64,000 nt of DNA from Bacteroidales bacterium (GTDB taxonomy: Bacteria > Bacteroidota > Bacteroidia > Bacteroidales > P3). The stretch spans positions 54,278 to 118,277 of the forward strand of contig JAIRNR010000019.1 of the NCBI GenBank assembly GCA_031257915.1. Reading direction: 5' to 3'. Positions within the stretch are counted from its first letter, which is position 1. Every line of letters begins with the position of its first letter. The translations under genes and the position numbers were made by a program. The notes under the pieces were generated by a model. That model was not told the origin of the DNA. It was given only the letters and a program-made list of their open reading frames with translations, and made no database searches. Below are positions 1-64,000 of this stretch, piece by piece.

Positions 1-29
1 ATAACATTTTAAAAACAAATTATAAACGT

Positions 30-389
30 ATGAATCATTACGAAACCGTTTTCATCATGACTCCCGTTTTATCTGACGACCAGGTAAAGGAAGCGGTAAA
101 AAAGTATCTCGCCTTTCTCAAGGAGAATGGTGCGGAGATCATTTTTGAAGAGAGTTGGGGTTTAAAAAAACTCGCTTATCCCATTCAAAAAAAGAACAAT
201 GGATTCTATCATCTGGTAGAATTTACCGCCGAAGGGAATGTTGTTAATCTCTTAGAAACCGCTTTCAGACGGGATGAAAAACTTATCCGTTTTCTCACCG
301 TAAAACTTGACAAATTTGCCGTAGCGTACAACGAAAAAAAGCACGCTCAAAAGAAAGCAGAAAAAACAGAAACCTCTAAAACCCTTTAA
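30..389 (+). CDS. rpsF: 30S ribosomal protein S6
   Basis: This is the small-subunit protein bS6, 119 residues, which binds the central domain of 16S rRNA together with S18. The N-terminus ([18 protein letters not shown]) and the motif [12 protein letters not shown], followed by a Phe-rich strand, are typical of S6. A lysine-rich tail follows. The gene heads the conserved S6-S18-L9 trio, and the next gene starts 5 bases after its stop. Only 29 bases precede it in the window, so its promoter cannot be judged. Confidence 0.97.
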
Positions 390-394
390 TCAGT

Positions 395-667
395 ATGGCA
401 ACAGAAATAGCGAACAGCGTTACATATCTAACCCCTATCGCGGTAGATACAAAAAAGAAAAAATATTGCCGTTTTAAAAAATTCGGCATTAAATATGTTG
501 ACTATAAAGACGCTCAATTTCTTTTGAGATTCGTTAATGAGCAGGGAAGAATTTATCCCCGCCGTCTTACCGGTACATCTCAGAAATTCCAAAAAAAAGT
601 AGCGCAGGCAATTAAACGCGCACGTCATTTGGCTCTTATGCCTTACGTAGCCGACTTGCTTAAATAA
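395..667 (+). CDS. rpsR: 30S ribosomal protein S18
   Basis: This is bS18, 90 residues, the partner of S6 on 16S rRNA. Recognisable parts are the [19 protein letters not shown] segment, then [20 protein letters not shown] and a basic C-terminal helix ending in [10 protein letters not shown]. It lies between rpsF and rplI with very short gaps, so the three are surely one transcript. The length is usual for Bacteroidota. Confidence 0.97.
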
Positions 668-684
668 TTTAAAAAGTTACAACT

Positions 685-1137
685 ATGGAAATTATTTTAA
701 CACAGGACGTAGCAAAACTTGGCTACAAAAACGATATTGTTACGGTTAAAAACGGCTACGCAAACAATTTTCTTATTCCGAAAGGAATGGCTGTAATGGC
801 TACTGAAAGTTTGAAAAAGGTGCTTGCCGAAAACATTAAACAACAATCGTTTAAAGAGGAAAAAACACGCAAAGATGCCGAAATGAAAGCATCTAAAATT
901 GAAGGCTTAACAGTTAGAGTTGCCGCAAAAGCAGGTACAAGCGGCAAGATTTTCGGTTCTGTTAATTCAATTCAGGTTGCGGAAGCACTGAAAAATCAAC
1001 ACAGTGTGGAAGTTGACAGAAAGAGCATTGTTATTGATGGTGATTCCATAAAGGAAATCGGTATATACAAGGCAGTAGTTACGCTCTACCGCGACATCAA
1101 GGCAAATATTTCGCTCGACGTGTACGCGGAACAATAG
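685..1137 (+). CDS. rplI: 50S ribosomal protein L9
   Basis: This is bL9, 150 residues, which binds 23S rRNA near the L1 stalk. The N-terminal rRNA-binding domain shows the L9 signature: MEIILTQDVAKLGYKND, then VKNGYANNFLIPKGMAV. A long charged connecting helix follows at about residues 45-75, then the C-terminal domain with GKIFGSVNS. It is the last gene of the S6-S18-L9 operon. I see no convincing hairpin terminator in the 59 bases before the next gene. Confidence 0.97.
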   Translation: MEIILTQDVAKLGYKNDIVTVKNGYANNFLIPKGMAVMATESLKKVLAENIKQQSFKEEKTRKDAEMKASKIEGLTVRVAAKAGTSGKIFGSVNSIQVAEALKNQHSVEVDRKSIVIDGDSIKEIGIYKAVVTLYRDIKANISLDVYAEQ

Positions 1138-1196
1138 TAATTCTGAGCGAGTACGGTGCCTGTACAAACATTGTCGGGCGAAGCCGCATTACAAAT

Positions 1197-1985
1197 ATGC
1201 TCTCAGCTACTAAAATAAAAGAACTCAGGTCTTATCAGCAGAAGAAATTCCGCGATAAGACTTGTTTTTTTATTGCCGAAACACCCAAAGTAATTGACAC
1301 ATTACTTGCAGCGGGAGTAAAGGCTGTTGAAATTTACGCGTTGCCCTCATGGATTGCAGACTGCCGCACCCGCTTGTGTCTGCCCTCTACCGCCGTTGTT
1401 GAGATTTCCGAAAAGGAACTTGGGCGGATAAGCGGGCTTGTTACGCCAAATGAAGTGTTTGCCGTGTTTGAAGTGCCTCAAAGGAATGGCGGCTTTGCGG
1501 GCGAAGCAGCAAACAGCGATACAGCGAAAGGCATATCTCTTGTGCTTGACGATATTCGCGACCCCGGTAATATGGGAACAATCATACGTCTTGCGGACTG
1601 GTTTGGTATTGACAGAATTATTACTTCGGAAAACAGTGCTGATGTTTTTCAGCCTAAATGCGTACAGGCATCTATGGGCTCAGTAGGCAATGTGCCTGTA
1701 TATTGCGGTGATTTATCCGCATTGTCAGCAAAATTGCCGAAAAATTTTCCTGTTTACGGAACTTTTATGAATGGTGCCTCTATCTATAAGACGCCGCTTG
1801 AGCGCAGTAATGCATGGTTTGTTGTCGGCAATGAAGCGCACGGAATAAGTGCCGACCTTGCAAAGCGTGTAACACACAAAATTTCCATTCCGTCCTTTGT
1901 TGCCGCCGACAGGCGTTCTACGGTTGCGGAAAGTTTAAACGCCGCAATGGCAACTGCCGTAATCTGCTCGGAAGTGAGGCGGTGA
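1197..1985 (+). CDS. TrmH/SpoU-family RNA 2'-O-ribose methyltransferase
   Basis: A 262-residue SPOUT-class methyltransferase that would use S-adenosylmethionine to methylate a ribose in rRNA or tRNA. The three SpoU motifs are present: DPGNMGTIIRLADWFG near residue 122, FVVGNEAHGIS near 204, and ESLNAAMATAVIC near 244. The N-terminal 100 residues form the usual substrate-binding domain (KFRDKTCFFIAETPKVID). The gene follows rplI by 59 bases on the same strand, a frequent neighbourhood in Bacteroidota. The exact target nucleotide cannot be read from the sequence, so I give no gene symbol. Confidence 0.9.
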   Translation: MLSATKIKELRSYQQKKFRDKTCFFIAETPKVIDTLLAAGVKAVEIYALPSWIADCRTRLCLPSTAVVEISEKELGRISGLVTPNEVFAVFEVPQRNGGFAGEAANSDTAKGISLVLDDIRDPGNMGTIIRLADWFGIDRIITSENSADVFQPKCVQASMGSVGNVPVYCGDLSALSAKLPKNFPVYGTFMNGASIYKTPLERSNAWFVVGNEAHGISADLAKRVTHKISIPSFVAADRRSTVAESLNAAMATAVICSEVRR

Positions 1986-2013
1986 GTTTTATGATTATCC
2001 GCAATTTTTCAGG

Positions 2014-2123
2014 GCTAACCTTAAGTTTGTAGTGAAATAAAACTGGGGCTTAATGGTCAAATATTAGGATGATTTGCGTTTAGATTGTAGTATAGATAAG
2101 GGTTTCAGGCAGAGCTAACCTTA
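2014..2123. repeat. Short direct repeat in a convergent intergenic region
   Basis: The 10-mer GCTAACCTTA occurs at 2014-2023 and again at 2114-2123, exactly 100 bases apart. It lies between the ends of two convergent genes (methyltransferase on plus, adenosyltransferase on minus). Flanking bases are also similar (CAGGG and CAGA before it). No hairpin or ORF was recognised here. It could be chance or a trace of a small duplication. Confidence 0.4.
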
Positions 2124-2127
2124 AAAA

Positions 2128-2928
2128 CTAAAATAGTGATTTTAATGTATCAGCAAGTCGGGCGGCAACGAAAAGATAATCGGAAAGGCGGTTAATGTAT
2201 TTTTGGGCAAGAGAAGCGTTTTCCATGCCGTTTTCAGTGTTTTTTCTGTTTTCCGAATGCTCAATTTCAAACGAAACAATAAGACGCTCTAACCGTCTGC
2301 AAACTGTTCTGCACACATGTAGTTGAGACGCTGCTACATTGCCGTTCGGCAATATAAATTCTTTTAGCGGGGGCAGTGTTGCTTCTATACTGTTTATCTC
2401 CTGCTCTAATTTATCTACATTTTTTTCCGCTATGAATGTCAATGAAAACTGCTTGCCTGCACTCATATCCGACGCATAAAAGTTACCGAGCAAGAAAAGA
2501 TCCTTTTGTATTCCTTCCAGAAAAGCCGCCATACGCGCCACCCCGCTTAAACTCTCCGCGCCTGCCGTAACCACATCTGCGCCATCCGTCACATCTACGC
2601 CGTTTGCACTGCTCACCGCACCCACACCACAACTGTCAGTCACACCACAACTGTCAGTCACACCCACACTACAACTGTCAGTCACACCCACACCACAACT
2701 GTCAGTCACACCCGCACCACAACTGTCAGTCACACCCGCACCACAACTGTCAGTCACACCCGCATCGCCGAGCCGCAAAAATGCCGCCGCAAGTCCAATA
2801 TGCGAATTAAGTTCGTCTATCGTACCATAAACTTCAACCTGCATATCTGCTTTTGAAACAGAACGACCACCCACAAGAGTAGTCGTTCCTTTATCACCTT
2901 TTTTTGTGTATATCATCTGTTTAAACAA
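2128..2928 (-). CDS. PduO-type cob(I)alamin adenosyltransferase with a cysteine-containing tandem-repeat insert
   Basis: This enzyme transfers the adenosyl group of ATP to cob(I)alamin to make coenzyme B12. The PduO ATP-binding signature TKKGDKGTTTLVGG is at residues 8-21, YGTIDELNSHIGLA follows, and the C-terminal half has the expected helices with FILPNGN, RTVCRRLERL and INRLSDYLFVAAR. PduO proteins are usually near 190 residues; this one has 266. The excess lies at about residues 55-128, between the first two helices. It starts with six copies of GVTDSC plus two variable residues (57-103), then a low-complexity stretch. The insert is in frame, so the enzyme may still fold with an exposed loop. 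Translation may start at residue 1 or at Met5 (2916). Confidence 0.88.
   Translation of the reverse strand: MFKQMIYTKKGDKGTTTLVGGRSVSKADMQVEVYGTIDELNSHIGLAAAFLRLGDAGVTDSCGAGVTDSCGAGVTDSCGVGVTDSCSVGVTDSCGVTDSCGVGAVSSANGVDVTDGADVVTAGAESLSGVARMAAFLEGIQKDLFLLGNFYASDMSAGKQFSLTFIAEKNVDKLEQEINSIEATLPPLKEFILPNGNVAASQLHVCRTVCRRLERLIVSFEIEHSENRKNTENGMENASLAQKYINRLSDYLFVAARLADTLKSLF
2620..2760 (-). repeat. In-frame 24-bp minisatellite in the adenosyltransferase gene
   Basis: Six tandem units of about 24 bp (one shortened to 18 bp) encode GVTDSC followed by two of G, A, S or V. The plus-strand core is CACAACTGTCAGTCACACC. Units are nearly identical in DNA, so the array is young and probably changes copy number by slippage or recombination. 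All unit lengths are multiples of three, which keeps the reading frame. Confidence 0.93.
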
Positions 2929-2939
2929 AAACCGTATTT

Positions 2940-5249
2940 TTAATTACCGGGTTTTGCAACTTCAATTTCCAATTTAGCGTCATTGCCCACAATCTTAAAT
3001 TCCGTACGACGGTTAAGTGCGCGTTGTTCGGTAGTTGAATTAAGGGTTTTTATCTTATCGGGAGTCATTGTTTTAAGACAGTCGGGGTCGTCGTCGGGGC
3101 AAACAGGCTGTTCGGGACCATAACCCGCATACGTTATGCGGTCTAAGGAAATACCATGTTCAACAAGGTAATTAACAACCGCATGCGCACGATTTAATGA
3201 AAGCGTTTTATTATGAGCAAGCGAACCCGTAACATCTGTGTGTCCCGATACCTCAATTTGCAACGAAGGCGCATCCGTCATAAGTTTAACAAGACGGTCA
3301 AGTTCTATAAACGAGGCAGGCAACAGCACATACTTATCAACCTCAAAGAATACGTTGCGCAAAACAACCTTGCTGCCAACCGTTACATTCTTTAATGGAA
3401 ATTCCTTATAGACTTCCATATATTCGGCGTCTGCAAGCGGAATATCAAAATTTTCAGAGTGGAATAAGTAACCCTCTTTCTTAACTGTAATACCGTAGTT
3501 ATGACCTGCAGGCAAAGCAATCGTAAAACGTCCTGTTTTTAAATTTGATTCAAATACGGCAATTTCAACACCAAGATCGTTATCAACCATTGAAATAGGC
3601 GCACCGAGCGGAACTTTTGTCTGGTCATCGTAAACAAAGCCTTTCAGTAACGTTATCGGTGTAACTTCAATAGTAGCCGCCGCTTCAACAACTGTTTCGC
3701 CGACCGGCTCTGTTATGTAAGCAATAAGCTGGTCCTCACTCTGCGTTATAACGCCCTTTTCCTCGCCAAGATAAGTTACTTTGTAGATGTCGTAACCACC
3801 GTAGTTATCAGCAGTCTTATCTATATGCCGACTGCCGCCCAACCTTTCGGAAGAAAAATATGCCGCCTTGCCGCTCAAGGTACGTGTAAAAAACATTTCG
3901 TTTTCTACCGTATTTACGGGCCAGCCCACATTTGTCGGCTTTGACCAGTTGCCTGCAGAATCCTGCATTGTAAAGAATATATCCAAACCACCCATTGTAG
4001 GATGTCCGTCCGAAGCAAAATACATGCTCTTTCCATCCGGCATAATAGACGCACACATATCGTTGCCGGCAGTATTTATTACAGGTCCTATATTCTTAGG
4101 TTCAGTCCAGTTATTATTGCTGTCCTTTTTGCAATACCAAATATCGTAACCGCCGTAACCACCCTCACGGTCGGAAACAAAGTAAACCGTACGCTCATCA
4201 AAGGTATAGGATATAGTCTTGTCGTGATTTTTTTTCGTCATGACGAGTTTACCTTCATTGCCGAGAGCAGGCTTATCCCATGTAGTATCGTCTGACTTTG
4301 AAGTGTAAATAAGACCTTCTCTTTTTATACCCCTGTGAATAAATATACGATTTCCATCCATTGAAAGTCCCGAAGTTCCATCGTGTCCGTCCGTGTTAAC
4401 TACCGACAGATTTCTCACTATCCAGTTTGTATCCTCATTTGTACTGCGGGTCGCTTTATAGACATCTTCAAAAAAATATCCGGACGACGGGTCTATTTTT
4501 CCACCTGTGGAGCCGGGACGGATGGACGTAAAATACATTGTAAGTTCGTCGGAAGAAAGTACGGAAGCATAATCGCCGGAAGTAGTATTTACCACCGTTC
4601 CGAGATTGTCAATAAAAACACGCTCCGGCTTTTTAAGACGTGCCTTTGTATATTGCGCCGCTTTAAGCCATTTTGTTACATACTCCGTATCATTAGTATC
4701 CATTGCAGGCAATGTAAGGCAGTGTGTAAACGTATTTATCGCAGAATCGACAAGATACTTTGAAAGCAAAACTCTGCCAAGGTACATCATTGCGTCCTTA
4801 TTCTGCGAATCTATTTGCAACGCTTTAACCAAATATGGCTCGGATTGCAACCTTGTAGATGTAGAGATACAAAGTGTCTTGCCAAGCAAAACGTTTAAAA
4901 GTAAATTGTTCGGAAGCATTTCCTGCGCCTGCATAAGGTACGGAATGGCTTGAACACGCATACCCTGTTCATAGTAATAAAGTCCCGATTTGTAATAATC
5001 GTTGAACTGTTTGTACGACTTACTGCCATCAAAACTTTGTTTTGATATGGGAGTACCTTTCCCTGCATATCCTTTTTGCGTTTCCGTTAGTATCCATGCA
5101 GGATTTTTAGCTTTCTTCAAACTTTTAGGACCTATAGCACTGTTTAATCTGTCGGCTGTTGTCTGTGCCGAAATTATTGTTGATACTGAAAAAACAGACA
5201 ACATACACAAAAAAACAATTCTCAAAATATTATTCTTCATTTTGTACAC
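2940..5249 (-). CDS. PorE-like T9SS-associated protein: TPR, PD40 propeller, regulatory domain, OmpA domain
   Basis: A 769-residue exported protein whose domain order matches PorE of the type IX secretion system. The parts are a signal peptide (residues 4-28), TPR-type helices (about 75-205), a PD40/WD40-like beta-propeller (about 215-495, with repeated DGKSMYFASDG-type blades), a carboxypeptidase-regulatory-like sandwich (about 540-625), and a C-terminal OmpA peptidoglycan-binding domain (about 645-760, with VSGHTDVTG and ALNRRTEF). PorE is thought to anchor the T9SS to peptidoglycan. Unlike the lipoprotein PorE of Porphyromonas, no lipobox Cys is seen. The protein ends with an acidic-basic tail. 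The gene is 6 bases downstream of a TPR gene and probably co-transcribed with it. Met4 (5240) is an alternative start. Many Bacteroidota carry several such OmpA-PD40 paralogues, so the exact role is inferred. Confidence 0.8.
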   Translation of the reverse strand: MYKMKNNILRIVFLCMLSVFSVSTIISAQTTADRLNSAIGPKSLKKAKNPAWILTETQKGYAGKGTPISKQSFDGSKSYKQFNDYYKSGLYYYEQGMRVQAIPYLMQAQEMLPNNLLLNVLLGKTLCISTSTRLQSEPYLVKALQIDSQNKDAMMYLGRVLLSKYLVDSAINTFTHCLTLPAMDTNDTEYVTKWLKAAQYTKARLKKPERVFIDNLGTVVNTTSGDYASVLSSDELTMYFTSIRPGSTGGKIDPSSGYFFEDVYKATRSTNEDTNWIVRNLSVVNTDGHDGTSGLSMDGNRIFIHRGIKREGLIYTSKSDDTTWDKPALGNEGKLVMTKKNHDKTISYTFDERTVYFVSDREGGYGGYDIWYCKKDSNNNWTEPKNIGPVINTAGNDMCASIMPDGKSMYFASDGHPTMGGLDIFFTMQDSAGNWSKPTNVGWPVNTVENEMFFTRTLSGKAAYFSSERLGGSRHIDKTADNYGGYDIYKVTYLGEEKGVITQSEDQLIAYITEPVGETVVEAAATIEVTPITLLKGFVYDDQTKVPLGAPISMVDNDLGVEIAVFESNLKTGRFTIALPAGHNYGITVKKEGYLFHSENFDIPLADAEYMEVYKEFPLKNVTVGSKVVLRNVFFEVDKYVLLPASFIELDRLVKLMTDAPSLQIEVSGHTDVTGSLAHNKTLSLNRAHAVVNYLVEHGISLDRITYAGYGPEQPVCPDDDPDCLKTMTPDKIKTLNSTTEQRALNRRTEFKIVGNDAKLEIEVAKPGN

Positions 5250-5255
5250 TTCTTA

Positions 5256-6353
5256 TTACTTACACTGACGAATATATGGCTTTGCAGCCTCAATTCCCAT
5301 TTCTACTGCCTTTTTCCAGTCGGCGCAGGCACCCGCTTTGTCACGAGTCATTTCTCTAAAATTGCCGCGATTAAGATAAGCATTTCCATTATTCGGCATA
5401 AGTTCAACGGCACGGTTGCCGTTAACAAGTGCGTTTTGATAATCGAATAATTTGTAATACGCATCACCTCTGTTCATATAAGCAAAACCGTACTGTGCAT
5501 TTATTTCAAGACAACTTGTGAAATCTTCTATTGCCTTTTCAAACTCCATCATTTCGTAGTACGTGAGACCACGCAGATTATAGGTAAAATAATTTTTGTT
5601 ATCAAGTTCCAACGATTTGTTGTATGCCGCAAGCGACTTGTCGAACTCCCCTGCTTTACGGTATGCACTGCCGAGATTATTGAAAAAAAACACTTTTGAC
5701 GAATCATACATACATGCTTTTTCGTAATCCGCAGCAGCTTTTGAATACTCGTCAAGTTGTCTGTACGAACTGCCCCTGTCATTATAGGCATAAACATAAT
5801 CGGGCTTAAAACGAATTGCACGGTCATAATCCTCTATCGCTTTTCGATATTCGCCTTTTTCAAAGTTCAACCCCCCATGATAATACGAAGCATAAGCGTT
5901 TGTGCTGTCGACTTTTACAGCACTTCCGTAATCGTTAAATGCATCATCTTTCCTGTTTTGCAGATAATATACCTGCGCACGACCGAAAAAAGCATTTGAA
6001 GAATTCGGATTTATCTCTATTGCTTTTGAAAAATCCTCTATTGCACCGTCAAGATTCTTTAACTCTTTTTTTGCAGAAGCGCGATTTATGTATGCTTTTT
6101 CATAATCGGGATTCAGTTTAATTGCTTCATCAAACTTAATTATTGCTTCTTTAAAATTATTTGCGCTTAAAAGATTTACCCCCTCATTATACGCCTTTTC
6201 GTCAAGATGTTCGTCAATCGTTGATGCCTTTATGACTTCTTCTTCAGGCTCCGCTTCTGCTGCCGGCGGATTATCAGAGGGTTGCTGTGCGAAAATAAAT
6301 CCACCCAAGAAAAAACTTGCCGTAAAAATAGCAATTTCTTTTATTTTTATCAT
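5256..6353 (-). CDS. Secreted tetratricopeptide-repeat protein
   Basis: A 365-residue protein with a signal peptide (MIKIKEIAIFTASFFLGGFIFAQ) and then about eight to nine consecutive 34-residue TPR units from residue 50 to the C-terminus, with typical pieces such as AIEDFSKAIEINPNSSNAFFGRA and AYYNRG-like turns. TPR solenoids mediate protein-protein contacts, and no catalytic domain is visible. It is the first gene of a two-gene unit with the PorE-like gene, so a role in the cell envelope or in T9SS assembly is plausible but not shown. A clear -7 box lies 28 bases upstream. Confidence 0.85.
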   Translation of the reverse strand: MIKIKEIAIFTASFFLGGFIFAQQPSDNPPAAEAEPEEEVIKASTIDEHLDEKAYNEGVNLLSANNFKEAIIKFDEAIKLNPDYEKAYINRASAKKELKNLDGAIEDFSKAIEINPNSSNAFFGRAQVYYLQNRKDDAFNDYGSAVKVDSTNAYASYYHGGLNFEKGEYRKAIEDYDRAIRFKPDYVYAYNDRGSSYRQLDEYSKAAADYEKACMYDSSKVFFFNNLGSAYRKAGEFDKSLAAYNKSLELDNKNYFTYNLRGLTYYEMMEFEKAIEDFTSCLEINAQYGFAYMNRGDAYYKLFDYQNALVNGNRAVELMPNNGNAYLNRGNFREMTRDKAGACADWKKAVEMGIEAAKPYIRQCK

Positions 6354-6380
6354 AATGCTAATCAGTTTCTATTCTTCTGA

Positions 6381-6388
6381 CAAATATA
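6381..6388 (-). promoter_or_regulatory. Bacteroidota -7 promoter box for the TPR/PorE-like unit
   Basis: The minus strand reads TATATTTG, a perfect TAnnTTTG -7 element, 28 bases upstream of the TPR protein start. No convincing -33 TTTG partner is visible at the usual distance. Confidence 0.6.
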
Positions 6389-6492
6389 CGAATTCTCAAT
6401 GTTAATTTTTGTTAAAAACTCCTTCTGACTTTGGGCAATCGAGCAAGTTTATTTACTTTGCCGAATGTTGGCGACTTCATTGCGAAGCAATT

Positions 6493-7503
6493 TTAATGCG
6501 TTGACCATTTCTTCTGATTTTGCCATTTACCTACTACTTCCGCCATATCCTGAGGTAATTCGCTATCAAAAGTCATTCTTTCTTTTTTAGCCGGATGGAT
6601 AAAGCCGAGCGTTTTTGCGTGTAATGCCTGACGCGGCATTATGGAAAAGCAATTTTCAACAAACTGTTTGTATCGTGTAAAAACAGTGCCCTTAACTATT
6701 TCCATTCCGCCATATACTTCATCGGCAAAAAGCGGATGCTTTATATATCTGAAATGTGCGCGGATTTGATGGGTACGCCCTGTTTCAAGCCGACATTCAA
6801 CAAGTGTAACATAGTCAAAACGCTCTATTACTTTGTAATGGGTGACTGCGTGTTTGCCTTTATCGCCGTCAGGATATACTGCCATTATTTTACGATCTTT
6901 CGCAGAACGGTCTATATTGCCTGTAATTGTGCCTTCGGGTTCTTCAATATCGCCCCAGACAAGGGCATAGTACGTTCGGTCAGCCGTGTGTTCATAAAAT
7001 TGCTTTGCAAGAAATGTTTGCGCGATTTCGTTTTTCGCAACAAGGAGTAATCCCGATGTATTTTTGTCTATCCGATGTACAAGCAACGGAGCCGCATTAA
7101 GATAATAATACAACGCATGTACGAGCGTTCCCGTAAAATTGCCGAACCCCGGATGAACAACCATACCTGCGGCTTTATTTACAACTAATAAATCATCATC
7201 TTCATAAACAATATCAAGCGGAATATTTTCAGGATATATTTCCTTATCACGCGGCGGATGCGGAAGAACAATGCTGATTACATCGTTCGGACGAACTTTG
7301 TAATTTGATTTTACAGGACTGTCATTTACAATGATACTTCCAGCCGCAGCCGCATTTTGAATACGATTGCGGGATGTACCGGACATTCTGTCAAACAGAA
7401 ATTTATCTATACGTAACGGCGTCTGTCCTTTGTCGGCAGTAAAATGAAAATGTTCGTACAGTTCCTGCTCGTCGGCAATATCAATATCTTCTTCTGTTAC
7501 CAT
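6493..7503 (-). CDS. rluD: RluD-family 23S rRNA pseudouridine synthase
   Basis: A 336-residue RluA/RluD-type pseudouridine synthase. It has an N-terminal S4 RNA-binding domain (about residues 27-90, RIDKFLFDRMSGTSRNRIQ) and a catalytic domain with the diagnostic LVHRIDKNTSGLLLVAK, whose Asp near residue 144 is the family nucleophile. GRTHQIRAHF and HPLFADEVYGG are also present. In RluD the targets are uridines of helix 69 of 23S rRNA; that assignment rests on family resemblance. Its start overlaps the end of the upstream T9SS-tailed gene by 7 bases, so it is the last gene of the operon that begins with the sprE/porW-like gene. Confidence 0.9.
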   Translation of the reverse strand: MVTEEDIDIADEQELYEHFHFTADKGQTPLRIDKFLFDRMSGTSRNRIQNAAAAGSIIVNDSPVKSNYKVRPNDVISIVLPHPPRDKEIYPENIPLDIVYEDDDLLVVNKAAGMVVHPGFGNFTGTLVHALYYYLNAAPLLVHRIDKNTSGLLLVAKNEIAQTFLAKQFYEHTADRTYYALVWGDIEEPEGTITGNIDRSAKDRKIMAVYPDGDKGKHAVTHYKVIERFDYVTLVECRLETGRTHQIRAHFRYIKHPLFADEVYGGMEIVKGTVFTRYKQFVENCFSIMPRQALHAKTLGFIHPAKKERMTFDSELPQDMAEVVGKWQNQKKWSTH

Positions 7504-9545
7504 ACGATAATTTTTGTGCTGTAAATACCAGCCTTGACGAAGTACATTCCCCGCGGCAGTGTTTTAACTGATATTGACAACTGCCCGCTTTCTACTTTTA
7601 CAGTTGCAGAAAGTACCGTTCTGCCGCTAATATCCGATATGTACAATGGCATTGTTGCCGTTATCTGTTGAGGAAATTTTAATGTTATATTATCTGTTGC
7701 AGGATTCGGAAACACCTGTATTTTTAACTGTTCCCTTGCTGTATTTTGCACTGTTTCGTTATTTGTTTTCTGCGGTGCGCCAAAAAACGGACGAACCATT
7801 GCTGTTCCGAAATAATAGGGAGTTTGCCATTCCCAATCCATTATATCGGAATTATAATAATAGTATTTTGAGTATTCGGAGGAATTATTGTTTTGGTCAA
7901 AACCGATATTTAAAAATTGCGAAGTTTTTTGTTTTATACCCCAAAAGTAAGTTGCCGGCGGTAAAATAAGCGTATCTGCAAAATAATATTTCACGAAACC
8001 ATTATTTTCATCCGAATACCGCACTGTCACATTTATAATACTGTCTATTAGATTTTCCGGTGTTCTGTTTTGTTCGGATGCCGTCCAAATATAAATATTA
8101 AAAGATACTTCGTTATAATTATTATGTGATTTATTAAAACAGATATTTAATCCCGACAAAGTGTCCTGTCTGACTAATGTGAATGCACCTGCAACAATAC
8201 TGTTTGCTGATGTAAATCCTAATCCCTGTTCGGAAGTACCGTCGTCAAAAGCAAATTCGCGCCCGAAGATTTGCCTTGTGCGGACAGTGTCATTTGCAGG
8301 AATAAGGTCTGTCAGTATTCCTGATTTCAGAACATGCGTTATCTCGTATTCTTTTTCTCCATTGGCTACATCGGGGAAAGAATATTGTTGCGACCGTGTT
8401 GAAATATCGGGATTCATATAAAAACCGTTAACATTGTAAGGATAAATATTTGCGTTTGCTTCACCTGTTTGCGGCTCCCGCGACACTTCCTGTCCTGTTG
8501 CAACATCAACTATCGTGTTATAATAACGGCAACTAAGCGTATTTGCGCTTAAATTTGCTGCTTTGAACGAAATAACATCTTTTATTATGGTTGAATCAAA
8601 TTGATTGTACGGAATGGCGGTGTAACCATTTAAAAGCGTTTGCGGCACACTGACAAAAGCAACGTCACCGACTGTTGTTTCGGTTTGTGTTCTGCCTGCA
8701 CTTAAATAAACATAATCTATATGCCACTGCCCCCCGCCCGTTCTCAAAGAAGAGTTTACCGATGAATATGCTTTGAAACGAAATTTAAAATCACTTGAAT
8801 AAAAATATTGTTGATTCATTGGAATTACAACCTTTGTGAAAAAATTTTTTTGCTGCTGCGGATATTGCGCACTGTCGCATATCGGACACATTTCTTTCAG
8901 AGACATTCCTGCCGTTTCCCATACAGGCGACCATATACCAAAGGTGTCGTATTTAGTGTAAAATTCCAATACTAATCGGTCCTCAAAAGCGGGACGATAA
9001 CCAATTTGTTCACCACTCCACGATGAACCGATACCGCCGCCGGGCTGAAAATAAAAACTCAGTACTATGGAATCACTTACCGAAACCGCCTTTGGATACG
9101 GCGTAAATATTGAGTCTAAGCGAATTGTTTGAGATGTTAAAATATCGGCTTCAAAAACAGAGCCGCTTTCAGGAGCGGATTTGTAAATTTCGCCGTTTTC
9201 GTCTAAAGCATCAAATGTCGCAACGCCTGTTGTCGGCGGGAAAATACCGAATGTACGATTTATAAAAACAACTGATTCTTTCCACTTTGTCGGGTCGGGG
9301 AAAGGGTCTGAATTTGAAAAATCATCTATAAACGGAAGTGTGAGAACCGTATCCTGCTTTGTTTTTTGAGCAGCAATTCTCTTTTTTAGTTGGGCTTTTA
9401 CATCTGCCGTACCGAGCTGCGCATTGTGCGACAGTGTACGGAGTTCGGGAATCGACTGTTGCGCTACCTGTGTTGCCTCCACCTGTTGTATTAACACACT
9501 TTGTAAGAATATTGCGAACAGTATTGCTAATATTTTTTTTGTCAT
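7497..9545 (-). CDS. T9SS-exported protein with C-terminal sorting domain
   Basis: A 682-residue exoprotein of unknown function found next to PASTA and rluD genes in many Bacteroidales. It has a signal peptide, a conserved early motif (LPFIDDFSNSDPFPDPTKW near residue 75), beta-rich jelly-roll-like domains, and a type A T9SS sorting domain in the last 75 residues (VFPNPATDNITLKF, then LPRGMYFVKAG and IIVW at the end). It would cross the outer membrane through SprA and be fixed to the surface or released. It lies between the PASTA gene and rluD with gaps or overlaps of about 10 bases. No catalytic motif was recognised. Confidence 0.85.
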   Translation of the reverse strand: MTKKILAILFAIFLQSVLIQQVEATQVAQQSIPELRTLSHNAQLGTADVKAQLKKRIAAQKTKQDTVLTLPFIDDFSNSDPFPDPTKWKESVVFINRTFGIFPPTTGVATFDALDENGEIYKSAPESGSVFEADILTSQTIRLDSIFTPYPKAVSVSDSIVLSFYFQPGGGIGSSWSGEQIGYRPAFEDRLVLEFYTKYDTFGIWSPVWETAGMSLKEMCPICDSAQYPQQQKNFFTKVVIPMNQQYFYSSDFKFRFKAYSSVNSSLRTGGGQWHIDYVYLSAGRTQTETTVGDVAFVSVPQTLLNGYTAIPYNQFDSTIIKDVISFKAANLSANTLSCRYYNTIVDVATGQEVSREPQTGEANANIYPYNVNGFYMNPDISTRSQQYSFPDVANGEKEYEITHVLKSGILTDLIPANDTVRTRQIFGREFAFDDGTSEQGLGFTSANSIVAGAFTLVRQDTLSGLNICFNKSHNNYNEVSFNIYIWTASEQNRTPENLIDSIINVTVRYSDENNGFVKYYFADTLILPPATYFWGIKQKTSQFLNIGFDQNNNSSEYSKYYYYNSDIMDWEWQTPYYFGTAMVRPFFGAPQKTNNETVQNTAREQLKIQVFPNPATDNITLKFPQQITATMPLYISDISGRTVLSATVKVESGQLSISVKTLPRGMYFVKAGIYSTKIIVW

Positions 9546-9556
9546 TATCTGCTGTT

Positions 9557-10159
9557 TTAATTATCGCTGTCACCACCCATATTATTATCCTCATCACTTA
9601 TATCGTCGCTGCTGTCGCCACCGCCGTCACCGACTTCAAGCGTTACAGTTGACCATTGTGGAATTTTTTCACCGGGAGCAATTATACGCCCTTTGTAATA
9701 CTGCTCAACAACTGCTTTTCCCACAGACGGAACTGTTATAACATTTCCTGTTTTTATGCCGTATGTTTCCAATAGAAGTGTTGCCTGCCGTAACGAAAGG
9801 TCGTGCAAATTCGGCATTTTTACAAAAGGCGGAGTTTGCGCTGCAAGTGTGATATAAAATTTTCTCCCCTCTTTAACATGAGATCCCGCTTCGGGACTTT
9901 GCGCTATGATTGTTCCCGGTATGGATTTTTTATCGTAAACCGAATCTCTTACTATGTATTTGAAACCATATTTTTCGGTTTTACGTGCAACATCTTCTAT
10001 ACGGTAACCTTTCATATCGGGGACTTTTATTTTTTCGCCATGATGTGTCGTTATGCGCAATATAAAAATAATCGCAAAAACAAGAATGAGCGTTACAAAT
10101 GCCATAATAAAAATTTGCATCCAAAAATCTAATTTAAAGATATATTTTCGCAGCTTCAT
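9557..10159 (-). CDS. Membrane-anchored PASTA-domain protein
   Basis: A 200-residue protein with a short cytoplasmic N-terminus, one transmembrane helix (about residues 14-38), and two PASTA domains outside (about 42-108 and 110-178, with VPDMKGYRIEDVARK, IIAQSPEAGSHVKEG and MPNLHDLSLRQATLLLE). The tail is acidic and rich in Asp and Gly. PASTA domains bind peptidoglycan fragments in kinases and penicillin-binding proteins. Here there is no kinase or transpeptidase, so it is a stand-alone wall-sensing or anchoring protein. It sits downstream of polA and upstream of the T9SS-tailed gene. Confidence 0.88.
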   Translation of the reverse strand: MKLRKYIFKLDFWMQIFIMAFVTLILVFAIIFILRITTHHGEKIKVPDMKGYRIEDVARKTEKYGFKYIVRDSVYDKKSIPGTIIAQSPEAGSHVKEGRKFYITLAAQTPPFVKMPNLHDLSLRQATLLLETYGIKTGNVITVPSVGKAVVEQYYKGRIIAPGEKIPQWSTVTLEVGDGGGDSSDDISDEDNNMGGDSDN

Positions 10160-10202
10160 CGTGTTGTTTATTCTTATGAATATTCGTGTTATTTATACAA
10201 GT

Positions 10203-12650
10203 TTAATGTGCATCCAACCAGTTATATGCTGTTTTTATTTCTATTTCAAGCGGTACATTCAGCCGTTCTCCCGCTTTTAGCATTTCGCGATTTACTATTT
10301 CACGTACTGTTGCTTCTTCGCATTTTTTTACATTGAAAACAAGTTCGTCGTGTACCTGCAACAGCATTTTTGACTGTAAGTTTGCTTCTCTGAGTGCGCG
10401 GGCTATTTCTACCATCGCTACTTTAAGCATATCTGCCGCTGTTCCCTGTATCGGTGCATTTATTGCGTAACGTTCGGCAGCGGCACGAACGATACCGTTG
10501 GCGGAACGTACGTCAGGCGTGTAGCGGCGGCGGCCCCACAATGTTTCAACGTAGCCTTTGCGGCGGGCAAAGGCAATAATACTGTCTAAAAATTCCTTCA
10601 GTTTGGAATACTGAGTAAAGTACTTGCTGATGATACTTGCGGCTTCACGCACGGAAATTTTAAGCCGTTCAGACAGTCCGTGCGCCGACATTCCATACAC
10701 GATGCCGAAATTTACTGCCTTTGCACGCCGCCGCATTTCGCTGCTCACCATATCTGCCTGCGTGCCGAACACATTCGCTGCCGTCGCCGTATGAATATCG
10801 TGTCCGGCAGCGAAATCGGCTAACATTGTGGGGTCGCCGCTCATTGCCGCAACAATTCTTAATTCTATCTGTGAATAATCTGCCGACATTAACAAATCAT
10901 CAGGTGTATCGGCAATAAATGCCCTGCGGATTTCCCTGCCGAGTTCGGTTCTGATCGGTATGTTTTGTAAGTTCGGACTTACGGAACTTAACCGTCCCGT
11001 TGCTGTTGCGGTTTGGTTGTACGTTGTATGAATCCTGTCATTATTGTCTGCAAGCAGAGGCAGTGAATCGACATACGTTGATTTTAATTTTACCAACTTG
11101 CGGTGTTGCAGTACAAGTGGAATTATCGGGTGTTTATTTCCGAGTTTTTCAAGCACTTCCTCAGCCGTACTGTATTGCCTGTTAATTTTTGTTCTTTTTA
11201 CTTTTTCGGAAATTTTTAATTCCTCAAAAAGAACTGTGCCCAACTGTTGAGGCGAGGCGATATTAAATTCATGCCCTGCATGTAAAAAAACCTGCTTCTC
11301 AATATCACCGATTTGTTCGGCAAGCGAAATGCTGAATTTTCGCAACACTTCTTTATCTATCTTTATTCCTTCTCTCTCCATTTCAAAAAGCACCCATGTA
11401 AGCGGCATCTCTATATTGTAGAAAAAATTCTCAAGATCTTGCTTTTTTAAAAGTGATTTTAATTTATCTGCATAACTTGTGTCAAACGCTCTTACCGGAG
11501 TTTCGGGATTCAATAAGTAAGATGCGATACGAATATCAAAAAATTCTTTTTGCTCCTCCTGCGGGATGAAAATGCCTTTGGCGGCGAGGACATGGAGCTG
11601 ACTTTTGAGATTCATTGTTACATGGCTGGGCATGGTAATTTGCTCCTGCTTTTCTTGCTTTTGCTCCGATTCAATTGAAGAGAAGAGGTCGGGAACATTG
11701 TTTTTAGGGGACTTGCGGACCGGGGGGGGTACAGCGGAATCCGTACTGTCTGCCGCATTATCGCCATAGTTATTGTCATAATAATTAGTTAATCGTGCGC
11801 TGAATGACACCATCTCCAAATCATTTAAAATCTTTTTCACCTCAGGCATATCAGGCGCACACATTCGCAACCGTTCTTCATTAAAATCAATCGGAACATC
11901 AAGGATAATAGTCGCAAGCATCCGCGATTCAAATGCCTGTTCTTTATACTCTAAAAGTTTAAGACGTAATTTTTCATTGTCCACTTCATCAATATGCGCA
12001 TAAAGATTATCAATATTATCAAACTTTTCTAATAATCTTCGCGCTGTGGTTTCACCAATACCCGGCACGCCGGGGATATTGTCGGAAGCATCACCCCACA
12101 GCCCAAGCAGTTCAATCATTTGCTTAGCAGACTTTATGCCAAACTTTTCACATACCTCACGTTCGCCGAGAATGGAAAAACCACCACTTGAATATGCAGG
12201 TTTGTACATAAAAATTTTTGATGAAACAATTTGCCCAAAGTCTTTATCTGGCGTGACTACATACACATCATAACCGGCAGCAGACGCCTTAACAGACAAC
12301 GTTCCGATAACATCATCCGCTTCGTAACCTTCACTCGCAAAAACCGGAACATGCAACAATTCGAGCAGTTTCTTTATATACGGAATAGAATTTAAAATAT
12401 CTTCCGGCGTTCTTTCTCTGTTTGCTTTGTAGTTGATGAATTGAAGATGCCGTGTCGTCGGTCCCTGAGTATCGAATGCAACGCCCAAATGAGTAGGATT
12501 TTCCTTACGCAAAATTTCCAAAAAAGTATTGAAAAAACCGAGTATTGCAGATGTATTAAATCCACCTGATGTAGTACGCGGATGTTTTATCAGTGCATAA
12601 TATCCGCGGTAGATGAAAGCCATTGCGTCAATCAAAAAAAGTCGCTTCAT
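10203..12650 (-). CDS. polA: DNA polymerase I, proofreading domain eroded
   Basis: DNA polymerase I, which fills gaps and removes RNA primers. The 5'-3' exonuclease domain is intact (about residues 1-290, with GYEADDVIGTL, TPDKDFGQ and DASDNIPGVPGIG). The polymerase domain is intact (about 410-815) with motif A SADYSQIELR near 593, motif B RRRAKAVNFGIVYG near 650 and motif C LQVHDELVF near 766. Between them only about 120 residues remain. The exo I DxE motif is absent. The exo II remnant reads NLKSQLHVLAAKG near 350, with Gln where the family has a catalytic Asp. The protein is 815 residues, against about 930-950 for usual Bacteroidota PolA. It should therefore lack 3'-5' proofreading, much as Taq polymerase does. 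It lies 9 bases downstream of the sprE/porW-like gene. Confidence 0.93.
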   Translation of the reverse strand: MKRLFLIDAMAFIYRGYYALIKHPRTTSGGFNTSAILGFFNTFLEILRKENPTHLGVAFDTQGPTTRHLQFINYKANRERTPEDILNSIPYIKKLLELLHVPVFASEGYEADDVIGTLSVKASAAGYDVYVVTPDKDFGQIVSSKIFMYKPAYSSGGFSILGEREVCEKFGIKSAKQMIELLGLWGDASDNIPGVPGIGETTARRLLEKFDNIDNLYAHIDEVDNEKLRLKLLEYKEQAFESRMLATIILDVPIDFNEERLRMCAPDMPEVKKILNDLEMVSFSARLTNYYDNNYGDNAADSTDSAVPPPVRKSPKNNVPDLFSSIESEQKQEKQEQITMPSHVTMNLKSQLHVLAAKGIFIPQEEQKEFFDIRIASYLLNPETPVRAFDTSYADKLKSLLKKQDLENFFYNIEMPLTWVLFEMEREGIKIDKEVLRKFSISLAEQIGDIEKQVFLHAGHEFNIASPQQLGTVLFEELKISEKVKRTKINRQYSTAEEVLEKLGNKHPIIPLVLQHRKLVKLKSTYVDSLPLLADNNDRIHTTYNQTATATGRLSSVSPNLQNIPIRTELGREIRRAFIADTPDDLLMSADYSQIELRIVAAMSGDPTMLADFAAGHDIHTATAANVFGTQADMVSSEMRRRAKAVNFGIVYGMSAHGLSERLKISVREAASIISKYFTQYSKLKEFLDSIIAFARRKGYVETLWGRRRYTPDVRSANGIVRAAAERYAINAPIQGTAADMLKVAMVEIARALREANLQSKMLLQVHDELVFNVKKCEEATVREIVNREMLKAGERLNVPLEIEIKTAYNWLDAH

Positions 12651-12659
12651 AATCTATTT

Positions 12660-15293
12660 TTATTTCTGTAAGAAGTCCCTGTACCCCTTTTCATCTTTTG
12701 TTTCAAGCAATTTATCATAATTACTCTTGGAAACCACGTATGTTTGAGGTGCATTTTTCTGAACATCCAATGCTCCGAAAATATAATCATTTGTGGAAAA
12801 TGTTTTGCGGTATTCTTCTGCATCGTTCTCTGTTTCAAACGTTGATATTTCTACTATCATTCTGTCACTTTCAAAATCTTTTATTTCTACGGAAAGATTG
12901 TCTGACAAAAACATTTTGCGATTAAAATCATTTATGCGTATTTTCAAAACATTTGCTCTCACTCCTTGCCTGTTATATAACAATACAACGTAATATTTTT
13001 CGTTTAATTCCGGTGCTGCAAATAATTGCTTAAACTGTAATACCTGTTCTCTGCCGATAATATTATCACCGGAATCGTTAGAATAGCCTGCCGTAACATT
13101 CTCCGCAATAACAGGAATATCATCGTTCAATGGCTTTATCTCTATATTTGACGACAACATCGCCGACACTCTCGATGCAAGTTCATGTGTTGCAAATTCG
13201 TTTAAAAACTGTTGCAAAAATGGTGTCATTGCGGTACGTCCTTTAATATGCCCTGTTGATATTCCTTTCATATAAAGTATCTGCGCTTTAAAAGAATTTA
13301 CGGGATATTTTTCTTCAATATTTTTTACTTTGTTTAAAACCGCACTGTGTCTCCCTGTGGAGAAATCTTCATAAAGCGTTTCATATAATTTTGAAACAAC
13401 TGCTTCACTTTCTTTTAATTTTTTATAATAATCAGGATCATTTATCCGTCCGTTTTGTTCCGTATTAGGGTATTTAGTACGCAATAAACCTGCATATTTT
13501 TCATAATTGGTATTGTCGCCTCTCTCGTGATAAATTTTGCACAATAATTCGCAGGCAGCCGGAACAAAATTAGATTCGGGATAATCTTTTATAAGCCGCA
13601 CAAGATATTTTTCGCCCTCTGTCCCTTCGCTCATCCTGTCGTAATATACACGCCCCACACCAAAAAGATTCACCTCTATTGCCGAATCAATACGTTCAAA
13701 ATCGCTTTGAAATTTCGGAATATCTTTTAAGTAATAATCGGGATCGGCAGGGGTAAGGTCTTTATTCTTTTTTCTGCCTTCCTGCTGCGTTTGATTTTCC
13801 GATGTTTCTTCGTCATCGCGTGAAAAACTCGCTATGCGCGGTTTATTGGACAAAAACCAAAAATCCTCCAACTCACGTTTACCCCATTTTTTTACAAATT
13901 CATTATATCCTACGTTTTTTGACTGGGTGTTATAAAAATACCACGCAGTGCTGTTAGATGCCGCCGGTACGGCATTGGCTGCATCTTCAAGTGCTTTAGC
14001 CCGCTCTCTTTCTTTCTGTTCCTTATATTCTTTTGCTTTTTTTGCGGCATATTTTGTCTGCTCATCCTTACTCATATTGCCGACTATTTTTATTGTGTCG
14101 GCAATGATAAAAGCATTGTAATATCTCACAAGTTCGGCAAGTGCTTCGGCTCTGCTTTTTATTTGGTATGCATCTTCTTCTAACGGATCTACAACACTTG
14201 CGGCAATTGCATAATATTTTTGCGCCGATATAAAATCGCGTTTTTCATAAAAATATGTGGACAGACGGCGTGCCGCAAGCAGTTTACGGTCATTGTCGTT
14301 CCCGCTTGCATCAATGGATTTATCCATATATGTTACCGCCTTTTCTTCATCTTTATTTTGGAAAGCAATCTCACCAAGAACATAATAAATGCGCCCGAAA
14401 TACGCACTGTTTTTCGTATCAAGCAACATTCGCTGCAATTGCTTTACCGTACTTTTTATATCGTTTTTCCTGCCATCGTAGCAAAGAGCCATATTGAGAC
14501 GGGCGTTAAACGACATTGCAAGCGGCGGATTCATTCCGACACATTTTTTATAATATTTGTACGCTTCCATCTGATTGCCCTGTTTCTGAGCAATCTGCCC
14601 AAGAATAAACAACAGGCGCACTTTTTCATCACGTACTTTATATAATTTTATACCTTCTTTTAAATAAGGTACTGCCCTTTGTTCTTCTCCTGATTTTATA
14701 TAATAATCTGCCCATACGAGCGGCAACAGGCGCATTGCGTCTTTTTTCAATTTTACATCTGCAGATGATATGCGGGATAATAATACCTGCGCTGCCGAAA
14801 ATTCCTCTTCTTCAATATATGTACGCGCCGTCCAGAGCAAGGCTTCATTTGCTTCCGGCGTGCCTCCGAAATTTGATATTATAGAATTAAAAACTTTGCG
14901 GGCATCGGAAAATTGATATTTGTAAAAAAAACCGATACCCATTAAAACGTAGGCATCGTCTATATATTTTACAACTTCTTTGCCCTTATCCTGAATAGAA
15001 TGTTTTTTTACCGCAAGCGTACCCTTTTCTATAACTCTTGACGAAAGTTCGCTTGATATTGCGGTGTCGTCTATTGAGCCGGGAAAAACAGGCAGAATTT
15101 CAAAGTAATTTTCTTTCGCCTTTTCGTGGAGTTTTGCGTCCATCTCTTTAAGTGCTTCCCTGCCGTTCCAATAAACATTATAGAACGATGTCAAGTTGTG
15201 GTAATTGCGCGTGAAAACGGTATTGCGCTTTGTAGAGCAACCCGCAAGTATAATACAAAATATACAGAAAAATAAACCCGTACGACTGTGCAT
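12660..15293 (-). CDS. SprE/PorW-like T9SS lipoprotein with TPR repeats
   Basis: An 877-residue lipoprotein resembling SprE (gliding motility) and PorW, a T9SS component proposed to connect the motor ring with the translocon. I chose the start at 15293 because MHSRTGLFFCIFCIILAGCS is a clean lipoprotein signal; the frame is open 29 codons further upstream. After the lipobox comes the conserved YHNLTSFYNVYWNGREALKE region. TPR-type repeats fill residues 90-420. A charged linker (EQKERERAKALEDAANA) is followed by more TPR-like helices (about 560-720) and a C-terminal domain of unclear fold. It is the first gene of an operon with polA, the PASTA gene, a T9SS cargo and rluD. The only -7-like sequence upstream is a weak TAACTTTA. 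Confidence 0.85.
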   Translation of the reverse strand: MHSRTGLFFCIFCIILAGCSTKRNTVFTRNYHNLTSFYNVYWNGREALKEMDAKLHEKAKENYFEILPVFPGSIDDTAISSELSSRVIEKGTLAVKKHSIQDKGKEVVKYIDDAYVLMGIGFFYKYQFSDARKVFNSIISNFGGTPEANEALLWTARTYIEEEEFSAAQVLLSRISSADVKLKKDAMRLLPLVWADYYIKSGEEQRAVPYLKEGIKLYKVRDEKVRLLFILGQIAQKQGNQMEAYKYYKKCVGMNPPLAMSFNARLNMALCYDGRKNDIKSTVKQLQRMLLDTKNSAYFGRIYYVLGEIAFQNKDEEKAVTYMDKSIDASGNDNDRKLLAARRLSTYFYEKRDFISAQKYYAIAASVVDPLEEDAYQIKSRAEALAELVRYYNAFIIADTIKIVGNMSKDEQTKYAAKKAKEYKEQKERERAKALEDAANAVPAASNSTAWYFYNTQSKNVGYNEFVKKWGKRELEDFWFLSNKPRIASFSRDDEETSENQTQQEGRKKNKDLTPADPDYYLKDIPKFQSDFERIDSAIEVNLFGVGRVYYDRMSEGTEGEKYLVRLIKDYPESNFVPAACELLCKIYHERGDNTNYEKYAGLLRTKYPNTEQNGRINDPDYYKKLKESEAVVSKLYETLYEDFSTGRHSAVLNKVKNIEEKYPVNSFKAQILYMKGISTGHIKGRTAMTPFLQQFLNEFATHELASRVSAMLSSNIEIKPLNDDIPVIAENVTAGYSNDSGDNIIGREQVLQFKQLFAAPELNEKYYVVLLYNRQGVRANVLKIRINDFNRKMFLSDNLSVEIKDFESDRMIVEISTFETENDAEEYRKTFSTNDYIFGALDVQKNAPQTYVVSKSNYDKLLETKDEKGYRDFLQK

Positions 15294-15342
15294 AGTTTGT
15301 AAAGTTAGGAAAATCGTGCGAATTTTGGAATGTGAAATTTTA

Positions 15343-15350
15343 TAACTTTG
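15343..15350 (+). promoter_or_regulatory. -7 promoter box upstream of the decayed gene pair
   Basis: TAACTTTG, a perfect TAnnTTTG box, lies 21 bases before the ATG at 15372 and faces away from the sprE/porW-like gene. It suggests the small gene pair was once, or still is, transcribed. Confidence 0.55.
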
Positions 15351-15371
15351 TCGGACAAATACATAATACAA

Positions 15372-15558
15372 ATGAAACAAACAAATAGAATAAGTGTTGC
15401 CGAATTATGGGAAATGTCTCATAATATGTATGATGATTTGGTAAAAGCCGTTGTGGATGTAGAGCAAAAAATTTTAGTGCAATCGTTCACGTTCGGTTGA
15501 AAATCCCGACTTGCAAAAACAAATTCGTGAGATTATAAATAATATTGTTTATGAGTAA
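15372..15558 (+). pseudogene. Internally deleted small gene resembling the DUF5674 family
   Basis: The first 36 codons (RISVAELWEMSHNMYDDLVK, then AVVDVEQKILV) match from memory the start of a conserved protein of about 110 residues, annotated DUF5674. The frame then runs into a stop at 15498-15500. In another frame, right after the break, the family's C-terminus appears (NRSRSVENPDLQKQIREI, then INNIVYE) and ends at 15558. About 50 codons of the middle appear to be missing, so the gene is dead. Its last codons overlap the ATG at 15551 of the next small gene, as in an operon. The family name is from memory and needs a profile search. Confidence 0.7.
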
Positions 15559-15857
15559 TAAGCCTGTTGACAGAGAGCGTTGGGCTGCATTAAGCATTTA
15601 TGAACAAATGGGTAATATCGGTGCAGGAGGGCAAAGATGAACGAATACAGGGGGCAATAGAAAGAGCGTTGGATCTGTTTAGTGCAACGGCTTGCGGTCT
15701 TGCAGGCAAAAAGCAATTCAGACGGCTTGTTGAGGTTTTACGTGCGAGGGATGAGTTTCTCGGATTATTTTATGACGATAAGTTTACCGCCGATAATGCA
15801 GATTCAATTGAACGGTACTTTACGCATTTTGCTATTGCAAGCCGCATTATGCGATAG
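15551..15857 (+). pseudogene. Frameshifted small gene of a conserved hypothetical family
   Basis: From ATG 15551 the reading begins MSNKPVDRERWAALSIYEQM, then GNIGA, and stops at 15640. The continuation lies in the +2 frame from about 15621: KDERIQGAIERALDLF, RRLVEVLRARDEFLGLFY and SIERYFTHFAIASRI, to a stop at 15857. The two halves read as one protein of roughly 100 residues broken by a small indel near 15623-15630. In relatives I remember, MGNIG(A/S)EVGRA continues directly into the ERALDLF helix. The downstream half could still be translated from 15600 as 85 residues. The function of the family is unknown to me. Confidence 0.7.
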
Positions 15858-15875
15858 ACAGAGAGCAAAACTTGC

Positions 15876-16020
15876 GGCTATATCCTATATTTTTTATACA
15901 CTTATAGCCGAAATTTGAAAACGAATTGTGGCTATATCTCATATTTTTTACACACTTATAGCCGAAATTTGAAAACGAATTGTGGCTATATCCCATATTT
16001 TTTATACCTTTGTAGCCACA
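15876..16020. repeat. 54-bp tandem repeat with inverted arms, ending in a promoter
   Basis: Two full 54-bp units and a partial third start with GGCTATATC at 15876, 15930 and 15984. In each unit GGCTATA or GTGGCTA pairs with TATAGCC or TAGCCAC about 25 bases later. In the last unit the arms are TGTGGCTA (15981-15988) and TAGCCACA (16013-16020), and a perfect -7 box TACCTTTG lies between them at 16005-16012. In the first two units the same place reads TACACTTA or CACACTTA, so only the last copy looks like a working promoter. The array ends 12 bases before the ATPase gene. Confidence 0.8.
16005..16012 (+). promoter_or_regulatory. -7 promoter box of the ATPase gene, inside an inverted repeat
   Basis: TACCTTTG fits TAnnTTTG and is 20 bases upstream of the ATG at 16033. 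The 8-bp inverted arms TGTGGCTA and TAGCCACA enclose it, so a repressor binding the arms, or an RNA hairpin at the start of the transcript, could control it. That is inference. Confidence 0.55.
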
Positions 16021-16032
16021 AATTGAATTTAT

Positions 16033-17451
16033 ATGAGCAGTATTATCGGCAGAAATGAGGAGTGCCAAATATTAAAACACTGTTTTAATTCAAATAAAGC
16101 AGAGTTTGTTGCTGTTTACGGAAGAAGGCGTGTCGGAAAGACATTCTTAATAAAAGAGTTTTTTCGCAAGAGGTTTACATTTTATTTTTCAGGTGTTGAA
16201 AATACCCGCAATGTTATACAATTACAAAATTTTAATGCCGCAATTCAGTTATATGGCAAGATGCATTTTCCTGTTGCGAACAACTGGTTTAGAGCGTTCG
16301 ACCAACTTGCGGATATATTAAGCAACATCAAAAGCAAGGATAAAAAAACAGTATTTATTGATGAACTTCCCTGGTTGGATACAACTAATTCTCACTTTCT
16401 TCAGGCACTTGAATATTTCTGGAACACTTGGGCATCTTCACGTCCCGACATTATGCTTATAGTTTGCGGTTCTTCAACATCATGGATGATTAACAAACTG
16501 TTAAAAAATAGAGGCGGACTGCATAATCGGACTACAATGCAAATACATTTGAAACCATTTACATTAAATGAGTGTGAACTATTTGCCGCAAATAGAAAAT
16601 ACGGATTAAACAGAAAACAAATTGCCGAAATGTATATGATCCTTGGCGGAATACCATATTATTGGGATTTGCTTAAAAAGAATGAAAGTGTGCCGCAGAG
16701 TATTGACAGATTGTTTTTTCATGATAGTGGAATACTGAAGTTAGAATTTGATAAAATTTATAATTCATTGTTTAAACATTCCGAAAACTATATAACAATA
16801 GTAAATACACTTGCAAAAAAACGTATCGGACTTACGAGAGATGAAATTGTCAAGTATTCCGGCTTGTCAAACGGCGGTACTCTAACTCGGATGTTAGAAG
16901 AACTTGAGCAATCTTCATTTATAAGAATATATTACGGATACAGTAAAAATGTCAGAGACAAGCTGTATCAATTAGTGGATTTTTATTCTTTATTTTATTT
17001 GAATTTTATTAAAGGGAAACGTATAAATGAGAAAAGATACTGGACAAAAATTATTGACACATCTGTCTATAAAACATGGTGCGGATATGCTTTTGAAATG
17101 CTTGTGCTTGTGCATGAAAAGCAAATAAAACAGACATTAAGTATAGAAGGAGTTTTAACAAATTCATATTCATGGATCAGTAAAAATACTCAGACCAAAG
17201 CCCAAATTGATTTGCTGATTGAGCGAAACGATAAAATTATAAATATTTGCGAAGTAAAATTTTCAAATAAAGAATTTGTTATTGACAAAAAGTATGATGA
17301 AACTTTACGGAATAAAAAATATACTTTTGTAGAGGAAACAAAAACCAAAAATGCTGTCCATTTGACTATGATTACCACATACGGCATTGCTCATAATATG
17401 TATTGGAATAATATACAGTCGGAAGTGGTACTGGATAATTTGTTTGGATAA
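16033..17451 (+). CDS. Archaeal-type (MNS-clade) AAA ATPase with C-terminal DUF234/nuclease-like domain
   Basis: A 472-residue ATPase of the PF01637 (ATPase_2) type. Walker A is YGRRRVGKTF near residues 29-38 and Walker B is TVFIDELPWLD near 108-118. A helical/winged-helix part follows (about 215-300). The C-terminus resembles a PD-(D/E)xK nuclease fold, with QIDLLIERND near 391 and INICEVKFS near 405 supplying the Asp and the ExK. Such genes are frequent, variable and single in Bacteroidota and archaea. Their biological role is not settled, though links to mobile or defence functions have been suggested. Its neighbours here are decayed genes and a tandem-repeat promoter, which suits a mobile insertion. 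A second, different ATPase_2 protein lies at 45724-46860. Confidence 0.85.
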   Translation: MSSIIGRNEECQILKHCFNSNKAEFVAVYGRRRVGKTFLIKEFFRKRFTFYFSGVENTRNVIQLQNFNAAIQLYGKMHFPVANNWFRAFDQLADILSNIKSKDKKTVFIDELPWLDTTNSHFLQALEYFWNTWASSRPDIMLIVCGSSTSWMINKLLKNRGGLHNRTTMQIHLKPFTLNECELFAANRKYGLNRKQIAEMYMILGGIPYYWDLLKKNESVPQSIDRLFFHDSGILKLEFDKIYNSLFKHSENYITIVNTLAKKRIGLTRDEIVKYSGLSNGGTLTRMLEELEQSSFIRIYYGYSKNVRDKLYQLVDFYSLFYLNFIKGKRINEKRYWTKIIDTSVYKTWCGYAFEMLVLVHEKQIKQTLSIEGVLTNSYSWISKNTQTKAQIDLLIERNDKIINICEVKFSNKEFVIDKKYDETLRNKKYTFVEETKTKNAVHLTMITTYGIAHNMYWNNIQSEVVLDNLFG

Positions 17452-17624
17452 TATTTTTCGTATATTCGCAGATTGGAATCGTAAGAAATATTAAGTACGT
17501 GAAATGAACGTGTAGAAAGCCCGACATTCAAGAAAATGATTATTCAACATATTTAAACTTGATTGCGGGCGCGGCTTTCAATTGTAAGTTCTATATGAAT
17601 TTGATATAACAATTTATAATCATT

Positions 17625-20600
17625 ATGAATATAAAATACGTATTTCCGTTCACGCTTGCAGCACTGCTGCTGCATCCGAAAGCAATATCCCAAACTGTAG
17701 AAACAGTGGGGTCCGGCAGTTACGCCTCGTATCCGCCAAATAACGTTGGACTTGTTGATGGCTATTTTGCCGCCCCTTACGAATGGTTCAAAAAGGCGTA
17801 TCCACTTCTTAACCTGCACGACAATGCCCGCAATCGCCCATTGCCCACAAACAAATGGTGGACGGAATTTCTTTTTCGCGGACTTGGACGGCAGCAGACG
17901 GAAACCGAAGTAACCGTAACAACAGACGGCGACCGTTTTAACACCGCAGCATGGGCGCACCCGATAATGATGACCGCATCGGAAAACGGTTTTAATGTAT
18001 TTTTTCCAAAAGAGTTCGACGGTGGCGGAATGAAAACAGGAACTCCGCTTCAGATAAACGCTACAGCAGTATTACAGCCGATAGACGCCAACACAATCTA
18101 TGCCGATTTTGAAACTCCCGATTTCGGAACATGGACAGCGACAAACAATACGCAAAACATTACCGGACCTGCGGCAACGGAAGAAATCACGCAAAACCCC
18201 ACTCCAACAGGATATACAGGCAACAGATTTGTAAATACATTCAAAGGAGATGCCGCACAACTCACACTCACTTCACCGCAATTCACAATAGAAAAAAACT
18301 ACATCCGCCTGCGTGTCGGCGGAGGCAACTATCCCGATGCCGCATACGTCGGACTTTTTATAAACGGTGAAAAAGTAAGAAATGCAACAGGCAACAACGG
18401 ACCAACTCTAACGCAGCACACGTGGGATGTCGGCGAATTTGCAGGACAGACGGCGGAAATACGTATTGTTGATGCTACAGGTGCGGGCTGGGGTTTTATT
18501 ATGTGCGATGAGATAATATTTACCGACAGTCCGAAAGGTGGAGCCGGATATACAGCCGACTTTGAAACAGAGGCGGCAAAGGTTTATGACTGGTCCGATT
18601 TGGGTTTCACTCTGCACAGCAGCAATACGGCTTCAGCAGGCGGCGTAACGGAAAACAAGAGCATAACAACAACGCTTGTACATGGAGTTCCGTTTATATA
18701 CTTTGAACTTGACGGACTTTATCCGATTTTAAAACCTGCGAATACGGCATATATATACAATACGGCAGGTACGGAAATAACGGACTTTCCTGCAAACATA
18801 AGTGTATTCACTATTGAATTTGACAATAAAATTTATGGTGTACATTTACCGTCAGGCAGCATTTTGCATAAGTCACGCGGTGGCGATTTTCTTGTTCAAA
18901 CACCCGAAAACAAACGCTATGTTATTATCTCGGTTTTGCCCGAAAGAAATCATATTACGATTTACGACGTTTATGCCCGCAACAAGCCGACAAATACCGA
19001 ATATCGCTATAAATACAATGTGCGCGAAGGCAACATAGAAACAACGTTTGCGCTTGACCCAAAAAATATTGAGACCGGCGAAAAGTCAAAAACACTGATG
19101 TCCTTCATCCCCCACCACTACCGCAATACGGATAAAAGTTTCGGTTTTATAAACGGTGCCGATTACCGTACATTTCTTGGGCTTATGCACACTGCCGCCG
19201 ACAGTACATTTACAATAAAGTATAATTTCGGCGGATTGTTGCCGTATATGCCAAAGCCGCTCAATCTCACTGCCGAGCGCGAGGAAATGCTCAGCGACCT
19301 TTTAAGCAGAGCGCAACAGTACGCAGGCGGACGCAATGGCAACACTTATGCTAAAATGCTCGGCGAACATGCAACAGCAATGCTTATGGCACGTACAGAG
19401 GGCAACATCGCATTGCTCAATAAAATAAAGAATGATTTAACGGCGGAGTTCGCCGACTGGCTTAATTTTACTGCAAGTGAACGCACTCAAAATAATTCTT
19501 TCTTTTTTACCGAATACCCCGATTATGGCGCATTTATCGGCTTTCCGCCCGGTTACGGTTCGCAAGGGTTTAACGATCTGCATTTCCATTACGGCTACTT
19601 TACAGCGGGTGCGGCGCGTCTTATGATGTTAAGCCCGAAATTTAAGACCGATTACGGCGAAATGATAAAGAAAATAGCCCGCACCTATGCCTCATGGTCG
19701 CGCTATAACGGCAGTGGAGATTATCAGCCGTACCTGCGTAACTTTGACCCTTATTTCGGACATTCGTTTGCAGGCGGTACAGGCGACGGCGGCGGCAACA
19801 ATCAGGAATCCACATCAGAGGCATTAAATTCTTGGGTGGGTTTATATCTGCTCGGTTTGGAATTAAACGATCCCGACATTACAGCAACCGGTGCAATGGG
19901 CTATGTACTTGAACGCGCCGCTACCGAAGAATACTGGTTAGACCTGTATCAGGAAAATTTTCCGCCCACCTACAACCACGATTACGCGGGGATAGTGCGT
20001 ACGGACAATGTTGGTTACGGTACGTATTTTTCCGGCGACCCCGCATGGATACTTGGTATTCAGGCGTGCCCTGTGGAATTTTTCTACAATAATTTCGGCA
20101 GTAATAAAGCACAAATGACAGCCATAAGTAACCAAATGCTCAGCGAACGAAATGCGGGCAATGCGGATAATTATCCCGGAAACGCAAATCCCTACGACAA
20201 TTACAAATCAATGGGACCGTATCTTGGCGGCTATCACCTGAACATTCTTAATTATGTAAATCCCGACAGTTCGGCAAAATGGCTGCACGAATACTGTAAT
20301 GACAACACTGCCGGCAACGAGTGGCGAAATCATATAAATACATTAACGAACTATTATCAGAGCAACGCATTTATAACTTACGGCTATCCCGCAGACGATT
20401 ACAATACAAGCATTCCATCGGGAGTAGTATATAAGGACAGAAACGATTCGCTAACGTATCTTTTATATAACCCGACAAATGAGGCTGTAGATGTTGATAT
20501 TTACCATAATCACGCTGTTGTAAAAACTATCCGTGTAAATGCCCGTACTTTTTATAATTCGCGTATCCCTGACGGTGAAAAACCGAGTGTGGAAATATCT

Positions 20601-23600
20601 TCACTCTATAGCGGTAGCCGTCTTGCGCTCGGCACTGCAACAAAAATTACTGCCACTGCAACGGACAGAGACGGAGCCATTGCAAGGGTTATATTTTATT
20701 TTAATGAGGATAGCATAGGACAGGCGACAGCAGAGCCCTACGAAGTTTTTTGCGTTCCGTCTGAAGTGGGGATGAAAACGCTCACAGCGATTGCGATAGA
20801 CAATGACGGATTAAGCGATACCGCAACAGTTAGCGTAGAGGTGATAGAACAGCGACCGTATAACGGTACCCCATGGCAAATACCCTCACAGACAATACAT
20901 GCAGTACAGTTCGATTTGGGCGGACCCGAAGTTGCCTGCCATGATTACGATACTGCAATGGTTGGCGGCGACAACTATCGCACAGGTACAGGCGTTGAAA
21001 CGGAAAACACGAATAATTTACAAAACAGTAATATCGGCTGGACAAATCCGGGTGAATGGTGGAAATACACGGTGGATATAGCCGAAGACGGCGTTTATCA
21101 AATGAACACTTTTTCGGGCGGCGAAGGTGTGCTTCGTATTTTTATTGATGAAGTTGATGTGAGCGGAGCGTGTGCTATCGGACCAACAGGCGGATGGGAA
21201 AAGAAAAATCTTACGGTAGGCGTATTTCCGTTACCGGCAGGCAGGCATATAATAAAAGTGTTGCTTGAAAGCGGCGGTATAAATCTCGGCAGATACACAT
21301 TCACAAAACAGCCCGCTGTACCGATAGCGATAGATGTTCCGTACGTTCAGTATATAGATATGCTTATCACTCCTGCCGATACGCTCGGCAAAGACAGGTC
21401 TTTTGCGCTCGCAAACGGTCTAACGCTAAAACAGCCGACAACTGCAGGCAGCATACATTTTGTTGTTCAAAACACATCATACCGCGACACTTTTATTTAC
21501 TATCTCGGCACACCGATAACAGTTACGATACAGGATTTCAGAGGCAATTATGATGTGGAATTTTACACTGTAAGCAGAACAAATCCGTTTGATACGATAA
21601 GAGGGATAACGCTCAAAACGGCGGTGTATGAAGGAATGACTATAGGTATAAAACTTACAGAGCGTGTTTTTACAGGTAATTTGCCGCCTACGGCAGATGC
21701 AGGACAGGATATAATAATTTACGCACCTGCAAGCAGTATAACTCTCGACGGCAGCCGCAGTACAGATATTGGCGGAAAAATTGCAAGTTATTTCTGGCAA
21801 CAGATTAGCGGCAACAGAGACGCTATTATTGAAAATCCCGACAGCGCGACAACGCAAATAACAAACCTCTCTCTTGGCGACTACCGTTTCAGTCTGACCG
21901 TTACGGACGATTCAAACACTACCGCATCAGACAATATAACCGTTTCGGTACTGCCGCCCGAACAGATTGACTTTTATCTTACACTGCCTTCCGACAGCAG
22001 TATGGTAACAGCGACACGCCGCCCACTCTTGCAGTGGAATGTATGCAGCGGTGCGGCAAAGTATGAAGTATATATGAACATAACCCGCAGCGACTACGAG
22101 TGGTACGCGTCCGGAAATCTGCTTGACAGATATACGAAAATCGGCGAAACAACTTCCACTTCTTTCACGGTTCCTGCGGAACTCCCCGACCGATGGACAT
22201 ATAAATGGTACGTTACGGCACATACGGCACAAGGACAGAAATTCTCAAACAAGCAGCGTTTCGGGATTTATCTGCCGCAACTTGAAAACGAAAATGACGG
22301 AGTAGATATTGTTAATGGCTGCCGCGATATGAATAAAAACGGCACGATAGAACCGTTTGAAGATTGGCACCTTACACCTGAACAGCGGCTCGACGATGTA
22401 ATGAGCCGCCTTACGCGGGACGAAAAAATAGCTCAACTTTTTTACGGCGGCAACGACTCACCGCATACGGACGGCTTTGCTTTTTCATACGGAGTAGAGG
22501 GCGGAATGAGAGAGGTACAGAGGGCTGCAGCACAAACACGGATGGGCATACCTGTCGGCTTTTTTGGCGATAAGGTGCATGGATGGAAAACAATCTACCC
22601 TACCCAACTTGGTCTGGCAGCAACTCGCAGTCCGCACCTTGCTTATCTTTGCGGCAACCTGCACCGTTTGGAACAAAAAGGCTTCGGCTTTACAGGTACA
22701 CTCGGACCACTTGCCGAAGTGGACACAAAAGTTCTCTATCCGCGCTTTCAGGAGGGCAACGGTGAAAATGCCGATGAAGCGGCAGCAATGGTACGCGCAA
22801 TAGTGTGTGGTATGCACGGCGGACCGGAACTGAACCCTCATTCAATGGTAACAACCGTAAAGCACTGGCCCTCGCAGGGTGCAGGCGGCGAAAGTGTGTT
22901 GCAGTACGACGCAGCAACTATAGGCTATCATATAAAACCATGGTATGCGGCAATTGAAGCAAATGCCGCGTCGGTAATGCCCGGCTACAATACCTGTCCA
23001 TACCTTGATCCCACAGGTGCGGGCGCAAATTCAAGCAAGCCCATTATTGACTACCTGCGCAATGAACTTAACTTTAAGGGCTTTGTAATAACCGACTGGC
23101 TCGCTGCCACAACAGCGCAGTCAATAGAAAGCATAAGCGTAGGAATAAACGTGCTTGGCGGTGCGCCCTCTGCGCCTACAAATTTTGACGAACTTGTTGC
23201 AGCTGTCGGCATGGAAAAGATAGACGAATCGGCAAGAAAAATTCTTGATATGAAAATCCGTACGGGAATGTTTGAAAATCCGTACGCCGACACGTCCTGC
23301 AAATGGACAAGTGCCGAAAACCACGCCATTGTTTTAGAAGCGGCACGCAAGTCAATAACGCTGTTGTCGAACAATGAAAACGTACTGCCGCTTATGTCAT
23401 CGTCAAATTTAAACGGTATAGTCGTGGGCGGACAGCGTGCCGTATGGCAAAACGAGCAGGGACAGTACAACCAAAATCTTGACCCCAACGTTATATGGCA
23501 GAGTATTTATTACGATAATCCGCAGGCTAAAAAATCGTACTTTGAAGCAGTTGCAGACAGGGCTGCGCAAAATGGCATAAGTGTTACACACCACGCAGGC

Positions 23601-24680
23601 GGAGAATATACAGGCAGTGCAAACGTAGCGGTAGTAGTGACAGGCGAACAGTCATATACACACGGCACGGAATGGGCAGATAAAAATCCCAACATACCCG
23701 AAGAGCAGTTGCAGGCAATACGCGATTTCAAAAACGCCGGACTTAAAGTAATAACAGCGGTTATTTTGCCGCGTCCTTATGTGCTTACCGAAGTTATTGA
23801 TTTGTCCGATGCTGTGATGGTTGTTTATCGCGGCGGCAACGGCATAATGCAGGCGTTGGCAGAAGTTATATTCGGCGATTTTTCGCCAACGGGCAAACTG
23901 CCTTTCCAGTTGCCCCGTTCGCAGGAACAGGTAGGAACAGATAATCCGAACAATCAGATAGAGAAATGGGAACTGCCCTACGATATAGGCGCGTCGGCAA
24001 CGGAAAGAGCGTTAATACGGACAGCGATGCAAAACGATTTGCCCGTTCCGCTTTCGGGTGATCCGCTTTTCCAGTACGGCTTCGGCTTATGTTACGGTTG
24101 CGACACTTTCTCCCCGCCGCCATCCGTAGATACGGCAAATCCGATAAGCAATTTCAACCTTTTATTACCGGCCGACGGAAGTTCTTCAACAAATACAAAC
24201 TGTGTGTTTTCGTGGCAAATGCCAACGCTGCCCGACAGTATAGACAGCGAATTGCAGTATGCTTTTTATATAGATGGTTCTCTTGCGGGCATACTCGACG
24301 AAACATCGTGTGCAATAGAACAGTTATCAACAGGCACTCACACATGGTATGTACAGGCACTTGCGGGACAGTATAAACGCAATTCGTCATCCGTATTCAG
24401 TTTCACGATAACAGAGACCGGCAGCGTAGAAGCGGGCAAAAAAGCGGAGTTGAAAATATACCCCAACCCTGTGAAGGACGGGCATATTATTGTTGAGAGC
24501 AACAGTTTTGCAAATAACAATATGCCGATAGAAATATACAATATAATGGGGCAGAAAGTTCTTTCGCAAAAATGCATGCAAAAAAAGACACTGCTGAATG
24601 TATCATTCCTGCCGCAGGGAACTTATGTTGTAAGAGTCGGCACTCATTATGCCGTTATGATTAAGACAAATATACCTTAA
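17625..24680 (+). CDS. Secreted multi-domain beta-glucanase: GH81 endo-beta-1,3-glucanase fused to GH3 glucosidase
   Basis: One 2351-residue secreted enzyme. After the signal peptide comes a GH81 domain (residues about 35-960). PLPTNKWWTEFLF marks its N-terminal sandwich, and NFDPYFGHSFAGG plus NNQESTSEALNSW (about 705-735) supply the Asp and the two Glu, four residues apart, expected in this family. A jelly-roll of about 150 residues is nested inside the GH81 N-domain (about 150-305). Next come an Ig-like domain (975-1075), a CBM6 (1085-1215, WTNPGEWWKYTVDIAEDGVY), an unrecognised sandwich (1215-1350), a PKD domain (1350-1445) and an Fn3-like domain. A complete GH3 enzyme follows (about 1560-2150; VKHWPSQG, nucleophile Asp in GFVITDW near 1822). 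The end is a second Fn3-like domain and a T9SS sorting tail (from about 2275, IYPNPVKDGHIIVES). Inferred role: laminarin, callose or fungal beta-1,3-glucan to oligosaccharides and glucose on one surface protein. The gene stands alone, and its only upstream -7 candidate is TATATTCG near 17460. Confidence 0.92.
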   Translation: MNIKYVFPFTLAALLLHPKAISQTVETVGSGSYASYPPNNVGLVDGYFAAPYEWFKKAYPLLNLHDNARNRPLPTNKWWTEFLFRGLGRQQTETEVTVTTDGDRFNTAAWAHPIMMTASENGFNVFFPKEFDGGGMKTGTPLQINATAVLQPIDANTIYADFETPDFGTWTATNNTQNITGPAATEEITQNPTPTGYTGNRFVNTFKGDAAQLTLTSPQFTIEKNYIRLRVGGGNYPDAAYVGLFINGEKVRNATGNNGPTLTQHTWDVGEFAGQTAEIRIVDATGAGWGFIMCDEIIFTDSPKGGAGYTADFETEAAKVYDWSDLGFTLHSSNTASAGGVTENKSITTTLVHGVPFIYFELDGLYPILKPANTAYIYNTAGTEITDFPANISVFTIEFDNKIYGVHLPSGSILHKSRGGDFLVQTPENKRYVIISVLPERNHITIYDVYARNKPTNTEYRYKYNVREGNIETTFALDPKNIETGEKSKTLMSFIPHHYRNTDKSFGFINGADYRTFLGLMHTAADSTFTIKYNFGGLLPYMPKPLNLTAEREEMLSDLLSRAQQYAGGRNGNTYAKMLGEHATAMLMARTEGNIALLNKIKNDLTAEFADWLNFTASERTQNNSFFFTEYPDYGAFIGFPPGYGSQGFNDLHFHYGYFTAGAARLMMLSPKFKTDYGEMIKKIARTYASWSRYNGSGDYQPYLRNFDPYFGHSFAGGTGDGGGNNQESTSEALNSWVGLYLLGLELNDPDITATGAMGYVLERAATEEYWLDLYQENFPPTYNHDYAGIVRTDNVGYGTYFSGDPAWILGIQACPVEFFYNNFGSNKAQMTAISNQMLSERNAGNADNYPGNANPYDNYKSMGPYLGGYHLNILNYVNPDSSAKWLHEYCNDNTAGNEWRNHINTLTNYYQSNAFITYGYPADDYNTSIPSGVVYKDRNDSLTYLLYNPTNEAVDVDIYHNHAVVKTIRVNARTFYNSRIPDGEKPSVEISSLYSGSRLALGTATKITATATDRDGAIARVIFYFNEDSIGQATAEPYEVFCVPSEVGMKTLTAIAIDNDGLSDTATVSVEVIEQRPYNGTPWQIPSQTIHAVQFDLGGPEVACHDYDTAMVGGDNYRTGTGVETENTNNLQNSNIGWTNPGEWWKYTVDIAEDGVYQMNTFSGGEGVLRIFIDEVDVSGACAIGPTGGWEKKNLTVGVFPLPAGRHIIKVLLESGGINLGRYTFTKQPAVPIAIDVPYVQYIDMLITPADTLGKDRSFALANGLTLKQPTTAGSIHFVVQNTSYRDTFIYYLGTPITVTIQDFRGNYDVEFYTVSRTNPFDTIRGITLKTAVYEGMTIGIKLTERVFTGNLPPTADAGQDIIIYAPASSITLDGSRSTDIGGKIASYFWQQISGNRDAIIENPDSATTQITNLSLGDYRFSLTVTDDSNTTASDNITVSVLPPEQIDFYLTLPSDSSMVTATRRPLLQWNVCSGAAKYEVYMNITRSDYEWYASGNLLDRYTKIGETTSTSFTVPAELPDRWTYKWYVTAHTAQGQKFSNKQRFGIYLPQLENENDGVDIVNGCRDMNKNGTIEPFEDWHLTPEQRLDDVMSRLTRDEKIAQLFYGGNDSPHTDGFAFSYGVEGGMREVQRAAAQTRMGIPVGFFGDKVHGWKTIYPTQLGLAATRSPHLAYLCGNLHRLEQKGFGFTGTLGPLAEVDTKVLYPRFQEGNGENADEAAAMVRAIVCGMHGGPELNPHSMVTTVKHWPSQGAGGESVLQYDAATIGYHIKPWYAAIEANAASVMPGYNTCPYLDPTGAGANSSKPIIDYLRNELNFKGFVITDWLAATTAQSIESISVGINVLGGAPSAPTNFDELVAAVGMEKIDESARKILDMKIRTGMFENPYADTSCKWTSAENHAIVLEAARKSITLLSNNENVLPLMSSSNLNGIVVGGQRAVWQNEQGQYNQNLDPNVIWQSIYYDNPQAKKSYFEAVADRAAQNGISVTHHAGGEYTGSANVAVVVTGEQSYTHGTEWADKNPNIPEEQLQAIRDFKNAGLKVITAVILPRPYVLTEVIDLSDAVMVVYRGGNGIMQALAEVIFGDFSPTGKLPFQLPRSQEQVGTDNPNNQIEKWELPYDIGASATERALIRTAMQNDLPVPLSGDPLFQYGFGLCYGCDTFSPPPSVDTANPISNFNLLLPADGSSSTNTNCVFSWQMPTLPDSIDSELQYAFYIDGSLAGILDETSCAIEQLSTGTHTWYVQALAGQYKRNSSSVFSFTITETGSVEAGKKAELKIYPNPVKDGHIIVESNSFANNNMPIEIYNIMGQKVLSQKCMQKKTLLNVSFLPQGTYVVRVGTHYAVMIKTNIP

Positions 24681-24684
24681 AATA

Positions 24685-25302
24685 CTATAGAGTAATTCCG
24701 ATACGAACACCGCCGTCAAAGCAGACACCGCTGAAATGATAACTGAACGGATTTGCTCGGACATTTTCAACAACGCTCTTGTATTCGTCTGTAGGAAAAG
24801 AATTTTGAGAATAACGGAATGTTGCACCCGCATAAATATCCAGTACACATCGGGGCCACAGTTGTAAAGAATATCCTAAATAAGTTTGTCCGCCAAAACG
24901 GATAGCAGTTACTTCGTAATACAGTTTTGTCTTTTTTGTAATATCTCCTAATTGATTATATTCTGCGCCGAGACCTGTTGAAAAATAAAGACCGGTCGGT
25001 TTATTTTTAATATAATATCGGGCATTTATATCAACACCTCCTCCTTTCACAAATTTGGATAAATCGTCAGCCGCCGCTTTAAGATTGACTCTTGGGGCAA
25101 TATGGAGCCATATATTGTCACTAATTCTAACATCAACATCAACGCGAAAACTATTGAAAATAATCGGAAGCGGTACCAAACTTACAATCGCTCTTTCTGC
25201 AAACACAGGGTGTAAAACGTCCGAACCGTTATACTTCGTCCCCTGCGCATTTATGCTAAATACGCTTACAGTGAGCAGCAATATGGTAAAAATATTTTTC
25301 AA
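24685..25302 (-). CDS. Small outer-membrane beta-barrel protein (paralogue 1)
   Basis: A 205-residue protein with a signal peptide (MKNIFTILLLTVSVFSINAQG) and then alternating amphipathic strands rich in Tyr, Phe and Gly. It ends in GGVRIGITL, as outer-membrane barrels do. Strands such as VDVDVRISDNIWLHIAPR and PTGLYFSTGLGAEY suggest an eight-stranded barrel. I do not recognise the family. It starts 5 bases after the stop of the similar gene at 25308-25940, so the two form a pair. Its stop is only 4 bases from the end of the convergent GH81-GH3 gene. Confidence 0.7.
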   Translation of the reverse strand: MKNIFTILLLTVSVFSINAQGTKYNGSDVLHPVFAERAIVSLVPLPIIFNSFRVDVDVRISDNIWLHIAPRVNLKAAADDLSKFVKGGGVDINARYYIKNKPTGLYFSTGLGAEYNQLGDITKKTKLYYEVTAIRFGGQTYLGYSLQLWPRCVLDIYAGATFRYSQNSFPTDEYKSVVENVRANPFSYHFSGVCFDGGVRIGITL

Positions 25303-25307
25303 ATCAA

Positions 25308-25940
25308 TTAAAATCTAAATCCCAAACCAAAACCAATGCTTAAAGCAGGTCCCTCATAGCCGTGGTCCAAAAAGTTTTTCATATATGCTCTGTTCTCGTT
25401 CTTGATAATAAAACGTTCACCATAGCCGATACAAAAAGTAAAGTATAGCGGACGAATAATTGTCTGGCGGAACCCAAGGGCAATATCAATTCCGAATTTT
25501 TGTATATCGTCCGACACACCATCTACTTTGACAATATGATTCTGATAATACATTCCGCCCCATTGCAGATAAAGTCCGAATCCAACCTTGTCAATTTCAA
25601 AATAAGTATAACGGTGATAAAGAGCGACAGAAAAACCCTGCATTCTTCTAATATCACTTTTGCGGGACGATGCAAAACTTACGGTAGTGTAATAAACAGG
25701 TTGCAAAGCGAGCCAGTGTCCTTTTGCAATATGTCTTTCATAAGTTAGCGAAAATCCTTTGAAAAAAAACGGTACCGCCTCTATAGTAATGCCATTATAC
25801 GCAGGTTTATCCTCGTATGAGAATAATGCCTGCGGGCGTTTTTCATACCGAAACTGTCCGCTTGCCGTGGAAATAACTGCAATGAGCAGCCACCCGAAAA
25901 TAAGATGTTTTTTCAATAACACAATTACAAATATACTCAT
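25308..25940 (-). CDS. Small outer-membrane beta-barrel protein (paralogue 2)
   Basis: A 210-residue exported barrel protein with the same layout and size as its downstream neighbour: FKGFSLTYERHIAKGHWLALQP, then strands such as VGFGLYLQWGGMYY, and a last strand GLGFRF ending in Phe. No function is known to me. The start is uncertain. A perfect -7 box (TATATTTG on the minus strand, 25928-25935) lies within the first codons of the ATG-initiated frame, and a TTG at 25916 would give a more regular signal peptide (KKHLIFGWLLIAVISTASG). It is divergent from sprA, with 121 bases between. Confidence 0.65.
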   Translation of the reverse strand: MSIFVIVLLKKHLIFGWLLIAVISTASGQFRYEKRPQALFSYEDKPAYNGITIEAVPFFFKGFSLTYERHIAKGHWLALQPVYYTTVSFASSRKSDIRRMQGFSVALYHRYTYFEIDKVGFGLYLQWGGMYYQNHIVKVDGVSDDIQKFGIDIALGFRQTIIRPLYFTFCIGYGERFIIKNENRAYMKNFLDHGYEGPALSIGFGLGFRF

Positions 25941-26061
25941 TTTTTCGTAATGGAAAATTATATTAAGCGTACCACTTTTTTAGACTTTTCCCAACAACCG
26001 CTTTCATCTAATTTTTGTAACTTCGTAGGATTAGCCTTTTGCTATGTTTATGTGGTAATTT

Positions 26062-29000
26062 ATGAATGTACGACTGACGCATATATTCTTCTTAATTTCT
26101 CTCGTGTTGGTGTCGATGCTGCTTATAGTACAGTCATTGGCTGCGCAGGATACCGGCAATGATTTGCCGTACCCGATTCCACAGCAAGAACCTACAGGGG
26201 AAAATACGCAAAACAAGTCGCTTTATATGAAAGCTCCGCAAACAGAGGAAGTAACATATAATCCGAAAACAGGCGAATATACCGTTGTAAAAAAAATGGG
26301 CGGATACCCTCTCAGCACACAAACAATGACTGCCGACGAATACGCCAAATACAACGCAAGTAAAAATATTACCGACTATTGGAAATCAAAAGCAACATAT
26401 ACTCCCACCGCATCATCAGGCATAAATAATCTGCTGCCCGGTTTAAATTTGAACACTTCTTTTTTAGATGATCTTTTAGGAAAGGATTTTGTAAAATTTG
26501 ATTTGAAAGGCTCCGTAGAACTTACATTTGCTCTTGTTTATAACCGAAGAGACGATCCTGCCATTGATATAAAAAACCGTCAAACATTTAATTTTAATTT
26601 TGATTCAAAAATTGACATCGGATTAAATGTAAAGATAGGTGATAAAATAAGCTTCAATCTAAGTCATAACACAGAGGCACTTTTTAAATTTGACAATAAA
26701 TTAAAACTGCAATACGAAGGAAAGGAAGATGAAATTATTAAAAACGCACAGGCGGGTAACGTCAGTTTCCAACTGCCGACAACACTTATACTCGGCGTAC
26801 AGGATCTTTTCGGTATAAGTTTAAAAATGCAGTTTGGCAATACTTATCTTACAACCGTTTTTTCCGAACAGCGTTCCGAAAATAAAAATATTCGCGTAGA
26901 GGGCGGCGCACAAAGTACGGAATTTGATTTTAAAGCAGATGAATATGAGGAGAACCGCCATTATTTTATGAATCACTATTTCCGTGATAACTATCATAAT
27001 ACTTTGTCGCAATTACCGCTTATAAACACTCAGATAAATATCGTTAAAATTGAAGTATGGGTTACAAATATCGGCTCCCCAGTGCAGAACAACAGAAATA
27101 TTGTTGCATTCACAGATTTGGGCGAATTAAATCCGTACGATACACGTATTAAAAATCCTTCGGTATCACAGTCGGACAACAATGCAAACGACTTACTTCT
27201 CTTGCTTGACAAAAACATGATGAGAAATATCAGTTCGGTAAATCAATATATTGCAAACACGGCAGGATATACATCGGGAGAACAGTACGAAAAAGTAGAA
27301 AGCGCACGCCGGCTGAATACAAACGAATATACTTTCAATCCGAAACTCGGTTTTATATCGCTCAATCAACCTTTGAATAATGATCAGGTACTTGCCGTAG
27401 CGTATCAATATCAAATTATCGGCGACAGTACAACTTATCAGGTTGGTGAATTTTCCGATCAAGGTATTCTTGACCCGCAGGTACTTATCGTAAAATTATT
27501 GAAAGCAACCACACTCAACGTTACAAATCCGCTGTGGAACCTGATGATGAAAAACGTTTATTCGTTAAAATCGTATCAGGTAAGTCCGGAAAATTTTCGC
27601 TTGAATATTCTCTATTCCGGCGATGAACTCGGTATTCCTACCGGATATTTTAAAGACGGACCCCGCAGCGGTATTCCGCTTATTCGCGTATTCGGAATGG
27701 ACAATCTCGACAATCAACAAAACCGCAACAGTGATGGAGTGTTTGATTTTATTGACGGTGCGGCAACAGGTGCGGGATATATTCAAGCCGACAAGGGACT
27801 TTTTTATTTACCGTACGTTGAGCCGTTCGGAAGAGATTTGATTGACATATTCGGCGGCGACAGCATTGCTGCAAACAAGTATGCTTTTTATGAACTTTAT
27901 ACAAAAACAAAAACGGAAGCACAGCAATTTCCGGATAGAAATAAATATTATTTCAGCGGAAATTACAAAAGTACATACGGCAGCGAAATTTCTCTCGGAG
28001 CGTATAATTTGCCTCAAGGCTCAGTCAGAGTGATGGCTGGTAATAACGTACTTACCGAGAATGTCGATTACACCGTTAACTATACTTCGGGAATTGTACA
28101 AATTACTAATCAGGGCGTACTCAATTCAGGCGTTCCGATCAATATTTCTACGGAAGCAGAATCTATGAATACGATGATGACAAAACGTATGATTGGATTA
28201 CGTGCGGAACATTTCTTTTCTAAAAATTTTAAAGTCGGCGCAACATTTATGAATTTGCACCAAAGCCCATTTACGACAAAAGTAAGTTACGGCGAAGAAC
28301 CGATTTCAAATATTCTGTACGGTTTTGATGTTTCGTATGAAAAAGAAAGCCGCTGGCTTACAAAAGTTGTAGATGCAATTCTGCCTTTCATCAAAAGTAA
28401 AACACCGTCAAGAATAAGTATGTATGGAGAGTTTGCGCATTTTGTTCCCGGACACGCGTCTGCAATTAACAAAGGAAATTCACGCGAGGGCATTACATAT
28501 ATTGACGACTTTGAAGGAACAAAAACAACATTTAATTTAAAAGAAGCGTATGGGTGGTATTTGGCAAGCACTCCGCAAAAGCAGCCGAATTTATTTCCCG
28601 AATCGGAAAACTCATTTTTGGAATCTAAAATTTCAGGTTTTAACCGTGCGAAACTTGCGTGGTATATTATTGACCCTGTTTTTTATAACAAAAACAATAA
28701 TCCGTCAAGTATTTCGGATAAGGAAGACTTATCGCAGCCGTACAGCCGCCGCGTAACGCTATCGGAAGTATTTCCCACAAGAGAACTTGCAACAAGCGAA
28801 GCTAATCAAATATCAGCACTTAATCTCGCTTTTTATCCGGAGGAAAAAGGTCCGTATAATTATGATGTCGGCGGTATCACTTCTATTTCGGCAGGTATAA
28901 ATAACAGAGGGCAATTGTTGCGTCCGGAAAGCCGCTGGGGTGGGATAATGCGCAAAATAGACAACACCGATTTTGAAGCGTCAAACGTTGAATACATTGA

Positions 29001-32000
29001 ATTTTGGCTAATGGATCCGTTTATAGGCACAAGCGGAACAAACGGCGAGCCGACACATTCGGGCGGAAAACTTTATTTTAACCTTGGTGATATTTCGGAA
29101 GATATTTTGCGTGACAGCCGTAAATCTTTTGAACATGGAATGCCTGCTTCGGCAGAAATTACAAATGTTGATACTACATGGTGGGGGCGTGTTCCGACAT
29201 TACAGCCTATCGTTAATGCATTTGACAACTCGCCAAATGCAAGACAATATCAGGATATTGGTCTTGACGGACTTTCCTCAACAAACGGCAGTATTGACGA
29301 AAGATCTTTTTTTAACGATTACTTGCAGGATATTATCTCTTTTATCGGCGGTACGGATAATGACGCCTACGCCGCAGCATTCAATGATCCTTCAAGTGAT
29401 GATTTTCGTTATTTTCGCGGCTCTTACTGGGATCAATTGCAATCGGAATCAACTTGGACCGGCGATAAAATTCTTACACGCTACAAATACTTTAATAATC
29501 CCGAAGGCAATTCGCCATCTTCCGACAACAACGACGAATCATTTCCGACACAGGCAACGAATTTCCCCACTTCGGAAGATATTAACAGTGACAATACTTT
29601 AAGCGAAGCAGAAAATTATTTTCAGTATGAAGTATATATTACACCCGAAAGAATGTCTATCGGACAAAATAATATAACAGATATTCAGGAATCGAAAGTC
29701 CGTTTGGAAAACGGACAGGACCAAACCGTAAAATGGTATCAGTTTAAAATCCCTGTCCGCAAGCCGGATAAAACAATCGGTAATATTCAAACTCTTCAAT
29801 CAATCCGGTTTATAAGAATGTTTCTGCGCGAGTTCAAAGAACCTGTTGTATTACGTTTCGCAACGCTTGATTTGGTAAAAGCCGACTGGAGAAAATATAC
29901 TCAAAATCTTTATGAAGATAATATACATCTGCCATCCGTATCATCATCAACAAATATTGATGTCTCCACTGTAAGCATAGAAGAAAATTCCGACCGCGTT
30001 CCGGTACGTTATGTCTTGCCTCCCGACCTTGACCGCCAACTTGACTATGCGCAGCAAAATAATCGTCAGCTTAACGAACAGGCAATAAGTTTAAAAATAA
30101 ACAATCTTGCAGACGGCGATGCACGCGGCGTTTACAAAACGGCAAACTACGATATGCGTCAGTTTGAAAAAATTGAAATGTATGTCCATCTTGAAAAAAT
30201 ACAGTCACAGGATGTTGCACATGACGGCGATGTTCATGCATTTATCCGCTTAGGCACAGACTTTCAGGATAATTATTACGAATACGAAATTCCGCTTAAA
30301 TATACGGAATGGGGTCAAAGTGCACGCGACCTTGTGTGGCCCTCTGAAAATAATGTGATTGTTGATTTGAAAAAACTTGTAAAAGTAAAAGAACACAGAG
30401 ATGAAAAAATACGTTCGCAAACAGGCAATATTTCGTATAACATGATATACACTGAGGATATTGACGGTGCGCGTTATGCTGTAAAAGGAACTCCAACCAT
30501 AAGTGCGGTAAAGTCAATTCTCATTGGTGTACGCAATCCTCAAAAGCGGCGGCTGGGGGATGATGATGACGGAGAAGCAAAAAGTATTGAAGTCTGGATG
30601 AACGAACTTTCGTTAAACGGTTTCGGAAAAGAGAGCGGTGTTGCCGCAACTGCCCGCATACATGCAACTCTCGGTGATTTGGGTGATGTAAGCGTAGCAA
30701 CAAGTTTTACGGAAGCAAATTTCGGACAGATAGAAAGCCGCGTTATGGACCTGCCGCAAGATAACGTTCTTTCTTACGATGTTGCCGTAAATTTGGAAGC
30801 AGGGAGATTTTTACCGCCAAAAGCGGGGATACACCTGCCTGTTCATTACGATGTTTCTTCTACAATAAATAATCCTGAATTTAATCCTTTAAATCCTGAC
30901 GTAAAAACATCTGACGACCTTAAAACATATACGCCCGAAGAAAGAAAAGAAATAAAAACGCAAATACAGGATTACACCATAAGACAAAATGTTAATTTTA
31001 TAAACGTTCGCAAAGAGCGCGGACCATCCTCCAACAAAAGTCAAATGCCCTGGGATATTGAAAATTTTAATTTGTCCTACTCTTACTCGGATACAAAACA
31101 CAGGGATGTTGATGTGGAGTATGACAACCAAACGACACACAGAGGCGGCATTGGTTACGATTTTTCAATTCAGCCGAAATATTTTATTCCATTTGCAAAA
31201 ACAAAAATGGCAAAAAATAAATTTTTTACTTTTATTTCCGATTTTAATTTCAATTATATCCCCAACAAATTTTCTTTCACAACAAATATCCAACGCGATT
31301 ATAACGAAAATAAATTACGCGATAAATCATCGTTCGGCAAAATACTTATTGAGCCGACTTTTTTCAAACGCTTTGACTGGACAAGAGTCTATACTTTCAG
31401 ATACGATATTACAAAATCAATTACTTTAACGTATAACGCAAATGCGAATGCTTTTTTGAATGAGCCTTTCGGTGAGATAGACACAAAAGAAAAAAAAGAT
31501 TCTATCTGGCGCAGTTTTATGCAGGGCGGGAGTATGAGAAATTTTGACCAGGTTACAAGAATCACTTACGATTTGCCGATTTACAAATTGCCTTTTATGG
31601 ATTGGGTTAAAGCGGATGTCGGATATGGCTCAATGTACAGATGGGATGCAGGTGCGCTTGCAATACAGAAACGTTTGGGCAATACTGTTTCAAACAGCAG
31701 AACGCTTGATGGAAACGGAAAACTTGATTTTGTAAAACTTTATAATTACGTTCCGTACCTGAAAAAAATTAACTCTACCAGTTCCAATTCGCGGCGGACA
31801 CGTATGCAGCGCAGCAATCAAATTCAAGGCAGAGAAAAAGAAAAAGACGCAGCAGAGGACAATATCGGAATAAAAATTGCAAAGGGATTTTTACGTGCTT
31901 TAATGCTCGTACGCGATGCAAGTATTACGTATAACCGCAGTGAAAGTATGACTTTACCCGGATTTATGCCGGAGCCCGACTTATTTGGTAACGATTTACG

Positions 32001-33252
32001 TCTCGCCGCGCCCGGCTTTGGTTTTGTATTCGGCTCACAAAAAGATATTCGCGCTCATGCTGCCGATATGGGCTGGCTTTCCGAAGACAGTTTATTAAAT
32101 ACTCCATTCTCCCGCACATTCACACAAACAATAAATGCCCGCGCAACAGTAGAGCCGTTTAATGATTTTAGAATTACCGTTTCATTAGATTACGGTCAGT
32201 CGGAAAATCATTCTTCATACTACAAATATAATAACAGCACCGGCAGTTTCAGGGAAACAAACCCTATGATGGGTGGTAATTACAGGATAAGTACAATCTT
32301 ACTTGCAACAGCGTTTGCAAAATCAGATGAACATGACGGCAGTGCTGTGTTTGATAAGTTTTTGGATAATCGTTTAATTATTGCACGGCGGCTTGCCGGA
32401 GAAAATAAACACGGTGAGGTGTTAGATACTTTAACAGGGCAAATGTTTCCGCTGGGTTATAAAAGCAATCAACAGGAAGTTATGCTTCTTGCATTTTTGG
32501 CGGCATACAGCGGCACTGACGCAAACAAAATAAAATTATCGCCAATGGGACGCTTTCCGCTGCCTAACTGGAATTTAAATTACAACGGTCTTACGAAAAT
32601 AAGAGCTATGCGGAAAATATTTAAAAATTTCACATTGTCGCATGCTTACACATCTTCATATAATATAGGTTCATACACGAACAACCTGCTTTTTGCGGGA
32701 TGGGAAGATATACGCGACGCGCTTGATCCAAGTGGAAATTACATATCGCAGTATATTATGGACGGTATTGTTTTACGTGAAGATTTTGCACCGCTTATAA
32801 AAGTGAGCGCAACGCTTCAAAATGATTTGTCGCTAAATTTTGAATATCGCAAATCGCGGCAAATCGGCTTATCGTTTGTCAATAATCAGCTAACTGAAAG
32901 TAACCGCTCGGAATGGATTATCGGCGCAGGGTACAGAATTAAAAATGTGGGCTTCAAAGTTAATTCAGGCGGCAGCAGCAGGCGGCAAATCAGAAATGAT
33001 ATTATTTTACGTGCCGATATTTCATTGCGTGATGAAAAAGTTCTTGTACGCCGTATTGATCAGGATAACGTACAGCCCTCGTCCGGCGCGTTTATGTGTT
33101 CTCTAAACACTTACGCCGAATACGAACTTACCAAACAATTTTCGATTAGGGCATTTGTCGATTTTACATACAACAATCCGTATATCGCAAGTCAATACCT
33201 GACCATTACTTCCAAAGGCGGCTTTACTATTATTTATAAATTGGTGCAGTAG
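26062..33252 (+). CDS. sprA: T9SS outer-membrane translocon SprA (Sov)
   Basis: SprA, 2396 residues, the very large beta-barrel through which T9SS cargo crosses the outer membrane (Sov in Porphyromonas). It has an N-terminal signal (about residues 8-30), the conserved early region with NNLLPGLNLNTSFLDDLLGK near 120, repeated NISLNISHNTEALF-type and VRVMAGNNVLTENVDYTVNY-type segments, and YIDDFEGTKTTFNLKEAYGW near 815. The long C-terminal half is strand-rich and ends in GGFTIIYKLVQ. The size agrees with known SprA proteins (about 2400). It is followed within 50 bases by a BspA-LRR gene on the same strand. With the PorE-like and SprE/PorW-like genes it shows that this organism has a T9SS, consistent with the sorting tails on at least three proteins here. 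Confidence 0.93.
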   Translation: MNVRLTHIFFLISLVLVSMLLIVQSLAAQDTGNDLPYPIPQQEPTGENTQNKSLYMKAPQTEEVTYNPKTGEYTVVKKMGGYPLSTQTMTADEYAKYNASKNITDYWKSKATYTPTASSGINNLLPGLNLNTSFLDDLLGKDFVKFDLKGSVELTFALVYNRRDDPAIDIKNRQTFNFNFDSKIDIGLNVKIGDKISFNLSHNTEALFKFDNKLKLQYEGKEDEIIKNAQAGNVSFQLPTTLILGVQDLFGISLKMQFGNTYLTTVFSEQRSENKNIRVEGGAQSTEFDFKADEYEENRHYFMNHYFRDNYHNTLSQLPLINTQINIVKIEVWVTNIGSPVQNNRNIVAFTDLGELNPYDTRIKNPSVSQSDNNANDLLLLLDKNMMRNISSVNQYIANTAGYTSGEQYEKVESARRLNTNEYTFNPKLGFISLNQPLNNDQVLAVAYQYQIIGDSTTYQVGEFSDQGILDPQVLIVKLLKATTLNVTNPLWNLMMKNVYSLKSYQVSPENFRLNILYSGDELGIPTGYFKDGPRSGIPLIRVFGMDNLDNQQNRNSDGVFDFIDGAATGAGYIQADKGLFYLPYVEPFGRDLIDIFGGDSIAANKYAFYELYTKTKTEAQQFPDRNKYYFSGNYKSTYGSEISLGAYNLPQGSVRVMAGNNVLTENVDYTVNYTSGIVQITNQGVLNSGVPINISTEAESMNTMMTKRMIGLRAEHFFSKNFKVGATFMNLHQSPFTTKVSYGEEPISNILYGFDVSYEKESRWLTKVVDAILPFIKSKTPSRISMYGEFAHFVPGHASAINKGNSREGITYIDDFEGTKTTFNLKEAYGWYLASTPQKQPNLFPESENSFLESKISGFNRAKLAWYIIDPVFYNKNNNPSSISDKEDLSQPYSRRVTLSEVFPTRELATSEANQISALNLAFYPEEKGPYNYDVGGITSISAGINNRGQLLRPESRWGGIMRKIDNTDFEASNVEYIEFWLMDPFIGTSGTNGEPTHSGGKLYFNLGDISEDILRDSRKSFEHGMPASAEITNVDTTWWGRVPTLQPIVNAFDNSPNARQYQDIGLDGLSSTNGSIDERSFFNDYLQDIISFIGGTDNDAYAAAFNDPSSDDFRYFRGSYWDQLQSESTWTGDKILTRYKYFNNPEGNSPSSDNNDESFPTQATNFPTSEDINSDNTLSEAENYFQYEVYITPERMSIGQNNITDIQESKVRLENGQDQTVKWYQFKIPVRKPDKTIGNIQTLQSIRFIRMFLREFKEPVVLRFATLDLVKADWRKYTQNLYEDNIHLPSVSSSTNIDVSTVSIEENSDRVPVRYVLPPDLDRQLDYAQQNNRQLNEQAISLKINNLADGDARGVYKTANYDMRQFEKIEMYVHLEKIQSQDVAHDGDVHAFIRLGTDFQDNYYEYEIPLKYTEWGQSARDLVWPSENNVIVDLKKLVKVKEHRDEKIRSQTGNISYNMIYTEDIDGARYAVKGTPTISAVKSILIGVRNPQKRRLGDDDDGEAKSIEVWMNELSLNGFGKESGVAATARIHATLGDLGDVSVATSFTEANFGQIESRVMDLPQDNVLSYDVAVNLEAGRFLPPKAGIHLPVHYDVSSTINNPEFNPLNPDVKTSDDLKTYTPEERKEIKTQIQDYTIRQNVNFINVRKERGPSSNKSQMPWDIENFNLSYSYSDTKHRDVDVEYDNQTTHRGGIGYDFSIQPKYFIPFAKTKMAKNKFFTFISDFNFNYIPNKFSFTTNIQRDYNENKLRDKSSFGKILIEPTFFKRFDWTRVYTFRYDITKSITLTYNANANAFLNEPFGEIDTKEKKDSIWRSFMQGGSMRNFDQVTRITYDLPIYKLPFMDWVKADVGYGSMYRWDAGALAIQKRLGNTVSNSRTLDGNGKLDFVKLYNYVPYLKKINSTSSNSRRTRMQRSNQIQGREKEKDAAEDNIGIKIAKGFLRALMLVRDASITYNRSESMTLPGFMPEPDLFGNDLRLAAPGFGFVFGSQKDIRAHAADMGWLSEDSLLNTPFSRTFTQTINARATVEPFNDFRITVSLDYGQSENHSSYYKYNNSTGSFRETNPMMGGNYRISTILLATAFAKSDEHDGSAVFDKFLDNRLIIARRLAGENKHGEVLDTLTGQMFPLGYKSNQQEVMLLAFLAAYSGTDANKIKLSPMGRFPLPNWNLNYNGLTKIRAMRKIFKNFTLSHAYTSSYNIGSYTNNLLFAGWEDIRDALDPSGNYISQYIMDGIVLREDFAPLIKVSATLQNDLSLNFEYRKSRQIGLSFVNNQLTESNRSEWIIGAGYRIKNVGFKVNSGGSSRRQIRNDIILRADISLRDEKVLVRRIDQDNVQPSSGAFMCSLNTYAEYELTKQFSIRAFVDFTYNNPYIASQYLTITSKGGFTIIYKLVQ

Positions 33253-33302
33253 GGGAATAGCGGCAGTTCATCTAAAAGGTTTAACTAATAAAATAAAACA
33301 CT

Positions 33303-34679
33303 ATGAAACAAAAATTATTACTATTATTTACTTTATTGGCAATTAGCGCGAATGTTTATTCGCAACGTATTATGCGAACCTACCGCAACGGCAACATAGT
33401 TAAAAGTATGTTCGTATCCGATGTGGACAGTGTAAAATTCGGTATAGTGAGGGATACCATAATAGCCTCCGGCACAACCGGCGACTGTATCTGGACGCTC
33501 ACCGAAATTGTCGGCATAGTCGGCAACTATACCCTCACTATCAGCGGTAATGGTGCTATGGCGGATTATGGCTGGTCATCCGACTTTACACCCTGGTCTG
33601 CGTATATAAGTAATATCAAAACCGTAATTATACAGAATGGTGTAACCCATATCGGCACCGGTGCTTTTTACAACCATTACAACTTGACTAATGTTACCAT
33701 CTCCGGTTCGGTAATCACTATCGGTGACCAGGCTTTTATCTATTGCCTCAGCTTGACTGATGTTACTATTCCTGCTTCGGTAATCACTATCGGTAACCAT
33801 GCTTTTTTAAGTTGCTACAATTTGGTCAATATTGTCATTCCGAATTCAGTAATCACTATCGGTAATCAGGCTTTTGCCTACTGCTACAACTTAACTTCAA
33901 TCAATGTGGACGACGCCAATTCGTTCTATTCCTCTACTGACGGAATACTGTTTAATAAAGACCAAACTACGCTGATACAATATCCCGCCGGCAAAACCGA
34001 CAGAAGCTACGTTATTCCCAATTCAGTAACTACTATTGGCACTTCTGCTTTTGGTGCTTGCGACAGCTTGAATGACATTACTATTCCCAATTCGGTAACC
34101 ACTATTTACGCTCTTACTTTTACAAATTGCATCGGCTTGACTAACGTTACCATCCCCAACTCGGTAACTACTATTGGCTGGGGTGCTTTTTCCTCTTGTG
34201 ACTTATTGAATAGCGTTACTATTGGGAGTTCTGTAGATAGTATCGGTTACGAGACTTTTAAACTTTGCTATAACTTAACTACTGTTATCAACCTGAACCC
34301 CACGCCGCAGAACATTGTCAGCAATGTTTTTTCCAGTGTAACTTTAAGCAATTGCACGCTAAAAGTGCCTGTCAACGCTGTGTCCGCATATCAGGCAGCA
34401 TCCGTATGGAGTGATTTCGGAGCAATAGTGGATTTAAACAATCCCAACTCATCATCTCAACCAGGTTCGCGCAGCAAGCGTATGGCAAGAGAGCCTTTTA
34501 CTCCGCACTATATGGAGGACGTCATGCTCGGAGTGGACGCTATGCATAATTTCAATCCGCAGACGAAAAGACCTGTTCCCCCGTATCATTCGGACGGTGA
34601 AGCGAGGCAATATATCCCACCGCAACATTTTAACGGCGAACACGAAGTAATCCGGAAACAAATAAATAATAACAAATAA
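33303..34679 (+). CDS. BspA-type leucine-rich-repeat surface protein (first copy)
   Basis: A 458-residue exported protein. After the signal peptide (ends near residue 21, ANVYSQ) comes a segment NGNIVKSMFVSDVDSVKF shared with the other LRR protein downstream. It is followed by about ten 23-residue LRR_5 (Treponema/BspA type) repeats of the form LTNVTIPNSVTTIGWGAF, interrupted by a 'DGILFNKDQTTLIQYPAG' module. The tail (about 385-458) is unusual: basic and proline/histidine rich, with no T9SS sorting domain. BspA proteins bind host or bacterial surfaces in oral Bacteroidota; the ligand here is unknown. It is the first of three co-directed genes after sprA, with gaps of about 12 bases. Confidence 0.87.
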   Translation: MKQKLLLLFTLLAISANVYSQRIMRTYRNGNIVKSMFVSDVDSVKFGIVRDTIIASGTTGDCIWTLTEIVGIVGNYTLTISGNGAMADYGWSSDFTPWSAYISNIKTVIIQNGVTHIGTGAFYNHYNLTNVTISGSVITIGDQAFIYCLSLTDVTIPASVITIGNHAFLSCYNLVNIVIPNSVITIGNQAFAYCYNLTSINVDDANSFYSSTDGILFNKDQTTLIQYPAGKTDRSYVIPNSVTTIGTSAFGACDSLNDITIPNSVTTIYALTFTNCIGLTNVTIPNSVTTIGWGAFSSCDLLNSVTIGSSVDSIGYETFKLCYNLTTVINLNPTPQNIVSNVFSSVTLSNCTLKVPVNAVSAYQAASVWSDFGAIVDLNNPNSSSQPGSRSKRMAREPFTPHYMEDVMLGVDAMHNFNPQTKRPVPPYHSDGEARQYIPPQHFNGEHEVIRKQINNNK

Positions 34680-34691
34680 AACTAAAGAACT

Positions 34692-35186
34692 ATGAAAAAA
34701 ATATTATTGATATTAAGCATTGCGTGGTTGCCGATGCAGTCCATCAGCGCACAGGATTACTTAAATGTAATCAGAGTTAATGACCCTGTTCAATCCTTTC
34801 GGTTAGATAACATTAACAAACTTACTTTTGACATGGACAATGTTTACATTGAGCAATTAGACAATTCCCCTGTTGAATTTCCTTTTAGTGATATAGTAAT
34901 GCTTACTTTCCTGAACTCTTCGGTGATAAGTCTTGAAGAATTGCTTATACAAAACAAAAGTAATATTGATGTTTTTTACAGCATAATGCTCGATAACGCA
35001 ACTGTAAAAAGCAGCAGTCCTATAAAACGTATAACTGTTTATAATACGCTCGGTCGGGTAGTAAAAGAATTAAAGCCAAATGCTTTACAGGCAGAAGTAT
35101 CCCTAAGGGACACACCACAGGGCTTGTACATAATAAGTGCAGTTACTGTCGAAGGCAACGTTTCAAAAAAAATTATAAAACAATAA
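34692..35186 (+). CDS. Short T9SS-tailed protein between two BspA-LRR genes
   Basis: A 164-residue exported protein: signal peptide (to about residue 21, SISAQ), then a segment SFRLDNINKLTFDMDNV that resembles the pre-repeat segment of the neighbouring LRR proteins. The last 75 residues look like a T9SS type A sorting domain (SPIKRITVYNTLGRVVKEL, then DTPQGLYIISAV and VSKKIIKQ). It has a sorting tail but almost no cargo. It may be a mini surface protein, or the sorting tail of a once longer LRR protein. Gaps to both neighbours are 12-13 bases, so the three genes are an operon. Confidence 0.75.
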   Translation: MKKILLILSIAWLPMQSISAQDYLNVIRVNDPVQSFRLDNINKLTFDMDNVYIEQLDNSPVEFPFSDIVMLTFLNSSVISLEELLIQNKSNIDVFYSIMLDNATVKSSSPIKRITVYNTLGRVVKELKPNALQAEVSLRDTPQGLYIISAVTVEGNVSKKIIKQ

Positions 35187-35199
35187 AAACTTAAATACT

Positions 35200-36792
35200 A
35201 TGAAACGAATATTTAAAAAGTTATTATTTCTTGCCCTGTTGGCAATAAGTGTGAATGTTTATTCACAACGCATATTAGATATTTACAGCAACGGCAGCAT
35301 AGTCGAGAGAATGATTACATCTGATATAGACAGTATAAAATTTGTTGAAGCTGAATATATAGTAATAGATTCCGGCACAACCGGTGCCTGTACATGGAAA
35401 ATTGCCGGCATAGCCGGCATGGCAAGCAACTATATCCTAATCATAAGCGGCAACGGACTTATGGGAGATTATAACAACATCTCCGTACCCTGGTACCAAT
35501 ACCGTACTAACATTAAAACCTTAATTATAGAGGATGGCGTGGTCAATATAGGTAATTATGCTTTTAGTTATTGCAGTAGCTTGACTGATGTTACCATTCC
35601 CGGCTCGGTAATCATTATCGGTAATAATGCTTTTTACTACTGCAGTAGCTTGACTGACGTTGCCATTCCAGGTTCGGTAATCACCATCGGTAATAATGCT
35701 TTTTACTATTGCAATCGCTTGACTGATATTACCATTCCCGGCTCGGTAACCACTATTGGTGATTATGCTTTTGCCCTTTGTTATAGCTTGACTTCAATCA
35801 ACGTGGACGCCGCCAATACGGCATATTCTTCTGCCGACGGCGTATTATTCAATAAAATCCAAACCACGCTGATAACTTGCCCTGCCGGCAAAATCGGAAA
35901 TTATATTATTCCCAATTCGGTAACAATTATCAGTGATTATGCTTTTCGGGATTGTGACAGTTTAAACAGCATTACTATTCCCAATTCGGTAATCACTATC
36001 GGCATTCAGGCTTTTGTAAATTGCGACGGTTTAACAAGCGTTACCATTCCCAGTTCGGTAAGCACTGTCGGCGATTATGCTTTTGCCACTTGCCGCAATC
36101 TGACTTCCATTGACGTGGACGCTGCCAATACGGTGTATGCTTCTATTAACGGTGTAATGTTCAACAAAGCCCAAACCACGCTGATAATTTACCCTGCCGG
36201 TAAAACCGGAAGTTATTACACTATTCCCAACTCGGTAACTGTTGTCTATAGTGATGCATTTGCTCTTTGCAGCAATTTAACCGGTGTTACCATTCCAAAT
36301 TCGGTAATAACTATCGACGATTTTGCTTTTGAATATTGCAGTAGCTTGACCAGCATTACCATTCCCGATTCGGTAACAACTATCGGCAGGGGGCTTTTTA
36401 GGAATTGCGGCAACTTGAACAGCGTTACCATTTCCAATTCGGTAACAACTATTGGCTATGGGACTTTTATGTATTGTAGCAGTTTGACCGACATTACCAT
36501 TCCAAACTCAGTAACGACCATTGATATTTATGCTTTTTACAATTGCTACAACTTGGCTGATGTTACTATCGGAAGTTCGGTAACATCTATCGGTTTCCTT
36601 GCTTTTCACAATTGCACCGGCTTAACTACTGTTATCAATTTAAACCCTGTACCGCAGAGTATTGACAGCGATGTTTTTTCTAATATAGATTTAAGCGATT
36701 GCACGCTAAAAGTGCCTGCCGAAGCAGTGTCCGCATATCAGGCAGCACCAGTATGGAGGGAATTTTTTCCGATAGTAAGTATCGCCGAATAA
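35200..36792 (+). CDS. BspA-type leucine-rich-repeat surface protein (second copy)
   Basis: A 530-residue paralogue of the LRR protein at 33303-34679. It has the same signal peptide style (VNVYSQ), the same NGSIVERMITSDIDSIKF segment, and an Ig-like TGACTWKIAGIAGMASNYIL stretch. About fourteen 23-residue LRR_5 repeats (LTDVTIPGSVITIGNNAF) follow, with two 'GVLFNKIQTTLITCPAG'-type interruptions. It ends right after a LKVPAEAVSAYQAAPVW module found in both copies, without the basic tail of copy one and without a T9SS tail. DNA repeats of 69 bp are very alike, so unequal crossing-over is likely. A hairpin terminator follows. Confidence 0.87.
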   Translation: MKRIFKKLLFLALLAISVNVYSQRILDIYSNGSIVERMITSDIDSIKFVEAEYIVIDSGTTGACTWKIAGIAGMASNYILIISGNGLMGDYNNISVPWYQYRTNIKTLIIEDGVVNIGNYAFSYCSSLTDVTIPGSVIIIGNNAFYYCSSLTDVAIPGSVITIGNNAFYYCNRLTDITIPGSVTTIGDYAFALCYSLTSINVDAANTAYSSADGVLFNKIQTTLITCPAGKIGNYIIPNSVTIISDYAFRDCDSLNSITIPNSVITIGIQAFVNCDGLTSVTIPSSVSTVGDYAFATCRNLTSIDVDAANTVYASINGVMFNKAQTTLIIYPAGKTGSYYTIPNSVTVVYSDAFALCSNLTGVTIPNSVITIDDFAFEYCSSLTSITIPDSVTTIGRGLFRNCGNLNSVTISNSVTTIGYGTFMYCSSLTDITIPNSVTTIDIYAFYNCYNLADVTIGSSVTSIGFLAFHNCTGLTTVINLNPVPQSIDSDVFSNIDLSDCTLKVPAEAVSAYQAAPVWREFFPIVSIAE

Positions 36793-36819
36793 GGCAAGGA
36801 CGCAGGAAAGTCACTATAA

Positions 36820-36861
36820 GCACCGCCACCCGCTCAATACAGCGGACGGCGGTGCTTTTTT
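36820..36861 (+). terminator. Rho-independent terminator after the LRR operon
   Basis: GCACCGCC (36820-36827) pairs with GGCGGTGC (36848-36855), extended inward by CCGCT/AGCGG after two mismatches, with a small loop, and is followed by six T (36856-36861). It ends the sprA-side LRR operon just before the convergent mannan locus. Confidence 0.85.
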
Positions 36862-36899
36862 CGTCAGAAATATTCTATTCTGCATCCCAACAACTTATT

Positions 36900-38066
36900 T
36901 CAAGACTTGATTATTTCCATACACATTCTCCCATTATGATACGGACATTTCCAAAAACCCGCTTTGTCGTCCTTATTGTTTATTGTTCCGTCAGGGGTAA
37001 TACTCCAAAACCATTCTCCGTTTGCTTTGTCAATAAGGTGTGTTTTTACGTAGTTCCACGTATTTACAGCATAATGTAAATATTTTTCATTTCCGGAAAT
37101 TCCATACGCATAATAAAATCCCGCAATCGTTTCCGCCTGCACCCACCAGTGGCGGTCATAAACAATATGCTTATCTGTCTTTTCGTAAATCATTGAACCG
37201 TCTTTTTGCAGTCCCTCTGTTGCTGCGTTGACAATATTTAATGTTACGGATGCAATATTTTTTGTATTACCCTGCAATTCCGCCGCTTCATAAAGCAGCC
37301 ATGCACATTCTATATCGTGTCCGTACGAAACAGCCTTTGACAGAGGATTCCACGCCATATCAAAGAAAAGATTTTGATGATACGTTTCGGTTGAAATAAT
37401 TTTTTCGCAGAAAATTTTTATAAGATTTTTATGTGCCTTTTTGAGCCGCTCATTTTTCCACACACGTAAAAGGTTTGTGTATGGCTCTAAAATATGCAGA
37501 TGAGTGTTCATTGACTTCGGCGTATTGTCATCTTTATCGCTTAAGCGCATATCTTTTATCTGTTGCCATTTTCTGTCTAACGCTTCTACATAGCCGCCGT
37601 ACTGCCTGTCAAGAGCATACTTTTCCATGCAGTCAAATATCTTTATTGCTTCGTTAAGTGCGTCCGTATCGTTCACTGCTCTGTAATACTCCGACAATCC
37701 GTATATCGCAAAACCTTGTGCGTATAACTGTTTACGTGTATTTACAGGGTTGCCGTTGCTGTCCAACTCCCAAAAAACGCCGCCATATTCTTTATCTGTA
37801 AAATATTTTACAAAGTATTCGTAAGCATGTTGCGCAATTTTTAAATATTTATCATCTTTCAGAATATTGTACGCAGAAGAAAATGTCCATAAGATACGTG
37901 CATTCATAACAACACCTCTGTTCGCATTTTTGTACAGTTTTTCCTTACCGTCAATGCGTCCGTAAAATCCGCCGTCAGGGTCGAACATTTTATTCTGCCA
38001 GTATGGGAGAATATTTTGCGTAAGTTCGCTTTTTAATTCCCGCTGTAATTTCCGTAATTCTTGCAT
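36900..38066 (-). CDS. Mannobiose/cellobiose 2-epimerase
   Basis: A 388-residue (alpha/alpha)6-barrel enzyme of the N-acylglucosamine 2-epimerase superfamily. It has the features of cellobiose/mannobiose 2-epimerases: DPDGGFYGRIDG near residue 30, NARILWTFSSAY, AQGFAIYGLSEYYRA, SYGHDIECAWLLYEA, RHWWVQAETIAGF and the C-terminal CPYHNGRMCMEI with a conserved His. It has no signal peptide, so it is cytoplasmic. It would convert beta-1,4-mannobiose into mannosyl-glucose, the substrate of the GH130 enzyme encoded two genes upstream. The gene is the last of the mannan locus, 9 bases after the symporter gene. Epimerisation of cellobiose is an alternative activity. Confidence 0.9.
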   Translation of the reverse strand: MQELRKLQRELKSELTQNILPYWQNKMFDPDGGFYGRIDGKEKLYKNANRGVVMNARILWTFSSAYNILKDDKYLKIAQHAYEYFVKYFTDKEYGGVFWELDSNGNPVNTRKQLYAQGFAIYGLSEYYRAVNDTDALNEAIKIFDCMEKYALDRQYGGYVEALDRKWQQIKDMRLSDKDDNTPKSMNTHLHILEPYTNLLRVWKNERLKKAHKNLIKIFCEKIISTETYHQNLFFDMAWNPLSKAVSYGHDIECAWLLYEAAELQGNTKNIASVTLNIVNAATEGLQKDGSMIYEKTDKHIVYDRHWWVQAETIAGFYYAYGISGNEKYLHYAVNTWNYVKTHLIDKANGEWFWSITPDGTINNKDDKAGFWKCPYHNGRMCMEIIKS

Positions 38067-38075
38067 ACGTCAAAA

Positions 38076-39497
38076 TTATTGCTTTATTCTTTGCTCCTGC
38101 AAAACATTTGTAATTTCTTTTACTTTTTTATCTGAAAGCGGATAAAAAATCATACCCACAAAAGCGAGCAGGCAACACGCAGCAGGAATAAGCGTTATCA
38201 TCAGATGTTCGCCCGCTATTGTTTCCGCACACTGTTTTGCCATGTCCGGATTATAATCAAACCACGCAAGCATCCATCCTGTAAGTGCCGCACCAAATGC
38301 CCATCCGAGTTTTTGCGACATTGACGAGGACGAAAAAATAAGTCCCGAAGCACGTCTCTTTGTTTTTAATTCCTGATAATCGACAATATCGGCAAACATA
38401 CTCCACAGCAGCGGAAGCACATATCCGGCACAAAGAGAAATTGCAATCTGCATTGCGAATATCCACATATAATTATTTGGAATAAAAAAGAAACATGTAC
38501 TTAACACTGCCGACAATGCCATTGCAATCATATATGTTTTTTTCTTTCCATATTTTTCGGAAAGTGACGGAGCGAGAACAACCCCAACAAGATTTGCCGC
38601 CTGTCCCATAAGAAAATAAATTGTTGCCATATCCCATCCTGTAAAGGGCATTTTATAATTTACGCCGACATAATCTCTGAAATAATATATTGCAACTCCA
38701 TCTCTTACCGCATTAAAAAGAAGTGCTGCCAAACCTGTGCCGACAAGTATCCACCACGGTGCATTATGAAAAAGATTTTTCAAATCCTGTTTTATTGATG
38801 TGTTCTCATTTTCGTTTACAGGTTTCACTTTTTCTTTTGTCCATTTAAAGCAGAAAAAGAACAGTACGGCACAAATAATACCTATTGTTGCAACACCAAG
38901 TGTCCAGCCGACAGGCGAAGCACTCACCGAATTTTCTGCGATTTCAGTAACTGAACCGGCATTTGCAAAGGCTGTGTCAAACATTGAAGCGAAACCATCT
39001 ACAAGCGGTTGCAATAGCATAAAGGTTATAAAACTGCCGATAAATGCAAATGACATTCTGTATGAAGAAAGTATATTTCTTTCCTTTGGCTTCGGCGACA
39101 TTACACCAAGCAAAGAAGCATAAGGAACGTTTATAAGAGAATATACTATCATCATTAACGAATAGGTAATATATGCATATACTATTTTTCCGGCAGAAGC
39201 AAAATCGGGAACAAAAAATGTTACTACTCCCATAACGGCAAACGGAATACCGAACCACAGTAAATAGGGACGATACCTGCCCCATCGTGTTTTCGTTCTG
39301 TCGGCAAGAATGCCTACGAATAAATCAAAAAAAGAATCCCATATTCGTGCAACAAGAAACATTGTACCTGCCGCTGCCGCTGTGATACCGAAAACATCGG
39401 TATAGAAAAAAAGCGAATACATTCCGAAAATTTTCCAGAACATTGACGATGCCATATCGCCAAAACCATAGCCGACTTTTTCTTTTAGTGTTAGCAT
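38076..39497 (-). CDS. Glycoside-cation symporter (GPH/MelB-like) for mannobiose
   Basis: A 473-residue inner-membrane carrier with twelve predicted membrane segments. GPH-family marks are YGFGDMASSMFW at the start, ARIWDSFFDLFVGILADRTKTRWGRYRPY in the first half, and MFADIVDYQELKTKRRASGLIFS in the second half. I place the start at 39497 (MLTLKEKVGYGFGD); the open frame extends 18 codons upstream, but that would overlap the end of the GH130 gene. By context it brings mannobiose or short manno-oligosaccharides from the periplasm to the epimerase and phosphorylase. The cation (H+ or Na+) cannot be told. Confidence 0.88.
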   Translation of the reverse strand: MLTLKEKVGYGFGDMASSMFWKIFGMYSLFFYTDVFGITAAAAGTMFLVARIWDSFFDLFVGILADRTKTRWGRYRPYLLWFGIPFAVMGVVTFFVPDFASAGKIVYAYITYSLMMIVYSLINVPYASLLGVMSPKPKERNILSSYRMSFAFIGSFITFMLLQPLVDGFASMFDTAFANAGSVTEIAENSVSASPVGWTLGVATIGIICAVLFFFCFKWTKEKVKPVNENENTSIKQDLKNLFHNAPWWILVGTGLAALLFNAVRDGVAIYYFRDYVGVNYKMPFTGWDMATIYFLMGQAANLVGVVLAPSLSEKYGKKKTYMIAMALSAVLSTCFFFIPNNYMWIFAMQIAISLCAGYVLPLLWSMFADIVDYQELKTKRRASGLIFSSSSMSQKLGWAFGAALTGWMLAWFDYNPDMAKQCAETIAGEHLMITLIPAACCLLAFVGMIFYPLSDKKVKEITNVLQEQRIKQ

Positions 39498-39508
39498 ATT
39501 CTTTGTTT

Positions 39509-40684
39509 TTATTTGTTTGTTAAACGCATGTTTTTTTCTGCCATTGCACATATCGCTTCAACTGATGTGCGGGAACGAAAGCCGTCTGCCGGCGTGTTTA
39601 TGCAGTAATCAAGTAATTTTTCTACTGTTGAAGTTGCAACATGCATTCTCGTATCCGACGAAGCATAATAGATATACACAGTGCCATCTTCATCTGTAAT
39701 CCACCCATTGCAAAATAAGACATTTGAAACATCACCGATACGTTCTTTGCCTTTCGGTGCCATGAAATGCCCGGCAGGTTCTGCTATTACTTTTGTCGGG
39801 TCGTCAAGAGAAGTGAGATAGAGATACAACACATAGCGAAGTCCTGCGGCACAAGCGCGTACTCCATGTGCCAAGTGCAGCCATCCTTTTTTCGTTTTTA
39901 TCGGGTGCGGTCCCTCGCCGTTTTTCACTTCTTTTATTGTGTGATAATGGCGTAAATTTATTATTTTTTCTTCTTTTATTTCCGCATGGGTAATATCGTC
40001 TATTAACGCCCAGCCAATACCTCCGCCGCTGCCTGTGTCAATAAATCCATCCTGCGGACGTGTATAAAGTGCATATTTGCCGTTTATAAATTCGGGATGC
40101 AGAACAACGTTGCGTTGTTGCGATTTTGATATAATATCGGGCAAGCGTTCCCATGCGAGAAAGTCCTTTGTACGTACTATTGCGGCTGTGGCTGTGGCTG
40201 CCGAAAGGTCGCCTGCGGGCGCGTTTCTGTCTTTACGCTCGGCGCAAAAAATGCCGTATATCCAACCATCTTCATGCTGTGTCAGACGCATATCATAAAC
40301 GTTTGTTTCCCCATCTGCAACATCCGGTAAAATTATCGGTTTATCCCAAAATCTGAAATTATCAATGCCGTTTTCACTTTCCGCAACAGCAAAAAATGAT
40401 TTGCGGTCGTTGCCTTCAACGCGTGCAAGCAAAATATATTTTCCGTTCCATTTTATTGCACCCGCATTAAACACTCCGTTTATGCCTATTCTTTCCATTA
40501 AAAACGGATTTGTTTTTTCATCAAGGTCGTATCGCCATATAACCGGAGTGTGCGCCGCAGTGAGAAGCGGATATTTATAACGTGTGTATATTCCGTTACC
40601 TGTTTCTATTGCTTTATTATTTCTCAGAAGAAGTTCTTCATGACGAACAAAAAGGTTTGAGATCTTATTTTCAAAAGTGTTCAT
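39509..40684 (-). CDS. GH130 4-O-beta-D-mannosyl-D-glucose phosphorylase
   Basis: A 391-residue five-bladed propeller enzyme of family GH130. Motifs are [22 protein letters not shown] near residue 70, [17 protein letters not shown] with the family's catalytic Asp near 134, [41 protein letters not shown], and [13 protein letters not shown]. This fits the GH130_1 mannosyl-glucose phosphorylases, which split mannosyl-glucose with phosphate into mannose-1-phosphate and glucose. It has no signal peptide, so it is cytoplasmic. It forms the core of the catabolic step with the epimerase and symporter encoded just downstream. A phosphorylase acting on mannobiose itself (GH130_2) is the main alternative. 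Confidence 0.92.
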
Positions 40685-40702
40685 ACGTTTATTAACTTAC
40701 AA

Positions 40703-41806
40703 TTATTTTGTTGAGATATTTTTTATATCGTTCAGAAACAATGTGCGGGGATGGGTGTAAAATTTTAAAAAATCGGGGACGGAAATCTGGCTGTTGAATG
40801 GGGCATAATAATGTTCGGGACGGTCGCAGGCATTGCGCCACACCACAAGATAACTTATCGGATATTTTTCTATCAGAGGCAGTAATGTTCCTGTCCACCA
40901 CGCAGAATCGGGAATACCCTCGTATCCTGTCTCCGTAAAGGCAATTACTTTGTTATGCGTTTCTCCAAGCTCGGTAATTGCAGATAAATCAGCGTTTACT
41001 TTTTCAATATATTCTTCTCTGTCGGTAAACATATACTGGTCACAGCCGAGAATATCAATGATATTGTCGCCGGGGTAACGTTCAAGATAATTGCCGGTAT
41101 CTGTTATATCTTGAGGAGAGTAGGCGTAAAGCAGTTGTGTTGCGCCTTTTTGCTGCATACGCTCGTATGTCATTGCCCACAGTTCTTTGTATTGCTCAGC
41201 GGTGCAGTGCATCGCACCCCACCAAAACCAGTGTCCGCTATTTTCGTGATAGGGACGAAAGATTATCGGTACTTTTACATCTTTACCGGTTTTTATTGAA
41301 TTGACAAACGCTGCAATATTATCAAGCCACTGCACAAATTTTTCATGGTTGCTGCCGCCGCGTAAAATTGTTTGCACGGAACTGTCGCCAATATCCCAAC
41401 TGCCGCCTCCTGTAATGGGATTTGCCGCATGCCAGCTTAAAGTAATTACACCGCCGTTTTCGTAATGCTTTATTATTTCCCTGCGCATACGGTCAAATGG
41501 TACTTTATCAAGGTTGGTATCGGCGGCGGCAAAGCCGTTTTCATTGCCGCATGCAAATTCTATTCGTCCCAAATCAAACGAAAGAAGTGCTGGCATATCG
41601 CCGCAAATTTCTTTTACATCGCTGCGGTTCGTATCTAAATACCACGTGTGCCCATAGACAGGGTCGTCATGATGTCCGAACAGAAAGCCGCTTTTTGCGG
41701 TATTCCGCAATTGCTGCAACAGGGCTGTTGCTTCATCTGTCTTGTTGTTTTTGCCGCAGCAGGCGCAAAGTAACGCTGCTGCTAACAATACTGTTGATTT
41801 TCTCAT
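40703..41806 (-). CDS. GH26 beta-mannanase/mannobiohydrolase, lipoprotein
   Basis: A 367-residue lipoprotein (signal ending LLCACCGK) with a single GH26 (beta/alpha)8 domain. The early GHHDDPVYGHTW loop is typical. The acid/base Glu is in FRPYHENSGHWFWWG near residue 184, and the nucleophile Glu is in AFTETGYE near 292. GH26 enzymes hydrolyse beta-1,4-mannan, and the compact form without a binding module resembles the mannobiose-releasing enzyme of the Bacteroides mannan locus. Periplasmic or surface location cannot be decided from the sequence. It lies 18 bases upstream of the GH130 gene. Confidence 0.9.
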   Translation of the reverse strand: MRKSTVLLAAALLCACCGKNNKTDEATALLQQLRNTAKSGFLFGHHDDPVYGHTWYLDTNRSDVKEICGDMPALLSFDLGRIEFACGNENGFAAADTNLDKVPFDRMRREIIKHYENGGVITLSWHAANPITGGGSWDIGDSSVQTILRGGSNHEKFVQWLDNIAAFVNSIKTGKDVKVPIIFRPYHENSGHWFWWGAMHCTAEQYKELWAMTYERMQQKGATQLLYAYSPQDITDTGNYLERYPGDNIIDILGCDQYMFTDREEYIEKVNADLSAITELGETHNKVIAFTETGYEGIPDSAWWTGTLLPLIEKYPISYLVVWRNACDRPEHYYAPFNSQISVPDFLKFYTHPRTLFLNDIKNISTK

Positions 41807-41875
41807 TTGATTATAAATTTAACATACAAACGCCGTTATTACACACCCAAGCCGCCACTAAACACTCAGACCGTC

Positions 41876-41896
41876 ATTGCGGGCTCGACCCGCAAT
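41876..41896. repeat. REP-like palindrome between GH3 and GH26 genes
   Basis: ATTGCGGG and CCCGCAAT form a perfect 8-bp stem around a 5-base loop. The same element is at 57281-57301, and a degraded copy is at 57256-57276. It lies in the 111-base gap between the GH3 and GH26 genes. This type of extragenic palindrome is scattered in many bacterial genomes. It may stabilise RNA or end transcription, but there is no T-run. Confidence 0.75.
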
Positions 41897-41917
41897 CCCC
41901 GCCCAACCCGCCTGCCG

Positions 41918-44320
41918 TCATTCAACCACCACCGTAGTTTTCAATAAGTCCTTATCAAGCGAACTGCCGCCAAGCATTATTTCATACTCACCTCTCTCCA
42001 CTCCCCACTTCATTTTCAAATCGTAGCAACCAAGTTTTTCAGGTGTAACATCCATCGTAACGGTCCTGCTTTCCCCCGCTTTAAGCGGAATACGTGCAAA
42101 GCCTTTTAACTCCTTTACAGGTCGGGTAACACTGCTCACAACATCTCTAATATACATCTGTGCAACCTCTACTCCATCTCTGCTACCTGTATTTTTTACC
42201 GTAACCTCAACAGTACCTTTGCCGTTTTTATCCACATTTGCTTTGAGGTCTGAATATTCGTAAGTGGTGTATGAAAGTCCGTAACCAAAGGGATAAAGAG
42301 GGGTTGACGGTTTTACGGCGTAAGGGTGAAAATACTGTGAGGGCTTGTGATTGTAAATCATTTGCAGTTGTCCAACGCTGCGCGGAATTGTTACTGCAAG
42401 CTTTGCACTCGGATTTACTTTCCCATAAAGGATTTCCGCTATCGCCTGCCCGCCGTACATTCCCGGTGCGAAAGCATCTATAAGTGCTGTTGCATTTTCG
42501 GCAGCATATTCTACACCAAGCGGGCGACCATGTATCAGAATTACTACTGTTGGTTTGCCGCTTGCAATAATTTTTTTTATAAGGTCGTTTTGCAATCCGA
42601 CAAGGTCAATATCACTGCGGTCGGTATCCTCACCATCGGTACGCTCTGTCCATCTGAAACGCATCATGTATTCACCCGCAACAACTATATTAAGGTCGGC
42701 ATTACGCGCTTTATCTACCGCCTCATCTACCTTTTCCTGCGGCATATTGCGCGGGTCCCATCCCTGTTCAACATAGTCAATCTGCGTGCCTTCGGGTGCA
42801 ATCTGCTTTATACCTTCAAGAATTGTTATAACGTTTTCGTCTTTTTGCTGCGAACTCCAATCACCCATAATATTTTCGTTATCGGCATTTATACCTGTAA
42901 CAAAAATTCGTTTGTACTTGCCTGCTTCAAGAGGAAGCAGCGGTGTTGAAGAAGCCGAAGCCGCTGTATTTTTAAGCAGCACAATGCCATTACGCGCACT
43001 TTCCAAAGCAGTGGCACGGTGTTCATTATTAAGACGAATTTTCATCGACTCGCTTTCGTCCGCAAAAGGCTGTTCAAACAAGCCAAGTGCAAATTTAACC
43101 GTAAGAATACGGCGCACCGATTCGTCAATACGCTTTTCGCTTATACGTCCCTCTTTGACAAGTTCAACCACCATTTCATTCCAATAAATACCGTGCATGT
43201 GCATATCCATACCGGCAATTATTGTTTGATAGAATGCTTCTTTAAGATTTTCTGCCGTACGGTGCAAATCATACACATGTTCTATATCCATCCAATCGCT
43301 GACGACAAATCCCTTAAAACCCCATTCTTTGCGTAAAATATCTGTCATCAACCACTCATTAGTATGGCAGGGAACGCCGTTTAATTCATTATGGCTCATC
43401 ATTACCGAAAGTGCGCCCACACCATGCCCGCCGCTTAAACCATCTGTGTTTTTTGTGCCGTCGAGCCCGACAATATTTCGTTTAAAAGACGGAAAAAAAA
43501 CTTCTCTTAACGTTCTTTCCGAAAGGTCTGCCGGTGAGCCATTAGTGCCGTTTATCGGCTCACTGCCGCCGACAAAGTGCTTCGCGCAGGCGAGAACATC
43601 TTCGTTTGTAATTCCCGCACTGCTGCCGAGTCCTGTTTTGCCTGTTGCAACATTGTAAAGATTGCCTTGATAGCCAAGCGTTGTTTTTTCACCCATAAGC
43701 ATTACGAGATAAGGGTCTTCTCCAAATGTTTCACCTACTCTGCCCCAGCGCGGGTCGCGAGCGACTTCAACATTGGGATTAAATGTCCAGTGCATATTCA
43801 TCGCTCTCATTTCCTTTGCTGTTTGTCGTGCGATTTTGTATGCCATAGCGGTATCAAAAGAACATGCAAGATTAATATTTGTCGGATATACCGTATTATC
43901 GGGCGCATTGGCGTTGCCGTGAATTGCATCAATGCCGAAAATTATCGGTATCTGTAAACGGCTTTGCATTGCGAGTTGCTGTAAATAATTTGCCTCTTTG
44001 AGTGTGAGAACATGCAGAAACGAGCCGATAAGACCCTGTTTTGTCCAATTCTCAACATCTTCTACTGTTGTGTTGGGATAAAATGCCTGCGCAGTATTTG
44101 TTTTAAGGTCTTCTTCGGTAAGAACCGTACTGTTTGCTTTGATATGCTCAATGCCCACAAACTGGTTCATTTGCCCGACTTTTTCTTCAAGCGTCATTCT
44201 TGACAGTAAATCCTCTACACGCCTTTCAACGGATTGTGAAGGATCTTTGTAAATTTCTTTCTGACTGCATCCTGTTAATGCCGCTACTGCTATTGCCATT
44301 GTTAAGAGTTTTTTTGTCAT
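41918..44320 (-). CDS. GH3 beta-glucosidase/beta-mannosidase-type lipoprotein
   Basis: An 800-residue GH3 enzyme with a lipoprotein signal (AVAALTGCS). The N-terminal barrel carries EEKVGQMNQF, FGIDAIHGNANAPDNTVYPTN, DPRWGRVGETFGEDPYL, KHFVGGSEPING and GFVVSDWMDIEH with the nucleophile Asp near residue 340. A second alpha/beta domain follows, then a C-terminal Fn3-like domain (VEVTVKNTGSRDGVEVAQMYIRD). In a mannan locus it probably removes terminal beta-1,4-glucose from glucomanno-oligosaccharides; a mannosidase role is possible. It lies between the two GH26 genes. Confidence 0.92.
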   Translation of the reverse strand: MTKKLLTMAIAVAALTGCSQKEIYKDPSQSVERRVEDLLSRMTLEEKVGQMNQFVGIEHIKANSTVLTEEDLKTNTAQAFYPNTTVEDVENWTKQGLIGSFLHVLTLKEANYLQQLAMQSRLQIPIIFGIDAIHGNANAPDNTVYPTNINLACSFDTAMAYKIARQTAKEMRAMNMHWTFNPNVEVARDPRWGRVGETFGEDPYLVMLMGEKTTLGYQGNLYNVATGKTGLGSSAGITNEDVLACAKHFVGGSEPINGTNGSPADLSERTLREVFFPSFKRNIVGLDGTKNTDGLSGGHGVGALSVMMSHNELNGVPCHTNEWLMTDILRKEWGFKGFVVSDWMDIEHVYDLHRTAENLKEAFYQTIIAGMDMHMHGIYWNEMVVELVKEGRISEKRIDESVRRILTVKFALGLFEQPFADESESMKIRLNNEHRATALESARNGIVLLKNTAASASSTPLLPLEAGKYKRIFVTGINADNENIMGDWSSQQKDENVITILEGIKQIAPEGTQIDYVEQGWDPRNMPQEKVDEAVDKARNADLNIVVAGEYMMRFRWTERTDGEDTDRSDIDLVGLQNDLIKKIIASGKPTVVILIHGRPLGVEYAAENATALIDAFAPGMYGGQAIAEILYGKVNPSAKLAVTIPRSVGQLQMIYNHKPSQYFHPYAVKPSTPLYPFGYGLSYTTYEYSDLKANVDKNGKGTVEVTVKNTGSRDGVEVAQMYIRDVVSSVTRPVKELKGFARIPLKAGESRTVTMDVTPEKLGCYDLKMKWGVERGEYEIMLGGSSLDKDLLKTTVVVE

Positions 44321-44330
44321 ATTTATTTCA

Positions 44331-45719
44331 TTATTTCAAATCCGGAACGCCGCTACGCATAATAACAAGAGGATTGTTTGCGGCATTTTGCCACCACTGC
44401 AAATCCGCATGTTCGTGTCCGTTCAGGTTCGTGTTATCGTAATCGTACCAGGGCATAAAAAACGACCATTTCGCGCCTGCCGCCCACTGCCCGCTTATTG
44501 TTGCCACGTTACCACACTCGCTTAAAGTTACTAGCTTATCCGTATATTTTTCAGCGATTGCCGAAAACTCTGCCGCCGCCGCTGCTGCACTGCTTTCATT
44601 GTACAGGTCGCGCCCGACAATATCAACATAGTCATCACCCGGATAGAAAGGACCGTCGTTTACTTGCGTCGTCCAAACCCAAATAAGATTGTTTAAGCCC
44701 TGCTGCTGAAAGTAGTTGAACATATAACGCCACAGGGCAACGTAAGCATTAGCACCATCCCTGCCCCACCAGAACCACGCCGTACCGCCTTGAAATGCGT
44801 AAATATTACCTGCGCCTTCGTGTAACGGCCGCCATATAACAGGTATGTTTTTTTGTTGCAACAGTTTCAAGTACTCCGCCATTTTTTGCAGGTCGGCTTT
44901 CATTACGGTATTTTCCCAAGTGCCGGCTATAAGAGCATTTGCAGGACGAAATGTTGTTTCTTCGGGACGGAACGTAACCTGTCCCTGCGTTGCGTTTTGA
45001 CTCACAGGTACGTTCCAGTGCCAGCACGCACTGACTATTCCGCCGCTGTTCCACCATTCCTCAACTATCTGTGTTTGCGTGTAGTCAATCCAGTTCGCGG
45101 GAGAAGCCCACAGGTGGATATAGTCAAACGTATTCATAGCGGGATACTTACCCGTTGCAGCAAAAACCATTTCAGCCTCGTCTGTATTCCATGCAACTTT
45201 TGCCACTGTACCCGAAATAATTTTATGTCCGTAATTTTCTTTTAGAAAGTTATAGAGATTTATTGCTTCGGGCGACGGATTTTGCGTAACAAGTTCCGAT
45301 GTCTGTACATTTTGCGTATCTACTGTGCTGAAAGTGATCGTTACCTGCGGTGCAGGCACTTTTGCCGGACCTGTTATTACGCCGTCCGGCACAGTGAGTG
45401 TATAAGTTGTGCTTTTACGCAGCTTTTCTGTTTTTATTGTTACGTTTGTACGGCTTGCGGCAACGCTTTTTATCCCTACGGTATCGCTATTGCTGCCAAT
45501 AAGGGTTACAAGAGAACGTCCTGTAATTGGGGAAAACACGTTTTTATCAAAAGTAAGAGTGATGGTAAGCGAATCATCTTTAATATTGCTGTCGCCGTTT
45601 GCCGGAATACTGCTGACAAGTACCGGAGCATCTACCTGCGGCTCGTCGGGAACCGGCTTTTCGCACGAAAAGAGCAATCCTGCTGCGACTGTCAATACTG
45701 TATTTTGTACAATTTTCAC
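44331..45719 (-). CDS. GH26 beta-mannanase with N-terminal Ig-like domain, lipoprotein
   Basis: A 462-residue lipoprotein (GLLFSCEKP). Residues about 30-135 are an Ig-like Big_5/SbsA domain (VLVSSIPANGDSNIKDDSLTI, then YTLTVPDGVITGPA), which would hold the enzyme away from the membrane. The rest is GH26: HLWASPANWIDY, CWHWNVPVSQ, acid/base Glu in WRPLHEGAGNIYAFQ near 298, GGTAWFWWGRDG, and nucleophile Glu in TLSECGNVA near 400. It is a likely surface endo-mannanase. The gene begins only 4 bases after the stop of the inserted ATPase gene, so its transcription must come through that gene. Confidence 0.9.
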   Translation of the reverse strand: MKIVQNTVLTVAAGLLFSCEKPVPDEPQVDAPVLVSSIPANGDSNIKDDSLTITLTFDKNVFSPITGRSLVTLIGSNSDTVGIKSVAASRTNVTIKTEKLRKSTTYTLTVPDGVITGPAKVPAPQVTITFSTVDTQNVQTSELVTQNPSPEAINLYNFLKENYGHKIISGTVAKVAWNTDEAEMVFAATGKYPAMNTFDYIHLWASPANWIDYTQTQIVEEWWNSGGIVSACWHWNVPVSQNATQGQVTFRPEETTFRPANALIAGTWENTVMKADLQKMAEYLKLLQQKNIPVIWRPLHEGAGNIYAFQGGTAWFWWGRDGANAYVALWRYMFNYFQQQGLNNLIWVWTTQVNDGPFYPGDDYVDIVGRDLYNESSAAAAAAEFSAIAEKYTDKLVTLSECGNVATISGQWAAGAKWSFFMPWYDYDNTNLNGHEHADLQWWQNAANNPLVIMRSGVPDLK

Positions 45720-45723
45720 TGAT

Positions 45724-46860
45724 TTAAAATGTATCTTTTAACCACCTTTCAAAAAACATATCGTAAGTACGATAACCTCTTTCATCCCTTGTAACAAATT
45801 CTTTTTCGAGCAATCCGTATAAAGCCGACTGCGCCGAACTTGCAGAAACAAGAGCATGTTTTCTTATGAAATCGGAAGATGTCGGCGATACGACGTTACC
45901 ATCTTTAGCTATTGCTATAAGCATCTTACCCTGCTTATCCGGCAGGCGGAACATATTTTCGGAATATACATACCTGTTTGAGGCAACAATTTCCCGCACG
46001 GCGAAATCAACTGTTTCATGCCTGCACACCTTTCCCTTCGCCGTTTCACTGTAAAGTAAGTTTAGAACTTTTTGCATATACCAGGTAATACCTTCAAATA
46101 AATCATATATTTTTTCTACAGTGTCGGCAGTGATTTTTTTTCTATTCTCTTCAAAAATATTTTGAACAAATTCAATGTATTTTTGTTTGGGGATGGCATC
46201 TAAATATATTGTTGAAGTGCTTGCAAAAAACGGACGTTTGGCAGAGTTAAACATTTCCCCCATAATATGCCTGCTGCTGCCTGAGAAAATAAATCTCGTA
46301 AGCGGGCTTTTCTGAATATAGGTACGCAGCAATGCTTCCATATTTGTTTGCGGATAATTTGTAATCTGCTGAAACTCGTCTATTGCAACTATACACGGTT
46401 TTGCAGAGGAATTTAAAAATTTAAAAATTTCATCAAGCGACGTATCGGGATTTGTTACATTACCCATATTAAAACTTATGGACGGCTTTCCAACCGCATC
46501 CAACGATATTTCAGGGCGCATTGATTTTATGGAAAGTAAAAAACCGTCAAGCATTTTCCGTCCGGACGATTTGAGTTCTTCACAAATGCTTTTACTCATC
46601 AACAGTAAAAAATCATTGAACGATTTTGTGGCATAAATATCAACAAAAAATGTTGTATAATTTTTCTTTATTGAACGCTGTTCAAAGCAGTGTTTTATAA
46701 GTCCCGATTTACCCATTCTTCTTGTAGAAATAAGTGTAACATTATTTCCATTGTCTATATTCTTCACGAGCTTTTTTGTTTCGTCCTCACGGTCGCAGAA
46801 GTATTTTGGCGAAATATATCCGCTTATCAAGAAGGGATTTGAGGCATCTGTCATATTCAT
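45724..46860 (-). CDS. AAA ATPase (ATPase_2 type) inserted in the mannan locus
   Basis: A 378-residue ATPase. Walker A is STRRMGKSGL near residues 45-54, Walker B is CIVAIDEFQQI near 158-168, and a sensor-like RFIFSGSSRHIM follows. The C-terminal 120 residues form a winged-helix-like part (LLYGLLEKEFVTRDERGYRTYDMFFERWL). It belongs to a group common in Bacteroides whose function is not known. It shares no enzyme role with the surrounding mannan genes. It lies after a hairpin terminator, has its own -7 box and a leader of 14-bp repeats, and its stop is 4 bases from the following GH26 gene. It therefore looks like a later insertion that took over expression of the downstream genes. Confidence 0.85.
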   Translation of the reverse strand: MNMTDASNPFLISGYISPKYFCDREDETKKLVKNIDNGNNVTLISTRRMGKSGLIKHCFEQRSIKKNYTTFFVDIYATKSFNDFLLLMSKSICEELKSSGRKMLDGFLLSIKSMRPEISLDAVGKPSISFNMGNVTNPDTSLDEIFKFLNSSAKPCIVAIDEFQQITNYPQTNMEALLRTYIQKSPLTRFIFSGSSRHIMGEMFNSAKRPFFASTSTIYLDAIPKQKYIEFVQNIFEENRKKITADTVEKIYDLFEGITWYMQKVLNLLYSETAKGKVCRHETVDFAVREIVASNRYVYSENMFRLPDKQGKMLIAIAKDGNVVSPTSSDFIRKHALVSASSAQSALYGLLEKEFVTRDERGYRTYDMFFERWLKDTF

Positions 46861-46872
46861 ACAATAAATTAT

Positions 46873-46970
46873 TATAAAGTGATTATTATAAAATGGTAAT
46901 CATAAGATGATAATCATAAAGCAATAACCATAAAATGATAATCATAAGATGATAATACAAAGATAATAAT
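46873..46970 (-). repeat. 14-bp tandem repeat in the leader of the ATPase gene
   Basis: Seven consecutive 14-base units, starting at 46873, 46887, 46901, 46915, 46929, 46943 and 46957. The best plus-strand form is CATAAGATGATAAT; the outermost units are degenerate. The array fills the region between the ATPase start codon and its -7 box, and the last unit contains that box. As RNA it would give a 5' leader of about 90 bases made of repeats. Confidence 0.85.
46958..46965 (-). promoter_or_regulatory. -7 promoter box of the inserted ATPase gene
   Basis: The minus strand reads TATCTTTG, a perfect TAnnTTTG box, about 98 bases upstream of the ATPase start. It is downstream of the terminator that ends the SusC/D unit, so it is the nearest recognisable promoter for the ATPase and possibly for the GH26-to-epimerase genes. 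Confidence 0.6.
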
Positions 46971-46992
46971 TTATTTTAAAGTTTTCGCATTT

Positions 46993-47037
46993 AAAAAACC
47001 TGCCCGCAATGCCGCTATCCGCAGCAATGCGAGCAGG
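46993..47037 (-). terminator. Rho-independent terminator after the SusCD/glycan-binding genes
   Basis: On the minus strand CCTGCTCGCATTGC pairs with GCATTGCGGGCAGG (two mismatches) across an 11-base loop, followed by six T (plus 46998-46993). It lies 19 bases after the stop of the TIG-domain protein and separates the two halves of the mannan locus. Confidence 0.85.
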
Positions 47038-47055
47038 AAAAATTACTATGAAAAA

Positions 47056-49533
47056 TCAATTACGCTCAAATCTTACATTATCAATCAGAAGTTCCATTGT
47101 GTTGCCATTACCACCGTCTGTTGCACCAAATTCGCCGATATTCAAGTCAGGCAAAGAGTTTTCACCCGAACCCCAACCATCTTTAAATTCGGATAAAGAC
47201 ACCGTAACCGTTCTCCAAACCGTTTTGTCGTTCGGAATATTTACAACAGCCATATATTGAGTTCCGCCCGACTCCAATTCTAAACGAATGGCACCGCTGC
47301 CGCTCAGTACACGAACATCAAATTTGACAACCCAACCTTCAGCAGTTACGCCATCAAGAAGCATGTTGTTAGCACCATTGCGGAAAAACATACCACTTCC
47401 GTTATTACCTCTGAAATACGGAGTACCATCCAAACTCAAAGCAGGATTATTTTCTACTCCGTCGTAAAGCCAATAGTCATCAGAACGCTGATTATTAACG
47501 TTCGCTTGTCCCCACCATGAATTTTTTGTGCCATCGTTAAAGTCAAAATACACGTATGACACATCTTTAACAGAAGTGTTTATATTAAAATAATTCACAA
47601 GAGAAACCTTTGTTATAATTGCGGCATATCCGGCTACTCTCATACCGCCTGTCTGTAATTCCGCAAGGTCGGCAAGATTTATATAAAATTCGTACTCTGT
47701 CGAACCCTGCGCAAGTTCGGCGCAATCCCACTCGTTACGCCCAACTGTGTAACTTGTAAGTGCGGCTCCGCTGCTGTTAGTAAACTTAAGTTGATAATAA
47801 GTTGCAGCACCTTCATCACAAGTATATGTAACTTTTATTTTTGAACCGAAACCGGCATTTGCAAACTTCGTTGCCTCAATAACAACATTACTGTTCCAGT
47901 CCCATCCTGTTCCTACATTCTGCATTCCTTCCCAAAGAACAATCTCTTCATTATCGGCATCTCTTGTTACATTAACGGTATAATCGGCAGGACCGCCATT
48001 ATCAGACACTAACGATACGGATACTTCACCGTTTACAGAACTCGGAATGAGTACAAAAATCATGCTGCCCGAAACCATGTATTGCGCAGGCGAGCCATCA
48101 AGCAATACATCCGTAAGATGCTCAACATTTACTGCAACAATTTTAAGAGCATTGCCCGATGTTGTTGATGTTGGAATTTCTGTTGCATAGCAATACTGCG
48201 GTTTCAAAACAGTAAGTTCATCACTTGTAACTTCTTCACCGTTAAACATTGTAAGAACGACATTGCCTGTTTCATTTTCCAGAGTAAGTTCCGGAAGCGA
48301 AATGTTTGTTGCCGAAACTATAACAAGCCCATTCTCCGCATCATATACTTTTTCACCTATTGCTACTGATGTTACAAGGTTTAAATTCGTCCCCGCAAGT
48401 ACTACAACTTCACCAATGTTAGCGGGGTTTGGAGTTATATTTGTAACAGTCGGTTTTAAGGTTGATATTTCAATACCGATGGTGTCATTGTTATCCATAT
48501 TTAATACTATCCTGCCGCTGTGCGCCATTTCGGGCATTGTTACAACAATTTCTGTTGTACTCTGCGATTTAAGTTCCACATTTTTGGCTATGTTTGGGAA
48601 TGTTACATCCTTAACAAGGTCAAGGTTTGTACCGGTAACGGTAATATCGGTTTCAGGTGTAAGATCGGTTACCGGAGTTGCACCGCTGACCGCTGGCACA
48701 ATCATTGTAAGAACATCCTGTGTACCTGTCGTGATAAGCGAATATGCCGTGCCTGTAACAGTGCCTGTTTGTGCCAAACGCGGAACAACAACGGAAAATT
48801 CTGTTTCCGTTTGAGCAAACAAACTGTCGGCTACCACGCCGCCTCCAAATGTTACTGATTTAATCAAATCAACATCTGTTCCCGCAAAGGTGATAACCCC
48901 GCCTGCTTTAATTGTAGCGGGCGAAAATCCTGTAATTACAGGTTGTCTTACCGCAAGTGCTTCATCGGAATAAAGCTGATTACCGTAACCATCGGTAATA
49001 ATAATCTTGCCCGATAATGCTTCACGCGGTACATTCACCTTTATAACCGTTCTTGTCTTTTCATTAAAGGCAGTGGAATCGACAACAGCGTCCGTCCCCG
49101 AAAATACTACACTTGTAATATTCCACAGGTAATCGCCGCTTATTGTAATCTCCGCTCCTGCGCGAACAGTATCAAGCGGAACTATTGAAGCAATTGAATA
49201 TGGTTCCGTGAAAGACAGTGATACTTTTGAAACTATCTGTTTGCCATCGCCATATTTAAGGATTATAGGACCCTCTGTCGCATCCTGCGGAATAACAACT
49301 TTAATTTCGTCACTTGATATCCTTTCAATATCGGTAATATCGCCATGTCCGGGAATAACAACCGTATTCACCTGGTCAAGATTTGTGCCGACAATAGTTA
49401 TCGGTGTTCCGCGCAAAACAGGCAATGGTCCGAATGCCTGCAAAGAAACGGATTTATCCTCTTTTTTGCAACCTGTAAAGCAACACAGTGCGCCAAGCAG
49501 CATTGCAGCAATTATAAATTTATATCGTTTCAT
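47056..49533 (-). CDS. Surface glycan-binding lipoprotein with six TIG/Ig-like domains
   Basis: An 825-residue lipoprotein (LLGALCCFTGCKKED). Six successive IPT/TIG-type sandwiches fill about residues 30-500, each with a phrase such as GTPITIVGTNLDQVNTVVIPG or GEVVVLAGTNLNLVTSVAIG. Two C-terminal sandwiches follow. One is at about 505-640 (WEGMQNVGTGWDWN). The last, at about 645-825 (FDFNDGTKNSWWGQ, ending MELLIDNVRFERN), is like the end of the next protein upstream and is Trp/Tyr rich, as glycan-binding sites are. Position after susD marks it as a SusE/F or SGBP equivalent, projecting a mannan-binding domain outward on a TIG stalk. Direct binding is inferred. Confidence 0.85.
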   Translation of the reverse strand: MKRYKFIIAAMLLGALCCFTGCKKEDKSVSLQAFGPLPVLRGTPITIVGTNLDQVNTVVIPGHGDITDIERISSDEIKVVIPQDATEGPIILKYGDGKQIVSKVSLSFTEPYSIASIVPLDTVRAGAEITISGDYLWNITSVVFSGTDAVVDSTAFNEKTRTVIKVNVPREALSGKIIITDGYGNQLYSDEALAVRQPVITGFSPATIKAGGVITFAGTDVDLIKSVTFGGGVVADSLFAQTETEFSVVVPRLAQTGTVTGTAYSLITTGTQDVLTMIVPAVSGATPVTDLTPETDITVTGTNLDLVKDVTFPNIAKNVELKSQSTTEIVVTMPEMAHSGRIVLNMDNNDTIGIEISTLKPTVTNITPNPANIGEVVVLAGTNLNLVTSVAIGEKVYDAENGLVIVSATNISLPELTLENETGNVVLTMFNGEEVTSDELTVLKPQYCYATEIPTSTTSGNALKIVAVNVEHLTDVLLDGSPAQYMVSGSMIFVLIPSSVNGEVSVSLVSDNGGPADYTVNVTRDADNEEIVLWEGMQNVGTGWDWNSNVVIEATKFANAGFGSKIKVTYTCDEGAATYYQLKFTNSSGAALTSYTVGRNEWDCAELAQGSTEYEFYINLADLAELQTGGMRVAGYAAIITKVSLVNYFNINTSVKDVSYVYFDFNDGTKNSWWGQANVNNQRSDDYWLYDGVENNPALSLDGTPYFRGNNGSGMFFRNGANNMLLDGVTAEGWVVKFDVRVLSGSGAIRLELESGGTQYMAVVNIPNDKTVWRTVTVSLSEFKDGWGSGENSLPDLNIGEFGATDGGNGNTMELLIDNVRFERN

Positions 49534-49551
49534 AACTCTAATGTATTTATG

Positions 49552-50718
49552 TTATTTAATTTTTACAAGGCGCAGATTGTCCATCTTTATATCTATGGGC
49601 AAACTCTCTGCCGCGTCACCAAAAACAAAGCAGTTGAAATTAACTATCTGCGCAGAACTCGTATAGTGCATGTTCGTACTGCCTGTACTTTTGTTTACGT
49701 TGAATTCGCTAAGCGGAATAGTTGCAGTTGCCCAATTGCTCATTTGTAAATTTGTTACGGCATCGTCTATTTTATACGGTTCCCACAAATATTGGCAAGC
49801 ATTATCGGCGTCAATATTGGCATCTTCTGCTGCGGTAAACCACATATACATATTTGGCTGTTTCCAATTTTCAACTTTGTATTCAAAACGCAAAGCATAA
49901 TTTTCGGGATTTTCTTCCGCCGGAATTAAAGTCTTTCCTCCGGAGAAATACAGCAATTGTAATTGGTCAGCGGGCCATGACCACGAGCCGCCTGTGCCGT
50001 GCAGCCATACATATTGACCGTTCAAACCGCCATCAGTACCAAAATCACTGCGTCCCCACCAATTCCAGGCAGCCGGATCTTCGCCGTCAATAAATATGCC
50101 TGTGGCATCTCTAAATGTAAATTTAGAACGACCTGTTCCATAAATTGAGGTTACGGTAATTGCACCCGAAAGAGTACCATCAGGAACAATAACCGTCACC
50201 GATGTTTCGGTACTGCTAACTATTTCACCTCGCAGATTACCCGCAAAAAGAACTTCCGAAACATTAAAGAAGTAACGTCCCCTGATAATTACTTCATCCC
50301 CATCCTTTGCCCATTCACAGGAAATTTCCGCAACATCGGGCGCAGGAATATTTAAGCCCAATGCAAATTTGCAAACTTTGCCGGAGGCGGTTATAAGTGT
50401 TATCGTATCACTAATAACACTCGGCATTTCGTCCGGAACAACAACAATAATATTTGTCGGTGAAACCATATTGGGGTTTAACTTTGCTTTTCTATCATTA
50501 AACCACACTTCCGTAACGTTGCCCAAATGCTCACCTACAATAGCCACAGTCGCGCCCATATCAACAGAGGTCAACAGTTGGTCTGCGGCATCCGAATCAA
50601 TCGGACGCACATATTTAACAACAGGCATATTGTCGTCTATTTTGTCCTTTTTACAAGACGTAAAAGCACCTGCGAGCAAAAACATTGCCGTTAAACTTAT
50701 AATATATTTTTTAATCAT
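49552..50718 (-). CDS. Surface glycan-binding lipoprotein with two TIG domains
   Basis: A 388-residue lipoprotein (LLAGAFTSCKKDK). Two TIG domains occupy about residues 35-205 (VDMGATVAIVGEHLGNVTEVWF; DGDEVIIRGRYFFNVSEVLF). A C-terminal sandwich (about 206-388) has many aromatic residues (AWNWWGRSDFG, GGSWSWPADQ, NMYMWFTAAED) and ends IKMDNLRLVKIK. The layout is that of PUL surface glycan-binding proteins. It lies 45 bases after susD and 18 bases before the six-TIG protein. The two proteins probably bind mannan at different reach from the membrane. Confidence 0.86.
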   Translation of the reverse strand: MIKKYIISLTAMFLLAGAFTSCKKDKIDDNMPVVKYVRPIDSDAADQLLTSVDMGATVAIVGEHLGNVTEVWFNDRKAKLNPNMVSPTNIIVVVPDEMPSVISDTITLITASGKVCKFALGLNIPAPDVAEISCEWAKDGDEVIIRGRYFFNVSEVLFAGNLRGEIVSSTETSVTVIVPDGTLSGAITVTSIYGTGRSKFTFRDATGIFIDGEDPAAWNWWGRSDFGTDGGLNGQYVWLHGTGGSWSWPADQLQLLYFSGGKTLIPAEENPENYALRFEYKVENWKQPNMYMWFTAAEDANIDADNACQYLWEPYKIDDAVTNLQMSNWATATIPLSEFNVNKSTGSTNMHYTSSAQIVNFNCFVFGDAAESLPIDIKMDNLRLVKIK

Positions 50719-50763
50719 AATATTATTTTTTTATAATGAATGATTGAACTTCGTTTCATATTC

Positions 50764-52449
50764 TTAAAATTCATAATCCTTTGCCTCTTGCATAATGTTG
50801 GGCGTTTTTGTTACGGTACTCGCAGGAATGGGTAATGTTAAACTGTTTTCTACAAAATTTATTTGCATGGCATTTTCGTTATAATAGAACGGAGTACCTG
50901 TTTCCTGAGTAATGGTATCGGGCAAAACAGGATTAAAACCGCCATGATACATATCCGCTGCATTGTAGTCTTCAAGTTTAATTGAACTGTTGCCATTTGT
51001 TATATACTGCCTTTCACGGTGCATTCCGTTTATATACGTAAGCGCGTCCTGCATATTGCGATAACTCATACGCTTTATATCAAAGAAATTATTACCTTCA
51101 AAGGCAAATTCGCACCTGCGTTCCTTTATGAGTGCGGGGTAAGTAATCTCAGAAACAGTATTAAGATTTGCACGCAAACGAACCTGATTGAATACATCAA
51201 CCGCAAGAGCATCTGTTGTAGAAACACCTGCACCGATACATGCTTCAACATAGCATAAATACACATCAGTTAAACGCAGAATGTAGAGATTATTTCCCGC
51301 ATCCTGATTTGAACCTGCTTTACCGCCGCAGTCTTCGTTCGTACCAACAAGATATTTTCTAACATGAGCAAGCATTTCATTCGGCATTTCGGTACTTTTA
51401 TCCTCCGAATAATTTACGTAGGTATAGCCGCCGCCGCCAAGATTATTATAATGGTCGCCATTGCGCATAAATGTTAACGGTCGGCGCAAATCACCATCTT
51501 CAAACGCTTCCTGCAAACTTAAAGTTGGTCCCTTGCCCGCACCATAAGCAGCACCATTGTTCAAAAGTGCATTGCGTGTAAGGTGCGCACTATGCAGATT
51601 GCCGTAGCCATAGCCGTCATTTGTGCATTGCATTGCAAAAAGCGATTCCACATTATTATTACCTGACGGATAGAACATATCAGACAAATTTGAATAGAGC
51701 GACAAACCGCTGTTCTTTATAACATCTTCGGCGTAGTTTTTTGCGGCAGTAAAATTTGCAGCAGAATTTGCGTCATTAAGGTGCGATGCCATCGTAAGGT
51801 GCAATTTAGCAAGCATTCCTTTCGCCGTCCATTGCGTACAACGCCCTGCTTCCCACGTGGTCGCCGACAAATTTTCCATTGCAAACACTAAATCTCTGCG
51901 TATAAACTCATACACACTTGACTGCTTGTAGCGATAAACTTCGTTATTATTTATATTGTTATTAGTAATAACAGGCACATCCCGCCAATACTCCGTCAGC
52001 AAAAAATGCGCAATACCGCGAATACAGCGTGCCTCTGCAAGGGCGCGTGTTATTGCACCTTCCGAAACGCCGTTTGTTCTTGCTGCCTCAGGCATGTCAT
52101 TGAGTATATTATTACAGTATGATATTACACGATACAAACCATTCCATCCCTGAGTAAGAAATTTATTCCCATTATTAAAAGTCATATAATAGAACTGTCC
52201 CTCCTGGTCATAAGTATAGAACAGATCACCTGCAAGTTCGTCGCCTGCCATCCATTGAAAACTTGTCCCAAAATCCTGCCATACAAACATTGTGTAAAGC
52301 GTGCGGGTTGCAGCATTAACCGATGCGTCTGATGTATAATAATTGTCAAAAGTAAGATTATCATCAGGCACGACTGTCAAAAACTTTTGGCAAGATGTGG
52401 CACATATCAGAGACAGTGCCAATCCCATAAATATCATTATTCGTTTCAT
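50764..52449 (-). CDS. susD: SusD/RagB-family glycan-binding lipoprotein
   Basis: A 561-residue lipoprotein (ICATSCQKFL) that forms the lid of the SusC importer. The SusD start (CQKFLTVVPDDNLTFDNYYTS), the TPR-like helical core (RCIRGIAHFLLTEYWRDVPVI, ARCTQ-WTAKGMLAKLHLTMA), and the C-terminal RRCEFAFEGNNFFDIKRM followed by LPIPASTVTKTPNIMQ are all family features. It pairs with the adjacent SusC and is inferred to take up manno-oligosaccharides. A 155-base gap with a potential RNA hairpin separates it from susC. Confidence 0.95.
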   Translation of the reverse strand: MKRIMIFMGLALSLICATSCQKFLTVVPDDNLTFDNYYTSDASVNAATRTLYTMFVWQDFGTSFQWMAGDELAGDLFYTYDQEGQFYYMTFNNGNKFLTQGWNGLYRVISYCNNILNDMPEAARTNGVSEGAITRALAEARCIRGIAHFLLTEYWRDVPVITNNNINNNEVYRYKQSSVYEFIRRDLVFAMENLSATTWEAGRCTQWTAKGMLAKLHLTMASHLNDANSAANFTAAKNYAEDVIKNSGLSLYSNLSDMFYPSGNNNVESLFAMQCTNDGYGYGNLHSAHLTRNALLNNGAAYGAGKGPTLSLQEAFEDGDLRRPLTFMRNGDHYNNLGGGGYTYVNYSEDKSTEMPNEMLAHVRKYLVGTNEDCGGKAGSNQDAGNNLYILRLTDVYLCYVEACIGAGVSTTDALAVDVFNQVRLRANLNTVSEITYPALIKERRCEFAFEGNNFFDIKRMSYRNMQDALTYINGMHRERQYITNGNSSIKLEDYNAADMYHGGFNPVLPDTITQETGTPFYYNENAMQINFVENSLTLPIPASTVTKTPNIMQEAKDYEF

Positions 52450-52518
52450 ATTATTATAATTTGTTTTTAATTGGTTATATGAAACTCACAGTTGAAAGCC
52501 ATGCCCGCAGCCGAGTTT

Positions 52519-52555
52519 AGCCGTTTTAGATAATCATTATCTCGGATGTCCGGCT
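52519..52555 (-). promoter_or_regulatory. Potential RNA hairpin between susC and susD
   Basis: On the minus strand, AGCCG and CGGCT flank a perfect palindrome AGATAATGATTATCT (plus 52528-52542). The gap between susC and susD is 155 bases, much longer than other gaps in the unit. The structure may tune the susC:susD ratio or stabilise an mRNA end. There is no T-run, so it is not a classic terminator. Confidence 0.4.
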
Positions 52556-52604
52556 TTTTATATGTTCGTTCCATTGTATATCTTTTTTTCATTGTAACTG
52601 TAAA

Positions 52605-55600
52605 TTAAAATCCGATATTTACTCCAAGCGAAAATATTCTCGGCGTCGGATAACGTCCCAAATCAATATTTGTCAGGATTACATTTTGGTTATACGAACC
52701 AATTTCAGGATCCAAACCGCTGTATTTTGTAAACGTCCAAACATTTTGAGCATTAAAGTAAAGTTTAAGATTAGTTATATATGCTTTCTTTAACCATTCT
52801 TTTGGAAAGTTATAAGCGAGTGAGATATTTTGAATACGCAAAAAACTTGCATCTTCGAGCCAACGGTCGCTCATACGGTTGTTGCCGTTTATGTCATTTA
52901 CGCTGAAACGCGGAATGGTCGGATTATCCGATAAATTTGTAATGTAGCAATTGTTCGGGTCGGTAACATTCTGGTTATTGCCGTCATGGTAGCCAAGTTG
53001 CACGCGATCCAGCTCACTTACCGATTGATTGTCCCAAAGGTTCATACCACCCTCTGTTTTCACGCGTACATAGTTCAGGATTTCTCCGCCATACTGACCT
53101 GTTAAATTCAGATTTAATTCCCATCCCTTATACGTAAAAGTATTGTTAAAACCAAAAGTAAATTCGGGATTTGGGTCGCCTATTATGGTTTGGTCATATT
53201 CGTCAATAACGCCGTCTTTAACACCGTTCGGACCGCTTATATCTTTAAATTTAACATCACCAATCCAGGCTCCTGTAGTACGGTGAACACCAACATCTGT
53301 GGGTTTTGCAGAAGTCATAAGGTCATTGGCGTCTTTATAATAACCATCGGTAACATAACCATAAAAGACGCCCATCGGCTGTCCAACCATTATAGTAGAT
53401 ACGGTTGTGAATGCACCGTTAAAAGTCATTTGATTAAGGTCGCCGTAGAAAGGCGTTCCCAAATCGTCAAGAGCCACAACCTTATTCCTGTTAACAGATA
53501 CGACAAGGTTACTGTACCAGTTAAAATCTTTACCCGCAATATTATGTGTGTTCAAAGCAATATCCATACCTTTATTATCAACCTTACCAATGTTCATATA
53601 AGGTGCTGCAATATATAGCCAGGGTTCAGAACCACCAAGCACCGGTGAAACAGAGGGTTGAAGTAAGAGGTCCTTTGTAGTCTTGTAATAAACATCAACT
53701 GTCAAATCAATTCTTTGATTAAAGAAACCTATATCCAAACCTGTGTTATATTGAATTGATGTTTCCCATTTTAAATCAGGATTGGCGTTGTTTTGCATTC
53801 TGTATCCGGTACCTGTCCACGTAGGAACAGCAAGCATTGTAGAGCCATAGAGATAATTTCCTATATTATCATTGCCGTTATGTCCGTAGCCAATACGAAG
53901 TTTTAAATTTGAAACAACATTTTCTGCAGGTTTCATAAATTCCTCGTTTGAAATACGCCATGCTGCCGCAGCAGAAGGGAAAAGTCCCCAACGATGATTT
54001 GCGCCAAAACGAGAGGACGCATCACCGCGTGCCGTTAATGTCAATAAATATCTGTCGGCATAATTATAGTTTGCACGACCGAATACAGACAGTTTTGCTA
54101 CTCTGCCGCTCCAACCGTTATTACTTGTAAATACACCGTCTTTACCTGTTACATGAATGTCGTTAGACGAAAGTTGATCTTTTATTATCTGTGTTCCATT
54201 CCAGGTAGATTGCGATGTTTCGGTTCCTGCCATAATATTTAAATTATGATTTCCGAAACTTTGATTGTATGTGAGATAATTTTTCCAGTTAAAATAAAAA
54301 TTATTTTCCTCTTGCTGCATTATCTTGATATTGGTTTCTTTCAATAGTCCGTATTCGTAACTTGGTTTGAAACCAAGATTTTTATTATGTCCTCCGTCAA
54401 TACCAAATTCCGTACGGAAAGAAACGTATTTACCAAAATTAAACTGTGCATAAACATTACCCATAATCCTGTCGCGAATAAAATTATTTATTTGATCTTT
54501 TGTTAATGCAACAGGATTATATAAAGATGAACCGAATGTAGTATTAGGTCCGGCATACTTACCGTCAAAATCGTAAACAGGAACCGCAGGCGACATTAGT
54601 GCAGCTTGCATAACAAGTCCATTTATACCATCATTGTTTATCATATTTTCGTCTGTACGTGCATACGACAAAACACCACCTGCTTTTACCCATTTGTTAA
54701 ACTCATTATCAACGCTAACACGTGCAGTATAACGTTCAAAATCAGAATTAAGATAAGTTCCGTCCTGCCCCGTATATCCAAGCGATAATGCGTATTGAAG
54801 TCCTTTTGCGCCGCCGCTCATAGAGATAGCGTGATTATGCATCCAGGCATTACGGGTAACTTCATCTTGCCAATCGGTACCTTTTCCAAGTAAAGACGGA
54901 TCTAAATAAGACTGGTCTATATTTTCAAGAAATCCCTCAGCATTTAACGACTTTTGATACTCCGCATACTGACTTAAATTCATCATTTTGTACTTGTTCG
55001 GGCGAATTTGCAAAGCAGCATAACCATCATAAGTAACACTAAACTTTCCGGACTGTCCGCGCTTTGTGGTAACAATAATAACACCGTTTGCGCCTGCCGA
55101 ACCATATATAGCAGTAGCAGAAGCATCTTTAAGAATATCTATTGAAACAATATCGCTCGGCGCAATTGCAGCAAGCGGACTAACCATGTTTTGACCTCCC
55201 GAACCGCCGCTCCATTCATAATTTACAGTTGCCGTACCTGCACCGCTCATCGGAATACCATCTATAACATATAACGGCTCGTTGCTTCCTGTTATGGAAC
55301 TTGCACCGCGAATACGAATTGAAGCAGCCGCGCCCGGCGCACCGGAGTTTTGCGAAACCTGCACACCAGGAATACGTCCTTGCAAACCTTGTTCAAGGGA
55401 TACTATTGTTGATTTTTGCAGATTTTCCCCCGAAAGCGAACTGACAGATCCCGTAACATCCGGCTTTCTCATTGTACCATACCCCACAACAACAACTTCG
55501 CCAAGCATTTCGCTGCCCTCTCCAAGCGACACATCAATACTGGTCTGCCCCGGCTCAAGCCGCACTTCACGTGTCTTATATCCGATACTCGAAAAAACAA

Positions 55601-55808
55601 GCACATCGCTGCCGCCTGTCATTTTCAAAGTAAAATTACCATCCACATCGGCAACAGCACCGCCTGTGGACGAACCCTTAATTTTGACGGTTGCCCCAAC
55701 CATTGGGGATCCATCCCCTGCATTGGTAACTCTGCCTGTAATTTCGCGTTGTGCAAACCCGCTAAACCCAAGCATTAAGACCAACACTAATAGAACAAAT
55801 TTTTTCAT
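52605..55808 (-). CDS. susC: SusC/RagA-family TonB-dependent oligosaccharide importer
   Basis: A 1067-residue TonB-dependent outer-membrane transporter. After the signal peptide (to residue 20, GFSGFAQ) there is a carboxypeptidase-regulatory-like domain (about 20-105, REITGRVTNAGDGSPMVGAT), then the SusC signature (VVVVGYGTMRKPDVTGSVSS), a plug (about 115-235, with IRIRGASSITGSNEPLYVIDG) and a large 22-stranded barrel ending in FSLGVNIGF. With SusD it forms the energy-dependent importer for this locus. No STN domain or anti-sigma partner is seen, so regulation is not through a SusC-linked ECF sigma. Its promoter carries the paired operator also found before the GH5 gene. Confidence 0.95.
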   Translation of the reverse strand: MKKFVLLVLVLMLGFSGFAQREITGRVTNAGDGSPMVGATVKIKGSSTGGAVADVDGNFTLKMTGGSDVLVFSSIGYKTREVRLEPGQTSIDVSLGEGSEMLGEVVVVGYGTMRKPDVTGSVSSLSGENLQKSTIVSLEQGLQGRIPGVQVSQNSGAPGAAASIRIRGASSITGSNEPLYVIDGIPMSGAGTATVNYEWSGGSGGQNMVSPLAAIAPSDIVSIDILKDASATAIYGSAGANGVIIVTTKRGQSGKFSVTYDGYAALQIRPNKYKMMNLSQYAEYQKSLNAEGFLENIDQSYLDPSLLGKGTDWQDEVTRNAWMHNHAISMSGGAKGLQYALSLGYTGQDGTYLNSDFERYTARVSVDNEFNKWVKAGGVLSYARTDENMINNDGINGLVMQAALMSPAVPVYDFDGKYAGPNTTFGSSLYNPVALTKDQINNFIRDRIMGNVYAQFNFGKYVSFRTEFGIDGGHNKNLGFKPSYEYGLLKETNIKIMQQEENNFYFNWKNYLTYNQSFGNHNLNIMAGTETSQSTWNGTQIIKDQLSSNDIHVTGKDGVFTSNNGWSGRVAKLSVFGRANYNYADRYLLTLTARGDASSRFGANHRWGLFPSAAAAWRISNEEFMKPAENVVSNLKLRIGYGHNGNDNIGNYLYGSTMLAVPTWTGTGYRMQNNANPDLKWETSIQYNTGLDIGFFNQRIDLTVDVYYKTTKDLLLQPSVSPVLGGSEPWLYIAAPYMNIGKVDNKGMDIALNTHNIAGKDFNWYSNLVVSVNRNKVVALDDLGTPFYGDLNQMTFNGAFTTVSTIMVGQPMGVFYGYVTDGYYKDANDLMTSAKPTDVGVHRTTGAWIGDVKFKDISGPNGVKDGVIDEYDQTIIGDPNPEFTFGFNNTFTYKGWELNLNLTGQYGGEILNYVRVKTEGGMNLWDNQSVSELDRVQLGYHDGNNQNVTDPNNCYITNLSDNPTIPRFSVNDINGNNRMSDRWLEDASFLRIQNISLAYNFPKEWLKKAYITNLKLYFNAQNVWTFTKYSGLDPEIGSYNQNVILTNIDLGRYPTPRIFSLGVNIGF

Positions 55809-55836
55809 ATATTAGGTTTTTTATTTTTTACGAGGT

Positions 55837-55844
55837 CAAATTTA
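55837..55844 (-). promoter_or_regulatory. -7 promoter box of susC
   Basis: The minus strand reads TAAATTTG (TAnnTTTG), 28 bases upstream of the susC start. The predicted leader of roughly 20 bases is A/T-rich with no Shine-Dalgarno sequence. The proximal operator copy ends exactly 20 bases upstream of this box. Confidence 0.7.
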
Positions 55845-55864
55845 TGCAAGATAATAATATAAAA

Positions 55865-55901
55865 GTGATACTATTTTAACAGTTTGTGATACTTTTTTAG
55901 C
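55865..55901 (-). promoter_or_regulatory. Paired operator (21-bp direct repeat) of the susC promoter
   Basis: Minus strand: distal copy GCTAAAAAAGTATCAC (55901-55886), five bases, proximal copy GTTAAAATAGTATCAC (55880-55865). The start-to-start distance is 21 bp, two helical turns, which puts both on the same face. The same pair, with the same distance to its -7 box, precedes the GH5 gene. This is the layout expected for an AraC-type activator or the AraC domain of a hybrid two-component sensor. The region lies between the CE7 stop and the susC start. Confidence 0.8.
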
Positions 55902-55905
55902 AATT

Positions 55906-57213
55906 TTATTCAAAAAGGTATTTTTTTATGAATTTTTCCTTTGCTTCCCACCATTCCATACCTGCACTATGCCCCTGATTAGGATAAATAATGTAATATT
56001 TTTCAGACGGAATAAGGTTGTATCCCGCAAAATTTGTGTGCGGCGGGCAAACATCATCCTGCAATCCCACGCACATAAGCACGGGGCATGTGATTTGCGG
56101 CGCGAGATTTTTAATATCAAAGTATGAAAGTGTTTTGTAAAAATCATCATCACTTATGCCAAGTTCTTTTTGTTTATCCATAAGCCAGTTTCCGGGCCAG
56201 TCAACAATTCTGAAATAATCGGGATAGTCGGAAAGGAAAGGTACCGACGGTGCAATTGCTTTAAGACGATTATCCAACGCAGCGGCAGCAAGAGTAAATG
56301 CGCCGCCCTGACTGCCGCCCTCCGCAACAATTCGTGTTTTGTCCACTTCGGGGCGAGAAGCAATAAAATCAATGGCGCGAATTAAATCCATAAATGCACC
56401 CCTATAATAATAGTTGTCTTTGCTCTCTAATCCCCATGTGAGCCACATATTATTTGTATCAGGATTTTTAAGCAAGCCTTGATTGCGGGTTGATAATACA
56501 AATTCTATTCTGTCTGCGTAACCGCCCGGTATCCACGGTTTGGAGTCATAGCCCATATAATGAATTTCGGCAGGATATTTCCCTTTTTGCGCCGGTGTTG
56601 AATAATAACCTTGAATTTCTACTCCTCCGAGCGACTTCATTTTTACAAGATAAAGTTTGCGGTATTTGTTTGTATCCGGAATTGGTATAAGTTTATATTC
56701 GGGTTTTACACTTGCGAGTTCCTGTTTCGCTTTATCCCAAAATGCTTTAAAATCGGGTTGTGCATCTGTTGGAGATATTATTTTTGTCGGCTCATAACCG
56801 ATAATAAATTTTTTATGAAATTCTATTTCACCGGGCATGTACGGATTGCCGAATGGGGCATCGGAAGCGAAAACCCAACAAATATAAAATCCCGCTTCAT
56901 CAACACTCGGGCTAAATGTTACAGTTATCGAATCATTCGGCTGGACAGTAACCCATTTATTTATTTCCGGACAAACTATAATCCGAACGGAACTGTCCCA
57001 AGACGAATACGCTTCCCTGACATCTTTTAAAACCGTAAGCGTTAGTGTTCTGCTTTTGGCTGTATCGCCGCTATTTTTAATAACAACAGGAATTACCGGC
57101 TTTGCATTTTCCGAAAACACCCAGTCGTGAGGTTGTTCTACACGGTAGGATAATTGCGCACAAACGTTTGTCATAAGCGCAAGTGCAATAATTAAAGATA
57201 ATACGTTTTTCAT
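55906..57213 (-). CDS. CE7 acetyl-xylan/mannan esterase (AXE1 type)
   Basis: A 435-residue secreted alpha/beta-hydrolase. Residues about 20-135 form an N-terminal Ig-like domain not present in basic CE7 enzymes. The catalytic part has RIVAEGGSQGGAFTLAA with the nucleophile Ser near 301, VGLQDDVCPPHTNF with the Asp near 383, and YPNQGHSAGMEWW with the His near 414. IRAIDFIASRPEVD also fits the AXE1 family. By context it removes acetyl groups from acetylated (gluco)mannan so that the mannanases can act. The signal peptide ends near VCAQ. It lies between the GH5 and susC genes. Confidence 0.88.
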   Translation of the reverse strand: MKNVLSLIIALALMTNVCAQLSYRVEQPHDWVFSENAKPVIPVVIKNSGDTAKSRTLTLTVLKDVREAYSSWDSSVRIIVCPEINKWVTVQPNDSITVTFSPSVDEAGFYICWVFASDAPFGNPYMPGEIEFHKKFIIGYEPTKIISPTDAQPDFKAFWDKAKQELASVKPEYKLIPIPDTNKYRKLYLVKMKSLGGVEIQGYYSTPAQKGKYPAEIHYMGYDSKPWIPGGYADRIEFVLSTRNQGLLKNPDTNNMWLTWGLESKDNYYYRGAFMDLIRAIDFIASRPEVDKTRIVAEGGSQGGAFTLAAAALDNRLKAIAPSVPFLSDYPDYFRIVDWPGNWLMDKQKELGISDDDFYKTLSYFDIKNLAPQITCPVLMCVGLQDDVCPPHTNFAGYNLIPSEKYYIIYPNQGHSAGMEWWEAKEKFIKKYLFE

Positions 57214-57255
57214 TGTCCTTATATGTTTATAAATTCAGCAACACAAACAATCGCC

Positions 57256-57301
57256 ATTGCAGGCTTGACCCGCAGTCGTCATTGCGGGCTTGACCCGCAA
57301 T
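57256..57301. repeat. Tandem REP-like palindromes between GH5 and CE7 genes
   Basis: A perfect copy, ATTGCGGGCTTGACCCGCAAT, is at 57281-57301 and touches the stop codon of GH5. A degraded copy (ATTGCAGG/CCCGCAGT) is at 57256-57276. The element matches that at 41876-41896 apart from one loop base. It may act as a transcript 3' end or stability element between the two genes. Confidence 0.75.
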
Positions 57302-58569
57302 CACTTTCCACCCGCTCCGCAAATTATATTAACAGTACCAGTATCCGTAACAAACACCGAATTTAATCCCTGTTCCTCCTGTGCAGGGTCGGCAACATAA
57401 TCATCACCACGCTCCCAAAATATATGCCCTTGCGGTAATTCCGCGTATCCACCCCAACCCCAAATATTGCAACCCGCAAATTCTTTATTTGCAACCAAAC
57501 CGAACACATATTCATAATACTTATCCCGTGCCGTAGTAGGTGTTTCCCTGCTGAATTTTATACCATCCCGCGGATAGCCGAATTCACCAAGCACAAGCGG
57601 TTTATTTAAACGTGCCGCCACTGCCTTATGTTCATTAACGTATTCGAGCGTTTGCTCACACGCATAGCGCAAACTGTCGGCGTATGTTTCTTTATTTATC
57701 CACCCCCAGTTATAACTCCAAATGTGCATTTCAAGATAGTCCATATTTTTATCGGCATGAATTTTCTCAAAAAGCGCAATATCTTCTTCACAACCGTGTT
57801 TGCCCTCGCTACCACTTGTTACAAGATGATTTTTGTCAATTGATTTTATTTGAGCGGCAACGGAAGCCATCCACGCGGCAAATGCTTCCTTATTTACGCT
57901 GTCGGTAGAAAAACAGCGCGGCTCATTACCCACTTGCCACGCCATAATTGCGGGATCGTCGGCATATTTTACACCTGTATAGCGATTGGTGCGGTTCAAG
58001 ATGAAATCAACATGACCGGCAAATAATTTCTGCGCACTGTCGCACATAACAAATTGCGAAACATACTGCATATACGCTCCCCAGCCGTCAATAGCAGGAA
58101 CCGGCGGCACACCGCGCCCAGCCCATTGCAGATAAACAGAATATCCCCCACTCCATTCCCATGCGTTATTCAGGTACAGCACAGCAAGCATATTGCGCTT
58201 ACGCATTTCGCTGAGCAGATAGTCAAGTCCGTCAAGCAATGTGTCATTATATACGCCTGCCGCGATTTGCAATGTCGGCTCAACGCGGCTCTTAACACCA
58301 CATTCGCCGTCTGCGCCTGCCAATATTCGCAAATTATTTACGCCGATTGATTGCAAAAAATCAAGCTCCCTGTGCAAACGTTCTCGATTGCCACCCTCAC
58401 CCACAGAAGCAAGTATGGGTGCATACCACATATTTACACCAACATAATAATACGGCTTTCCATTACGTATAAAATGGTCGCCATCGGCTGTTACAAAAGG
58501 AATTGAAGATTGTTTACATGAGAGAAAAACAATAGAGATAAACAATAGAAAAAATGCTTTTTTTACCAT
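57301..58569 (-). CDS. GH5 (subfamily 7-like) endo-beta-mannanase, lipoprotein
   Basis: A 422-residue lipoprotein (MVKKAFFLLFISIVFLSCKQ) with a GH5 barrel. Family features are HFIRNGKPYYYVGVNMWYAP, NNLRILAG, acid/base Glu in AWQVGNEPRCF near residue 211, HIWSYNWGWIN, and nucleophile Glu in PLVLGEFGYPRDG near 326, as in mannanases of subfamily 7. I moved the start to 58569, because the frame is open to 58611 but the -7 box lies at 58587-58594 and the lipoprotein signal begins at 58569. It is the first gene of the mannan locus and is followed by the acetylesterase gene. Confidence 0.9.
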   Translation of the reverse strand: MVKKAFFLLFISIVFLSCKQSSIPFVTADGDHFIRNGKPYYYVGVNMWYAPILASVGEGGNRERLHRELDFLQSIGVNNLRILAGADGECGVKSRVEPTLQIAAGVYNDTLLDGLDYLLSEMRKRNMLAVLYLNNAWEWSGGYSVYLQWAGRGVPPVPAIDGWGAYMQYVSQFVMCDSAQKLFAGHVDFILNRTNRYTGVKYADDPAIMAWQVGNEPRCFSTDSVNKEAFAAWMASVAAQIKSIDKNHLVTSGSEGKHGCEEDIALFEKIHADKNMDYLEMHIWSYNWGWINKETYADSLRYACEQTLEYVNEHKAVAARLNKPLVLGEFGYPRDGIKFSRETPTTARDKYYEYVFGLVANKEFAGCNIWGWGGYAELPQGHIFWERGDDYVADPAQEEQGLNSVFVTDTGTVNIICGAGGK

Positions 58570-58586
58570 ACGAAACTTTGTTTTGG

Positions 58587-58594
58587 CAAATATA
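58587..58594 (-). promoter_or_regulatory. -7 promoter box of the GH5 gene
   Basis: The minus strand reads TATATTTG, a perfect TAnnTTTG box, 17 bases before the chosen start at 58569. Because it lies inside the longer open frame, it argues against a start at 58611. Confidence 0.7.
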
Positions 58595-58614
58595 CGACCT
58601 AAAAAAGTCACATT

Positions 58615-58651
58615 GTGATACTATTTTAACATTTTCTGATACTATTTTGAC
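58615..58651 (-). promoter_or_regulatory. Paired operator (21-bp direct repeat) of the GH5 promoter
   Basis: Minus strand: distal copy GTCAAAATAGTATCAG (58651-58636), five bases, proximal copy GTTAAAATAGTATCAC (58630-58615). The proximal copy is identical over 16 bases to that of susC. The 21-bp repeat distance and the 20-bp gap to the -7 box are also identical. A shared activator for the GH5-CE7 and susCD transcripts is the simplest reading. Confidence 0.8.
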
Positions 58652-58672
58652 ATTTTTATATTATTTGTCGTT

Positions 58673-59386
58673 TTAGTAAACCCCTATTAACGATAATTCT
58701 AAAGTTTCAACATCATTAAGATTATAATACCAGTGAACAAAGCCTAACTGATCATTGAACAGATAATAAAATGAATGCTTTCCAAGTTTTGATTCTGCTT
58801 GTCCACTTGTACGATAGACATCTATTTGCAGATCTTTGTATCTGTATTTTTCGAGATCCCCTATTTTGATTTTGTGGCTAAAACATAACATCTTCCCATG
58901 AAGACGAGGCTCATGAAAAATGATGTCACTTCGCTTATACTTTTTCCCAATTTTAATTGGGATGTTTATTTCCGGAAACGGATAATAAGCTGCTAAACCG
59001 TGAAAATGCGACCTCGGCGGATGAAGCCATATATACTTCGGATTAGCTTCGGCCTGAGTAAGTTCATTCCAATTATAACATTTTTTTAAAGTGTCATTAT
59101 ATGCAAAATCAACACGTATCTTATTTGTGTCCGGTATTTCGCAGAAGTATAAATATTCTATCCCTGTGCCTCCATCTCTAAATTCATCTGTTACTTTCAT
59201 CAAAATATATATATGAGTTTTTCTTTCCGCAGAATCGTATTTTGCCTCAAATAAAAATTGTTTATAAGGCTCGTAGATATAATTTGCTAATTTCTTCCTG
59301 TTTTGTTGAGCAGAACTCGTATATGATAGCAGAAATGGCAGGAATAGTAATAGCAACATCTGCTTATTAAAATGTGATAAATTCAT
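58673..59386 (-). CDS. Secreted protein of unknown function
   Basis: A 237-residue protein with a signal peptide (about residues 8-26, LLLLFLPFLLSYTSSAQ) and a beta-rich mature part with many Tyr and His (KYIWLHPPRSHFHGLAAYYPF). I do not recognise the family and see no catalytic motif. It is the last gene on the minus strand before the mannan locus and follows the export operon, 10 bases after a very short ORF. It may be a product or accessory of that exporter, but having its own N-terminal signal suggests ordinary Sec export. Confidence 0.6.
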   Translation of the reverse strand: MNLSHFNKQMLLLLFLPFLLSYTSSAQQNRKKLANYIYEPYKQFLFEAKYDSAERKTHIYILMKVTDEFRDGGTGIEYLYFCEIPDTNKIRVDFAYNDTLKKCYNWNELTQAEANPKYIWLHPPRSHFHGLAAYYPFPEINIPIKIGKKYKRSDIIFHEPRLHGKMLCFSHKIKIGDLEKYRYKDLQIDVYRTSGQAESKLGKHSFYYLFNDQLGFVHWYYNLNDVETLELSLIGVY

Positions 59387-59396
59387 AGCATTAAGT

Positions 59397-59546
59397 TTAA
59401 AGTGTGGTTAATTTTTGTCCTCCTGTTATTATGACTTCCCCTATAAATTCTCTTCCCCCAATTTTTATTCGTTTGTGTGTAAATTGAAAAGTTTCATGGA
59501 TATTTTTTAATGGGGATTTCAGTTTTTTTAAAACCGCAATCTCCAT
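59397..59546 (-). CDS. Very small ORF behind the TolC-like gene (49 residues)
   Basis: A 49-residue frame starting MEIAVLKKLKSPLKNIHETF, with basic N-terminal and middle parts and two Gly-Gly pairs (RIKIGGREF and ITGGQKLTTL at the end). The start at 59546 is 25 bases after the TolC-like stop; the frame is open further upstream but would then overlap that gene. It could be a peptide cargo of the exporter, a fragment, or a chance ORF. No known leader-peptide family was recognised. Confidence 0.35.
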   Translation of the reverse strand: MEIAVLKKLKSPLKNIHETFQFTHKRIKIGGREFIGEVIITGGQKLTTL

Positions 59547-59571
59547 TATTGATTTTGTGGAATCTACCCTT

Positions 59572-61371
59572 TTATAATTGAACCTTAACATCAATTTTCC
59601 GATTTTCCAAAAAATCAAACAGTGTAATTTTACGGAGTTCGTAATACTTCTGCCAATTCTTCTGCAATGCCTGAATAAAGTCTATCTGCGAGCGGTCTTT
59701 CTCGTTTTGAGCAACGGAATAGTCTAAAAAATCTATCTTGCCTGCCATAAAACGCTCACGCGCCATATCGTAACGCTTCGCGCTTAATTCTTTTGTCTTT
59801 TCTACTATCTGCAACTGCGTTTGCCCGATATTATACTGATTGACCGTATTGCTTACCTTTCGCCTGAAATCCAACCGTTCCTGCTCAACAGTTAATGATA
59901 TATCATGCAACCGCGCCTGCGCCCTCTTGCGCTGCATTCGTGTTATACCCCAGTCTAAAATCGGAATATTTATACTTAATGTTAATTGTTCCTGATCTAA
60001 CGGACTCAGATAAGCATTTCGCAGTAAAGCATCGTTTTTAGAAAGCCCGAAAGTAGCGTACACGTCAATTGAAAAACCATTATTTGCCCTCGCTTTTGCA
60101 ACTTCGCTTTCCGCCTCTAAAAGACGCTTCCGATGGGATATTTCCATACTGCCGTTTTCCATAGACTGCTCATACGCAAGTGCGATGTCTATACTTTTTA
60201 CAGTTAATGCCGATGGGATTGATAAGGTGAAATTTTCAGAATTTCCAGAGGTGAAGAGTGGTGATACGGTGCTTGCTGTTGATGTGATTGCAGGGGTTGC
60301 AGGATATGCAGGAACAGCAAGAGATGAAGTAGTGGAAGTAACAGAAGCGTCAGATAAATCACTCAAAAAATCAACAACCGCCTGTCGCTTGTCTTGAAGT
60401 GTATTCTGTAATTCATCTATCTGTAAAAGCAAATTCATATTGTCCACCTGAACCTGCAAAAACTCGTCTTCCGTTATTTTTCCCACATTAAAACGTTCCT
60501 GCGCTATAATTAAAAGCGTATCGCTGTTCGCCTTGTTCTGCAATGCCTGTTCCAAAGATACCTGCGGTTCCAGCAAGGCAAAATACAACTCTATCGTTTG
60601 TACGGACACGTTTTCCAACGCCTCAATATATACACGCTTCGCTTCCCTGTACTGAACAGGCTCTATTTTCATTTGCCATTTATACGAATTGTACAGTGAT
60701 ATTGGCTGTCGCAAGCCGATATTAACCACATTTGCCAAATAAGACGTTACCGCATTTTCACCGTAAATATCCAACCGCTGTAAACCCGAAGAAACAAAAA
60801 ATTGTCCGCCCATAAAAGGTATTGGCTGTGTTAACGACAATGACGCAGAATAATTGCCCAAACTCTGACCGACAAACGTTTCGGAGCCGTCGGGCAAGGT
60901 GATTTTGGAAATACTTCTGTTAAACGCAGGCAAGGTGCCTGAAAGAGCAAGTGTGGGTAAAAAACTTTTTTTGTAAAGTTTATATTGATAGTGGGCATCC
61001 AATAAATTATTACGCGCATGTCTTACTTCGGCAGACTGTTCCTGTGCTATGGCGATACACTCCTCTAATGTTATTACACGATATGTTGACGGATATTCCT
61101 GATGTGCCGATGACTGTTCTTGCTGTGTCGGTGATTGTTCCTGCCGTGTTGGTAACTGTTCCCGCTGTGTTGGTAACTGTTCCCGCTGTGTCGGTAACTG
61201 TTCCTGCTGTGTCGGTAACTGTTCCTGCTGTGTCGGTAACTGTTCCTGCTGTGTTGCGTATTGCGAATATTGTAACTGTTGCGCTTTCTGTTGAGCCTGT
61301 GCGGTATCCTGTACCGTATTAAATGCCAAAACACAAAACAACAAGAACCATATATAAAAAATACGTAGCAT
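59572..61371 (-). CDS. TolC-like outer-membrane channel with heptapeptide repeat
   Basis: A 599-residue outer-membrane efflux protein. After the signal peptide (about 1-27, DTAQAQ) comes a hydrophilic insert (about 38-93) of seven-residue units such as LPTQQEQ and LPTQREQ. The usual TolC parts follow: VITLEECIAIAQEQSAEVRHARNNL, two long coiled-coil helical pairs (about 260-330 and 455-565), and barrel strands including PIPFMGGQFFVSSGL. A low-complexity Thr/Ser/Ala/Pro stretch lies at about 335-380. It would form the exit duct for the ABC transporter and adaptor encoded just upstream (gap of 4 bases). Confidence 0.9.
   Translation of the reverse strand: MLRIFYIWFLLFCVLAFNTVQDTAQAQQKAQQLQYSQYATQQEQLPTQQEQLPTQQEQLPTQREQLPTQREQLPTRQEQSPTQQEQSSAHQEYPSTYRVITLEECIAIAQEQSAEVRHARNNLLDAHYQYKLYKKSFLPTLALSGTLPAFNRSISKITLPDGSETFVGQSLGNYSASLSLTQPIPFMGGQFFVSSGLQRLDIYGENAVTSYLANVVNIGLRQPISLYNSYKWQMKIEPVQYREAKRVYIEALENVSVQTIELYFALLEPQVSLEQALQNKANSDTLLIIAQERFNVGKITEDEFLQVQVDNMNLLLQIDELQNTLQDKRQAVVDFLSDLSDASVTSTTSSLAVPAYPATPAITSTASTVSPLFTSGNSENFTLSIPSALTVKSIDIALAYEQSMENGSMEISHRKRLLEAESEVAKARANNGFSIDVYATFGLSKNDALLRNAYLSPLDQEQLTLSINIPILDWGITRMQRKRAQARLHDISLTVEQERLDFRRKVSNTVNQYNIGQTQLQIVEKTKELSAKRYDMARERFMAGKIDFLDYSVAQNEKDRSQIDFIQALQKNWQKYYELRKITLFDFLENRKIDVKVQL
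61092..61260 (-). repeat. In-frame 21-bp minisatellite in the TolC-like gene
   Basis: About eight tandem units of 21 bp (plus-strand form CTGTTCCTGCTGTGTCGGTAA) encode LPTQQEQ and close variants (QREQ, RQEQ, SPTQQEQ, SSAHQEY). The central units are almost identical in DNA, the outer ones diverged. Units keep the frame, so copy number could vary without killing the gene. Confidence 0.92.
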
Positions 61372-61375
61372 CTTC

Positions 61376-62683
61376 CTACTTGTTTAATGCCGCTTTCAGC
61401 GGATTTAAAAACTTGTCAAGCAAACGTAAATCATCGGTGATAATCTCTGCCGTACCCTGCATCTCCTGACTGAACACTAAATTTTTACCGTAATTCGTTC
61501 TTAATGTATCAGGAAAAACAACTTCCAAAATATAAGCTTTTCCATCCGAACTTCCGTCATTTACAATAACAGGAACAAGAGATATATTCTTTATCTGCAC
61601 CTTTAACATACCAAACTCCATATAGGGATAATTATCAAACTTTACATTTACCGTCTGTCCCTCTTTTACTTTGCCCGCACCCTGCGGGAGCAACGTTATT
61701 TTGCCGATTATACGTGTCTTTTCCTGCGGAACAACGGTAACAACAACTTCGCCCGCATTTACATTCTGATTTTTCTGCCAGTACTTTGTAAAAGTTACAC
61801 TACCGCTTACAGGACTTAACAGCAAATACATCTGTTCCCACTGCTTTATCGCTGTTTGCAGTCCATCGTATCCGCCGGATAAAGCAACACGCAAAGCGTT
61901 TAACTGTTCGCTTTGTTGCTGCTCCAAATCAAATACCGATTGCTCCAACTGCAAAATACTTATCTTCTGATTGTCGATATTTAAACGTGCATTTTCATTT
62001 GACTGCAACTGTTGTAAGTAAGTGTTTTTTGAAGTTTGATATTCCGCACCGGACAGGGCTTTTTTTGCATAAAGCAGCGAATCCATTACAAATAATTTTT
62101 TCGCACTTAACAACTGCTCCGAATTTAAACGTAAACCGTTTTGAGATCTTTTTAAAATACTGTTCTGTGTTTCTATCTGTTTTTTTATCGCACTTATTTT
62201 TTTTCGGTGATAATCAGCATGCATAAAGTAACGATAGTCCCCGTATGCTTTTACGTACGCAAAATAACTCTGCTGTATATCGCCCAATTGTAAATCGTGG
62301 AAATCATCTTTTGCAGGCAGATTAAATGCCGTATCGGAAATTAAATGCTCTTTTAACAGAAGTATATCGCTAAGCGAAGCTGGATTTTCTATCAGTGCCA
62401 ACAATGCCCCTTTTTGCACTGTTTGTTTCTCATAGACAAAAAGAGTATCTATTCTGCCGGTAGTTTTTGCTGTTACACCTGCCGGCAAATTTTCAGTCGT
62501 TACTGTTATAGAGGCTGTGAGAATATCGGGATATTTAAAAAAGTAACTGCCGATAAACAGACACGCAATAACGATAAAAATAACGGTTGTGCCGTAGCGG
62601 ATTATACTGCGCGGAGGACGACCTAATATTTCCTGCACCGAAGGACTTTTTAATTCTATATTTTTATCAGACTGTTCTTCCAT
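61376..62683 (-). CDS. HlyD-family periplasmic adaptor of an ABC exporter
   Basis: A 435-residue membrane-fusion protein: a cytoplasmic N-terminus (EILGRPPRSIIRYGTTVIF), one membrane helix (about 29-50), a lipoyl half-motif (PAGVTAKTTGRIDTLFVYEKQTVQKGALLA), a long coiled-coil hairpin (about 145-270), the second lipoyl half (SGSVTFTKYWQKNQNVNAGE) and a beta-barrel part. It links the inner-membrane ABC transporter to the TolC-like channel. Its gaps to both neighbours are 3-4 bases. Confidence 0.9.
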   Translation of the reverse strand: MEEQSDKNIELKSPSVQEILGRPPRSIIRYGTTVIFIVIACLFIGSYFFKYPDILTASITVTTENLPAGVTAKTTGRIDTLFVYEKQTVQKGALLALIENPASLSDILLLKEHLISDTAFNLPAKDDFHDLQLGDIQQSYFAYVKAYGDYRYFMHADYHRKKISAIKKQIETQNSILKRSQNGLRLNSEQLLSAKKLFVMDSLLYAKKALSGAEYQTSKNTYLQQLQSNENARLNIDNQKISILQLEQSVFDLEQQQSEQLNALRVALSGGYDGLQTAIKQWEQMYLLLSPVSGSVTFTKYWQKNQNVNAGEVVVTVVPQEKTRIIGKITLLPQGAGKVKEGQTVNVKFDNYPYMEFGMLKVQIKNISLVPVIVNDGSSDGKAYILEVVFPDTLRTNYGKNLVFSQEMQGTAEIITDDLRLLDKFLNPLKAALNK

Positions 62684-62686
62684 TTT

Positions 62687-64000
62687 TTAATTTCCCAATT
62701 CTAATTGATTTTTTACCAACTCGTAATATTTTCCCTTTATCGCTGTCAGTTCCCTGTGCGAACCCTGTTCTACTAATTTGCCATCTTCCAACACAACTAT
62801 ATTATCCGCATTTTTTACCGTACTTAAACGGTGCGCTACGATTACTACTGTTTTACCTTTAAAAAACTCGTTCAGGTTTTCCATTATCACACGCTCATTA
62901 TTCGCATCTAATGAATTTGTCGCCTCATCGAAAAAAATATAATCCGGATTTTTATAAACGGAACGAGCGATTAAGATACGTTGACGTTGACCCTGACTTA
63001 TACCCTGTCCCTCTTGACCGATTTTTGTATTATAACCTAACGGCAAACGTTCAATCATCTCATCTATATTCGCTATCCGCGCAGCATTAAGCAACCGTTT
63101 TTTATCAATCACTTCATCACCTACGGCAATATTATGGGCGATTGTATCGGAAAATATAAAACCGTCCTGCATTACAACACCGCAGTGGTCACGCCATATA
63201 TGAGTATTTATATTTTCAAGATTGTATTCACCGATTTTTATCTCGCCCTTCACAGGGGTATAAAAACCAAGTAATAATTTTATCAGAGTTGTTTTTCCGC
63301 TACCGCTCATACCTACTATCGCGGTTATTTTGCCGTCCGGAATTTTTAAAGTAATATTATCTAAAACAACTTCGCTGTGCGCACCGCCGTACTGAAACAT
63401 TACCTTCTCAATATTTATATCTCTGTTCTGCGGCAGTAATGTTACCTTATTTTCATTTGCGTTTTCTTCATCATCGCGGTTATGGATTTCGCCCAAACGC
63501 TCTAAACTTATTTTTGCGTCCTGCGCACTTTGTACAAAGCCGATAAGTTGAGATATGGGGGAATTTAACTGACCGATTATATATTGAACCGCCATCATCA
63601 TACCAAGTGTCATATTACCTGTTATTACGGCACTCGCTGCAAAAAAAGATATTATTATATTTTTCGCTTCGTTGATAAAAAAACCGCCTGCCTGTTGATA
63701 CTGGCTCAGTGATAATCCTTTTACGCTTACACGAAACAGTTTTGCCTGAATATTTTCCCATTCCCAACGCTTCTGTTTTTCGCAGTTGTTCAACTTTATT
63801 TCCTGCATGCCCGTTATCATTTGATACAGATTGCTCTGCTCGGCTGACGCCTGTGCAAAACGTTTATAGTCCAACTCCTTGCGCTTCTTCAGAAACAGCA
63901 CTATCCACAATATATACAACACACTTGCGATTAAAAATATACCTAATATTTTTAAACTGTAAATGCCGAGAACAACAGAAAATATTATCAGATTGAAAAA
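62687..64000 (-). CDS. Bacteriocin-type ABC exporter, C-terminal part (5' end beyond window)
   Basis: The last 437 residues of an ABC exporter; the frame stays open to the window edge, so the N-terminus (more membrane helices, and often a C39 peptidase domain in this group) is missing. Present are the later transmembrane segments (about 1-35 and 105-145) and a full nucleotide-binding domain: Walker A VGMSGSGKTTL, Q-loop VVMQDGFIFSD, signature ISQGQRQR in place of LSGGQ, Walker B YIFFDEATNSLDANN and switch His in VAHRLST. With the adaptor and TolC-like genes it forms a one-step exporter of peptides or small proteins. Confidence 0.9.
   Translation of the reverse strand, partial: FFNLIIFSVVLGIYSLKILGIFLIASVLYILWIVLFLKKRKELDYKRFAQASAEQSNLYQMITGMQEIKLNNCEKQKRWEWENIQAKLFRVSVKGLSLSQYQQAGGFFINEAKNIIISFFAASAVITGNMTLGMMMAVQYIIGQLNSPISQLIGFVQSAQDAKISLERLGEIHNRDDEENANENKVTLLPQNRDINIEKVMFQYGGAHSEVVLDNITLKIPDGKITAIVGMSGSGKTTLIKLLLGFYTPVKGEIKIGEYNLENINTHIWRDHCGVVMQDGFIFSDTIAHNIAVGDEVIDKKRLLNAARIANIDEMIERLPLGYNTKIGQEGQGISQGQRQRILIARSVYKNPDYIFFDEATNSLDANNERVIMENLNEFFKGKTVVIVAHRLSTVKNADNIVVLEDGKLVEQGSHRELTAIKGKYYELVKNQLELGN

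Follow-up and report, generated by a model that had tools for sequence, protein, structure and literature searches.

Gene Organization of the Locus

The window (the whole stretch of 64,000 nucleotides analysed) contains a gene cluster in which all genes from 58569 down to 36900 are located on the minus strand. It begins with a gene for a GH5-type glycoside hydrolase (57301..58569, PF00150), followed by a gene for an AXE1-type esterase (55906..57213, PF05448) which is likely co-transcribed with it. These are followed by the genes for a SusC-like TonB-dependent transporter (52605..55808), a SusD-like protein (50764..52449, PF07980/PF14322) and two surface glycan-binding-like proteins, the first at 49552..50718 (PF18329) and the second at 47056..49533, for which a TIG match lay above and a PF18329 match below the cut-off. 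An ATPase_2 gene separates the second of them from a GH26 gene (44331..45719, PF02156), and the cluster continues with genes for a GH3 enzyme (41918..44320, PF00933/PF01915), a second GH26 enzyme (40703..41806, PF02156), a GH130 mannoside phosphorylase-like protein (39509..40684, PF04041), an MFS sugar transporter (38076..39551, PF13347) and a GlcNAc 2-epimerase-like sugar epimerase (36900..38066, PF07221). Given the presence of GH26 together with GH130 and the epimerase, the predicted substrate of the locus is beta-mannan. No RNA family was detected at gathering score between positions 50000 and 62000.

The Paired Operator

The minus strand carries two direct copies of a 16-mer upstream of both susC and the GH5 gene. 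The susC promoter reads GCTAAAAAAGTATCAC as the distal half-site (55886..55901) and, after 5 bp, GTTAAAATAGTATCAC as the proximal one (55865..55880), which is followed at 20 bp by the candidate −7 box TAAATTTG (55837..55844), of the type described in the available text of PMC7366714. In the GH5 promoter, the distal half-site GTCAAAATAGTATCAG (58636..58651), 5 bp, the proximal half-site GTTAAAATAGTATCAC (58615..58630), 20 bp and the candidate −7 box TATATTTG (58587..58594) follow one another in the same manner. The geometry proposed in the original prediction was thus correct to the base, with identical proximal 16-mers and a 16-5-16-20-TAnnTTTG arrangement in both promoters. The two boxes are perfect matches to TAnnTTTG, the −7 element of the Bacteroidetes primary sigma factor. 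Half-sites, spacing and box are shared by the two promoters, while their spacers and flanks differ. The start of the GH5 gene is most likely the ATG at 58569, which is located behind the box, in preference to the GTG at 58611, further upstream, with which the longest reading frame begins. The operators precede the apparent first genes of two predicted operons and therefore together would cover the locus. The two promoters are only 2.7 kb apart, and the DNA is intergenic and AT-rich.

When up to three mismatches were allowed, the 16-mer matched seven times in the window, compared with a mean of 1.14 in shuffled sequences, and none of 100 shuffles reached seven; four of these matches are the operator halves, and the other three are far from the operators and widely spaced. 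The draft genome comprises 2,494,785 bases in 109 contigs and is 86% complete; with up to three mismatches allowed, the pair pattern was found in it at these two places only, and the control gave none. The proximal half together with the box, again at up to three mismatches, returned the same two places with no mismatch and one further place with three, the control also giving one match. The genome-wide search for 16-mer pairs that had been suggested as a check therefore found the two known places and no crowd of random pairs.

Conservation in Related Genomes

When 61 genomes were searched with the SusD-like protein, G001, of the same genus, gave a close orthologue at 61%, and G079, of the same order, gave one at 67%; the orthologues in G066 were weaker. 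The arrangement is kept before susC in both G001 (GTAAGAAAAGTATCAG/GATAAAATTGTACAAT/TATCTTTG) and G079 (GACAAAAAAGTATCAC/GATAATAATGTATTTG/TACATTTG), the latter belonging to another family, the box being perfect and placed exactly 20 bp away in each case, so that the proposed comparison with promoters of related mannan loci bore the prediction out. In G001, the orthologue of the GH5 gene (79% identical) is also preceded by an operator (AAACAATTAGTATAAG/GTTAAAATAGTATCAC/TATCTTTG), whose proximal 16-mer is the same as that of the window, with a largely changed spacer and a weaker distal half that extends into the final codons of the preceding AraC gene.

In addition, a pattern scan over all GTDB contigs gave 30 stretches; a reading frame of at least 150 amino acids (aa) overlaps with 11 of them. 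Among those followed up, a single one was accepted as a relative of these promoters, with its box at 20 bp and mannan genes nearby: the Prevotellaceae contig JAETNS010000005.1 (L035), where GTGAAAATCGTATCAT/GGCAAAATTGTATCAA/TAACTTTG lies with identical spacing next to genes for GH130, a transporter and an epimerase. The strict pattern, at up to two mismatches, was found in none of 100 relatives, and pattern searches of this kind proved either too stringent or not specific enough.

Association with an AraC Family

In G079 a 292-aa AraC-family gene lies immediately before the operator and susC, and in G001 an AraC gene lies immediately before the operator and the GH5 gene. A search of 393 genomes of the order with the G079 protein gave a match at 1e-40 in 48 of them, with 61 listed places; 40 of these AraC loci, from 37 genomes, were taken for analysis, some of the stretches being short contigs. 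They were searched with a matrix built solely from the four half-sites of the window. The 694,742 bases contained 645 perfect TAnnTTTG boxes, and at the lowest cut-off a half-site was found 19 times at 20 bp and 17 times at 41 bp from a box, the mean over offsets other than 20 being 3.0. At the next cut-off these numbers were 17 and 16, respectively, and the reversed sequence gave none at 20 bp and at most three anywhere. The full pair at offset 20 was present in 18 of the 40 loci (25 sites), compared with no more than three loci at each of 30 other offsets from 5 to 35. Nor did any of 1000 column-permuted matrices reach 18 loci (mean 0.5, maximum 7), which, together with the shuffles, agrees with the initial estimate that chance was very unlikely. 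On this sequence evidence, the paired 16-mers are a real, conserved operator.

The 18 positive loci carry 13 family labels and include L124, but not L121. It may be added that in L124 the mannan genes lie just beyond the stretch taken. A mannan gene was present in the stretch for 12 of the 18. All sites printed by the scan lay clear of reading frames or at their borders; most of them preceded susC, GH5, GH26, GH130 or an unnamed gene, and two had no gene start within reach. The remaining 22 loci had no site at the cut-off used; at least 11 of them have a mannan-type gene nearby, and the mannan-linked L097, L110, L111, L112, L119 and L122 are in this group. A GH26, GH130 or GH5 homologue was absent from the stretch taken in 16 of the 40 loci, including six of the 18 positives, and for this reason part of the AraC family may serve other loci.

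Of these 393 genomes, 106 contained GH26, namely 38 of the 48 with the AraC (10 had none) and 68 of the 345 others. As a control, one GH26 locus each was taken from 40 of these 68 genomes without the AraC. At the cut-off that gave 18 of 40 AraC loci, the operator was present in none of the 40 control loci (p 3e-7, which is only a guide because the genomes are related). At the next lower cut-off the numbers were 19 and 1, respectively. Reversed-sequence controls gave one of 40 in each set. It must be noted that the control loci are not all mannan loci; GH130 occurred in nine of the 40. Given the 18 to 0 result, the operator goes with the AraC gene and not with GH26 as such.

Candidate Regulator

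Seven AraC-type domains are encoded in this genome, none of them on the contig of the window. One belongs to a 292-aa protein encoded on contig C67 (74123-75001, PF12833), which resembles the operator-adjacent AraC proteins of G079 (49% identity) and G001 (72%) more closely than any other protein of this genome does. In a quick tree it groups with the G001 protein inside a 17-row clade (SH-aLRT 99). Its gene is unlinked to the mannan locus of the window and lies behind a second GH5 gene, which has homologues within the mannan loci of both G079 and G001. The search detected no operator in front of this GH5-AraC pair, and autoregulation of the C67 protein was rejected on these grounds.

The C-terminal part has the double helix-turn-helix domain of the AraC family (PF12833, 73 bits with a cut-off of 33.6); this was the only domain matched in Pfam, with no match in the N-terminal part, where one-component regulators of the AraC/XylS type carry a cupin-like domain for sensing and dimerisation. 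The structural model, of moderate confidence (mean pLDDT 76, pTM 0.54), has a strand-rich N-terminus and a seven-helix C-terminus, the helical part matching AraC-type domains of known structure in both sequence and fold. The RhaR regulatory domain was among the fold matches (TM by target 0.62, in a model of moderate confidence). Whole-chain matches to ToxT and Rns were discarded, as they superposed poorly (rmsd about 20), and fold matches were therefore used at domain level only.

Since 18 of 40 AraC loci had the operator and it was missing from all 40 GH26 loci of genomes that lack the AraC, the soluble one-component AraC protein of C67, and not a hybrid system, is most likely the absent regulator, as judged from gene association and homology. 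The operator had been put forward as a handle for finding this regulator, and it did lead to the C67 candidate. The original prediction also named AraC-type activators in general, including those in hybrid two-component systems, as readers: an AraC-type reader fits the association with one AraC family, while the hint at hybrid systems was not supported by the control loci.

Hybrid glycan regulators are single proteins of about 1300 aa that unite a sensor, a kinase, a receiver and an AraC domain, and they are usually encoded next to the locus they control. The C67 protein has 292 aa and a match to the DNA-binding domain only, and the contig of the window holds no AraC-type domain. A hybrid system as the reader, as proposed for other glycan loci and as in the galacto-/glucomannan locus of Bacteroides ovatus, is nevertheless the alternative that survives best, although we consider it improbable. 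In the available text of PMC3878776, direct repeats with a mean of 21 bp are predicted for the hybrid regulators of Bacteroides thetaiotaomicron, and those of three alpha-mannan regulators have a 16-5-16 form; the hybrid regulator BACOVA_02097 binds manno-oligosaccharides according to the available text of PMC3243724. This genome does encode two full-length hybrid regulators (on C106 and C34), but other susC-like genes are found no more than about 4.5 kb from each of them. Moreover, the control GH26 loci lacked the operator although five of the 40 hold a hybrid-regulator gene, and such a gene is present in only two of the 40 AraC loci (L122 and L132), five versus two being, taken alone, no clear difference.

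Somewhat less probable still is that the site is read by a different one-component AraC protein, encoded either in the known sequence of this genome or in the missing 14%. The genome has seven AraC-type domains, another candidate could be missing because the draft is 86% complete, and the paralogue on C90 (36% to the G079 protein) has a 21-bp direct repeat of similar form that carries GTGTCA at the 3′ end. Against this, it is C67 that encodes the closest relative of the operator-adjacent proteins, and the C90 protein falls in another clade, with its own orthologue in G001. Finally, the similarity could have arisen by chance because the DNA is AT-rich, or one promoter could recently have been duplicated; either could be suspected from the setting and closeness of the two promoters but is very unlikely, as spacers and flanks differ while half-sites, spacing and box were kept, the same offset is conserved in other genomes, no permuted matrix equalled it and the held-out test already contradicts chance.

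Form of the Site and Proposed Mechanism

The form of the site was surveyed in 33 distinct sites from 24 loci, in which the best-kept letters were AGTAT in the distal half and GnTAA in the proximal half, a pattern biased by the fact that the sites were picked with the matrix. Owing to these two blocks, the inner part of the pair looks the most constrained. The proximal half ended in TTTG in seven of the 33 sites and the distal half in none (p 0.005), although the matrix favours TCAC at this position. Bacteroidetes promoters are described, in the available text of PMC7366714, as having TAnnTTTG at −7, with a TTTG element expected near −33. The proximal half most likely overlaps this −33 element, because its end lies where the TTTG is expected and seven of 33 proximal halves end in TTTG. 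In the two promoters of the window no TTTG is present near −33, the proximal halves ending there in TCAC, and for this reason both would depend on an activator.

It is quite likely, from site conservation and from the AraC association, that the two paired 16-mers form one type of activator site before two predicted beta-mannan operons, read by the soluble AraC protein of C67. From the observed sites, their spacing, their conservation and their association with the AraC family, we infer a mode of binding and activation in which one AraC monomer would occupy each 16-mer, with both monomers bound to one side of the DNA at a distance of two helical turns. The monomer nearer to the promoter box would take up the position of the −33 element and assist RNA polymerase in starting at the TAnnTTTG box, which lies 20 bp downstream. 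The inducer is likely to be a small cytoplasmic breakdown product of mannan, and AraC bound to it would switch on the putative GH5-esterase operon and the putative operon from susC and susD to the epimerase together.

A broader reading, which we put forward tentatively as possible rather than probable, is that the soluble AraC and the 16-5-16-20-TAnnTTTG module are an old and widespread master switch for beta-mannan in Bacteroidales which senses a cytoplasmic breakdown product. Loci run by hybrid systems, such as that of B. ovatus, would then be regulator replacements, and in the genus of the window the regulator would have left the locus and act in trans from a satellite GH5-AraC pair.

The analysis turns a raw sequence pattern into a defined operator, a base-exact promoter geometry and one specific candidate regulator gene outside the locus. 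In this way, the predicted control of beta-mannan use in part of the Bacteroidales becomes directly testable. The motif can be used for finding more members of the regulon, and it predicts loci that would answer a cytoplasmic rather than a periplasmic signal.

Comparison with Known Systems

The geometry resembles that of Escherichia coli AraC at araI1-araI2, where two direct half-sites are about 21 bp apart and the proximal one overlaps the upstream promoter element; E. coli AraC differs in phylum, promoter type and ligand. As far as the available text of PMC3243724 goes, hybrid two-component sensors are the commonest reported regulators of plant-polysaccharide loci in Bacteroides. The alpha-mannan regulators HTCS_Man-1/2/3 of B. 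thetaiotaomicron (Ravcheev et al., 2013; PMC3878776, in the part available) share with the present case a 16-5-16 direct repeat, an AraC-type DNA-binding domain and a role at glycan loci, the likeness being one of geometry. According to the same text their reader is a membrane hybrid two-component protein, while the reader here is most likely soluble and unlinked. The galacto-/glucomannan locus of B. ovatus, which the available text of PMC3243724 pairs with BACOVA_02097, is likewise a GH26-bearing beta-mannan locus with a substrate-responsive activator, but its regulator is a periplasmic-sensing hybrid protein, unlike the soluble candidate proposed here. In the beta-mannan locus of Muricauda sp. 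MAR_2010_75, the AraC-type regulator FG28_RS02325 is expressed (PMC9860051, available text); this locus, unlike that of the window, also holds a hybrid regulator, and the likeness of its AraC protein is by description only. The available texts of the literature searched described neither the operator reported here nor a regulon of this AraC family. Direct-repeat operator geometry is known, and the new part is a one-component AraC family tied to this operator.

Possible partial operator pairs and other repeats

In three mannan-linked AraC-family loci, which had been counted as lacking the site at the cut-off used, a 21-bp pair was located between the AraC gene and GH26/GH5 (L110:9112, minus strand; L111:10850, plus strand; L112:9544, minus strand). 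The proximal half of these pairs was good and the distal half poor, and a perfect TAnnTTTG was absent at 20 bp. They may be operators using another kind of promoter box.

The AraC paralogue on contig C90 of the window's own genome (L057:11772-12760) had behind it its own 21-bp direct repeat, consisting of two copies of TTTGACACAATTTTG, and an esterase gene having a TACATTTG box. In the same-genus genome G001, the region next to the orthologue of this paralogue yielded no TTTGACAC motif. In two Paludibacteraceae genomes, GTATCA occurred as a pair with 21-bp spacing, and a CGCGCGTATATGCGCG palindrome came after it (L041:1171-1203 and L043:7273-7305); the next gene in L041 had no Pfam match. In addition, the susC leader of G001 contained a duplicated stretch, GTGCGAGTTCCATACGACCTACTAAAAACAAATTA (L050, about 6790-6960).

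Other genes of the window

Two genes of the AAA-type ATPase_2 family (PF01637) were present in the window (45724-46860, minus strand; 16033-17451, plus strand). One of them was within the mannan operon, flanked by a glycan-binding-like gene and GH26, and at the same place G001 had a 376-aa frame (L050:15874-17004). The plus strand also carried two giant frames, one of 2351 aa (17625-24680) and one of 2396 aa (26062-33252), and after them came two BspA-type leucine-rich-repeat proteins (33303-34679 and 35200-36792).
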